DNA from: Tetrahymena thermophila SB210
Lineage: Eukaryota > Ciliophora > Oligohymenophorea > Hymenostomatida > Tetrahymenidae
DNA: 64,000 nt
Direction: 5' to 3'
NCBI RefSeq assembly: GCF_000189635.1
Contig: NW_002475923.1
Coordinates: forward strand, 310,001 to 374,000
The translations under genes were made by a program, and so were the position numbers. The notes below the pieces were generated by a model. It did not search any database, was not told the DNA's origin, and saw only the letters and a list, made by a program, of their open reading frames with translations. Of this stretch, positions 1 through 64,000 are shown piece after piece. Position 1 is the stretch's first letter; each line of letters opens with the position of its first letter.

Positions 1-1601
1 TTTTAAAAAAACTTAAATTAAATCAAATAGAAAATATTAATTTGATTCAGCACAAAAGATATGAGTGATATCTGCAATAGATTATAATAAATTTAAGTTG
101 TATTTTTCATTTTTTGTTATTTAATTTATATTTAAGGTGTTTTTTCTAAACATCTTTTTAAAAAATAAAATGATGAATCTTAATATTATTTTGACTATTA
201 GTATAGGTTAATTTAAATAATTATTTAAATATTAAATAAAATTAATTTAATGTTTTGAAAATTGTTTATTTCAGTAACCAAACAAAATGGCTAAAATATC
301 TAAGGGTATTGAATATTAAATAATTTGGAATGAATCGTTTTATAAAGACCAATTCATATTTTAAATATTCATTTATTAAAAATATTGTACTTTCATTCAA
401 AAAAAATATTATTTTTCAAATAAAATTAGAAAAATTTTTTTGATTCTCACTTAAATTAAAGATGAATTAGAATATTGTTTAAATAAAAACTATTTTTATC
501 AATTCATAATTTAAATAAAAGCAATTTTTATTAATGTTTTACATAAAAACGTAATCCATAAATTATATATATGATGATATAAATATTTAGATTTTAAAAA
601 TAAAAATGTAATTTAAATAAATGGACAATCACTTATTAAAATGATTATTGAATGTATAATAAAAAAATTAGATTAAAATCATATTAATTCAAAATTTAAT
701 TAAATTAATTTTTTTTAAAAATTAAATAAATTTCTAACTTAATATTAAAAAATGGATAAATAATAAAATAATTTACAGTTAATTACTCTTAAAAGTATTT
801 TATTATTTTGAATATGTCAAATTATAAGTGAATAATGTTTTATTTCATATTTATTAAAGTTTTTTATGATAATATTTACTAAAAAAATAAGAAATTTAAA
901 TAAATCCATCCAAAAATAATTGAAAGTTAAAATATATTAATAAAATAAATAATTATAATTTAAAGTTATGAAATTTAATTTATTATTTTAGATCTCAAGT
1001 AAAAGCAAGCACTAATTAGCTATTTGATTTTGATTGTAAATAACATTTTTATCAACTTAATATTATTTTATGTTTCAAAAAAGTTTTATTGATCCATTAC
1101 AAATTTATTTATTAATTTATTTTTGATAATAATAAATCAAGATTTAAAAATCTGCTAATAAAAATTAATAATTTTAATTTTAATTTTATTACAAGTTATT
1201 TTTATATTTAATTCTAAAATCATAAATAATGTTTATAATTGTTGCTTATAATTTAAAATCACTAAATTATTTTTATTAAAGTATAGAATTTAATCTATAA
1301 GTTATTTTAAATATTTATTATTTTTTATTTTTACAAGAATTTAGGGTTAACTACCAAATAAATTTACCATAAATACTACCAAAATATTTATTCTAAAAAA
1401 AATTATATTTAATAACGCAATCAGATAATATTTTTTTAATTTCTTTTTAGTCTGTCTTCGTATTTATAATACATTAGATTATTAAATTTATTTACTTACT
1501 TACAAGTTTTTGATTTTTTATATTTATTTATAAGTTTTAGAGGTATTTAGGATAAATTACTGACTAATAAAGTGAATATACCTTATAGAAATTAGAATTC
1601 A
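1..1601. other. AT-rich intergenic region
   Basis: Almost pure A/T sequence with many short A and T runs and no open frame in the ciliate code that looks coding. I see no tRNA, telomeric repeat or recognisable element. It presumably holds the promoter of the coiled-coil gene that starts at 1602. Confidence 0.6.
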
Positions 1602-3427
1602 ATGTAAGTTTAATAACCTTTTTAGTAGTAGAATTAGGACCCTAATGATTTAGAGCACACTCCTGATTCTATTTTGAAAGCTGCTTGGTAAAAGATTAAC
1701 CAGAATTCCATTTAATTACAAACATATGAATAGCGTAATAAATTGATGTTTATAATATTTTAATCTAAATAATGTGAAGATAATAACAATTGTTTAATTT
1801 ATAAAAAGAATTAATTAAGAAAGACAAAGAAATTGAGCAGCTTAAAGAGGAGCTAAAGATGTAATAAGAGTATAGCCAAAAGGTTTAGTTTGAAGCTAGA
1901 TTAAAGTCTGAAAACAGACAGCTCTTTGATTAATTAAATCAGACTTGCGATGAATTGAGAAGGAAATTAAGCAATCAAGCTTATGAAAAAGACAGTGAAA
2001 TAAATAGCTTGAGAGGAGAAATTAAGAGATTAAATGAGATATTCATGGGATATAAAGCGAGAGATTATCAGATAGAGAAATACAAATTGGCAATAACAAA
2101 TATGGATGAAAATGAAAAAAGTAATTTTATTGGGATTTGTTTAGAATAAAACTTGAAAAACGGAAATTTGCAAATTAAATTCTATATTTTTTTTTAAAGA
2201 AATAATTTTGTGTTTATTAAGTTATTTATAATAAATATATACTATTTAAACAGGGTATAAGGATATCATAAGAGATAAGGATTCAGAGATAGATTAGCTA
2301 AATAAGAGATTGGTTAAAGGTGATGACAATTAATACGATGAGTTTGTTACAAGAATTAAAGTGATGGATTAAGAAATACAAAATCTTCAACATTTAATTG
2401 TTTAGAAAGATAAGTAAATACTTGATTCCAAATAAAAGATTTAAGAGCTAGTTGAATTTAACAAGATTGAGGCTGTTAAGATAGAGCAAAGGTTATCTCT
2501 TTAATTTAAATAAAACTATGACACTTTATTAAAAGACAAATCATAGCAATTCGAAAAAGAAATGAAAAATAAAACTGAGGAAATGATCAAGTTAAATAAT
2601 AAGGTCTAGTTCTAAGAAAATAGATTAACTTTATTAGAAAACCACAGTAATAAGATGAGTGAAATTACCACAAGTAATAAAACAAATAATCAATAAATAA
2701 ATAAAAAATTTAGTTATATTTTTGTATATATTAACTAACAGATACTAAGGAAATAATTGATGTAGAAAGAAGATTTGAGAAGGTAAAGCTAGAAAATGAT
2801 GAATTAAAGAGCTTGAAGATTCATTTTGCAGAAGAAATACAAAATATAAGAAGATAAGACCAGTCTCGTCATGATTAATAGATTGATCAATTAAAAAGCC
2901 AAATAAGTGCATTAACTTCATAATTACAATTTATACAAAAAGATGTTGATGGATTCTGCCAAGAAATATAAGCCAAAGACCAAAAAATTTAGCTTTAATA
3001 AAGGGAAATACAAGCTCTTAAATAATTTGAAGCTATTTCACAGAAAAGAGAGGTGGAGATAGAAGGATTAAAAGCAACCATTATAGTTCTAAAGAAAGAA
3101 ATTGAAAAACTGTACCCTAATCACTCAAAAACTAATTTTGAAGTAATTCAAAATGTAACAAATTAATAGAATCAGTATGAAGCACAGTAGTATAACCCAA
3201 ACATACTTAACAACTCTTATTAAAGGATAAGTGTTCGTAGTAATAGTGGAATAAACGGTGCTAATAATAACAATGTATTAAGCTAAAGCAATGTTATAAA
3301 TGTCAATAATATTGATAACGCTTATAGTTATCAGCCTAACTAACCAGTTCAGTTTAGAAGTACTTTATAACCTAACTAGTATGCCTCTCAAACTATCACT
3401 CAACAAAGATAAACTTATTAGTATTGA
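1602..3427 (+). CDS. coiled-coil protein, 516 aa
   Basis: Four exons fit: 1602-1734, 1809-2120, 2254-2673 and 2742-3427, with GT-AG introns of 74, 133 and 68 bases; their sum is an exact multiple of three and ends at TGA. The N-terminus is Gln-rich (MQVQQPFQQQ). From about residue 45 to 410 the protein is nearly continuous charged heptads rich in Glu, Lys, Gln and Leu (for example IEQLKEELKMQQEYSQ), typical of a long parallel coiled coil. The last ~90 residues are Asn/Gln/Ser-rich and unstructured. There is no signal peptide, membrane span or catalytic motif. Ciliates have many such proteins in cytoskeleton, basal bodies and trafficking; the sequence does not say which applies. The ATG at 1602 is the first in frame; an extra upstream exon cannot be excluded. 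Confidence 0.75.
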
Positions 3428-3948
3428 TGATAAGAAGCAAAATACCAAATTACTTTATTTATTCAAAGATAGAAATTTAAATTTATAAAATATTCCATTA
3501 AATTAAATAAAATGACTTTAGATATTTTAAGTTGGAAGGAATTGGTTGGTGTTGTTTGTTTTTAATAAATTTGACAAAAAAACATAATGATTTTATTTCT
3601 ATTTCATGTGATATCTAATACTTTTTTGTAGAGATAGAAAATAAAATGTAAATTGATAAATTATCTAAATATTTAATTCAATAAATTATATCTGTTAACC
3701 TAGTTTTAATTAATTTACTTACTGAAAATTGAAGTTTTTTCAATTAAATTATTTATTTCATCATATTATTTATAAATTTTACAGATATTGATTGATTGAT
3801 TAATTAAAGGCTATTCAATTCAATTCAATTAATTGTAGGATAAAGAAATCTAAGATAGAAAAAAAGTCAATATATCTTCTAATTAAAATAAATTCAAAAT
3901 TGTTTGTTTAAGGCAATAAATAAAAAACAATTTAATAAATTATTATTT
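3428..3948. other. intergenic spacer
   Basis: AT-rich spacer of about 520 bases between two genes on the same strand; no feature recognised. It contains short direct repeats of a TTCAA-type unit near 3815-3832. Confidence 0.5.
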
Positions 3949-5622
3949 ATGGCAACTTAGGAATAATTGACAACTGAATACCCTGTTAAATCGCGTTATA
4001 ACGCAGATGAAAATTAAATAGATGAACAAGCAGATGAAATAGAGTTAATAGATCTTAAAACAGATGCAGGTTATTTCGAAACTCTTAAAATCATGCTAAA
4101 TGTAGGATGTAAGAGTTTTGGAGGACCTATGAATTAAGTAGAGGATTTACAAAAAATTTTTGTAGATGATCTCAAATGGGTAAATGAAGAATTATTCACT
4201 GAGATATTTACAATTTGTTGCGGTATCCCTGGGTCTGTAATTACATAAGTTGCAATAGCAATAGGTATCAATAAAAATGAATTATTAGCACTTCTATTTA
4301 AAAATATAAATCATAAATATGATATTATTATTGCAAGCTAAACTAAATATACAATAATAAATAGATTTATATTCTATTGCAAAAATATATCAATAAATTG
4401 AAAAAAAAGAAAGTTTGTTTCATTTATTTTCTTGCCTTAACAAAAAAGACTTTGGATTTTAAACAAACACAAAAACTAATAAATTAATTATGATTTATTT
4501 TTTAATAAATATTAAGATTTATATTAATTTTTTTTTATTGTTGTAGGCTCTTTGGTAACTAATAATTGGAAGGGAGGAGTTTTTGCATTTATAGGACTTA
4601 CATTACCTGGTGCATTAATAATGGGTTTATTTGGCTGTATCTATCGTATTTTATAGTTAAATTAATTGGTTGTGCCATGCTTGGGAAAATTGGCTCTTCA
4701 TGGATTTGCTAGTGCTTCTGTTTCAGTTGTATTTTAAGCTGCATGGAAGTTTTGTACACAAATGAAAGTCTCATGGCAGGATACTTTTATAATTGGATCA
4801 AGTTTAGTTTTATATATTTTATATCAATCACCTATTTTTATGCTTGCCCTTATGATTATTGGAGGGTTTATAATGTAAATGTCCTAAAAGGAAGACTATC
4901 GTACAAGTGTATCTGTTGTAAGCCGTGACTCCATTTAAATTGCAGAACCTCGTTTTAGCAGAGTATTGTAAGAACAAGGAGGAGTTTTTGGAAAAAATAG
5001 TTTGTATGCTTACATAATAATATTAGCCGTACTCCTCATTTTAAGAATTTCATTAAAAACTAAGGATGTTGAAGCTGCTATTTCATTTTATTATGTTGGT
5101 TCTCTCCTTATGGGAGGTGGTCATGTTGGTATTCCCTTGCTTTTTACTGAATTTACTGCCCTTAATTTGATAACATCTGATATATTCTTTAATGGATTTT
5201 CAGTTAACAATATGATCCCAGGACCAATTATGAATATAGCTGTTTATGTTGGTGGATTTGCAGATGGGTTCAAGGGAGCTTTTATTGCATACATATTCCT
5301 TTACCTTCCTACCTTTTTATTTATATGGGGTGTTCTTCCCTATTGGCACTCTCATCGTAAGGATCCTAATATAAACAACTTTATTCGTGGAGCTAGCTTA
5401 GTTTCTATTGGTTTTGTTTTTGCTACTACATACATTCTTTGGAGAAATGCTGGTTAAGATGATGTTGTCACTTCTTCTCTATTAGTCGTTATATCTTTCG
5501 TGCTACTAAATATTTATGAATTACCAGCTCCGTTTGTAGTATTGCTTGGAGGAGTATTGATGGTTGTTCGTTATATGACTCTTAGAAATTACAGAGGTGT
5601 TGAAGATTACAGCACTTGTTGA
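3949..5622 (+). CDS. CHR-family (chromate/anion) transporter, 463 aa
   Basis: Two exons, 3949-4264 and 4547-5622, joined across a 282-base intron; the join restores a Gly codon and the frame stays open to TGA. Two homologous halves of the CHR (ChrA) superfamily are visible. The first starts near residue 45 with CKSFGGPMNQV and then GIPGSVITQVAIAIG. The second starts near residue 285 with GSLLMGGGHVGIPLL and later NMIPGPIMNIAVYVGG. Many hydrophobic helices follow each motif, so this is a polytopic membrane protein of the long, two-domain type. Bacterial and fungal members export chromate or related oxyanions, probably with protons; the substrate here is unknown. The N-terminal ~40 residues are acidic and presumably cytosolic. 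The gene converges with NDUFS4 downstream. Confidence 0.88.
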
Positions 5623-6647
5623 ATTTTAAATTATTCTCTAATTAAATCTATTATTTATGTTCATGTACTACAATCTAATTTAAAAATCACAATTTTTATT
5701 AATCTAATTCTTTTGATTCTTCTATAATAAATAATTGATAAAAAATACATCTAAGGTTTATTGGGTTTTATTTATCTTTAGCTGATTATATTTTAATCTA
5801 AATTCTATATTTTTTAAAAAATGCCTCGTCTTACTTTATTTGATCAATATATTAATAATAAATAAGAAAAAATCTCATCAAACAAACATGTCATTCTGCA
5901 TAAATTTATTTTATTTTCATCTTCATTTTTATAATTTTATAAGATAAATTAAATCTATTCATTTGATTATATATTTAAATTGATAAACTATTTTGCTTAA
6001 AATATTTATTTGTTTATTTTCATTTTAGCTTCTTCTATTGATTTATATTGATTTAATAGTTTCTAACAATTTGATACTTGATTTTGAAGCTTATTTATTA
6101 AATATTAAATTAAATTAATTTTGCTAATTTAGATTAATTTAATTTTTTTTGCCTTTTAAAAAATGATATTTCTTTATTATTTGTTTATGAGGCACAGGTA
6201 ATTAAATAATAATTTTTGTAACAATAGATAGATCTATTTTTTCATAAAAATAATCTTTATATCTAATAAGAAAATTCTTAAATCAATATTTGACATTTTT
6301 TTACTTCCTTATTTACAAATTCATTATTAAATTTCAAGTTTTTTTAAAGGTAAATTATTAAATATTTAGTAAATTAGGCCTTTTAGATAAACTCAATTTT
6401 ATTCAACATAAAAATAATTTGAAGATAAATATTGATTAATGGTAGAGTATAGTATAATTAATTTCTAAAAAAATGCTTAAAAGTATATCATTATTTAACT
6501 TTTTTAATTAATTTGAAATGGTAACTGTGAATAAATACTTTTGTACATTTAACAATTAAAGATATTAAGATTCTAAATTATCATTTCAAATGCATTCTTT
6601 TTTATAAAGATAGAAAGAACAAACTACTTTCTAATTTTTAATCAAAA
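5623..6647. other. intergenic region between convergent genes
   Basis: About 1 kb of AT-rich DNA holding the 3' ends of the CHR transporter (+) and NDUFS4 (-). No coding frame, RNA gene or element recognised. Confidence 0.5.
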
Positions 6648-7867
6648 TCAACAGTCTTCATCAACAGCATTGTCATGACCAGGCCAGAGCATATTATCAG
6701 CATAACCTATTTAACAATTTTCATTAAAAAGTGTTTCAATATTTTAAATTTACTCTTTCTAGTGTGATAACGAGAACGAGGGAATGAGACTTCATAACCG
6801 AAACCTATTTAAAAATACGAAATTTACATTAAAAGTTTGAAATATGATTGTAAAATACCCATTTGTTTGCAGTAAGAAATAGCATCTTCCAAGGTACAGA
6901 AATAGTGGTTTCTTTTAGAGAAAGTATCACCATTAAAAGACCTTAATTTATATAATAGTTTATGAGTTTATATTGTTTATAGTTTAAAAAATGCTACCAT
7001 CCCATCCAAGGAGTCTTATATTAGGCTTGTCTTTCAAATTCAAGAGTCCACTTGTATCCCTCAGGAATTTAAGGAGCTATTAAGAAATTTAATAATTAGT
7101 TTTGAATTAGTTGTTTTTTCAGTAAATAATAAATGAATACTGTCATGCATATGGTTAGTATCTTAAATATAGATTCTTGCAACTCTTCCACGGATATCAC
7201 GACGTTAAGGAGTGTAGAATTGAGTATATTAGCAGCTGCTATCAAGTTGAGGATCTATGTTAAATAGGTATCATGATTAATTACAATTAATATAAAAATA
7301 TGCAATTCAAGATGCTAATATCACTTCAAATAATTGCAAAAAATGAATTAAATAATATATTTTATATTCATTAGATTTAAATTATCATAAAGTATCAAGC
7401 CTCTATATATATTGCTATCATCATAACTATAGTAAGCATACTAGAATTAAAACTATGATAAAGATAATATTTATTTATTTGCAATCATCTTTAATTATAT
7501 TAGCTTAAACTGCTTTAATTTTATCAAAGAAACTAATTACGTTGAACGAAGCCAATTTAACCTTGAGCTGTAACAGTCTTAGGTTAGATATTGTTCTTCT
7601 AAGCAACACCAACACTCAAAATTTTTTCGTTTGCAGCTATGATATTTATAATTTTTGATAAAAATTATTAATATTTTGCAGTAATGAATTGATCAATTAT
7701 AAATATATTCTATAGTATTTATTTCTTATTCTTGACATAAAATTATTTAGCTTTTGTTTTTCCCTAAAATATTTTTAAATAAATCAAGTACTCTTAGCAA
7801 TCTTAGCAGGTATCTTTTAAATTTCAAAGTAACGTGCTGATTAAATGGCGTTTTTAGGTAAAAGCAT
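6648..7867 (-). CDS. NDUFS4: NADH dehydrogenase (complex I) 18 kDa subunit, NDUFS4, 185 aa
   Basis: Seven exons on the minus strand: 7792-7867, 7541-7636, 7141-7254, 6998-7076, 6859-6941, 6754-6804 and 6648-6706; all joins keep frame. The N-terminus (MLLPKNAIQSARYFEIQKI) lacks acidic residues before position 16 and looks like a mitochondrial presequence. The family body follows: RGRVARIYIQ, then WTLEFERQAQYKTPWMGW, matching the W..EF......P.MGW signature of NDUFS4 (ETC_C1_NDUFS4). It ends with PRSRYHTRKSYADNMLWPG, equivalent to the KSYGANFSW end of the human protein. The last residues (HDNAVDEDC) are an acidic extension. It is an accessory subunit of the complex I peripheral arm at the matrix side. 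It is transcribed divergently from the Mot1-like gene, with about 1 kb between the starts. Confidence 0.93.
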
Positions 7868-8918
7868 TTCTTGCTTAATTTTGAGAAATTCTAAAGATTT
7901 AATGTAATATATTTGATAATATTTTTTATTTTAACTTTCTTTTATTGTAAATTTCCTTAATCAATCAAGCAAGAATCTTTTAAATTTCATTAATAATTAA
8001 CAAAAATTCATTCATTTACTCATTATTTCTTTCTGAATTTATATTTTTTTATTCTTCCCTTATCAAATCTAATAAAATACATAAAATCTAGTTTGTATGT
8101 ATACTCAAAAACACTACTAAATATTTTCATAAAGAATTGAAAAATTATTTTTTTAAAATATTTCATTCATAGTTGTTGGAAACAATTTTTATTTAAGTAA
8201 TCCAATTTCAATTAATTCTCTCTTTTTTTATTACCTGCTTTTGGATAAATGTAAAAATATATGCAAAAATAGTTTTAAAGTTGCTAGACAGTTTATTTTT
8301 CTAATATAGATAAATAATGTTTTAAAATTAATCTATTTACATTAGAAATTATATATAAAAAATAAACAGTTTTTCAGTAATTTATGCAGGTCAACTTTGA
8401 AAGAGAATTAGTTTATAAATGTTAAAATATTTAAAAATATAAAGATAAATAAATGAATAGATTACTCAAATATGAACACATAAAACAAGAATGTGCATGA
8501 TATTGTCTTTAAAAAAAATATTGTATGTATACAGAGTATTAGATTGAAAGGGAGAAAAATGACAAGAAAAAGGGTACGGATTTTAAATCTAATTAGATTT
8601 TGAAAGTAGTTTCTATCTTTATAAATAAAATACAAAAATATTAGAAAACACTTATTTTTATAATTATTAATTCATTTAAGAGAAAGAAAGTCAAATATAT
8701 ACATAAATATATATATTAAAGCTCTACTACTTAGGCAAAATTCTAACTCCATTAGAATACATCTCTCTCAAAAATAAACCAATAGGATTATTTATAAAAC
8801 TTAAAAGAGAATACTATATAAATACAAGCATAGCATAGCTTAACTTAATAGGTTTTAGTGAACCTTAATAGCTGATTTCAATAAAACTTTTCTTTTATTT
8901 CAATTAATTGCTTTATAT
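7868..8918. other. divergent promoter region
   Basis: About 1 kb between the starts of NDUFS4 (-) and the Mot1-like gene (+), so it should contain both promoters. It is AT-rich with no recognised motif and no coding frame. Confidence 0.5.
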
Positions 8919-11900
8919 ATGGAAGCTAAACTTGATAAAATCTTTAATATTTTTTAAGATAAAAATAATGAGAGCTTGTTCGAATTGTGTGTGAGATAAA
9001 TTGTAGAAATATATAAGGACTCACCCTCTTCGATTTACTACTTGCTTAAGAAAGCTATGAGGTTACTCTTTTCTACCACTAAAGATTCCTACTTGTAATT
9101 AAAACATAGGTAAGTAGCTGCAGGTATCATCGAAAAAACATATCGTTACTACACACAAAGACTTCAAAAGTTTATCAATACAGATCTAGCAAATGATGAA
9201 GATATAGATATATTAAGTCTATTTCACATGGAGAAAGTCACTCCTGAATAAGAGCAAAAGGATTTATTAAGATAGCAATAAAAAGTGCAGTAATAGCAGC
9301 TATCATAATTGGAATAATAGGTTGTTTAAAATGATTCAGAAAAAGCCAATAATTAAATGGAAGTTGAAGAAACAGAAAAACCAAGCAAGAAGAAAAATAC
9401 AAAGAAAAATTCTAAAACAGAAAAGTCTAGCAAAAAAGGGAAGAAGAATGGAAATTCTAATGGAAGCAGCTCAAACTAGAATGAATAAAAAGCTGAAAAT
9501 GAAATTCCTCAAATAAAAAATGGCATTCATCTTTTGAAAACAATTGAGGAAGTAAAAAATAAATGGAATGTTGCCGTAAACGATATTGATTATGATCATA
9601 TGATTAAGCATGAAGATCCTCTTGTAGCTCGTGAATTAGGTTTTTATGATGTTTAGTTATAGTCATAGCGCGAATCTAGAGAGTTAGAAGAAGAAATTTT
9701 ATCTAAAATGGGTTTATCTGCAGATCTAAATCCAACTAATTTACAAGGTATTTGGAACTCTCACTTTAATGTTAATTTTTCTGACAAGCATAAAGAATTA
9801 AGCATGCTTGATTAGGAAAATTTATCATAAATTTTAGATGATGACACACAGTCTACTTAAGTATCATCTACGAATGGCAATAAGAAGAAAGGCAAAAGAA
9901 AGGGAGCTTCTAATAACGAGTAAGGAACCTCAAATGCAGAAAGTTCATATGGAGAAAGTGTAAAAAAGAAAATAAAAACAGATTCGAATGGGGGTACAAG
10001 TAGATAAATGAGTGGCTAGAATGATTTAAATGATAACGAAGGATAAATGTAGGAAGAAAACGGAGATGACATCAGTATGAAAGAATGTATCGGTTTAAAT
10101 CTTTTTGTTCCATTTAACAACATCTTCAGACAGTGTTTAAAAAATTTACTGAGCAGAACGTGGGAAATACGTCATTATTCTGCAATGGTCTTAAAAGGCT
10201 TCTTAAAAGAAAACATAGAATTTCTTGAATTCGAACATAAAATTTATACAAAGGATATCGATCCAAGGCTCTTAGAAGAAAATAGTTAGCATCAATTGTT
10301 CCATAGTATATTAAATACACTTTAGATTGAATTAAAAAAATTCCTAGGTGCAGAATAGAATGTTTAAGATAAAATAGAAAACTACTTAAGCAGAAACATG
10401 ATAATTTTAATATTAGATTAATTAACAGACTATAGTGGTAAGATAAGTGATATTATGATCAGAAAAGTTGCATGCGACATGATAACTTTGATTCTTAAAA
10501 ATAGCAACTACATAAGTGATAGATTTAGATATGAAATCCTCATAAAGATTTAGCATTTCTTACAGAAATCTATTTACTAAGTAGGATAGCGCATTATTAC
10601 TCAGACCTCTCTAGTCTTAATCACACAACTTCTCAATGAGCGAAAGGATCTAAGGTATTTTTATTAATAAGTTATTGATTTTTTTTTTAAATAAATTATT
10701 TTTGAATCTTTTAAGATTTAATTGAATTTATTTGTTTTAAATAAATTTGGTATTTTATTAATAGAAGGGAGATTTTTAATTTATTCAGGTCAAGCTATGA
10801 AGGAATACTCAATTAGAATTAAGATGAAGATATTATTATGCACTTTTCTGAGAATTTTCTAATTTATGTTCATGAGGGAGATTGGATAATTTATGAAGGG
10901 GAGTTCATTTCTTTGATTATTGAAAAGTTATGGAATTATGTTGATATATTTGATGATATCAGTTATAATATAAAGACTATTATGTCGCTTCTTTAAGAAT
11001 GTCAAAGATTGGGATTTATGACAGAGAAAGATTTCTCTCCACCTCACATTAAAAAATTATTTAAATACTTCTTTCATTGGGAAGAAGAAGTTCGCCGTGA
11101 AACATACAATTTATTGCACGAGGGCTTACTCACATATTAAGACTTGAGAATCGATAACAACGAAGAAATTCAGTTGCTGTATGATTTAGTTGTTAGAGGT
11201 TTAGTAATAGAAAAAAGTGAATCTAACTTTTTTGCATTAATTGATCTCTGTAAAGTTGTACAAAAGCATTTAACACCTGACTAAATTAATGCAGGGCATA
11301 CTATTTTGATTAATGTCGCTATTTCAAATTAATCCTGTGATAAAATTATAGAATCTTTTTGTGAATTTTTAAAATAAAAAGGGCTTCGTCCTCATTATAA
11401 TTTTTATATAAAATCACTTTCAAATCTAGGATATTTTGATAATAACACTATGCGTATGCAAAGAGCAATTACTGCTTTGTGTAAAGTAGCAGTCAATAAT
11501 TTAGAATTTTTACAAAAATAATGTGCAGCACTCAAAGTATAAACAAAGGTTGAGGAATAACCTAATTATCATGTTTAAATAATTTTTGTATTATCCTTAA
11601 TGGCTTATTTCATTGAATCAAATAATGCTGACCCTAAAATTATATTAAAATTTTTCGTTTAGCAAGAATTAGAATAGTTTATGGATTAAAAAAATTTTGA
11701 CTTATGGGTAGATCAAGTTTAGTCATAAGATCAAATTATACTTTAATATTTATCTTCAATCGACTAGCTTACTAGCTCTGCTCCTAAAATTAGGAATTCA
11801 TAACAAATAACAAACATTCTAGATCACTAAGCATTTAAAGGTAATTTTAAAAATTGAGTTTTACCTATTATCTGAAATTATTTTTTTTTAAATTTTCCCA

Positions 11901-14900
11901 AATATTAGCTTTTTTTAAAAAAATCGACTAAATAAATAAATGAAATAATTCAGTTGTTTTAAATAAAATTTACCAAAAAAAATAAATTAATTTTAAAGAA
12001 GAAAATTTAGATTTTGTGTTTAAGAAAATAAATTTTTATAATATTATAGATTTGAGAGAAAAGAGATAATAATATGATAGTCTTGTTGTAAAATGCAGGT
12101 AACTTATAGACAATTTAAATGTTTAGACTGAAATGGGTTAAAAGCTTATTTAAAATATGGAATCTATTATAAGAAATATTGATTATTTAAATGAGAGAAG
12201 TGAAGACTACGTTATTGTGATAAAAATGGCTTCAATTTATTTATATATACAATACCTTGTTTGCTAAGGCTTGCCGATATCTTCTATGAATCTTATTTGC
12301 AGACCTCTTCCAAGATATGTTTAGATTGAAAAGTTTTAAATTATCAGCGATTTAGTTAGTTCTTCATTTTTTACTTTAATTTTTAAAATAGAGAAGTTCG
12401 AAACAATAGAAAAACTGTTAAGAAATTCTATATCTAAGTTAACTTCTCGTAAAAAATTTTCTCACTATGGTATAACTGATCCTGAGAAGTACGAAAAAGA
12501 GTTTGTTAAATATGCCAGTAAGTGTTCAGCAATTAATAACTTAATTACAAAATATGTAGAGAAATAAAATGGGATCAGTAATTTTTAATTTTTAAATGAT
12601 ATACTTTTCAGCTAAATAAGTAAGTTCGATCACATTCAGGTAGATGCTAAATGGTAATTTTTTTAAACTATTTATCCTTTAAAAATTATTTTTGTTTTCA
12701 TTGATTAGGTTGATAAAGAATAAGAATATAAATACAACTACTTAAGTTCTATGGGATTAACTTGAAATTGATATTAGAAATATCTACAAACTGATGGATT
12801 GCTTAATGAATTTAAAGCTTTTTGATATGGTTTGTAATATAGTAAAAAGCATGTCTAATTTGATCTGTTTCTTAAACTCATAGATGATTGAATTAACAGA
12901 TAAAACTTTTGCTGTTTTAACAGAACAGAAAAGATCTAAAATTTATAAAGTTTCTAGAAAAATATTTAAGAATTTGTTGATAAGATCTTTTAGATTTGAT
13001 TTCAGAAATGCTTAACAAAATTAGCAACAAGTCACAACGATTAGAAACGATATGTTTAAAAGATTTTTTATTATGCTTAAAATATAAAATTAAATAGCAT
13101 TTGAACTACTTACTGACATTCTCGATTATAATTCAAAAGATATTATTGATTATAGTGGTATATATGTTTTATAAGTAGTTAAATGCTTAACTTCTCCTAA
13201 CACTGTGATAAAAGATTTAGCATTTTAAAACTTAGGCAAAATTATTACAAGTGTTTTCTTGTAAAATATGAATAAAGTTGCCTCGTAAATGCTCGACCCA
13301 TTTTTATAGAAAAAAATATTGAAAGGAAATTAGTTTATTCTTGATTTTTAAAATAATTCTCATTTCCAATACAACCTCCTTTATTAGCCTAAAACCTAGC
13401 TTAGAGAGTACTAAATGGAAGGTATTAAATGGCTTGGCTTCTTAACAAGATATAACCTTAACGGTGCTCTATGCGATGATATGGGTCTTGGAAAAACTCT
13501 ACAAGTCCTTTGTGTTCTTTAAAATGAAATATAAAAAGACTTAAACGAAGGTAAACCTCCTAAAATCTCCTTGATCGTTGCTCCTTCAAGTATTGTTGAC
13601 CACTGGTATTATGAAATACAAAAGTTCTTGCACCCATAAGTCATGAACCCAATAGTCATCAATAGTAAGAACTAGATAGATGGTAATTATTTTAAAACAA
13701 AATTTAATCTTTTTTATATTATAAAATCTTACTAAAAATTCTGAATGATAAAAACAGTTTTTTTAATTAAAAGATAAAATATTCAATATTAAAAGTATTC
13801 TGGTAGAAATTAAGAATTTCTTTCAAATTTTTTATTACCCACATTAATTATGCATTTTAGTTAAAGAGATAATTTAAAAATTCTTTAAATTAATAAATTA
13901 TCTTTAAAAATTCTTTAAATTAATAAATTATCTTTAAAAAGTTAACTTTAACTATTTAAATATTTTAACTAATCTATTTATTTATTTACTTCTCTGTTTT
14001 TTTAAAATTAAATTTATTTTAATAAAAATAGAATTTATGAAAAATAAAGATAAATATAAGATTATAATTTCTTCATACAATACGGTTTATAAGCATATAG
14101 AGACTTTGAACTCTATTGTTTACTAGTTTTGTATTCTTGATGAAGGACATTTAATTAAAAATTAAAATACTAAAATCTCATAAGCTGTAAGATCGATTTA
14201 GTCGGAGCATAAATTCCTTCTTTCTGGTACTCCTATTTAGAATAATCTTCAAGAACTATGGAGCATATTTGACTTTTTAATGCCAGGATATTTAGGAAGC
14301 TCCAAGAACTTTAGAGAAAAATTTTCAAAGTTGTTTCACACTAATGTACTAAATTTCTCTGATGAGCAAGTACTCTTCACAGAAGAATAAAATAAAGTAT
14401 TGCAAGACCTCCACAAGAAGGTTATGCCTTTTATTTTGCGTAGAGACAAAAAATTAGTAAATTTAAATGAAGTTTATAATTATTTTTAAGTTTTAAATTT
14501 AATATAAATTAGGTGCTTAAGGAATTACCCCCTAAAATTATATAAGATTACTATTGCTACATGGCTCCTAAATAGTAATAATTCTATGAAGAACTTGAAA
14601 AGAGTTAGATAACCAAGTGTGAACAGGATCTCGAGCAATAAATAGACTAATGGAGCAAGACTAAAGGCTTTGAAGATGCTGATCAGGGTAGTAAAATACA
14701 AGAATCTGTACTTAGAATGTTATCACATATGATTTAAATTGTAAATCATCCTTGTCAATACAAGAAGTAAGAAAGACTAAAAGGAAATGCTGGAGGCTTA
14801 GAAATGTAAAAGGAACTGAGTTAATACTCAGCAAGTGGAAAATTCGTTGCTTTGAAGCAACTTTTGGTTGATTTAGGCTTTGAAGAAAAAGAGAGTATAG

Positions 14901-15544
14901 AAGCTGAAGAATAAAAAGTATTAACTACAAATAAAAATAAAGTGCTTATTTTTAGTCGCTTTAAGGAGACATTACAATTAATTTGTGATCAGCTGCTTAA
15001 TACTGAATTCTCCCATATTAAGTACTTAAAGTTAGATGGTAATGTTTAGGTTAGTAAGCGTTATGCTATCATAAATAAATTTAATGAAGATTCAGAATGC
15101 AAAATAATGCTTTTAACAACGAGTGTTGGTGGTTTAGGTCTCAATCTCACTTCTGCAAATGTGGTAATTATGTTTGATCATAACTACAACCCTATGAATG
15201 ACTTACAAGCTATTGACAGAGCACACAGAATAGGGTAAAAAAACACTTTAAATGTATATAGAATGATAACAAAAGATACACTAGAAGAAAGAATTATGGG
15301 AATTTAAAGATTCAAAATAAACATTGCTAATGCAATTATTAACTTAGATAATAGCTCTATTCGCAACCTAAAAGACTCTAATTTAATTACTCTTTTTGAT
15401 AACATGGTCACGGAAAATGGTTATAACGAAAGAAAAGAAACTGTTGACGAAATGGCAATAGCACAAACTAAATATAATCCTTATAAAAAAATTATAGCTG
15501 ATTATGAAATTTGGGTTACAGATGATATAAATAAAGAATATTGA
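8919..15544 (+). CDS. MOT1: Mot1/BTAF1-type Swi2/Snf2 ATPase, 1,940 aa
   Basis: Six exons: 8919-10654, 10789-11840, 12050-12653, 12709-13682, 14032-14456 and 14513-15544; total length is exactly in frame. Mot1/BTAF1 removes TBP from DNA using ATP. The N-terminal half is HEAT-repeat-like and includes the Mot1 signature [17 protein letters not shown] near residue 410. A Lys/Ser/Asn-rich linker lies at about 140-190 and a second one at about 310-370. The C-terminal ATPase has [16 protein letters not shown], Walker A in [10 protein letters not shown] (about 1390), the DEGH box in [10 protein letters not shown] (about 1490), [19 protein letters not shown], and motifs V-VI in [17 protein letters not shown] and RAHRIGQ (about 1830). 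Length is close to yeast Mot1 (1,867) and human BTAF1 (1,849). Another Snf2 subfamily is unlikely given the N-terminal repeats and length. Confidence 0.93.
13875..13934. repeat. 30-bp tandem duplication inside a Mot1 intron
   Basis: A 30-base unit beginning TAAAAATTCTTTAAATTAAT is present twice in a row and identical, inside the 349-base intron 13683-14031. It lies well away from both splice sites and should not affect coding. Confidence 0.85.
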
Positions 15545-16179
15545 TTAATTACTTCATACAAATTAGTTTAATTGTTAATATAAAACAAATTAATAAAATA
15601 AATAAATTCCTTTCCATAATTTTAAACACCATTTTTTGCTTTATAATAACTTACCTGCCTTACATGCATATATATACATATATCTCATATTTAGACTTAA
15701 CCAAGCTAATATATTATACATTAAATTATTCTTAAATATTTTGTAACCAACTTTCAATTTATTTTTGTACTTATTATAACAAAGATGATATATAAATATT
15801 AATTAATTAATTACTTATTTATTTATTTTTTTATCTTGTTAAATCTACTTTCAACCAAATATTATATCAAATTAAACTAATAATGTTCTTTAAGAATTAA
15901 AATAGATAAAATATTGCTCAAAATAACTTGTTCTATTAGAAATTATAATAGTTATAAAGATTAATTTACACACAAATGAAAGATTTTTTCATAAATGTGT
16001 TGATCCACACTGGAGTAAAATATCCGATATTTTTAAATAAAAATATATTCTTAGAAAAAAGTTAAAATTAAAATTTTTCAAAATATTTAGCTATAAGAAT
16101 TAATCATAAGAAACAGTTAAACATGTATGTTTGTTTATTTTCATGAATAGTGTAAAAAAAATGCATTCTTGAATTTAAT

Positions 16180-16385
16180 ATTTAATTTATTATTGTTATT
16201 TAATTTTATTTTGCACTTATTATTTATTTTTTTATTTATGAACTTTATTTTTATTATTATATTTATTTATTTATTTTATCTTATTTATTATTTTTATTTA
16301 TTTATTTATTTAATTTTATTTATTTAATTTTTTTATTTAAGTTTTTATTTATATTTTTTAATGTTTATTTATATTTATTTTTTAG
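16180..16385. repeat. TTTA-rich low-complexity tract
   Basis: About 200 bases dominated by ATTT/TTTA units on the plus strand with few interruptions; a strand-asymmetric T-rich block. Slippage-prone sequence with no coding content. Confidence 0.7.
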
Positions 16386-16521
16386 GATCTACTGTTCATA
16401 ATCTCAAGACCTTAAAAGTGTTCGCATTCTATTTCTTTATCATTTGCCTGTTTTTAAAAAATACTATTTATATATTACAAGAGAGAAGAGCACTATTATT
16501 GTATTAATTATTTTTTTTATT

Positions 16522-16779
16522 ATGAATGATTTTGATATTTCTAGAGCAGATGAATATTAATTATAAAGAATATAAGTTAGAGTGATTTGGATATGGTCAT
16601 TTGCAATATTTTATTTAAAAACTAGATGTTGTGTAGGGAATATTGCTGGATTGTAGTATTAAAAATTTTCATTCTAACTCATATTTTTATAAATATACTC
16701 ATATATTTTTAGAAGGGCGCTCCGCTCCTCTTTCTTTATTTGTTTCTTTTTATTTTTTCCTTTTTTGAAAAAAATTTGA
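16522..16779 (+). CDS. possible small ORF, 85 aa, unrecognised
   Basis: With TAA/TAG as Gln, an ATG at 16522 opens a frame of 85 codons to TGA at 16777. Its first half (MNDFDISRADEYQLQRI, then a Trp/Ile/Phe-rich stretch and a Cys-Cys pair) has more varied residue use than surrounding spacer translations, and the DNA here is less AT-rich. The second half becomes Phe-rich, as expected from T-rich non-coding DNA. No splice partner, domain or family was recognised. It could be a gene fragment, an exon of an unspliced small gene, a transposon relic or chance. Confidence 0.22.
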
Positions 16780-17070
16780 AATAAATAATTATTAAAAATT
16801 ACAAATTTCCCCAGCTTTTAATCTGGTTGAAAATTAGAATAATAAATTCACAAGATATTTACTTAATTGAATTAATTAGGCATAATTGATTCTGTCTGAT
16901 TAATAAAGTAATATAAAATAATTGATCAATCAATATATCTATCTATCAATCATTCGTTTTTGATAAAATATATATAGGTATTAGCCATTTTTATAATTTA
17001 TATAGTCAAAAAAAAGAATACATTTTAATTAAAAAGTCAAAAACAATTATATTTTTTGCTGATCAAATTC

Positions 17071-20000
17071 ATGAACAGATAGTAGTGTAAAAATATTTCT
17101 TAGATTTATTTAGTATCAAGTTTTAATAATATTACAAACATAAAAATAATAGTCTTAAAAAACAGATTTGGTAACATTTTTAAAAAGCCAGAAAATAAAC
17201 CTAAAGAGGATGAGAAAAATCAATTTGAGAAGAAACTCTTCATCAATACTCATCCTCAAGAAGAAGAAGTATTTTCAAATAATTTTTAAAAAAACAAAAA
17301 TAAAAAAAGAATTCAAATTGGTATTAAATGATAGGAGGACATTCTTATTTCAGAAGAGAACTATTCGTAGCTGAAAGAATAGATCAAAAATAAAAAGAAA
17401 GTTTATTTGCAAATAGGAACAGATAAAGAAAAGAAATTTATATTGGAAGTTAGTTAAAAAAGCTTTAAGCCATAGAATACAGGTTTCGAAATATCAATAT
17501 AAAGAAGATTAACAAATTTATTTTAAATTCAATTATAAAATCATAAATTTGAAGTAAAGTGTTTTTATTTTTTTTCGCTAATGTGTTGGTTTGTTTTAGA
17601 AGATTTCATTTTATTTTAATGGTTAATTTTATATGAAATAGAACATATTTTTTTAATTATTATATAGGATACTATAAAATAAATTAGCTAATAAGAAATA
17701 GAATCTTATGCTCTTAGCTTTGTTGAAGTATCTTTTAAGGATTAATTTATATCGAGGAGAGATTTAAGGAATATCGATTAGTATTTAGATAATATGGTAG
17801 TTTATACAAACAAAATTATAAATTATAATGGCATGCGTCTTTTAACCATGAATATGATGAAGAATGATAAGATTGTTTATTCAGGCTTTATTACTTCATA
17901 AACAAAAAAGATATACAGAAGTCAAAGCTCTAGATATTCAGTTCTCGTATATGATACTACAATATTATTTTAAAATATTAAAGTATTTTAATTAAATAGA
18001 TTGAAATCAATAAAGAAATATTTGAGTTTGATGGTTATGGTGAAATATACTGGGAAAAGGTTTATAAATTTTTAAGGGTTTTCTTTTCAAGATGTTTATA
18101 CTTTAACACAAACCATAATTTAGATATCATTTTATATGGTAGACTCTTCTATCCTTAATTTAATAGCTTGGAGTAAGCTTATAAAGAACTAGTAAATTCA
18201 TTTGAAGACCTTCAATTAAATAGCTTATTTAATTAAAGATAGATCTAAAAGCGAAGGACTCTGGAGTCATATAGGGTTTTCAGGATTCTTAAAGTTGCTT
18301 CTAAATTAACAATGAAAGATAGGTATTTTAGGACGTTTATAGAAAAACTGTCCTCAAGTTAGGTTAAAAGAATATAGAAAAAAATTTAAATCAAATATGG
18401 CATGCTTTCAATGAATTTTTATGTGTAATTAACTGGAAAAAAAACGTTAACCCTATCACAACAAAAATAATCTAAAGCTATAATTAATATCTTTCGAACT
18501 CTGATATTCACCAAAGCAATTCATCTCCTAATCTATTAAACCCGAATAATGGTAATTAAATTTATTAAAAAGTAATCTCAGAAAATTAACTAAAATATTT
18601 AAAAATAAATGTACAAACAAATATTTTCTATTTAAAAAAAATATTTCTTTTATTGTTAAAAAATAAAAAACAAAGTATAATTTATTGCTATGGTAAATAA
18701 TAAAAAAGCTAATATTAAAAATATAAACTAATAATGAAGGATGAAATCTTAAATGTATTATTATTATTATAAAATTCAATTAAAAATAAATAAAATATAT
18801 TTTCGAGATGATAAATCAAGCATTTAAGAATTATTTTTTTATGAAACAGAAATAAAAATAATTAAAATATTTAAATAAAAAATTAGAAATAAAATCTCTA
18901 AAAATAAATACTGTCACTGTTCATTAAGAATCTAGCTCAAAGTAAGTAAAAAGAGAGAGTACTCACTCTACTAGAAGGCAAATTTCTTGTAGACATTAGA
19001 GGAAAATTGAGTGCTATCCAATTGAATGTGAGCTTTCATATAGTTACAAGTCTAACTTCTTAGAAGCTTTAAGTGTGGTTTCTTTATAATTTACAAAGCA
19101 CTATATTTCAAGATCCTTGACAGAAACTGGTCATAATATTATTAATATCACTTGCGGTGATACTAGATACTACTCAGACTAAGGCTTATATAAAATGCTT
19201 AAGAATCTTCTTCTACTTCATGATATTCGTTGCACCTAAGTATCTCTAAGAGAAACCTATGCCTCTCAAATTACTACTCAGATCATTTTTCCAGTAAGTC
19301 CATAAAATAAAACAATACAGGAATCTTAAGATATAATCAGAAAGCAAGAGTATATGGAAAATTTGCTATATAATTGTATTGAAAATTCTATGATTCAAGA
19401 TAAACAATTTCATAGCGAGCTAATGCCTAAATTACCAGAGTCTTTTAGGAGTTACTATGGATTTATTTAATTTAGTGATACCTTAAATAATCTTATTAAG
19501 TTAGATAACTAGAAAATAGAGCAAATGTTTCCAAACTTAAGTAATTATCAATAGTTTATTATTTATAATCATAGACTTTACTTAATAAATTTATTGATCG
19601 ATTGATTGATTGATTCACATTACAAAAAGTTTTAATCAAGATCAAAAGAAACAAAATTAATTTTTGAAATTTATTTTATCATAAAACTTACTTCTCTATC
19701 TTTTTTTTTTGAATTAAGTATTTTAAAGCTAACTAATTTTAAATATAAACTTATTCCAAATGGAAAATATTAAAATTTTATTTAGGTTTTAAAAAATAAA
19801 ATTTGTATCGAGATTTAAAATTTAAATTTCTTTAAAAAAAATAAGAAAAAAATTTCATTTATTCAAAAATAAAAACAAATTTAAATTATTTTAAATAATT
19901 TATAAATTAAAATTTTTAACAGAATTGAAGTGCAACCATGAATATCATTATATTTTTAATGATGAGCTAAACCAACACTACCAGTCAAGGTAGAGCTAAA

Positions 20001-23000
20001 TAAATTCTATTAAAACGGCTCAGCCTTATTGGATTTGCAAGAGTAACTTAACTGATGATGCAATGAAATGTAGATAATATTTTGAATATTTAATTAATGT
20101 AATTTTTATTTAAAAACATCTATAAAGGCCATGAATTGGTTTATTCGTCAATGTATATCGATCCTATATTTTCTCTTTAGACTAAATTTTTTAAAGAAGA
20201 CTTCCGTTTAAAAGAAATTAATTATATGACAGTCAAGGCTATTGAATAAAATAAGCTTGAACCTCCTTAGAATGATCTAAATCAGAAAGTACAAAACTTA
20301 GTGAAAAGGCTGATTGAATCTAAGCATTCGAATGATGAAAATGCAACTATTTCAAATAAATCATAAAGACAATTGATTTTACAAGAAGTAAAAAAGTAGG
20401 ATGAAGAAATATTCAAACTCCAATCAGGTAAAAGTTTTGAGCTTATATAAGTTAATCATTTACAAATAGTTCAAATAAAACATAATTTTTATGAATAAAT
20501 ATCTGACTAATAAATGAGTATTATTATTTATATTTTAAATATTTATGAATAGTTCAAGGAGGTGAAAACAAATTAAATGAAATAAAGATATGTAGAAACT
20601 AGTCAAATAATTTTGCTATTGTAGCTAATTAAAGTTCACCTTTTTACAACTATAGTGGTGATGAAATAAAAGATGATTAATTAAGCAGTGTGTCAAATAG
20701 TATGTCATTTAGTCCATAAATAAATCCAATATAAAGTTAGTAATCTAAATATGTATAATCTTGTAATTTTTAAACTGATTTATTCAATAACGGCTTGGAT
20801 AATGAAATTAACATCTTCACAACATATGAGTATACTAGAAAAGATTTAAATCATACTTTTAGAGATGAAGCACCGCTTAACCTAGCTTCTTCACCATCAC
20901 ATACTAGCTCAATTTTATAATACGAAAAACCAGCGTAATAAAATGGCTTATTAATATTTTTAACATGAATAAATTAATTATTTTAATATTTAGAGATAAT
21001 TACCCTGAAAAAGATGACCAATAATAAATTAAATCTCATAACAGATCAAGATTAGAATTGGCTTACCTATCCAGTAAAATGCATTGGCTTCAAAACAATT
21101 ATGATGAAAAAACCAAGAGAGATTTCGAAAATGTATAAATGAACATAGATGATTCTCATTATCTGAAGCCTTAATTTGGATAACTTAGTTTATTTCAATA
21201 AATACCTACTAATCTCAATCCTCAATAAAAGATAAAGTAATTTATTATTTTTAAAGTATGAAATAAATAATTTAAAGATAAGAAAATTGTAGAATATTTC
21301 TTGTAAAATTAATTTTTTGATAACTTAAAAATAGAAACAATATTATTTATGTTTAATTCTATTATCAATTGATTTAAATTTAATTATTTTAGAGTTTAAA
21401 TATATATATTTATATTTGTTTTAATGATAATATTTGTAATCTTATATGATTATTTATAATTTTAATTAAAATAGAGTTTAGAATTCTTAGCATCAGCTCT
21501 TATTTGAAATAGAGAGATTCTGGAAGAGCATTGTTATTCCATTTCTCCCTCCTATTTTCACAAATTATATTCCTAACAGATATTAAAAGGGTAAGCCACT
21601 ATAAAAATTTCACTAAGACGCGAATCATTTCTTGGAAGCTATTGTTGGTTATAGATTGGCAAACGTAACTGACTTTTTAATTTTACTGAAAAAATGAAAA
21701 AATTTATAATTGTAAAAATAATAAACTTAGAATTTCTAAATCATAGTTGAAAACAAAGAAAACATACCTCATAAACCGTAAGCGCTTAAGGAGATTAAAC
21801 TAATCAGAGGAAATTATTATCAATTCATTAAGTTTGATGATGCAAGTCAAAATATTACTCTCATAGACCACGAAAAGATGCAAAAGAAGAAAAAAAAACA
21901 AGAACCAAGTAATAGCACAGACTCAATACCTTCAGTAATTTTTTTCTTTATTTCTATCTACGAAATGAAATTAAATAACAAAGAAAATAAATTTCATTTA
22001 CTTTTGTTACATTTTTATGAAAATCTCTAAGTTATTTGTCTACTTTTTAAAATAATAAAAGAATTTAGATAAATTTTAATTACTGTATTATTTACTTATT
22101 TTACGATAATTTTTACTGACTAATTTACAATAATTATTTACAAGTGCCAGAAATTATAATAAAAATATCAAAACAAATCATTAATCGAATTTACAAACAA
22201 TGTTCTTCTTCTAAATTTAATTTTAAAATAAAAAAGATACTTTACAAATTCTTGATTATTGATGATAAGAGTGGTAAACTTTTGAAGAAATAGCAACTAA
22301 TTTAAACTGAAGGTATCTAGGATAAATTGAAAAACTATGACTTACTTATTGGTAAAAATGAAGAACCAAGCATTTAAAGCATAATGAACGAATGCTCTAA
22401 GAAAATATGCTTACAAATATCCCCAACAGATTCACATTAAAGCAGATAAAATTAAAATAGCATGGAAAAACTCAAATAAAATTTTGAAAATTTCCTTACG
22501 TCTTTTAGGAAGAATCTCTTAGAGATGATTAAAAAGAATCCTGATTAGAAGGCAGTAACATAAGAGACTTTTAATGAAAAATTTAATTTTAGTATGCTAA
22601 ACAGCTATTCTTAAAATTGGAACACTTAGCAATCTCATTAAACAAACAACAGCGTGCTAAACGTTAATTAGATGAATAACAATTTAAATTTAATAGATAC
22701 TGTGGACTAGTTAGGAGTTTCCACTTCTACACAAATAAATAACAACATGATTAATTATGGCACATTCGATAAGAATTAATACTATGAACAAACTGTATAT
22801 GCTAAGTCATTTTCTAATAAAGACATAAATTGCTTAGATTTTTTCATAGTTTAGTTCCAAAAGAACTGGATCCCTGATGGTGTTTTTAGAATTGTAAATT
22901 ATTTTATTTATTAATTTTCATAACAAGATAAAAAGATTTGTTTTTTTTTTTCATTCAATAATTTTCAGCTTAGTTGAAATACAATTAACTCAATATTTTT

Positions 23001-23608
23001 TTAGATCAAATTTGTAAATTTAATAAAAAATCTTTATTATAAATTACATAAAAATTCAAATTTTTTTTTAAAAAATAAATTTAAAGCATATCTATTGGTT
23101 AAGCTTTCCTAGTAGTATTATCTCTGAATTTATCAAGAGCATAAATTAATTGACTAGACCTAATTCTTTACAAATGCACTATATGCAGTTTATAAATGAA
23201 TCTATTTTTAGATATTAATTAGGCTTTGATTACTCTACTCCAATCAAAGTTTTAAGCTCATAGATTCTGAATGAGTTGAGAGATTTTATCATAGAACATG
23301 ATTTTTGTCCAGATGTTACAAATCCAAATACATTTTTACACTACAAGGGTATAGGCTAAGTGTTTTTATCTTACCAAGTAATTTTTAAAAATATATTGAT
23401 AAATTTTGATTGAGAAGATTTAAACCTACTTTTAATTAAAAAGGATAACAATTTACTAATGAAAGAGAATGTAGATTTCAATGATGAGTAAGACTAGAGC
23501 GATTTTAAGAATCTATACCAAATCATACAAAATAAAGCAGACTAGCTCAATTAGATTCATTTTCACTTGAATTAGGTTGAATATGTGAAATCCGATTAGT
23601 CCTAGTGA
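17071..23608 (+). CDS. IML1: Iml1/DEPDC5-like GATOR1 subunit, 1,475 aa
   Basis: Fifteen exons can be joined in frame: 17071-17320, 17354-17553, 17668-17946, 18000-18293, 18332-18551, 18929-19540, 19923-20069, 20128-20427, 20559-20934, 20994-21236, 21475-21664, 21731-21934, 22237-22893, 23087-23377 and 23444-23608. Iml1/DEPDC5 is the Rag-binding subunit of GATOR1, which restrains TORC1 when amino acids are scarce. Landmarks: VSFKDQFISRRDLRNIDQYL (about 170), EFDGYGEIYWEKVYKFL (about 250) and ILYGRLFYPQFN. Then comes the KHYISRSLTETGHNIINITC block, equivalent to the DRNLDRTGQ region of DEPDC5, then RLANNFQIIVENKE and a C-terminal FLHYKGIGQVFLSYQ. I could not see a convincing DEP domain. The second intron boundary set includes very short introns (33 and 38 bases), so those joins are less sure than the rest. 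Confidence 0.85.
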
Positions 23609-24723
23609 CACTAATTAAATTCGCAATAGTTATTATTCGATTTAGACTATAATTTATTTTAAGGAAATAAACAGTACTATGATATTTATCGATCTGTCTG
23701 TTTGTCTGTCTTCCTGCCTGCCTTCCTTCCTGTCTAATTTTCTTTATATCTATATATGATTTGAAATAATTAATTTGAACAATTTTAATTTATTACATTA
23801 TTTATAAATATTTGTATTTATTTTTGTAAATATATTTTATTTAAAATTTGATAACTTTGTATAGAAATTATTTAGATTTCAATTTATAATATTATAAAGT
23901 AATCTGTATTGTATTAATAGATGGAATTAATATTTTTAGCATCTATTTTATATGATATATTTAACACATAATGTTTACAAAATTAAGCCAAAATATTTAA
24001 AAATAATATGAAAAAAATTGTAGAATTTTATCTTAATCTATTAAGAGATTTCTGCTGGGAAATCAAAAAGTTAAATAAATAGATGGATTAATAAATATAA
24101 AGAAAGAAACAAAGAAAGAAAGATAGTTGTTAATATGCAAACAAAAATAATCGAAAAATAATGTGAATGATATTTAAACCTGAAAATTGTATGTTGAAAA
24201 GGAAAAATTTTTAATTTTGATTTAAAAAGATAAGTAAAAAGAGAGATATCATAAATAAGGGTTAAGTATTAATTGATTGATTGCTTGTTAGGTGATCTAT
24301 AAATATTTTGAAAATAAAAAACACAATTAGGTTCTATTTAATACTTCTATTTACTTACCTTCATAAGTAATTATTGGCTGAAAATTTTTTTGATCTAAAA
24401 GCGCAATATTGAATTAATTACTTCCATAATAAATAAATAATTAAATTAATAATTAATTGGCATCAAGTGTATTTGCACATTAAACAATAGCTACTATCAA
24501 GGATAGTTGAGTTAATATAAAAATTAAAAAAAATAATATTGTAAGAAATAAAAAATTAGCACTGAAAAACTAAGATATTAGGTTAATAAATTTGTAGATT
24601 AACATTTCAAGATTAGAAATTAATTAGCTAATTAATTAAAAAATAACAAAAAGATTAATTATTTAATCATTATTCATTCAAAAACACAATAAATTTTTAT
24701 ATTTTGGCATTTGACAAATAAGC
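23609..24723. other. intergenic region, 1.1 kb
   Basis: AT-rich spacer between Iml1 and the kinase gene. It contains the pyrimidine-rich microsatellite listed separately and a run of GAAA units near 24100-24122. No gene recognised. Confidence 0.5.
23691..23735. repeat. CTGT/CCTT pyrimidine-rich microsatellite
   Basis: About 45 bases made of CTGT, CTGC and CTTC units (for example CTGCCTGCCTTCCTTCCTGT) just downstream of the Iml1 stop codon. It is almost all pyrimidine on the plus strand and far richer in C and G than its surroundings. Confidence 0.8.
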
Positions 24724-27700
24724 ATGAATATTGAAAAGAGGGGAGGATATGATTATTCAGATTGCTCCTTTGAAGTTAGACTAACAAAAAGGAAATTTTT
24801 GCACTCTGTACTAAGATATGTTTATTTTGCCAGGGACAAAATCGTAGTCTGCAAAGTATATTTTTTCAAAGTTTTCTCATATCAAACTCATAAGATCAAT
24901 AAATCTAAATGTAGTAGCATAACTCGCTATTACAAAAAAAAAAATTCTAAATAGCTAAGTATGTAGTGATAATCTTATATTTTATTTTAAATTATAAATA
25001 GGAACCTTATCAAAAAAAGCCTGAAAAAATAATTAAATTAAACACAAGATATACCATAAAATGGATTTACAACCCTAAAAAGATTGATCGTCCTTTTAAA
25101 GAAAAGGCGATTGGTTTTAGTATTTTGAATGATAAAGATGAAAGCATCACTTAATTTTACGGCGATAATATAATTATGACTTGTCTCTTGGATTTTCTGT
25201 AGAAGTAAATCTTTCAAGCAGATTTCTTAAATGAATACGAAATTATCACCAAAATAGGAAAAGGAAAATATGCAAAAGTAAAAAAATAAATATCTCCATA
25301 CATACTTATTTAGTTCTTTAATATAATTTTGAGCCTAGTTATCTAAAAAAAAACAAAAAAACAAAAAAATTGCTGATTTTTTGTATTAAAACTTAAAAAT
25401 ATTTTATTTAACTAAAAGGTTTACAAGGTAAAAAGAAAAGATACAGGTGAGTTATTCGCTGTAAAATACTTGCACAAGAGAAAAATGAAAGACATAGACG
25501 ATAGCGAGGTAAAAAAACTACATGACTTACTATCTACTTTTAGTTTAAATATTTAAATAAGTCTACAGAAAATTTCAAATTATCAGAAATCCAATAAAAT
25601 CATCATATTAAAATAATAAATATTTGGATAATAGTTTCAAGATAGCTCAAACAATTTTTATTTTTTAATACTTTTTAAGCATATTAAGCTTAATGTAAGT
25701 AAAATAAGCACTTTATTAGTAAAAGCAATTACTTTCCACATAAAATCAATCTTTTGTGAATGAAAACACACCTTTCTTATCTTAATTAACCAAATTTATA
25801 ATCAATATAACAAAAGCTTTTGATTACTTCAAAAGCATACTTTTATTATACTTGAGCGGCATCTCAAATAAACAAACAAACAAACAAAAATAACAAAGTA
25901 TAATTATAACATACTGAATTAAGGAGTTAAAGAAATATTTATTAATGTAATTGCTTTAATTTAGCAAATATTTACATTAAGTATGATGAAATTTTTAATG
26001 GATCAATTAATTAATTACAAAATAAAATCAATACCCTCTAAATTAATTGCTTCTTGATTGTCATGTGATTCTTTCAATTAATTCTAAATAAGGAACTTAC
26101 TTATTTATCGAAAATACGACCGTCGTCTGTCTGACTATTACCTCCCTATCTAAAATATCCATCCATTCATTATAAAATAATTAAATTTTTCATTTAAGGC
26201 AAAACTTAAAAATTTATTTATAAATTTTCTTAAGACTTATTAATAAACAAAGAGTAACAAAAATTTTACCACAAATATTTCAAAGTAAGTAAGTAAATTT
26301 AATTTTTCATACAATTTAAAATAGGCTGCTCTTGATAATGAATTAAATATTCTCAGGTAATTAGATCACCCAAATTGTCTAAAATTAGTAGCTTGCTTTT
26401 AAGATACAAATGGATATTATATATTGACTGAGTTGCTTGATGAATCAAAGTCGCTATCATAAGAAATAGCAAAATATAAAAATCCTTAATTTTCATACAA
26501 AATGATTAAGCATATTTTAGGGTAATTAATTAAAGGTTTAGAATATGTTCACTCAAAAGGAATTATGCATCGTGATTTAAAGCCTTAAAATATTATGTTT
26601 ACAATTAGCTAATCAGGAGCGCTAAGCTAGTTAAAGCTTATCGACTTTGGACTTGCACAAATTATAAAGTCTTAAAAATATATATATGTTCATGTTGGTA
26701 CTCCAGGATTTGTCGCTCCAGAAATATTAGCAAATGAATCAGAAAACCATAGATATGATGAGAAATGTGATCTATTTTCTATCGGAGTCATATTCCACAT
26801 ACTGTAAATAATTTAATTTATTGCTAATAAAAAACTCATTTTTGAATTCATACTTTTTTAAACAGGCTGACAGGCAAGACAGTTTTCCCAGGCAATAAAT
26901 TTTCTTAAGTTCTAGAAAAAAATAAACTCTGTTAAATACAACTATCTGGTGCTAGATATGAATAAGTAAATATAACTAATTAAGCAAGATAAAGTTTTAA
27001 ATAATTTAAATATTTTAGATTAGTTAAGAAGCATTGGATTTGCTTGGAAAATTACTCCAAAAAGATCCTAGAAGAAGAATTAGCGCAAAGGATGCATTAC
27101 AACATCCATTTTTCTCAGAAAAAGGTTCTGAGTTCGATAAGATGCCATCTTGTATGGAGACTGTTTAAGGAGTTTAAATGACAAAATTAAAAGATGAAAT
27201 TACTAATTTACCTAAAAGACCCATGAAAACATTATCATCACTCTAGGATTATGATCAGCCTAATGGTGTTTCTCCAACGACCATTAGAGCAAACCTATTC
27301 TAATAGCTAAATAGTCTCAAATCTATGAAAGATATAGATGCCACAAATGAAACCTCATATTCTTTATAAACTGAAGCTTTGTATAAATTCACTAAAGATC
27401 TTATTGTCCTATTAGAAGACATAGAAAACAATAAAGAATTTCTACATGCAACAACTGTCGAGGAAGATTACACTGATTCCCCAATGAAGCTTTAGCAAAA
27501 AAATAAATTTTTCAATCCTCCTATTTCAGAGCAAGAAGAAAACTAAAGGATAAAAATTATTACAGAAATAAAAAAAAACAAAGAAAATTCCTTAATAAAT
27601 ACTATTAAAGTACCAGGTAAAACTAAAATATATTTTAATTTTCTTCGTTAATAAGAAAAATAAAAAAAAGGAATTTTTTTTTTTTTGATTAAATAGTAAT

Positions 27701-28596
27701 CAAAATAAAACTAATTTTGAAGTATTTTTTAGATTTTAGAAGAATGAATTTATATTTTTTGTTAAATTAAATAGAAAGGATAGAAGAAGAGGAAGAAGAA
27801 AATAATTAGGTAGAGAATCAACCAGAGTCTGATCAAAAAAATGAAGAACTTACAGATTAAGATAGATAAAAAATTAGAGATTTGAAAAAAAACCTGTGCA
27901 TTAATACAAAAATGACTGAAAAGTCTAAATTTAGTTCTGGAATAGAAATTTCTAACACTGATAATAATATAAACAAGAACTCTTAGGTTCCAACTTAGAA
28001 CAATGAAGATGATGAAGAATAAGTTAACCATATAGGCAGAAAAATTGAATATCCTCCTAAAAATATGATATTAAATGAAATGCCTTCGCCTATATCTCCT
28101 CCTAATAATTTTAAATTAAGACCAAAGTTGCAGCTTAGAATAGAAAAACATTAACTCCAACAACAAGATGTAAATTTCTCTTAATTAATTTAACAATTTT
28201 ATAAAATTATTTTATCTTAATTAGAGCTAAGGACAATTTAAATAAAGCACACACATAAAATTCCCTAAAGAAATAGTTCAGCTTATAGATTTTTTCCCGA
28301 AAGATATGTTTAATTGTTACCTTTGTCATGACAGAGAAGAAATTGAAAAAGGTATGTCCAAAAGAGTTTTTAAGCTAGGATTATTTTTGTTGTACGGAGA
28401 AGATGTTCTCAAGCAGCCAGCCCCATAATAAATTTTATAAAAGCTTGAAGAAATTACAAAAAAAAAGAAATTCCACCCTTGGTTTATTGGTATGATTAAG
28501 TCTATGCTCTAAGAAAATGAAAGCCAAAGACCTTCAATAAAACAATTAAGCTAAATGATTTAGAAAAGTTTAAATCCTATAAAAACAATATCTTGA
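24724..28596 (+). CDS. PH-domain serine/threonine protein kinase, 813 aa
   Basis: Eight exons: 24724-24855, 25002-25277, 25419-25508, 26325-26803, 26866-26965, 27019-27616, 27775-28169 and 28225-28596, including one unusually long 816-base intron. Residues 1 to about 115 look like a pleckstrin-homology fold, an arrangement common in ciliate kinases. The kinase domain (about 124-391) is complete: glycine loop IGKGKYAKV, Lys152 in FAVKYLHK, Glu172 in DNELNIL, HRDLKPQN (His248), DFG (273-275), APE (297) and RRRISAKDALQHPFF. All catalytic residues are present, so it should be active; sequence style is CAMK/AGC-like. The tail is long, acidic and low-complexity. Its end (KSMLQENESQRPSIKQLSQM) resembles the last helices of a kinase C-lobe. 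Substrate is unknown. Confidence 0.88.
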
Positions 28597-29853
28597 TGTA
28601 TCAATAAAACAATTTGGATTAATTTTACTTAGAGTACAAAAAATTAAACACTGATAATTATAACTACTAACTAACTATTACTTATCTACATAAAAATATT
28701 ATTTAGTCTTCTCCTTTTCTTCAATTTCTTCTCAAAAATTACCTAAATCAATAAATAGACAAATGTTAACTAAAATTAACTAAACAAAATTATTTTAATT
28801 ATAAGTTTGTAATATATATATATATATAGCATCTTTTATCCTAGTATCAAAAAATTTTATTCTTCTTTCAATAATCAAATCAAGTTTCTTATATTTATAA
28901 TTTGGCATAAGCTAAACATTAAAATAGCTAAATTAAAAAATTTTATTTTAAATACAATAATCCTTTAAATAATATCATATTGTTTGAAGATAAGTTTATC
29001 CTTAATTTAATCTTAATCATTTATTTACCTAATTATCTAAATTCATTGCTATTAAAGGTTACATTAAACAACTCTAAATATTTTTTTTAAGCTAAATGCT
29101 TTGATTTATTTTATTATTAAATAAAAGATTTAATTTCTCATTTTGAATATGTTTAATTTATATAATTTTTATATTCAAAATCAAGTTTAAAAAATAAAAA
29201 TTTAAAATAAATTTTTTTTAAAGAATTTTTTTAATTAGAAATATTTCTAATTTATTTCATAAAAACAATTTTGGGTTTTTTTTTATTAATTTATAGAAAC
29301 TTCTCAAATAAATATTCATTTTCACTATTTAACTCTGTAAGCTTTTAAGTTATTAACTAATTTATAGATTATTTTATAAAATAACATCCAGTTTTCATAG
29401 AATAAAACAGTATTAACTTTTATGCTTATGTTGTAAAAAATCTTTCAGATTATCACATCAAATGAATAAAAGAATTAAAAAAACATATATTCTGGTATTA
29501 ATTTAAAAGAAACTATTTTATTTTTTAAGTCTTCTTTTAAATTTAAAAAAAACAAACTATTTAAATACATAAAAATAAATGAATATTATCTAAAATACAA
29601 TAAATAAATAAATTAGGAACATAAAAATATTTTTAACTGATAATTGAAAACGCTTTTTAAAAATTAAAACAAAAACTTACTAAATTTATATATATATAAT
29701 TTGAAATAAATTTAATAACTCAACATAATTAGAATTTAATTTAATTAATTATTTATTTATTTAGATTGAGATGGTAATCTGTTTTTGTTTATATAGTGAA
29801 ATAATAGCTTAAAGGTAATATATTTGTTTATTTATTAATTCATTATTTCTTAT
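28597..29853. other. intergenic region between convergent genes
   Basis: About 1.25 kb between the 3' ends of the kinase (+) and the SIR2 gene (-). AT-rich, with a TA dinucleotide run near 28812-28827. No coding or RNA features seen. Confidence 0.5.
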
Positions 29854-31328
<1,475 letters not shown>

Positions 31329-31764
31329 TAATATTAATAATTGTTTCTAAAAGTATAATACTATTGTTTTTTAATTGAATTAAACTTTTTTATTCAGACT
31401 CAGTATCTTTTAATTTAATAGCAATTAGAATATCTACTAATAAATACTGATTGTTTTATGTCTATGATTGCAAAAACTGTCTGGTGTAGTATAAAATTTA
31501 TTTAACTATTTTAAATTAAGTAAATATTATTAGTTTTTTTAAAAATTTAAGAGGATTTAAGGTATGTATGATATATTAAGAAAATATTATCTTTAAATGC
31601 TTATAAATAATCATAAAAATGTTAGCTTTAAAAATTTAACAATTATCTTAATAAAATTTAAAGTTTAGCTGCTAGCTAAACTTAGGTTTATGAATTAAAA
31701 ATCAATCAAGGTATTTATCAAATTTTTATTTCAAAAATGCTTGAAAATATAAATAATAAAAAAT
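31329..31764. other. intergenic spacer upstream of SIR2 gene
   Basis: AT-rich; lies between the SIR2 start (31328, minus strand) and the first tRNA-Phe. It should contain the SIR2 promoter. No further feature seen. Confidence 0.5.
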
Positions 31765-31837
31765 TGCCTTCACTCGGGATCGAACCGAGGACCGTAAGAT
31801 CTTCAGTCTTACGCTCTCCCAACTGAGCTATAAAGGC
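31765..31837 (-). tRNA. tRNA-Phe (GAA), copy 1
   Basis: A 73-base cloverleaf on the minus strand with a 7-bp acceptor pair (GCCTTTA with TGAAGGC), D-arm GCTC/GAGC, anticodon loop CTGAAGA giving anticodon GAA, and T-arm CTCGG-TTCGATC-CCGAG, discriminator A. No intron. A T run follows on the transcribed strand as a Pol III terminator. Identical to the five other copies in this window. Confidence 0.97.
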
Positions 31838-32924
31838 TTTATATTTTTTAGAATAAAATATTTTAGCATTTAGTATGTTTTAAATTTTTACCCAACTTTT
31901 CTTAATATTTTTTTAATTTTTTTAAAATTTAAAAAAGCTCAATAAGAATTTATTTACTTATGGTTTGAGATTTAATTTTCAGCTTTCTTTCTAAATAAAT
32001 TATATGAAATAAATAAATATATTGTTTTTTATGTTGAAATTTATAAAAGCACTTATTAAGTAAGCATTTTTCTAAGATAGTATTTTTTTAAATTAATTTC
32101 ATAAAATAGAAAGCCTAATAAAAAATTTTTTGTCTAAAGATATTAACTTTCTTAGTAACTTTAAACAAAGCCTAATAAAAAAAATCTTACTGTTTAAATA
32201 TTCTTATTAATTTACTATCTATTATGTTATAGAAATCAATATCATTTAAATATTTAAGATTAAATAAATGAACAACGATATTTATAAATTTGAAGAGATT
32301 ATTTATCAACAAAAACCTAATTAATACAAAAAATGTTTTAAGAGTATGAGTTAACTGAATTACAGCAAAATAAAATATTATATTTTGAATTAAATTAAAT
32401 AAAAGATTATAGAATGATTATTCTTTTTTTTGGTTTTAACTTATATTATGAATACTTTATATAAATAAAAATGATAATATTTATTCTAAGAGAAAATTAA
32501 TTTCATATAATAGAAAGCCTAATAAAAAATTTTTTGTCTAAAGTTATTAACTTTCTTAGTAACTTTAAACAAAGCCTAATAAAAAAAATCTTACTGTTTA
32601 AATATTCTTATTAATTTACTATCTATTATGTTATTGAAATCAATATAATTTAAATATTTAAGATTAAATAAATGAACAAGGATATTTATAAATTTGAAGA
32701 GATTATTTATCAACAAAAACCTAATTAATACAAAAAATGTTTTAAGAGTATGAGTTAACTGAATTACAGCAAAATAAAATATTATATTTTGAATTAAATT
32801 AAATAAAAGATTATAGAATGATTATTCTTTTTTTTTGGTTTTAACTTATATTATGAATACTTTATATAAATAAAAATGATAATATTTATTCTAAGAGAGT
32901 AAGTTATGAAGCTCAATAAAAAAC
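31838..32924. other. 3' spacer of surface-protein gene A
   Basis: AT-rich, non-coding, and mostly occupied by the two 404-bp repeat copies listed separately. The part next to the tRNA is shared with the spacer after tRNA copy 2. Confidence 0.6.
32096..32900. repeat. 404-bp tandem duplication
   Basis: Two adjacent near-identical copies with a period of 404 bases; for example AGAAAGCCTAATAAAAAATT begins at 32108 and again at 32512. Unit 2 of the large duplication has only one equivalent (about 39655-40050). The copies are non-coding and lie just downstream of gene A. Confidence 0.9.
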
Positions 32925-35900
32925 TCATTAGAAATTTTATAAGCTGATAATTTAATTACTTTAGTTATGATTTTAATTAATTGATCTGTTATTTTCATCT
33001 AAATTTTATTCTATTTAGCTCTTTTTTTTGCTATCTTCAAATTATTTTTATATTTTTTCAATAAAATGAGAGTAGAATAGTGGGAATACTAATAAACATA
33101 GTAAACCAAAGAAGGTTACTATAAGCCAACTAAGCGTATATTAGGAATCTTAATATACTACTAGTGGTGCACACTAATTTCCTTAGGTTATATACCCATC
33201 TAGGCATTCAATGCATTCAGAAATACTGCTTCCATAACAGCGCTTACCTAATTTTAGAAATAATTTTTAAATAAATAAAAAAAAAACTCAGTTTTAGATT
33301 TACAATTATTAACACAAGGGACACATTTCTATAGTGTCTAACTATAATATTATTAGTCAGTACAATCACACTGAGGTAATGTTAAGATTCCTATAGCTTT
33401 GCAGACTTTTATTTTATTAAAAATTGTAAAAAAATATTTTAAAATTTTTATTACGATCAACAGCTGGAGGTTTTGGGTCTATAGGTGGTACATAAGTACA
33501 ATCACTGGCTACTTTGCAAATAATACAGTCATTACTTGTAGGACCCTTGCAGGTTAAACATTTTGAATCACAGGCTTAGCATGATTAGCCATCTTTTGTC
33601 ATAAAAGTATTAGATGGGCAATCACATGATCCAGCACCACCAATCACTGAAAGTGCAAATCCTGGCTTACAAGATAAGCAATCAAGTCTACTTCCACCTT
33701 GGCATGTGGCACAACTATTAAAGCAACCTAATTTTATTAAAAAAAATAAAATATAATTAATATATTATTGATTTATCCTATTTTTTTATAAATACCTCTG
33801 CATTATGTATATGTAAAATCTTCATAGGTTCCATTTTGGCACTTGCATGTATAATTGCTAGTACCTGGTACAAGAACTTTAACTCTATATCCTGAACACT
33901 ATGTACAATTGCTTGAAGTATTGGCACATTATGAGCAAATTGAATCACACTTAGCACAGTAATTAGGGGCTATCAACGTAGCATACATCCCGCTAGGGCA
34001 TTAATCACAAGCAGGTAGATTTGTCCTCTAACCTTAACAAGCTATACATTGATTAGCATTATTAGCACATCCAGAGCAGATAGGGTTACAACTAGGGCAT
34101 TAAACTTAAGTTGGATAATTATCAAATGTTCCAAAAGGGCATGTACAAGAAGGTGGATTCACTCTATTTTGTGCACATTGTATACATCCTGAAGAGTTAC
34201 ATGAGTTGCATCTGCTATCGCATGGAAGGCATTACTATTAACCGGCAACCTCATAAAAATTTTGAGGACACACGCAAGTGTTAGTATTAGGATCTAAGAC
34301 TCTGTTTGAGTTACATGTCAAACACGTAGTTGACAAACCACTGCACGTTTTACAATTACTATCACATGGTTGGCAATCAGTATCTAGTAATTATAAAAAT
34401 TAAATTAAAATAATTAATAATGTATTATAAATTTTTACTTCCTGTATCATAAAATCCTGGTTAGCAGTCGCAATTTGGAGGATTAGATAGCCTGTTTTAG
34501 CCTTAACAAGTTAAGCAATTTAGAGCTGAACCACTGCAAGTACTGCATTTATATCCACAACTTGAGCAATTTCTTTAGTTTCCACTATACTTTCCAGGAG
34601 GACATGTTGAACAGCTAGGAGGGCCTGTTCTATCTCCGCTACAAGTTGTGCATGCAGTTGCATTAGTGCATGTTGCACATTAAAAGCTGCAAGCTGGGCA
34701 TATAGCTAAACCTGAATCATATGTGCCTGTTGGGCAATCACAGTTATTAGTAAATATATTCTTTGTCCTGTTTGGCTTGCAAACTATGCAATTTTAATTT
34801 GAAGGACCATTACAAGTAGTACAAAAGCTACTGCAAGCAATACAATCAAGACTCACACCTAAATATATTTAATTATATTTTTTAACATTCTTAATATTCT
34901 TAATGCTTTAGTTTAATTAGAATTAACTTTTTAATTTAAATTTAATTTCAAATCAATAAAATAATTTTGTTAAATTACCATCATCATAATAACCATCTTT
35001 GCAGATGCATGCAGGAGGCTGTTAAATAAAAAAGAAAGAAATAAATAAATTATAAATTAAAATTATAATATAATTTTTTACATTTATTCTATTTGAACCA
35101 TTACAAGCAATACACTAATATGGCTAAACGCCTGTACATCCATTACATCTAGGATTACAGTTTTGACAAGTGTTATTAACATCTACTTAACCAGGAGGAC
35201 ATATACAATTTGATGGATTTGCTGGATCTTAAACTCTACCTGCTTAACATGCACTGCAAATAGTCGGGTCAAGTATTGAACATCTAGCACATTTAGGAGA
35301 ACATCCTTTGTCTGTATCAGAAGGACAGTTATTTGTTCCATCATCAACAGTTCCAGGTGGACATTAGCAATCTGGACCTTATCTTCTACCTAAACAATTT
35401 CCTTGGCAATTATTGGCAGAAGTAACACAAGAGGCACAACCAATTTTACAGCTAGGGCATATGGTGCTTTGATAATCTTCATAGGTACCTGGAGGGCAAG
35501 TACAACCTGCTGATAAAACTCTATTTCCTTTGCATTTAGTACAGCTTGTTGCAGTTCCTGTACAATATTGGCATTTAAAATCGCATTCTATTTTGTGAAA
35601 AAAGTAATTCTATCATTTTATGAATATTAATTAAAATAATGATTACACCAGCAAGCATAAGAAGTAGGAATGCTATAATACCCAGGAGGAACAGGATCAC
35701 ATAAACAATAAAACTTAACACAAGGTTTGACTAATGCAAAAGATTGAATGCCAAACTAACTAGTTTGTGTATTACACCATGAAGAATATAAAAACGAAAA
35801 GGTGGATTTTGTTGTATCTATACCTTGGTAAGTTAGTACTCTTCTAATATTATTTTAAGATGCTGTCTAATTAAAAATATTAATTACAGGCATGTAAATT

Positions 35901-38423
35901 GTTTATGGAGGAACTTTTCCTGCTGGTCCAGTATACACACAACTTCTTGAGGAAGGGCAAGCTCTATTTGAATAAATTTGACTTTCGTCAGTAAGCATAA
36001 AATTTTTCAAGATATTATAAACTGGGATGCTTGGATTCATGGCAATGTAGAAAATATCAATTCTTTGAATAGGTATTCCTTTATAGGCTTTAACACTCAA
36101 CTGAAATTTATCTACATCAATAGATAATGTTTTTATTTCAAAAGAATGTCCTGTACCAGGAGGTATTAGGATACCAGTATACCCAGCAGTAACTTAAGGA
36201 ACAAACTTCTAACGGGTATTAAATGAGATTATTGTGGAAACCCATTAATCAGAAGCAGCAACATTTGCTAAATTTGGAAAAGCTGCACTAGTAAAACTGA
36301 ATTATCCTATTTCAATTTCAGGATCAATTGATGCAATGTAAAAAGGTTAAGAGTTATAAATTTTTCCACTCCCTAAACCGCGCTACATTTATATTGTAAA
36401 TCCAGTAGTAGACACAGAGTTGTAGCTTAATTAAAAGCTTTATAGTGTTGAACCTAAATCATAATCAAGTGTACTCATAGATAAAAATATTTAGGGTACT
36501 ATTGGTAAAGGCGGATTAAACGTAATAGAAACGGAATCTATATTCTAAGTATCTGGATTAGGTATAGGGACAGTTAAAACTCTAGTAGTTCCACTAATAA
36601 CTAGAGGATTTAAGTCAATACCTTTTAGTTAAAATTTCAAATAGAATTAAAATACTAATTAGATTTTTTTGAAAATTATTTACTATAGTCACATTATTAT
36701 TGTATTTAAGCAAAAGTATTTAAACAAGGTGTGCATTCTTGATAAGGTTAAGTATGAACAGTATTAGCATCAGCCTAAATATTTTATTAAAATCATTTAG
36801 TATCATAATATTTATTTTTTTTAACTTTATTCTAAATATATATTTTTATTTAAGCGATTTAATTACTTATTATAGGTAGAATGAAAATTAAATATTTTAT
36901 AAAATAATTACTTTTGGGCAGTAATCTGTGCTCGGCCAGCAAATTCCATTAGCCAAAACATATCCACTTTTACAATAAATACATTTTTGATCACTTAAAT
37001 ATTTAGAAGATTGGAGAATGCAGTTTGACATACAAAAGGTGAATTATCCAGGGTCATTTAAGTATTACCTAAAGTATGAACCTTAGTATACACGAAAATT
37101 TCTCATTGAATAAGAACCTGAGTAGTTTATACCGGGATTATTTAATGCATAAATTGCAGGTACTTTTGAAGGCCAAGTAGCACTTATATAACCAACAGCT
37201 TATTGCATACCGTTTATGTATATTCTTACAAATATTTTTGAAGCTCCTGGGAATTAGCAAATATTAATAACAGCTTCATGACCAGCCCCACCTCCATTAA
37301 TAGTTGTTATGGGTGGAGAAGTATAACATGAAGAAACGCTAATACATATTATAATTGAGTAACCGCCACCAGCAGCTTAATAAGCTATAGTTAAAATTAG
37401 ATTAGCTTAGTTATCTGATATTAAAATATTATTGAAGCTAGCTGGATTTCCATTGATTGTCATCCAATAAGAAAATGTTTCTTCATTATATTGTATATTA
37501 GTAGCAATTAAAGCTGTACTGCCTTAATTAAATGTAAGGGCTTCATATGTTCCAATAGAAACCCAAGCTGGATCCAAAATAGGTTCTGGATCTCTAGTTG
37601 TTCCTAACATCATATCTGGTAAATTAAATTATGTATCAGAAACATATTAAGGTGATATAGTATTTGGAGCCATTAAAGTATATTGAGCAATTAGATTTAA
37701 ATCAGAATGACGAAGTTCAAGTAAGAATTAAGGATTTGTTGTATCTAAATCATAATTTGCAGATACTTAAATTGAATACATAGGCGAACAAGAAGGGAAA
37801 TAAGCTGGAGTAGCATCGAAATATAAACCTAAATTAGGAAAGACTCCAAAGTTTGTTGGAATATTTGCTGTAAATGATCCTTAATAAGCTAATTAAGAAG
37901 TAGAGTCGATAGGATTAATAGCAATTTTAAATATTTAAGTATTGAAATTTATAGAAAACGCATAAAAACTCCACTAACCCATTAATGATGAAAAATTTGG
38001 AACCACAACAGGAGTTGCTTAGTTATAATTAGCTTGCAGTTGATTTTAACCATTATTATTAAAGAAAAAAGCCAACAATCTTCTTGTATTATCTCCATTT
38101 AATTCAGATTCACCGTTCATTGGCAATGTTACTCCATTTGTATTCGTAGAAAGATATATCAAAGTTTGCCACTAATTAGTTAAATCTGGATTCCCTGTTG
38201 GTTTCCACCATCCTGATATTGTTAATTTTTAAGAAGTTGAAAGTACATCTGCTCCCATATCCTAGATTTTCTTTAAGTTATAACTAAAAGTTTATGAATT
38301 TGTGCAGGGTGATTGGTATTATCCATTCATTAATCCAAAATTATTACATGGGTAATCACAACGGATTTATTTCATAATTATACATGAAAAAACCCCTAAG
38401 ACAATAAAAAATTATGAAAGCAT
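32925..38423 (-). CDS. lectin-like, cysteine-rich type I membrane protein A, 1,609 aa
   Basis: Ten exons on the minus strand: 36912-38423, 36684-36774, 35647-36621, 35082-35587, 34979-35018, 34439-34858, 33796-34383, 33455-33727, 33304-33405 and 32925-33247; all joins are in frame. A signal peptide is visible (MLSQFFIVLGVFSCIIM). Residues ~25-490 resemble one or two LamG/ConA-like folds (LTISGWWKPTG; TFSYWMTINGNPASF). Residues ~630-740 resemble an H-type lectin fold. Residues ~850-1530 are furin/EGF-like Cys-rich repeats of the CxxC...C type (for example CKTCSGLSTTCLTC). One membrane helix follows (LSWLIVTFFGLLCLLVFPLF), then a ~48-residue Gln/Asn-rich cytosolic tail. It is presumably on the cell surface or in food-vacuole membranes. 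Ligand unknown; domain assignments for the lectin parts are tentative. Confidence 0.85.
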
Positions 38424-39312
38424 GAGTGATAATATTAATCTTAATATCAAAACCTTCTTTTTTGCTTATCTTGTAAATATTTTATGAAGCGCTTTCAGAA
38501 TTTTTCTTTCTTCAATTAATCAAATATGAGAATTAGCTGTTTTTCCTTAATATAAATCTTTTGATTTTTTATTATCTGCTAATATCTACAAAAGCTATTA
38601 ATTAGTTAACATACTTTAATTAAAAAGTGAGAGGGCTATCTAAAAAAAAAAAAAATAAGGTTGAAAATTAATTATTTGAAGTTTTAATATATTAATAACT
38701 AATAATTACATATGTTCAAAGTATTATACCCATCAATTTATTCAAAAAATTTTATTAATTAAGTGTATGACATATATATATATATAATTTAACCATTCAA
38801 TTTATAAATAAATATTATATACATTTATTTCTAAATAATATTCATGGTTAATAAATCAATTAATTGTAAAATTTTATCAAAATTTCTAATTGAATATTTT
38901 AGTTTACATGAACAAATTTAAATTAATACTAACAAATTTTTAATAAAGGATACCTAATCAAATAAATTCTTTATATCATTTATTTTTGACTCAAATTAAT
39001 ATTCTTAAAAAATTAATATTAAAATATTCTATTTATTAATTTTTTATTTTCAAAAATGTGTAGCTACACTAATTTTTTTAAATTTTCATCCTTCAGTATA
39101 ATTCAAATTGCATTGAAGTTTATTTTGGTAATAAATAAATAAATATATAAATAAAAAATTGCTATCACTCTTTCAGTATTGAACAAATTATTTTAAGATC
39201 TTCAGTCTATGCTCTCCAAACTAAACTATAAAGGTATTTAATAATTTTTTATTTTAAAAATGATACCTAATCAATATTTTTAAATTTAAACTAAATAAGT
39301 AAATAAAAAAAA
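38424..39312. other. 5' spacer of gene A
   Basis: Should hold the promoter of surface-protein gene A. It contains the decayed tRNA listed separately and a TA-repeat near 38771-38787 that is also present in unit 2. Otherwise AT-rich spacer. Confidence 0.55.
39160..39235 (-). pseudogene. decayed tRNA-Phe, unit 1
   Basis: The order of tRNA-Phe elements is recognisable on the minus strand. The anticodon-arm segment (AAGATCTTCAGTCT on the plus strand) is intact, but the T-arm, D-arm and acceptor carry many changes (for example TTCAGTATTGAAC in place of the T-arm). It should not fold or be charged. It lies about 80 bases from an intact copy. Confidence 0.85.
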
Positions 39313-39385
39313 TGCCTTCACTCGGGATCGAACCGAGGACCGTAAGATCTTCAGTCTTACGCTCTCCCAACTGAGCTATAAAGGC
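39313..39385 (-). tRNA. tRNA-Phe (GAA), copy 2
   Basis: Identical 73-base sequence to copy 1, with anticodon GAA and intact A and B boxes, on the minus strand with a following T run. It marks the boundary between the two duplication units. Confidence 0.97.
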
Positions 39386-40079
39386 TTTATATTTTTTAGA
39401 ATAAAATATTTTAGCATTTAGTATGTTTTTAAATTTTTACCCAAATTTTCTTAATATTTTTTAATTTCTTTAAAATTTAAAAAAGCTAAATAAAAATTTT
39501 TTGGTTTGAGTTTTAATTTTAAGCTTTCTTTCTTTCTTTCTAATTAATATAAAATTAAATAAATTAATATTAAGTTTTTTAGGTTGAAATTTATAAAAGC
39601 ACTTATTAAGTAAGCATTTTTCTAAGATAGTATTTTTTTAAATTAATTTGATTTTATAGAAAGCCTAATAAAAAGTTTTTTTGTCTAAAGTTATTAATTT
39701 ACTTAGTAACTTTAAACAAAACCTAATAAAAAAAATCTTACTGTCTAAATATTCTTATTAATTTACTATCTATTATGTTATTGAAATCAATATCATTTAA
39801 ATATTTAAGATTAAATAAATGAACAAGGATGTTTTTAAATTTGAAGTAAGTGATTATTTATCAACAAAAACCTAAATAAAACAAAAAAATGTTTTAAGAG
39901 TATGAGTAAACTGAATTACAGCAAAATAAAATATTATATTTTGAATTAAAGTAAATTAAATAAAAGATAATTGAATTATTATTCTATTTTTTTGGTTTTA
40001 ACTTATATTATGAATACTTTATATAAACAAAAATGATATTTATTTCTAAGAGAGTAAGCTATGCAGCTCAACGTATAGC
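39386..40079. other. 3' spacer of gene B
   Basis: AT-rich spacer equivalent to 31838-32924, but carrying the 404-bp segment only once (about 39655-40050). Non-coding. Confidence 0.6.
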
Positions 40080-43000
40080 TCATTAAAAATTTTATAAGCT
40101 GATAATTTAATTATTTTAGTTATGATTTTATTGAATTGACCTGTTATTTTTATCTAAATTTTATTCTATTTAGCTCTTTTTTTTGCTTTCTTCAAATTAT
40201 TTTTATATTTTTTCAATAAAATGAGAATAAAATAGTGGGAATACTAACAAACATAGTAAACCAAAAAAGATTCCTATAAGCCAACTTAGTGTATATTAGG
40301 AATCTTAATATACTACTGTTAGTACACACTAATTTCCTAAGGTTATATACCCATCTAGACATTCAACACATTCTGAAATACTGCTTCCATAACAGCGCTT
40401 ACCTAATTTAAGAAATAATTTTTTAATAAGTAAATATAAAACTCTGTTTAAATTTACAATTATTAACACAAGGGACACATTTCTATAGTGCCTAACTATA
40501 ATACTATTAGTCAGTGCAATCACACTAAGGTAATGTTAAGATTCCAAGAGCCTTGCATACTTTTATTATATTAAAATTGTAAATATTTTTTTAAAAAATT
40601 TTATTACAATCAACAGCTGGAGGTTTTGGGTTATCTGGTTGGGTGGAAGTACAATCACTAGCTACTTTGCAAGTAATACAGTCATTACTTGTAGGACCCT
40701 TGCAGGTTAAACATTTTGAATCGCAGGCTTAACATGATTAACCATCTTTTGTCATAAAAGTATTAGAAGGGCAATCACATGATCCAGCACCACCAATCAC
40801 TGAAAGAACAAATCCTGGTTTACATTATAAGCAATCAAGTCTACTTCCTCCTTGACATTTGACACAACTATTAAAGCAACCTAATTTTATTAATATAAAT
40901 AAAATATAATATTTTATTTATCCTATTTTTATAAAAATACCTCTGCATTATGTATATGTAAAATCTTCATAGGTTCCATCTTGACACTTGCATGTATAAT
41001 TGCTAGTACCTGGAACAAGAACTTTAACTCTATATCCAGAACACTATGTACAGTTGTTTGAAGTATTGGTACACTATGAGCAAATTGAATCACACTTAGC
41101 ACAGTAATTAGGGGCTATTAATGTAGCATACATACCGTTAGGGCATTAATCACAAGCAGGTAGATTTGTTCTCTAACCTTAACAAGCTATACATTGATTT
41201 GCATTATTAGCACATCCAGAGCAGATAGGGTTACAACTAGGACATTAAACTTAAGTAGGATAATTATCAAATGTTCCAAAAGGACATGTACAAGAAGGTG
41301 GATTCACTCTATTTTGTGCACATTGTATACATCCTGAAGAGTTACATGAGTTGCATCTGCTATCACATTAAAGGCATTGCTATTAGCCGGCAACCTCGTA
41401 AAAATTTTGAGGACACACGCAAGTGTTAGTATTAGGATCTAAGACTCTGCTTGAGTTACATGTCAAGCACGTAGTTGATAAACCACTACATGTTTTACAA
41501 TTACTATCACATGGTTGGCAATCAGCATCTAGTAATTTCAAAATTAAATTAAAATAATGAATAATATTTAATAAATTTTACTTCCTGAATCATAAAATCC
41601 TGGCTAACAATCGCAACTAGGAGGATTAGAAAGCCTGTTTTAACCTTAACAGGTTAAGCAATTTAGAGCTGAACCACTGCAAGTACTGCATTTATATCCA
41701 CAACTTGAACAATTTGTTTAGTTTCCACTGTATTTTCCAGGAGGACATGTTGAGCAACTAGGAGGGCCTGATCTATCTCCACTACAAGTGGTGCATGTAG
41801 TTGCATTTGTGCATGTTGCACATTAAAAACTGCAAGTTGGGCATATTGCTAAACCTGAATCATATGTGCCTGTTGGACAATCACAGTTATTAGTAAATAT
41901 ATTCTTTGTCCTGTTTGGTTTGCATACTATGCAATTTTAATTTGAAGGACCATTGCAAGTAGTACAAAAGTTACTGCAAGCAATACAATCTAGACTCACA
42001 CCTAAATTATATTTATTTTTATTTTTATTGCTCAATTTAAAAATTCATAAAATGAAAATAAAGAAGGATATTTGAAAGCATTAGAAAGAATAATGGATAT
42101 CTAATATTGTTATCAAACATTTATTTAACTAAAATTCTCTATTTAATTTAAATATAATTTAAAATCAATAAAATAATTTTATCAAATTACCATCATCATA
42201 ATAGCCATCTTTGCAGATGCATGCAGGAGGCTGTTAAATAAATAAATAAACAAATAAATAAATTTTAAATAAAAATCAGCATGTAATTTTTACATTTATT
42301 CTATTTGAACCATTACAAGCAACACACTAATATGGCTAAACACCTGTGCATCCATTACATCTAGGATTACAGTTTTGACAAGTGTTATTAACATCTACTT
42401 AACCAAGAGGACATATACAATTCGATGGATTTTTAGGATCTTAGACTCTACCTGCTTAACATGCACTGCATTTAGTTGGATCTAGTATTGAACATCTAGC
42501 ACATTTAGGATCGCATCCTTTGTCTGTATCAGAAGGACAGTTATTTGTTCCATCATCAACAGTTCCAGGTGGACATTAACAATCTGGACCCTATCTTTTA
42601 CCTAAACAATTTCCTTGGCAATTATTGGCAGAAGTAACACAAGAGGCACAACCAACTTTACAGCTAGGGCATATAGTGCTTTGAAAATATTCATAGGTAC
42701 CTGGAGGGCAAGTACAACCTGTTGATAAAACTCTATTTCCTTTGCATTTAGTACAGCTTGTCGCAGTTCCTGTACAATATTGGCATTTAAAATCACATTC
42801 TATTTTGTTAAAAAAAATAATGTCATGATTTTATCAATATTAATTAAAATAATGATTACACCAGCAAGCAAAAGAAGAAGGAATGCTAAAATACCCAGGA
42901 GGAACAGGATCACATAAGCAATAAAACTTAACACATGGTTTGACTAATGCAAAAGATTGAATGCCAAACTAACTAGTTTGTGTATCACACCAAGTATAAT

Positions 43001-45635
43001 ATGAAAATGAAAAAGTAGATTTTGTTGTATCTATACCTTGGTAATGTAGCCTTCTTCTAATATTATTTTAAGATGCTGCCTAATTAAAAATATTAATTAC
43101 AGGCATGTAAATTGTTTATGGTGGAACTTTTCCTGCTGGTCCAGTATACACACAACTTCTTGAGGAAGGGCAAACTTTATTTGAAAATATTTAACTTTCG
43201 TCAGTAAGCATAAAATTTTTCAAGATATTATAAACTGGGATGCTTGGATTCATGGCAATATAGAAAATATCAATCCTTTGAATGGGTACCCCTTTATAGG
43301 CTTTAACACTCAACTGAAATTTATCTACATCAATAGATTATGTTTTTATTTCAAAAGAATGTCCTGTAGCAGCAGGTATTAGAATACCAACATATCCTGC
43401 AGTAACTTAAGGAACAAACTTCTAACGGGTATTAAATTAGATAATAGTCGAAACCCATTAATCAGAAGTTGCAACATTTACTAAATTTGGAAAAGCTACA
43501 CTATCAAAACTGAATTATCCTATTTCAATGTCAGGATCAATTGATGCAATATAAAAAGGTTAGGATTCATAAATTATTCCACTCCCTAAACCGCGCTACA
43601 TTTGTATTTTAAATCCAGTAGTAGATACAGAGTTGTAGCTTAATTAAAAGCTTTAAAGTGTATGACCTAAATCATAATCAAGTGTACTCATACATAAAAA
43701 TATTTAGGGTACTATTGGCAAAGGCGGATTAAATGTAATAGAAACTGAATCAAGATTCTAAAAATCTGGATACGGTACATAAACATTAAAAGATCTTGTA
43801 GTTCCACTGATAACTAGAGGATTTAAGTCAATACCTTTTAGTTAAAATTTCAAATAGAATTAAAATAATAATTAGATTATTTTAAAAATTATTTACTATA
43901 GTCGCATTATTATTGAATTTAAGCAAAAGTATTTAGACAAGGTGTACATTCTTGATAGGGTTAAGTATGAACAGTATTTGCATCAGCCTAAATATTTTTA
44001 TTAAAATCATTAATTAATTATAAAATTATTTATTTTTTTTAACTTTATTCTAAATATTTTTTGTATAAGTGATTTAATAATTTTTTTATCATTATAAAAT
44101 TAAACATTTTATAAAATAATTACTTTTGGGCAGTAATCTGTGCTTGGCCAGCAAATTCCATTAGCTAAAACATATCCACTTTTACAATAAATACATTTTT
44201 GATCACTTAAATATTTAGAAGATTGGAGAATGCAGTTCGACTGACAAAAGGTGAATTATCCAGGGTCATTTAAGTATTACCTAAAGTATGAACCTTAGTA
44301 TATACGAAAATTTCTCATTGAATAAGAACCTGCGTAGTTTACACTAGGATTATTTAATGCATATACTGATGGTACTTTTGAAGGCCAAGTAGTACTTATA
44401 TAACCAACAGCTTATTGAATACCGTTTATGTATATTCTTACAAATATTTTTGAAGCTCCTGGGAATTAGCAAATATTAATAACAGCTTCATGACCAGCTC
44501 CACCTCCATTAATAGTTGCTATGGGTGGAGAAGTATAACATGAAGAAACGCTAATACATATTATAATCGAGTAACCGCCACCAGCAGCTTAATAAGCTAT
44601 AGTTAAAATTAGATTAGCTTAGTTATCTGATATTAAAATATTATTGAAGCTAGCTGGATTTCCATTAATTGTCATCCAATAAGAAAATGTTTCTTCATTA
44701 TATTGTATATTAGTAGCAATTAAAGCTGTACTGCCTTAATTAAATGTAAGGGCTTCATATGTTCCAATAGAAACCCAAGCTGGATCCAAAATAGGTTCTG
44801 GATCTCTAGTTGTTCCTAACATCATATCTGGTAGATTAAATTAAGTATCAGAAACATATTAAGGTGATATAGTATTTGGAGCCATTAAATTATATTGAGC
44901 AATTAGATTTAAATCGGAATGACGAAGTTCAAGTAAGAATTAAGGATTTGTTGTATCTAAATCATAATTTGCAGATACTTAAATTGAATACATAGGCGAA
45001 CAAGAAGGGAAATAAGCTGGAGTAGCATCGAAATATAAACCTAAATTAGGAAAGACTCCAAAGTTTGTTGGAATATTTGCTGTAAATGATCCTTAATAAG
45101 CTAATTAAGAAGTAGAGTCGATAGGATTAATAGCAATTTTAAATATTTAAGTATTGAAATTTATAGAAAACGCATAAAAACTCCACTAACCCATAAATGA
45201 TGAAAAATTTGGAACCACAACAGGAGTTGCTTAGTTATAATTAGCTTACAGTTGATTTTAACCATTATTATTAAAGAAAAAAGCCAACAATCTTCTTGTA
45301 TTATCTCCATTTAATTCAGATTCACCGTTCATTGGCAATGTTACTCCATTTGTATTCGTAGAAAGATATATCAAAGTTTGCCACTAATTAGTTAAATCTG
45401 GATTCCCTGTTGGTTTCCACCATCCTGATATTGTTAATTTTTAAGAAGTTGAAAGTACATCTGCTCCCATATCCTAGGTTTTCTTTAAGTTATAACTATA
45501 AGTTTATGAATTTGTGCAGGGTGATTGGTATTATCCATTTATTAATCCAAAATTATTACATGGGTAATCACAACGGATTTATTTCATAATTATACATGAA
45601 AAAACCCCTAAGACAATAAAAAATTATGAAAGCAT
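40080..45635 (-). CDS. lectin-like, cysteine-rich type I membrane protein B, 1,609 aa
   Basis: Paralogue of gene A. Exons: 44124-45635, 43897-43987, 42860-43834, 42294-42799, 42191-42230, 41582-42001, 40941-41528, 40608-40880, 40458-40559 and 40080-40402. Every exon has exactly the same length as in gene A, so the total is again 1,609 codons and no frame is broken. The signal peptide, LamG-like regions, H-lectin-like region, Cys-rich repeats, membrane helix and tail are all kept. Changes from A are mostly single substitutions. They are very few in exon 1 and clearly more common in the middle and 3' exons and in introns; for example, the exon 8 segment before the intron at 40607 differs at several codons. 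Both copies look functional. Confidence 0.85.
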
Positions 45636-46515
45636 GAGTGATAATATTAATCTTTATATCAAAACCTTCTTTTTTGCTTATCTTGTAAATATTTTATGAA
45701 GCGCTTTCAGATTTTTTCTTTCTTCAATTAATCAAATATAAGAATTAGCTGTTTTTCCTGGATATAAATCTTTTTATTTTTTATTATCTGCTAATATCTA
45801 CAAAAGCAATTAAATAGTTAGCTTACTTTAATTAATAAGTGAGTGGGCTATCTAAAAATAAAAAAAATAAGGTTGAAAATTAATTATTTGAAGTTTTATT
45901 ATATTAATAACTAATAATTACATATGTTAAAAGTATTATATCCATCAATTTATTCAAACAATTTTATTAATTAAGTGTATGACATATATATATATATAAT
46001 GTAACCATTCAATTTATAAATAAATATTATATACATTTATTTCTAAATGATATTCATGGTTAATAAATCAATTAATTGTAAAATTTTATCAAAATTTCTA
46101 ATTGAATATTTTAGTTTACATGAACAAATTTAAATTAATACTAACAAATTTTTAATAAAATATACCTAATCAAATAAATTCTTTATATCATTTATTTTTA
46201 ACTCAAATTAAATTTTTTAAAAATTAATATTAAAATATTTTATTTATTCATTTTTTATTTTCAAAAATGTTTAGCTACACTAATTTTTTTAAATTTTCAT
46301 CCTTCAATATAATTCAAATTGCATTGAAGTTTATTTTGGTAATAAATAAATAAAAAATTGCTATCACTCTTTCAGTAATGAACTAATTATTTTAAGATCA
46401 TCAGTCTATGCTCTCTCTCCCAATTAAACTATAAAGGTATTTAATAATTTTTTATTTTAAAAATGATACCTAATCAATATTTTTAAATTTAAACTAAATA
46501 AGTAAATAAAAAAAA
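45636..46515. other. 5' spacer of gene B
   Basis: Nearly the same sequence as 38424-39312, including the TA repeat (about 45983-45999) and a decayed tRNA. Presumed promoter of gene B. Confidence 0.55.
46359..46438 (-). pseudogene. decayed tRNA-Phe, unit 2
   Basis: Counterpart of the relic at 39160-39235, at the same distance from its gene and from the next intact tRNA. It shares the degenerate T-arm and has an additional CTCT insertion in the D-arm region, so it too should be non-functional. Confidence 0.85.
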
Positions 46516-46588
46516 TGCCTTCACTCGGGATCGAACCGAGGACCGTAAGATCTTCAGTCTTACGCTCTCCCAACTGAGCTATAAAGGC
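46516..46588 (-). tRNA. tRNA-Phe (GAA), copy 3
   Basis: Same 73-base sequence and anticodon GAA. It begins what would be a third duplication unit, but the following sequence leads to another tRNA rather than a protein gene. It forms the left arm of the inverted repeat with copy 5. Confidence 0.97.
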
Positions 46589-46666
46589 TTTATATTATAA
46601 ATTTTTATTTTAAAAATGACACCTAAATGAAATATTTTAAAATTAACAAATAAATAAATAAAAAAA

Positions 46667-46739
46667 TGCCTTCACTCGGGATCGAACCGAGGACCGTAAG
46701 ATCTTCAGTCTTACGCTCTCCCAACTGAGCTATAAAGGC
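46667..46739 (-). tRNA. tRNA-Phe (GAA), copy 4
   Basis: Identical to the other copies; minus strand, 78 bases from copy 3, inside the loop of the inverted repeat. An A run on the plus strand supplies the Pol III terminator. Confidence 0.97.
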
Positions 46740-47071
46740 TTTATATTTTTATAGAATTTAAAAATTTAGTTTTTATTTTTTATGTTTCTTTTTAATTTAA
46801 ATTTAATCAATAAATATTTTTAAAATAAAATTTAATACTTAAATATATTTATTCAGCTAAATTATGAAATGAATTTTAACTTGAATTTTAAAATATTATT
46901 TAATTTTAATTAAACTGATTAAAATATGTTTATTTATCTCTCTTCTTAGATTTGATTATAGATATTTTCAAAAATCTTTTTTAATCTCTATTTTTTTTTT
47001 ATTTATTTATTTGTTAATTTTAAAATATTTCATTTAGGTGTCATTTTTAAAATAAAAATTTATAATATAAA

Positions 47072-47144
47072 GCCTTTATAGCTCAGTTGGGAGAGCGTAA
47101 GACTGAAGATCTTACGGTCCTCGGTTCGATCCCGAGTGAAGGCA
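47072..47144 (+). tRNA. tRNA-Phe (GAA), copy 5
   Basis: Identical sequence on the plus strand, anticodon GAA, followed by ATTTTTTTT terminator. Its 5' flank mirrors that of copy 3. Confidence 0.97.
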
Positions 47145-47231
47145 TTTTTTTTGTTCAATTATTTAATTATATGGCTATTAAAGTATGTTTCTTTTCTGAG
47201 TCTTTTATTAAACAAATTTTTATAATATAAA

Positions 47232-47304
47232 GCCTTTATAGCTCAGTTGGGAGAGCGTAAGACTGAAGATCTTACGGTCCTCGGTTCGATCCCGAGTGAA
47301 GGCA
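47232..47304 (+). tRNA. tRNA-Phe (GAA), copy 6
   Basis: Identical sequence on the plus strand, followed by a T run. It shares the immediate upstream TTTATAATATAAA with copy 5 but diverges further upstream, so the duplicated segment was little longer than the gene. Confidence 0.97.
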
Positions 47305-49692
47305 TTTTTTTATAAATAAATTTATTCATATTTTTAGTTGAAAATATCAAAAATAAATTCATAAATTATTTCTTTTTTATTAACATTAATTTTTTTGATA
47401 ATAGATAAATATTTAAAAATAAATATAAATTTAGGATTCTATAAAATAAAAGATTGGTTTTTAAATAATATTTATTTATAGTTTATTATTAATTTATTCT
47501 TGATTACATTTAATTTATAAGAAAAGTCGATTTTTTTAGAATATTCATAAATAGAAAAAAATGAACTTAATGATAATAATATAGCTAATTTAATTTTCAT
47601 TTTTACTTATAAAATTATTTTTATAAAATTTCTTTTAAATATTGAATTGTTTATAAAATTTTTATTTCTAAAAATTAAATAATTTAAGATAGCTTTTAAA
47701 ATATAAAATCAATAAAAAAGATTTATTTATCCATTTACTTAAAAAGAATAGCACAAGATATTTAAATAAAATGAGCTATTTGTTAATATAAAAAAGAGCA
47801 AATTCTTTTTATTTGATTTATGATAAATTCTAAATTTAAAAATAAACTGAAATATATTATTTTTATAGTAAATAGTTACCAAATAATTGAAAAATCCTAA
47901 TGAATCTGGTTATTCAAACGATTTTAATCTTAAATGTAATATTAAGAAAATAAAAATATTTATCACCTTTTTAAAAATATGAAAATATTTCTATTTAAAT
48001 ATTAAATAGGATAATTTAATTTTAAAAATAAGCCAATATAAAAATTTAAATAAGAAATTATTTTCTATTCTTTAGAACACAAAATTCTTTTTTTATTAAC
48101 TTTTAAATTTTAAAACAAATAATCTAAAATGATTTATGAATAGGTAATTTACTTTATTTAATCCATTTCATTTTAAATTTTCTAAAATAGAAAAACACAA
48201 ATTAATTTATTTCTAAGATATGGAAGGGTCTTTTTATGGATAATCTTATTTTAAAAATATAAATAAATTATTACTTATAGCAGATAAAAATCAAATAGCT
48301 ACAAATACTGTTTTTTATTGTAAAATTAATTACTTAGCTATGAAATAATTTATTAAATTTTTATTTATAATTCACCAATGATTTTAAATATATTCTTCTA
48401 AAACATTTTTTCTCTCTTTTATTTCTTAAAGCGAATATTTTTTTCATATTCTAAAATTAGTCAAATTTTTATTTCAAAATTAATTTAATTTTATAAAAAA
48501 TTAACTATTGAACAAAACCAGTATATTTTAAGCAATTAATAAAACGAAAATGAAAAATAAAATTGATAATTTTTAATTTTAAATTATCAATCAGAAGACT
48601 GACTGATTTGAATATTGAATTTGTTCAAAAATATTTTGTAAATATGAGGGTAAAATTTTTTAAGAATTGATCAGACTATAAAATTAAGAAATTAAATTGA
48701 TAAGAAATAAAATACATCAGAATTTTATATAAGAAATAAGTATATATTTATTTTGATTAAAGGATATTAGCACCTGTTTTTATTAAATCAAATATAAAAT
48801 TGCTGATATATGAAAAGTATACCAAATGAACTGAAGGTAAACTAGAGAACATGATTAATTATAATCAAGCGATGTAGGTATTATGGAAAGCTCAATAGGA
48901 CATAGAAATAGAAATTAAGTATCAGAAAAAATTAGACTAATTAAGAAACCAAAGAAATGAATAGATACTAATAAATATTTAATTAGAATCAGTCAGACTT
49001 TTTTTTTTTGATTGGGTATTTAATGAATTTAAAATATTGATGGCCAAGTAAAAGAAATATGTGACAAATATATGGAATTTAATCAGAGTTTTATCTTTAT
49101 ATTGTAAATTCTTTCTTTTTTTTAATCATCTACCGACGAATTTCAATATGTTTGTATGACTGCATAACCAAAGAAAAGAAAAAAGTCAATTTTTGTTTTG
49201 TAAATGAGCAAAATAATCCTACAGACAATATTAACTAAATTCACATAAATTTTTTGAAAACAAATTCATCAAATAAATAAAAAAAAGCAAAACAATACTT
49301 TTAGAAAAAAGTGTATTAATATTTTAGATTTTGTAAAATTTGCTCACTCATCATTCATTCATTTATTTATTAATTAGTTAATTAATTAATAAATTAATTT
49401 GCTTATTTATTAAATTGTTAATTGATAAAATCATAAAAAAAGGTTTGATATCAATCGATTGATAAAACAATAATCAGAAAAATTTACTTATAAATTAAAT
49501 TTTGCAAGAAAGTTAGATAGTTAGTTAATTAGTTTTCAATATATACAAATAATTAACTATTAGCTGAAGTAGGATTCTAATAAATCCATTTATAGAAGTA
49601 TCTATCATTTTCTCCAAAAATAAATACTTAAAGGACTTATTTCTTTTTCTTCAGTTAGGGTTTTTATTAATTTCGATAGTTATATTGCAGAA
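47305..49692. other. intergenic region, 2.4 kb
   Basis: The longest gene-free stretch in the window, very AT-rich. One open frame of 102 codons (48851-49159) is listed separately; nothing else recognised. A tract of TTAATTAATT-type repeats lies near 49370-49400. Confidence 0.5.
48851..49159 (+). CDS. possible small ORF, 102 aa, unrecognised
   Basis: In the ciliate code an ATG at 48851 opens 102 codons to TGA at 49157. Residues 1 to about 45 are hydrophilic and helix-prone (KYQKKLDQLRNQRNEQ) with Gln encoded by TAA and TAG, like real genes here. After about residue 48 the translation crosses a T11 run and becomes Phe-rich. It could therefore be one real exon followed by intron, or chance. No homologue or partner exon was recognised. 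Confidence 0.28.
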
Positions 49693-51861
49693 ATGACAAA
49701 CAATTCCATTAAGGAAGATTTGCTTAGCAATAGCTTCGCGACAACAACTTCATCAAATTCCTCTCCGGATTATCATGCCTCGTAATGCAATGCTTAGTCA
49801 AATAATGGTGCAACCTCTTCATTTGAAAGTTAAATCTCAGATTCAAGAGACGAAAATAATAGCAGCAAGTAACTAAGTTTAAGTGAGTTATTCTAAAAAT
49901 CGGAGCATTAGCTTGGAGATACAAACTTCAAATTCATTAGATATAACTCTAGAGTGACAACTTATTCTATAATAATTTCTTCAATCCTAACTCTTTTTGT
50001 CTTTGGCTACATGATTCTCTTTCGCGAATAAATGTTTGTCTTTTCCTTAGAATTTATTGAAAGAATGTAGTCCAACCAGAACTTTTTTTTAGTTTCTTTC
50101 ATGAACTTTATTTCTCTTTGCGTCAGCCCAAAGCCTGTAATATCTATGTTGGTAATATTTTTTGCTTTATCGACTTAAAAGCTTAAGATATTAACATTTC
50201 TTTTATACTATGGATTTTTAACTTACACCTGCGTGCTGCTAAAATCTCTTTTTGGGGATCCAAGACCATATTGGATCGAGTAACATTATTCTTAGAATGT
50301 TTAGCAAAATTATGTAAATGAAAGTAGGATACTTAGTGCTTAAAATAATAATTCCAGTGACATTTATTTAAATCAACTGCTGATATAACACTATAATAAC
50401 AAATCTTTGAATTACTTTGAAGACAATGATTATAATCTTGAGGAAAATTTTTAAAGGCTATCAAATAAGTAGTAATTGAATTTAATTAAATTGTCAGAAA
50501 CTGATAAGTTAAGTAATATTTTAATTTCTGAAACAAGCTAAGAACCTGAAATTAAAAAGTAAGCAAATACCCAAGTCTATTTAAATCAAAGTCAAATAAT
50601 AAATAATTCAAATAAATTCCAAGATAATTAAAATATGTCATATTTCTCGAATTCTACTATTCCATATAATGAGAGCCATCACAATAAATTATCGAATGAT
50701 TTAAATAATCAAAGAAATAGTTAAGATAACTTAAATATTGTTGATCAGGATGAATATAAAAAAGGATATAATAAAACTTAACAAAACATTTAGTAACAAA
50801 AAGAAATTTCAGAATAAAAAGAAAGTTAACAAATAAACTAATTAAATTCTATTTAAAATGATATCAATCCTAGTGTTCTACCCTTAGACTGGAAATGCTA
50901 TTAAGAGTATGGAAATCCTTCAGGACATGCCTTTTTGGGAGTTCCCTTATATGAATTTATTGTAAGAGATTATATTCTGCGTAAAATAGGCAAAGATTAG
51001 CGCTTTATTAGGGTTTTAGTAACAGTATGTGCTGTCATATTAGTTAATCTAATTTTTATCTCTAGATTATATTTGGGAATGCATTCTTTAAATCAAGTAA
51101 TATTTGGCTGTGTATTGGGTATCTATGCAACTGTATTCTATAGATTATTTTTTGAAAGAAGAATTTCATCTATGCTCTATTAATATGTTTAATTAAAGAG
51201 ATCAAATGCTATTAAATAGATTTCGTATGTTATCTTATTTACTTCCGCCATATTCTCTCTTCCTATAATTATATATACTATTCAAGAGTTGATTCTTAGT
51301 CATTCTTAAAACCTTTAAAATTAATTAGTAGAATGGGAAAATATTATTTAACAAAAATGTAGTAATTTTACTAAGATGCAAAGCTTCCACCATAAATGCT
51401 TTATCGACTCAAGCGTTGTAGCAATAGGTTTTTCTATTGTTCTAGGATTTTTATTAACATCAAGAGAAAGATTTTTAAAAGGCCAATACAAGGAAATCCC
51501 TGGCATCAAAAACTTTATTTACAGAATATCTATAATACTCCTCTGCTGCTCAACAATAGCAATATTTTACTATGTGCTACCTAGTTTCAATAACCCCTAT
51601 TTAAAATACATCTACCTCTTTTTAGGTATATTTTTAACAGGATTTTTATTAGTGGCACTTGTTCCAAAGCTCTTTGAAAAATATCATCTAATTACATTTA
51701 TATTTCCACTCTTACAAGAGTAACTTAATGATATCAGCTAAAATGACAACATTAAATAATAAATTAAAAATGAATCATTTAACTCATACCCAAGCTTCTC
51801 TTCTTTCTAAACAGAAGCTTCATATAGTAATACTTTAACTAAAGATCTACAAAAACTTTGA
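49693..51861 (+). CDS. PAP2-superfamily (glucose-6-phosphatase-like) membrane phosphatase, 722 aa
   Basis: A single intronless frame of 723 codons with many TAA/TAG Gln codons. The three motifs of the PAP2/G6Pase superfamily are present in order: KSLFGDPRP (from about residue 183), GNPSGHAF (about 405) and SRLYLGMHSLNQ (about 457-468), which together supply the Lys-Arg, His and Arg-His catalytic groups. The residue after the final His motif is Asn-Gln instead of the common Asp, as in glucose-6-phosphatases, which have His-Gln there. Multiple membrane helices surround the motifs. About 200 Asn/Gln/Ser-rich residues (roughly 200-395) are inserted between motifs 1 and 2. The N-terminal ~70 residues are Ser/Asn-rich and cytosolic. 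Likely substrates are phospho-lipids or sugar phosphates; the sequence does not decide. Confidence 0.85.
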
Positions 51862-52870
51862 TTACTTTTAATTATATAAAATATAAACTTATTTAATCTT
51901 TTATATAAAATATTATGGTAACTGCTTATTTATTATTTGATGTTTCTTCTTAATTTAGTTAGAATTACAAACAAACCAAATATTTATTTATCTATATCTA
52001 TGCACCTCTATTTCTTGCTTACTGTGATTTTTATTCTTTTTTAGTATTTACAAACATTTCTCTTTATAATGCTTATTTTTATTTTGGTTCACTCTTTTAA
52101 TACTCTTTTAATGTTACAGTAATCCTTTAAAAAAAATAAATACTTGTTTAAAAAATATACATTTATTGTCTTATTAAATCAAAGTATTCTTTTTATATTT
52201 TAGTTTTTTAATTATTTATTTTTAATGTTTATAAATACTTAGACTAGTGGTGGGGACGAATAAATAATTGAATTTTTATTAGCGGAGATATTATTTTATT
52301 TGCTTATTTTTGTTAAAAAATAATGATTTTTGACTGGTCTTAATTGATTGGTGAGGATTTAGAGTATACATTAAGTTAAAATATATATTCAGAATAATAC
52401 TTTACTCTTTATTATATTTTTAATGTGTTGTTTTTTGTAAAAATTTGAAGGACATAGTAAAATATTTGAGGAGACTTTATAAATAAAAATTTTTTATTAA
52501 GTGATAATAAATTAATTCTGACATTCAATAAAATAATTAATTAAATATAAATTATATTTTTATTAGATTCAAAAGAAAAGAAAATATATATAAAACTAGA
52601 AATTTTAGATATTTTAGTGGTGATAATTATGAAGTTAATTCTTGGAATTATATTTAATTAAATTTAGCTTATTAAAAATCTTTTTTTTATAAATATAGTT
52701 CAAAAAATAGATTAAATGATTAAATTATATTTGAGAGAGGAAATCAATCAAAAAATATATCTTCTTTTTTAATAGAGAAAATATAATAAGTAAATTTATA
52801 AAAGCATTTGGGAAATATAAAAATAGTTTACAAAATTTTAAAATATTTTTTCTTAAAATTTAATCTTTAA
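51862..52870. other. intergenic region between convergent genes
   Basis: About 1 kb of AT-rich spacer holding the 3' ends of the PAP2 (+) and HEAT-repeat (-) genes. No feature recognised. Confidence 0.5.
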
Positions 52871-55800
52871 TCAATTCATAAAGTTATTTGGTTTAAATTA
52901 TTTAATGTTATTATATTACAAAGACTGAGATTTCTATTATTGTTATATGTTGTTGTAGTTAGGTTTTAGTTATTGGGCACCTAATTTAGCATCTTTCTAA
53001 TATTAATTAGTCACTGGTAATTAGTTGTTTTATTTATCAAATGAATAATTAAATGAATAGTTTGACTACTATTATTTAGATTTATTTACACCCTAGTTAG
53101 GATCAACAACTCCATAACTTTAAGAAAGATTGTTGTTTGCATTAATAATGTTAATGTTTCCACTGTTATTGATGTTATATACAGTCTCTCCAAAAGCTTG
53201 TAAAATTTATTCTAAAATAACTTTACAGTCTTCATCCATGTAGAATTATAAAGCGAATATATCTTTAATGTTACATAGCAATGCTGGTAATTAATTTTAT
53301 TTATCAGAGAATTCTTCAATAATCTACTCTGCAACAAAATTACTTTTAATAGCTAAAGCTGTAGACCTTTGTATTATATAATCAGTAAATTTTTTAATTA
53401 ATAATTATAAATAAAATTAATTTACTTTCTCACTCCTTCATTTACATCCTTAAGTCCAAATAAAAGAGCTCTAAAGTTTTAGACTCCAAGAGCTCCTAAT
53501 CCCTTTGCACATTCTTATCTAATTATTGGATTCTTATCCTTGGTTAAACCTTCTATGAACATCAATTCTGCTTAAGGACCAAAGCTTGATATACTCTATA
53601 GAGCCAACTTTATAAATAGTTAAATTAATAATTTATTTAGGTTATATTATAAATCTTTTTACCTATCTTATTTCAGGTGAGCTGTCTTGTAAAAAGAAAT
53701 AGAATAAAGGAAGAATATTTCTAGATTTAAGATAAGTAATGTTTGAATCTTATGCCCTATTTCTTAGTATTTCCAAAGTTTGCAAACATGCTTTTCTAAC
53801 TTCAATCATTTTATCACTTTTTTATTAATATAATTTTATTTTATTTTCATTGTCATTTATTTGTATTTTTACCTTGCATTTTTGAAAAGCTCTTCAATGA
53901 TAAAATCAATAGTGGGCTTTTATACATTTGCTAATTCGAAAGCTTGAATTATAGCAGTCTTAAGTTTAAAGTTACTTTAAGGTACATTCTTTAGGAGGTC
54001 AATTAAAATTTATTCTCCATATACACCAAGTCTAACCAATGTTTCACAGACAGTGACTTTGTTAATAGACCCGTCTCTTAAAATCTTTTTTTTTAATTTA
54101 TTTTAAAATTTAAACAAAATGAATTTAATTAAATTTATTGTTATAAAAAAAAATATTTCTATTAATTATTTATTTGCTCTTAAAATTTCTTCTTTTTATT
54201 TTTTTTATGCATTGTTATTCTATGAAATATAGATAGATGCGCTTTAAATGAAAGATATTATTTATTTGTATTATTATTATAAATTTTTTAGCTTCATATT
54301 AATTTCAAAATAAAATAAATTACTTTTGTTAAAGCTGGGAAAGCGATGTCAGCTATTTAACTACCTAGAGATCCTATAGAAACACAAGCAGCAGTTCTTA
54401 CTTTCCAGTAGTTATCTTTTAATAGCTGAATAAGGCGCTTAGCTACTTTAGGAGGATTAACCTCACCTAATCTTCCAAGACACCATGCAGCCATTGCTCT
54501 TACTTAGCTTTCTGGGTCTTTCAAAGATTCATAAAGAGGCTCTATTGCTTATTGAGCTTCAGGTAACCCTATTAAACCTAAAGTGCTTACAGCTGTTTCT
54601 CTAACCTATTATTTTATTCAAATATTAGAAATAAAGTCTTATTTTTTTATAGTTACCTATGCATTTTCATCATTGAGCATACCACACAAAGCCTTAATAA
54701 TATTTTGAGATATTTAAGGGTTTGCTTCTTCGTTATTTACTGAGGGGTCTATGAGTTTAACTAAGGTAAAATCATTCAAAAAAGCTGAATAATTATGACG
54801 CTGCTATTGGTAACCTTCTTAAGTAGCCTAAAATTTGTCATATTTCACAGCTAGTAGTCTTTATAGAGCAGCCATGAAATCCCTACTATTTATTTCTATA
54901 TAATCCTATTCAATATCGTAGTCTTCTTCAACAAAAGCCAATGGAGTTTAATTTCCATAATAAATACACATTGTGCCTGGGTTGATATTGTAATGTTGAG
55001 CGATATTGTAAGGAACGATACGAATACCTAATTTATTTTTTTCACTTTTGTTAACCCTCCAGCTTAAAACTGTGCTTATAGCCATTTTAATCTTTTGATT
55101 TGGAGTTTATTTAAGGATCTATTGATATAAAATTATTTATTTTATTAATAAATTAGTTTATATTATAAAATTTTACCTTAAGTAAAGTATGTTCACCAAG
55201 CTCTCCACAAGCTCTAATAGTAGAGACAATTAATTAGCGGTCAATAGTACCTTCGTTAAGGAGATTTACTAATAAAGGTAATGAGTCTAATTTAAATTAT
55301 AAAATATGTAAATTTATGTTTTGTAATTTCATTAAATGTTTACTTGCTTTCCAAATCATCGAATGCATACGATTAAGAGCACAAAGAGAAGATATTCTCT
55401 TTTTTTAATCTCCAGAGTTTATATCATTTTAGAGAGAAGGGATGATAACAGATAATTATATTTCTTCGGTTTGAGCGAATTTGTTCATGATGTAGATATG
55501 AATATCATTAATTTCTTTATTAGCAATATCTAATAAAGCAAAATATCCTGGGTAGTCAAAGTTAACTAAAGCAAGGAAGGCTTTATCTTGCAAAATTGGG
55601 AGAGCTTCATCAATTAAAATTGAAGCAAGTAATTTGATATTATTGAAAGAGATGCTATGAGGTCCAATTAAGGCTATTCATTAATAATAATATTTTAAAA
55701 ACTAATAAATTGAAATTCTTTTTTGTTTGAAAAATTATTTTTATCATTTAATCAAATATTATGCAAAATATGTTTGTATGATTAATAGACTATCTACTAT

Positions 55801-57277
55801 CTATCTTAAAAAAATTTTGATAAATATATATGGCTAACTAACTAAATATTTGTTCAATTTGGAAATACAAAACTAGTTTATATAATTTTATTCTTAAGTT
55901 TTGTTTGTTTGTTTGTAAAAAAAAAGGATTTGAAAATTGAAAGATTTTAATACCTATAATCTCAAGAGCACAATATACCATATAGAAATCTTTAGTTTCA
56001 TAATAATGACGAATATTCAAGTATATTTTAGTAAGAATTTAAGTGATAGCTTGTTCAGTAAGAGATTCCCTAAAATTATAAATTAGCTCAAAAAGGAAGA
56101 TTAAAGAACCTAGTCTATACTCAAGTTGTTGATCTAAGAAGAAGTTAATTAAGATATCTATTTTTTGTTCATATGAGGCATCTACAAAACCTTAATCGCC
56201 TGCAATTTGCTGTAAGAATTCCTTGTAGCATTAATCAAATAAACTCAAATCAATAGACTCTGGCATAATATTGTTATTAATGTTAATTTAACTATCTCCT
56301 TGGTTATTTTTTTCTCCCTCTTCCAAATTGTTAAATTACTAGTTTTAATTGTATTCTAAATTGCTACCATCTTCATTTCTACTTTGCTAGTAAGAATTGT
56401 TTGCTTTATCTATATTTTATTTTTAATTTGCTCCTAACCTAGATTCATTAGCTGATTCATTTATTTTCACCTTAGATAAATTATATGCCATAACATTTAG
56501 AGGGTCTTCTTTTTGAGAATCTGAATGATTGCTTCTTTAGTCTCTGTAGCGGTTTTAAGATGAATACTCTTCATCAAATACTCTCTACATGACTTCCTTT
56601 GATGACTTATTTGGCGAATTTATTTTTTAATCACGAGTGAAAGACTGTTACTACTACTAAAATGATTTGTTTTCTTCAATTGAACCAGATAAGCGATTTT
56701 ATTGCATCTGGGGTTATTACTGTTGTTGTTATTGCTGCTATTGCTAGGGGAACATAGATGGAGGCTAAAAGACCTAGGTGTTTGGAGGAATATGAGCAAA
56801 CTGTCTCTAAGGCTAGGCACTAGATTGGATATTTTAAGCTGAAGAGCTAGAGTTATTTTAAATTCCTTAAGATGAAGATTGCGAATATCTATTGAATCCA
56901 TTTTACTACTACTATTACTGCTACTACTATAACTATTATTGCTATTGTTACATTTGCTATAGATACTCTTTTTATTAGAGCTCATGAATATTCTAAACAT
57001 TGTTTTGCTACTCATATTGAATTTCATGATTTTAATCATGATCATCATGCTGATCTCCAAGCTATTCTTATTATTCCTCATGCTGATATTAATCGTGAAG
57101 ATGATGCTACTGGATATCCTCGTATTCGTGGATTTAATTTGCTTCTTCGTACTCTTCGCCTTCGTGCTAATAGTGTTCTTCATATTCATTTTGAGGTTGC
57201 TCCTCAGCATTATTTCCATTTCCTAGATGTGGCCCACCATACTAAGAATTAAACTGTGCCTGTTATTGCTAACTCAT
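52871..57277 (-). CDS. HEAT-repeat protein with Gln-rich N-terminus, 1,183 aa
   Basis: Nine exons on the minus strand: 55954-57277, 55344-55673, 55177-55286, 54657-55118, 54324-54605, 53873-54084, 53663-53816, 53426-53607 and 52871-53366; sum is in frame. Residues 1 to about 340 are low-complexity, rich in Gln, Asn, His, Glu and Ser. They include two near-pure Gln runs, encoded by mixed CAA, CAG, TAA and TAG. From about 350 to 1060 the protein is helical HEAT/armadillo repeats, for example VRETAVSTLGLIGLPEAQQA followed by VRAMAAWCLGRLGEV and VRTAACVSIGSLGS. The C-terminal ~110 residues are again Asn/Gln-rich. This is a scaffold or adaptor rather than an enzyme; its partners are unknown. It is not an importin by the features I can see. 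The ATG at 57275-57277 is the first in frame. Confidence 0.85.
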
Positions 57278-58120
57278 TTTTAAAATTTATTTTGTTTGTA
57301 TGGTTATTCTTCTTTGAATTATCTCTTTATTAAGAATATCTAACTTTTAAGATTTATTTAATTGCTTAGTCTTTTATATAGTGAAAATATCGTCGTATCT
57401 AATTCAATTTTTATAATTGTTTTTATTCACTTGATAATAAACTTGATTCAAAATAAATATACTTGAATAAAACTTCGTTTGTTTCTAATAATCAATCTTA
57501 TTTATTTATTTATCTTATTATTCATTCATTCATTTTATTATTTATTTATTTAATTAATTATTTTTCGTTTCGAAATAGCATGAAACAGACAAATAAAATA
57601 ACAAGCAAATTCTGTTTATAAAAGAAAGCAATATCATTCTAACTAAATATATATGAAAATGATTGAATAAATTTTATATTTTATATTTATTTTTTTCACT
57701 TTTTGAAAAAAATGCTAACAATATTACATAATAGTAATTGAATTTAATAGATTAAGTTCAATTATAAAAACTTTTTAAGTCTCTATAAACATAAATATAT
57801 TTATTTTAATATAAACATATTTATTTATTTTCTGTTTTCATAATATTATTTTACATTTACATTTTCTGAGAAAGGATTTACTTTGAATTATTATTTAAAT
57901 TTAAAAGTTAGTTGTTAAATTTTAGAAAATGAATCAAATTTTTATTTTTTATTTTTTATTTTTCTTCAATTAATTAATCAAAATCTTTCATCCTTTTTTT
58001 GTTTGAATATTTTAAATTTTTGCATACAAATTAATTTTTTAAAATGCAGGAATAAATGTTAATTTAATTTATTTGAATTTTGTATAAAAATATTTGTTAT
58101 AACCTATTTATAGCTTTAAA
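57278..58120. other. intergenic spacer
   Basis: Upstream of the HEAT-repeat gene and downstream of the P450 gene, both on the minus strand. AT-rich, with ATTT/ATTC short repeats near 57500-57555. No gene recognised. Confidence 0.5.
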
Positions 58121-60034
58121 TCAATTTTTTTATTTTAGTCTTTCAAAATTGCAATATATAGGAGAAGATGGCCCATGAACAAACTTTTAGAGTCTGTCCA
58201 TTTAATAATCAGGATTAGTGAGAGTAACTTCAAAATCTCTTAATATAACACTAAAAACAATTTTAATGGTAAGTAAACCTAAATGTTGTCCTATGCAATT
58301 TCTTCTTCCAGCTGAAAAGGGTAGATAAGCATAAGAATTGATTTAATTTTTTTCAAGCCATCTATCAGGATTGAATTCTTCTGGGTTTTTAAATATCTTT
58401 GAATTATAAAAATTTGTTAAAATTGCTAAATTAACCATGGAACCTTTTTTTATTTCTATGTCTTTAATCTTATGATCTTAAGTTGCCTTTATTTTTATAA
58501 AAGCTATTAAAAAACTAACAAATAGCATTAAGCTTTATTTTTACTATTCTATACATAAGGGTAGAGGTAGGTCCATAAAACCTAAATATTTCTTTTATGA
58601 AGCAATCCAAATAATTTAGTTATGAAATCTTTTCGTAAGTAATTGGTTGATCATGAGAGAAATGCTAATTTATTTCTTTTCTTAGCTTTTCTCCAATCTA
58701 AGGTTAATTAGAGAATATTTTGATAAGTATTTTTTAAGTAAAATTAATATGAAGATTTAATAAAAATGAGCAAAATGTGTCTGAATGATAAATTACATGA
58801 GGATATTTACAATAAAAATAAAAGCAGAACCCCACCGTGTGACCTTTATTTAAAAATTATAAATCCAATTAATTAGAGAATATTTTTAGCATTTTTTTTT
58901 TATTAAAACTTATAAATTCTGAACAATGAATAATTAATACACACCAGTAGTTTCCATTCCAGCTAAATAAAAGGTCAAGTACTCTTCTAAAAGTTCTTCT
59001 GGTAATATTTTGTTTGACTTAGTTAGCTCTTCCTTTTCCTGTTTACTCATATCTGAGGATTTTTTATCTAATATATAACCATTTTTGATGATCTGATCGA
59101 TGATTGAATTTTCTGTATCTACTTAAAAATCTTCTTAGCTTTAAGATTATTTTTATTGTTAACTTTATTTATTTATCCTTGAGTACAAAGCATCAATTAG
59201 AATTTGTTTAATATTTTTTATGTCTTCATTAACTACTCTGTCAAATCTACACCAACCTTTATCAAATGTGTAAGTTCCTGTTAGAATATATCTGATTGTT
59301 CTCATTTAATTGCAAGTAGCTGTATTTAAATGATATAGGTTTTGGGGAATGGTTTTCTCTTTGTAACGTTAATTATTCATATTTATACCAAAAAACTATT
59401 ATGTGATAATATCTCCACTGATGTGTTAAGATAAATCAATCATATCAATTCTTTAAACTGTTTTTTTAACTAATGGACATTTTTATATAACCCAATTTTA
59501 AGTTATCTACTCAATCTTTGGCACCACTTGCTTCAAATTGTCAAAATGAAAAAGCTTAGAAAAAATATTTCGTTTTCTATTATGGGAAATTTCGTCAAAT
59601 AAAAATCCATTTCCTAATACTCTACTAAACATTTTCACTATGAAAGGACTTTTTTAGTAGCAGTTTAGAGAGTAAAATTCTTTTATCATTTCAGGATCTA
59701 TCAAGTAGAGAGCAATGTTTCCTCCTATTTATTTATATAGTTTTACTTCTTATATGTTCTTTTTTTCCACACTTATTAATTTACCTATGTTTATAGCTAA
59801 GGATTTAGCATCAGGATGCTCAATTCCTACTTACTTAAAGAACCTAAGAGAGTCACCATACTTTTTAAAATCTTTCTGTAAAATACCCCATAAACCTGAT
59901 ATAGGATAGTATTTTATGATTGATACACCTTATATTCTATACCTTATCAAGTTTGCTACAGGGTAAATTACCATTTTAAAAAATGATAAACACAAAATGA
60001 GAAAAAAAAGTATTTTAATTGCCACAAATATCAT
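58121..60034 (-). CDS. cytochrome P450, 551 aa
   Basis: Four exons on the minus strand: 58945-60034, 58797-58843, 58545-58697 and 58121-58486. An N-terminal membrane anchor is visible ([18 protein letters not shown]), so the enzyme should sit on the ER membrane facing the cytosol. The I-helix oxygen-activation motif is YLAGMETTG. The K-helix ExxR is in IKEIFRF, the PERF region reads PEEFNPDRW, and the heme-binding loop is [10 protein letters not shown] with Cys494 as the iron ligand. Length is normal for a microsomal P450. A Gln/Ser-rich insert of about 20 residues lies before the I-helix. It should carry out NADPH-reductase-dependent monooxygenation; the substrate cannot be deduced. A neighbouring reductase gene is not present. 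Confidence 0.93.
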
Positions 60035-61653
60035 CTATTTTATTTATTTCTTTTCTAATTTAATTTAAGCTTTTATTTATTAGTAATTAATTATATTCTT
60101 TTCATTTTGAGAACTTCTTTTTCCAAATCTATATTTTGGGGGAATTTTTTATTTTATTTCAATACAATAATATCTCCAATTAAAAATTAGTTTTCAAAAA
60201 AATAATTCATCATTTTTTTAAAGAAGCAATATTATAAATAATTCACTTATAATAAGATATATTTCAGTGGAATCCAAATAATTTAAAAATTTTATATTTT
60301 ATTACAATTTTACAATTTATTTGGTTTTTATTTTCTTCAAAAAACAAGAAATTTTAATGATTTAATTAAATTTTTATTATTAAAAGGTATTACTTCATAT
60401 TTTATTTAAAGATATCTCTTAAAGTTAATTAATCTTTTATTATTTCTATTAGAATTTTTTAATGTTTTAGATAAAATTAATTATTTATTTTTAAATAGTT
60501 TAAAAAGAAGGATTGAAATTTTTAAAAATTTTAAAAGTATTTTCATTTTAGTTTAGTATTTTATAAATGATTGTAATAAAATTTATTTATTTAACTTTAC
60601 ATTAATATTTAATTAATTAGAGACTATTTAATTCAGATAAAAAATATCTAGATTTTTATATTTACATATTTGAAAATTATTTGTGGAATAGTTTAAATAA
60701 ACCTTTTTTAATTGTTAAAAATAAAAATTTATGCTTGAGATTTATTTCTTAATTAAACTTAATTTTAGATAAGTAATTCTAGATATATAAACTGAATAAA
60801 AATTAATAACAAATCACCCAAATGCTAGCATAAAATTCTTATTTATTAACCAATTTGATCATTCATATTGTTCAATAAATTTATAAATTTTTATCATAAA
60901 TAATTGGAATATCTTTAAATCTATTATATTAGATAATTATTTTTCAGATAAATTTAATAAATAAAAAAATGTAATATTTATTTTATTTTTTTAATAATTT
61001 ATTATTTTAAATATATTTTTAATTTTTGAAGAAGCAGAATTTTATATGTGCTAAGTATTATACTTATTTTTTTAAAATTATTTATGATGTTATATAAATC
61101 ATGTACTGACTGGACATTATAATTTTAGTCTTTCGAAAAATATAAAAAAATCTAAAATAGCTGTAATAAAATGTGCTAAATCTAAAATAAGTCTTTTATT
61201 TAAATAATTAAATAATACATCAAAATTAACTATCATAAAATCTAAAATAAACTTTTCATATAATATTGAAAGAAACAATAAATTGATTGATTGCGTTTTG
61301 ATGAATCAAATTTTATTTAATCAAAATGTATATGAAAATAAGCAGAAAGATAGACATATTTGTTAAATAATTCTTATTTAATATGAAAGTAATGTCATAT
61401 CTATAAGAAAAATATTCTTAATTTTTCATAGAATTATATTTGGTTTTGGAAGATAAGAAAGAATGTGTGTGAGTGAGTGATTGATTGAAGGAGGTTAAAA
61501 AGATAAATAAAAAGAAAAAAAGAGATAAATTTTTATATATTATTTCAACGTGATTATTTAATTTATTCTTTAAATCTTTAAAATAAATATCATACATTGA
61601 AAAAATAAAAAGCACTTTAAAAATTTAGAAAGATAATCATTATTAGTTTAAGC
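60035..61653. other. divergent promoter region, 1.6 kb
   Basis: Between the starts of the P450 (-) and transportin (+) genes. Very AT-rich; near 61150-61250 a short motif TAAAATCTAAAATAA-like recurs several times. A GTGTGTGTGAGTGAGTGA-like purine/GT tract lies near 61463-61490. No coding frame seen. Confidence 0.5.
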
Positions 61654-64000
61654 ATGTTTTAGCCTGATATTGCAACACTTCAATAAGTTGCTTAGCTCTT
61701 ATAGCAAGGCAAGTTAGCTGACAATCAATAGCAAAAAGAAGTATATCAAAAAATAGAGGAATATTCTAAGTCCCCTGAATTTTATAATTACTTATCCTAC
61801 ATTTTGGCTGCATAAAACAACCAAATTTAGCTTGAGATTCGTCATATGGCTGGTAAATACTCACTCACTTTTAGTCTTTTATAATAAATAACTTATACTA
61901 AAATAATTTCTTTTTGCCCCCCAATTAAGCTATTTCTCATATCACATAAGAAAACATTTACCTAAATTGTTTATTTTATGATTTTAAAAAAATGGGTTTT
62001 AGTTATAATTTATTTTTTTATTTATTATTTTTTAAGCATGTCTAAAATTGATTCATATTTTATGCAAAAATATTTTGAATTTCAAAGCAAGGCTTAAATT
62101 TATTCTAATTTTAAAATATTTTGTTAGGTGTTACATTAAAGTCGTTAGTAGAGAGAAATTTTGAGCATATTCCTGAACAAAATATCTAGTTCATTAAGCA
62201 AAACTTGTTCTAGTCATTTAACGATTAATAAAAAGCCATTAGAAGCGCTATAGGTACTTTGATGACCACTATAATTTACAAGGGAGGATTTTAAAAATGG
62301 CCAGAATTGATTGAGTTTATGATCTAAAACTTAGAGTCCACAGACCAAGGTGCTATTATTAACAGTATAGATTGCATTTCTAAAATCGTAGAAGATTTAA
62401 GAGTAAACTCTGAAAATTATGCATTTTTAGATTCTTCAAAGGGAGGATCTTAGCTCAACGTTTTGATTCCTAAACTTTTTTCCTTCTGTGATCCAAAATA
62501 TGGTACAGAAATACAATCAAACGCTATCCACACATTGAACTTATGCGTTTAACCAATGCCTGCTGCTTTGGCAGAAAATTTAGATCAATATTTATAGATC
62601 CTCCTAAGCAACGTATAAAACAGTGAAAAGAGTATCAGACAAAGAGCTTTCCAAGGAATTACAGCATTAACTGAAATAAGAAGAGACGCAATAATGAAAA
62701 GAATAAATCAAGTCATTCAATCAATCATTATTGGTAGTTAAGATGCTGAATATGATGTTGCTAAAAGTGCCTGCAACTTCTGGTTTGAATATCTTGGTAT
62801 GGAATAAAGTCCAGAAGACATATAACAAAGTATGAAATGTGTTTAACCATACTTAAAAGAGTATATAATTGTTTTTTTTAAATTCAACTTTTAGTTAAAA
62901 CTAAGAATTTTCTTTAATTTAAAAGTTTGCTTCCTGCTTTATTGAAGGGTCTTTAATACACTGACGATGATTTAATGAATATTTTGCCTAGCACATAAAA
63001 CATAAATAATAGACCTGAAATTTCAGAAGTAGGTGACATTGATGATTGTGATTTTGATGAAAATGAGAATTAATATGATTTTGAAGGAAATGATAATGAG
63101 AGAGAAACAAACGATTATGGTGAGTACACATTGAGAAAAGTTTGTGGAAGAATTATATAAAAATTTTCATAGCAATTTAGAGATGACGTTTTCCAAATTT
63201 TATAACCTTTAATTGAGCAATGCTTCTAGAGCAACGATTGGAAAATAAAGTAATTTCCTTTATAAGTCTTTGATATAAATTGTGTTATAAAAATCTTTTT
63301 TATTTTAAATTAATCAGAGAAGTTGGCATAATTTGTTTAGGCGATATTTCTGAAGGAAGCATTAATTCTGTTTAGGTACATTTAGGAAATATAATTCCTT
63401 CATTGATATAGTTGTTCAATGTTCCTGGATAAAATTATCTCCTTCAAACCTCAATTATGTGGACCATTTGTTAGTATAGAAGCTGGTTGATTGACAACTA
63501 CAATTAATATTTCGATGTAATCAAAAGCTATTTGTAATGCATGGCTTTCGGAATCACTCACTAAATGCAACACTTGTAAGAGTGTTCTTGCCAGTGCTTA
63601 AAGGATTTTGTAGATAATGGATCTATGATTCTTAGACCATACTTGCACGATTTCATTAAAGTATTTAATTTGAAGAGAATCGGATAATTATTTTTTTTTG
63701 TTAACTGTAATAGGTTGTTACTGAAGCAATTAAAGTTTATTAAAACAGCAATTTAAATATGCTTTTAGATGCTGTGTGCACTATTGTTAGTACCATGTAA
63801 GAAGAAGTGAATACTCCAGAAGTCCTCCAAACACTACTTCCACCTATCCTTGAAAAATGGGGATAACTCAAATCAACTGATATTGCTATAAAAGGATTTG
63901 CAGGTAAATTAGATTGAAATAACAAACAAGCATTTTAAGTTAAAATAAAATTATTAGAATGCTTCTCTCTTCTTGCTCAAGAATTAGAATCCAATTTCTT
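61654..64000 (+). CDS. TNPO1: transportin-1 / karyopherin-beta2-like importin, 5' part (truncated by window end)
   Basis: Six exons are visible: 61654-61852, 62128-62860, 62926-63249, 63318-63660, 63714-63903 and 63958 to beyond 64000. About 610 residues are present, all N-terminal. HEAT-repeat blocks align in order with transportin-1: SPEFYNYLSYIL (human YPDFNNYLIFVL), GTLMTTIIYKGGFQKWPELI (human [20 protein letters not shown]), and QPYLKDLLPALLKGLQY. Then comes an acidic loop (about 330-365) in the H8-loop position, followed by SNDWKIKEVGIICLGDISEG and TLLPPILEKWGQLK (human LMPPLIQKWNMLK). Transportin imports PY-NLS cargo such as RNA-binding proteins through nuclear pores under Ran control. 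The C-terminal cargo-binding repeats lie outside the window. Confidence 0.93.

Follow-up and report, generated by a model that had tools for sequence, protein, structure and literature searches.

Two neighbouring genes in the window, the whole 64,000-nucleotide stretch of Tetrahymena thermophila DNA that was analysed, match exon by exon in length and diverge unevenly along their length. The locus raises the question of how such a tandem pair arose and why its 5' part has stayed more alike than the rest. We consider it likely that the pair, here called A and B, was duplicated between identical tRNA-Phe genes by unequal exchange and that its 5' part was later homogenised.

Gene models and predicted products

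Gene models were searched with exon lengths fixed, GT..AG introns of 20-399 bases and translation table 6, and the ten exons originally predicted for A and B, equal in length between the two genes, were reproduced exactly. In this exon-length-constrained search both genes could be read through in table 6 as open frames of 1609 codons on the minus strand (Table 1). B had one solution and A had two, which differ solely in the position of the 40-base exon 5; the first A solution places this exon as in B. The splice structure of both genes is a prediction from the sequence, and matching exon lengths are what purifying selection at such divergence would yield and are unremarkable alone. The two proteins differ at 99 of 1609 residues, and both genes are probably functional.

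The predicted products support the original description of an H-lectin, Cys-rich membrane protein through a PF09458 (H_lectin) match, Cys modules and a hydrophobic helix. PF09458 matches residues 565-631 of A and scored 52.7 bits with whole A, 66.0 with exon 3 of A and 65.3 with exon 3 of B; the curated cut-off of 24 is exceeded in both copies, which places both in the H-type lectin family. The LamG domain that had also been proposed is a sub-threshold similarity, as PF13385 (Laminin G / ConA-like) reached 20.0, 19.9 and 21.3 bits against a curated cut-off of 27.6. A contains 13 Cys modules of the form C-x2-C-x3-C-x2-C, with 10 of the 12 spacings at 44-52 residues. None of the Pfam Cys-rich models matched A at E 0.1, and no solved structure did so at E 0.01. 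Every cysteine of A is kept in B, which has one extra at 582. Hydrophobic peaks above 1.6 (Kyte-Doolittle average, 19 residues) are confined to residue 2 and residue 1541, the latter being a single C-terminal peak at 1541-1559. The architecture is predicted to comprise an N-terminal hydrophobic stretch, a LamG/ConA-like region, an H-type lectin domain, Cys-rich modules and one membrane helix, and the products are probably surface receptor- or adhesin-like proteins.

Table 1. Predicted and observed features of the two units (window positions)
Feature	Position	Strand	Basis or remark
Gene A, 10 exons, 1609 aa	32925..38423	-	open table-6 frame, GT-AG introns; H_lectin E 4.6e-14
Gene A exons 1-5	38423-36912, 36774-36684, 36621-35647, 35587-35082, 35018-34979	-	
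Gene A exons 6-10	34858-34439, 34383-33796, 33727-33455, 33405-33304, 33247-32925	-	
Gene B, 10 exons, 1609 aa	40080..45635	-	open table-6 frame; exon lengths as in A
Gene B exons 1-5	45635-44124, 43987-43897, 43834-42860, 42799-42294, 42230-42191	-	
Gene B exons 6-10	42001-41582, 41528-40941, 40880-40608, 40559-40458, 40402-40080	-	
tRNA-Phe (GAA) T3, outer boundary downstream of gene A	31765..31837	-	ARAGORN
tRNA-Phe (GAA) T2, hybrid junction between units	39313..39385	-	left flank like T1, right like T3
tRNA-Phe (GAA) T1, outer boundary upstream of gene B	46516..46588	-	ARAGORN
Decayed tRNA-Phe-like relic, 5' spacer of A	39160..39234	-	read directly in sequence; uncalled by ARAGORN
Decayed tRNA-Phe-like relic, 5' spacer of B	46359..46437	-	read directly in sequence; uncalled by ARAGORN
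Tandem duplication, period 404, 3' spacer of A	32090..32897	.	300-base copies 98% alike
Putatively homogenised 5' tract, unit A: upstream tRNA-Phe, spacer and exon 1 (in large part or whole)	36893..39393	-	silent-divergence changepoint; inner edge 36,879-37,200
Matching tract, unit B	44105..46596	-	inner edge transferred from A by 7212-base repeat offset

tRNA-Phe genes at the ends of the units

Each unit is bounded by tRNA-Phe genes, whose role was absent from the original prediction. The tandem duplication in the 3' spacer of A has one matching place in B, at 73%.

The middle tRNA-Phe gene, T2, is a hybrid by its flanks: the left flank is that of T1 (60/60 bases) and the right that of T3 (58/59). 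The reciprocal comparisons, T3-left with T2-left and T1-right with T2-right, were no better than shuffles over 60 bases; over 150 bases they gave z 3.9 and z 2.4, respectively. Homology between T2 and T1 ends 8 bases beyond the tRNA on the right side. Unequal exchange between two tRNA-Phe genes would be expected to leave a junction tRNA with one flank from each outer tRNA, and we infer from this arrangement that the tandem duplicate arose in that way. T2 is not the only tRNA with mixed flanks. A recount over 24 tRNA-Phe genes ruled out that T2 is unique, since T1 too matches different partners at 60/60 on its two sides, T2 to the left and the inverted gene at 47,072 to the right, implying that flanks in the cluster were reshuffled more than once.

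Silent divergence along the units

The uneven divergence of A and B was confirmed, and a sliding-window dS analysis showed silent divergence to be non-uniform. Exon 1 differs at 1.9% of its nucleotides and exons 2-10 at 2.5-9.9%, and dS was 0.00-0.05 in windows within codons 1-400 versus 0.08-0.34 in those that start no earlier than codon 451. Silent divergence is ~3% from the upstream tRNA-Phe to at least codon ~420 of exon 1 and ~11-12% beyond. All silent sites gave one changepoint at 36,893 (2-lnL interval 36,879-37,164), separating 3.2% from 12.2%, with a log-likelihood gain of 50.1, where 500 permutations reached 8.9 at most; restricted to coding synonymous sites, the gain was 24.2 at 37,158 (permutation maximum 8.7). 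This first silent-site set took in intron 5, which aligns badly, and positions lying beyond the unit. Removing both left a gain of 37.8 at 36,954 (36,879-37,200; computed without permutations), with 41/1330 and 227/2110 differences on either side of the changepoint.

The same contrast appears in separate classes of sites. Four-fold sites differ at 4/162 positions in codons 1-400 versus 56/385 in exons 2-10 (Fisher p 8e-6). Exon 1 and the 5' spacer had been described as almost identical, which holds for at least the first ~420 of the 504 codons of exon 1, while the spacer is merely similar, with 33 differences at 876 aligned sites (3.8%). That spacer still differs less than the 3' spacer (47/562, p 3.5e-4) and introns 2-9 (72/519, p 1.6e-11, the intron figure being inflated by the badly aligned intron 5). 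The tract of low divergence ends inward in the last codons of exon 1 or the beginning of intron 1, and reaches outward to the end of inter-unit homology, just beyond the tRNA. A local drop in silent divergence that takes in both coding and non-coding sites is the pattern of a gene-converted pair, and the four-fold, spacer and intron contrasts support the suggestion of recent gene conversion of the 5' part.

The other explanation that had been offered, strong selection acting on the middle and 3' part, found no support. By domain, dN/dS ranged over 0.16-0.33, with 0.32 for codons 1-420, 0.33 for codons 551-840 and 0.16 for the Cys-rich part; single exons scatter from 0 to 0.37. Since the ratio is similar across domains, the step is in the silent rate and not in the ratio, and stronger selection on the middle and 3' part was rejected.

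Other copies and H-lectin arrays

Exon 1 and exon 3 each match at least two places in the assembly, counts that are possibly lower bounds as the best candidates were scored and TAA/TAG were treated as stops. By tblastn at E 0.01, neither the remainder of the window nor the 10 kb on each side of it contained a further copy, and a DNA query of 33,000-34,400 returned A, B and one 40-base piece on C300 at 90%. H-lectin domains give 57 matches in the genome, many in tandem arrays; outside the window A's matches are 22-41% identical among the best 60 matches listed, from a search of 30 of the 57 H-lectin places and the C10 stretches.

No tRNA was found in seven stretches (five from C10 arrays and two flanking the window), either under the default option or under another option that recovered the full six tRNA genes present in the window. 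tRNA-bounded arrays as a general rule were rejected for C10, the sole set of arrays examined. One adjacent C10 H-lectin pair differs by 6.6% over most of its length, rising to 13.7% at the end, and shows a step with a gain of 19.8 on all sites. Uneven divergence as a general trait was rejected, this pair being more even over most of its length.

Proposed history and alternatives

The pair would have begun as one gene, encoding a lectin-like type I membrane protein, with a tRNA-Phe gene on each side and both tRNA genes pointing the same way. An unequal homologous exchange between these tRNA genes would have duplicated a unit of 7.2-7.5 kb and left a hybrid tRNA-Phe in the middle. Purifying selection would then have acted on the copies as they diverged to roughly 0.2 synonymous changes per site, and a later inter-unit exchange, by gene conversion or by unequal crossover then loss, would have re-homogenised a tract of about 2.2-2.5 kb that begins at the upstream tRNA-Phe and takes in exon 1 wholly or for the most part. 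The order of these events is the one we propose, and conversion may have run in either direction between A and B. A broader proposal, that identical tRNA genes of this genome act as recurrent exchange points and that conversion from the tRNA-Phe maintains similarity in the promoter region and N-terminal exon, with the lectin and Cys-rich parts diverging, seems doubtful to us.

The mosaic could instead be the outcome of repeated unequal crossing over that raised the number of units to three or more and then removed some, with no conversion between two established copies. Both the hybrid tRNA and the mixed T1 flanks indicate more than one exchange in the cluster, as such a history would have it. 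Two units hold nothing that tells it apart from conversion, and the assembly yielded two places for each of the exons searched, at least; we regard it as possible but not the probable course. Conversion would be superfluous if the 5' part were under stronger constraint or had a lower mutation rate. Neutral rates do differ elsewhere too (47/562 in the 3' spacer, 20/131 in intron 1 and 44/399 in introns 2-9 without intron 5), which counts against conversion, and the adjacent C10 pair has its own step. The four-fold step lies inside one gene, low divergence extends to the non-coding 5' spacer and dN/dS is no lower in the 5' part, and this explanation appears improbable.

That conversion shifts cassettes between copies and so varies the surface would agree with the surface-type architecture and the tandem copies. 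The homogenised part, however, is the N-terminal region, purifying selection acts on the remainder, the two frames are both open and the searches made turned up no more copies. An antigenic-variation pair is very unlikely, and no result of the analysis supports the variation at the cell surface that had been suggested. An assembly artefact with two alleles placed in tandem is hardly credible given the differing outer flanks, the distinct middle junction and a synonymous divergence of about 0.2 across most of the gene; the source, which we take to be an inbred laboratory organism, also counts against it.

Duplication between tRNA-Phe genes followed by homogenisation of the 5' part makes the pair genetically one of an already known type. 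It offers a clean example of duplication with the exchange point inside a 73-base tRNA gene, then partial homogenisation, and can be used for testing the growth of ciliate surface-gene arrays; it does not demonstrate a new kind of surface variation. Trees built on exon 1 are expected to conflict with trees built on the remainder of such genes. If the tRNA exchange-point reading is true, tRNA genes would determine which part of a duplicated surface gene remains shared.

Comparison with known systems

A and B share the PF09458 domain with H-type lectin proteins, here set in a 1609-aa Cys-rich single-pass protein. Growth-factor-receptor (GFR) Cys-rich genes are described in PMC6564038 as among the top domains of species-specific Tetrahymena genes. 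With its 13 regularly spaced modules A is a candidate member of these ciliate genes, to which it would add the H-lectin domain and a LamG-like region. The Toxoplasma complex of cysteine repeat modular proteins (CRMP) includes an H-lectin protein, Tg247195, and CRMPs are described in the same source as having multiple C-terminal transmembrane helices (PMC9670195). The Cys-rich ectodomain is alike, but A has one C-terminal hydrophobic peak where CRMPs have several helices, and CRMP membership was rejected on this Kyte-Doolittle profile, which is not a dedicated predictor. In yeast, rearrangement breakpoints and segmental duplications are reported at tRNA genes (PMC2675101). tRNA genes mark rearrangement ends in both systems, and in the Tetrahymena pair the hybrid flanks place the exchange point within one tRNA gene.

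Gene models and the encoded protein

The window corresponds to 310001-374000 of contig C443 in the organism's own assembly. An exon for a telomerase RNA-binding domain, taken from this assembly, aligned with a deposited telomerase chain (best 2r4g, a Tetrahymena thermophila entry) at 101 of 102 residues, the sole mismatch being the first aligned position, where the excised piece begins; the source is thus probably T. thermophila or a close relation, and the assembly presumably macronuclear. Under the standard code no open frame of 100 amino acids overlapped 28-50 kb of the window, and with table 6 (TAA and TAG read as Q) long frames opened in the window. Models of the neighbouring lectin-type membrane protein genes A and B were fitted to the noted exon lengths, with every intron bounded by GT..AG and the joined frame open under table 6, and each gave 1609 codons. 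The 40-base exon 5 of gene A could be placed in two ways, the first being the same as in B. These fits bear out the original prediction of matching exon lengths and differing introns; such a pattern is what purifying selection on both genes would produce.

Features of the gene pair and its surroundings (window positions)
Feature	Position	Strand	Basis	Intron lengths
tRNA-Phe T3	31,765	minus	ARAGORN	
tRNA-Phe T2	39,313	minus	ARAGORN	
tRNA-Phe T1	46,516	minus	ARAGORN	
tRNA-Phe T0	46,667	minus	ARAGORN	
Further tRNA-Phe	47,072	plus	ARAGORN	
Further tRNA-Phe	47,232	plus	ARAGORN	
Gene A	38423->32925	minus	exon-length fit	137, 62, 59, 63, 120, 55, 68, 49, 56
Gene B	45635->40080	minus	exon-length fit	136, 62, 60, 63, 189, 53, 60, 48, 55
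Frame, SIR2 and zf-UBP domains, outer neighbour of T3	30018-31610	minus		
PAP2-superfamily frame, close to the pair	49426-51861			
Cytochrome P450 frame, close to the pair	58121-60193			

Pfam placed H_lectin at residues 565-631 of A (E 4.6e-14); Laminin_G_3 scored below threshold at residues 61-171, and exon-by-exon scans of A and B were concordant with the whole-protein result. The gene A protein has 137 cysteines, 13 C-x2-C-x3-C-x2-C modules and, by hydropathy only, an N-terminal hydrophobic stretch and a single strong hydrophobic helix at 1541. Judged from sequence, the product looks like a single-pass surface protein with a putative location and ligand. A and B differ at 99 of 1609 residues, just one of which, at 582, involves cysteine.

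Searches of the organism's own assembly (101,022,631 bases, 445 contigs) gave 57 H_lectin matches, many arrayed on the contigs C10, C116, C13, C23 and C130; this is a large family within one ciliate. With exons 1 and 3 as queries, A and B were the sole matches among the best-scoring candidates, possibly a lower bound. Among the best 60 matches listed from 30 of the 57 H_lectin places plus stretches of C10, those beyond the window were 22-41% identical to A. Self-alignment offsets in C10:223001-232000 rise by 276-base steps over about 2162-8164 within it, pointing to a putative long internal tandem repeat adjoining an H-lectin domain.

A hybrid junction at a tRNA-Phe gene

The six tRNA-Phe genes found in the window are letter-identical to each other. 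Unit A, the repeat segment holding gene A, sits between T3 and T2, and unit B between T2 and T1. Over 60-base flanks scored against 100 shuffles, T2 and T1 agreed on their left side at 60/60 (z 16.7) and T3 and T2 on their right side at 58/59 (z 18.8); T3-left vs T2-left (z 0.9) and T1-right vs T2-right (z -0.4) stayed at shuffle level. With 150-base flanks the latter two comparisons rose to z 3.9 and 2.4, respectively, a weak signal within strongly AT-rich sequence. Rightward of the tRNA, agreement between T2 and T1 lasts for 8 bases and ends there. Because its left flank matches T1 and its right flank matches T3, we read T2 as the hybrid predicted for an unequal T1/T3 exchange. The exchange point can be placed no finer than the 73-base tRNA, since the tRNA-Phe genes are identical.

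We compared 60-base flanks in 276 pairs from 24 tRNA-Phe genes of the genome (33-base pattern, at least 24 matches; six inside the window). Near-identical flanks were the left of T2/T1 (60), the right of T1/47,072 gene (60) and the right of T3/T2 (58), all within the window's cluster; the next best were the left of T0/T1 and T0/T2, at 51 each. With 100-base flanks, a few pairs beyond the window, led by scores of 32 and 29.5, came out slightly higher than 24.5, the highest shuffle value. T2 and T1 are the two of the 24 genes with near-identical flanks to two different partners. The uniqueness of T2 is weakened because T1 shares this property, and the T1 case adds to the view of repeated exchange at the cluster's tRNA-Phe genes. 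Since the right flank of T1 equals that of the 47,072 gene (60/60), the cluster at 46516-47304 includes an inverted duplication; the duplicated segment is the T1-T0 spacer, and T1's mixed flanks reflect this. The cluster sets two tRNA-Phe genes on the minus strand facing two on the plus strand. Decayed tRNA-Phe-like relics are read at 39160-39234 and 46359-46437, ~80 bases inside each unit, and suggest an older tRNA-Phe array. The 3' spacer of A carries a tandem duplication at 32090-32897 (period 404, 300-base copies 98% alike) that has a single matching place in gene B.

Stepped divergence and a proposed order of events

Across the entire coding sequence, A vs B gave dS 0.149 and dN 0.032. 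The synonymous component is uneven along the gene, and the uniform course that would have spoken against the original prediction is not seen: dS was 0.025 in codons 1-420 (dN/dS 0.32), 0.192 in 421-550 (0.19), 0.188 in 551-840 (0.33), 0.205 in 841-1540 (0.16) and 0.215 in 1541-1608 (0.20). A set of 3644 of 3767 silent sites, excluding the misaligned portion of the 3' spacer, gave a single changepoint at 36,893 (36,879-37,164) between 3.2% and 12.2% divergence, with a log-likelihood gain of 50.1 (at most 8.9 across 500 permutations). Coding synonymous sites alone placed it at 37,158 (gain 24.2; permutations at most 8.7). The 3644-site set included sites left of T3, beyond the unit, of which 32% differ, and the poorly aligned intron 5. 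Without these, 41/1330 vs 227/2110 sites differ and the changepoint falls at 36,954 (36,879-37,200; gain 37.8), so we take the step as ~3.1% to 10.8%. The low-divergence tract (upstream tRNA-Phe, 5' spacer and most or all of exon 1) has its inner edge between codon ~408 and base 33 of intron 1. Intron 1 (20/131 differ), introns 2-9 minus intron 5 (44/399) and the 3' spacer (47/562) fit a strict two-rate picture poorly.

Gene conversion of the 5' part and strong selection on the remainder had both been proposed for this pattern. The stepped silent divergence of tract vs rest supports conversion. Selection on the remainder is unsupported: dN/dS is 0.16-0.33 by domain, with codons 1-420 at 0.32, and per exon it ranges from 0 (exons 2 and 5, both short) to 0.37 (exon 3). 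The suggestion that the pair varies at the cell surface likewise lacks support.

Unequal exchange between T1 and T3 would have left two units with T2 in the middle, identical at the start, whose silent sites then diverged to ~11%. If the units did begin identical, the 3% tract has to be younger, because the rest has reached ~11%. Either later conversion, or exchange via a three-unit stage followed by loss, would suffice for the alike 5' tract, and two copies give the same picture under both. The tract extends outward as far as inter-unit homology goes, and it is possible that the tRNA gene was the starter of this second exchange.

Relation to known systems

The tRNA-Phe hybrid junction is the chief addition to the original prediction. 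No title or abstract opening among the literature matches listed names the A/B pair, and a study of between-strain macronuclear variation has neither 'tandem' nor 'gene conversion' in its main text (PMC10868616). The mechanism of duplication and homogenisation belongs to a known kind, so its interest is modest. Tandem duplication and GFR Cys-rich domains are described for species-specific Tetrahymena genes (PMC6564038), and a Toxoplasma complex is described as combining CRMPs with an H-lectin protein (PMC9670195). Yeast breakpoints are reported to carry tRNA genes (PMC2675101), neighbouring tRNA genes in Tetrahymena to be mostly for the same amino acid (PMC2888827), and Tetrahymena breakage-site repeats to undergo conversion and unequal crossing over (PMC5182062).
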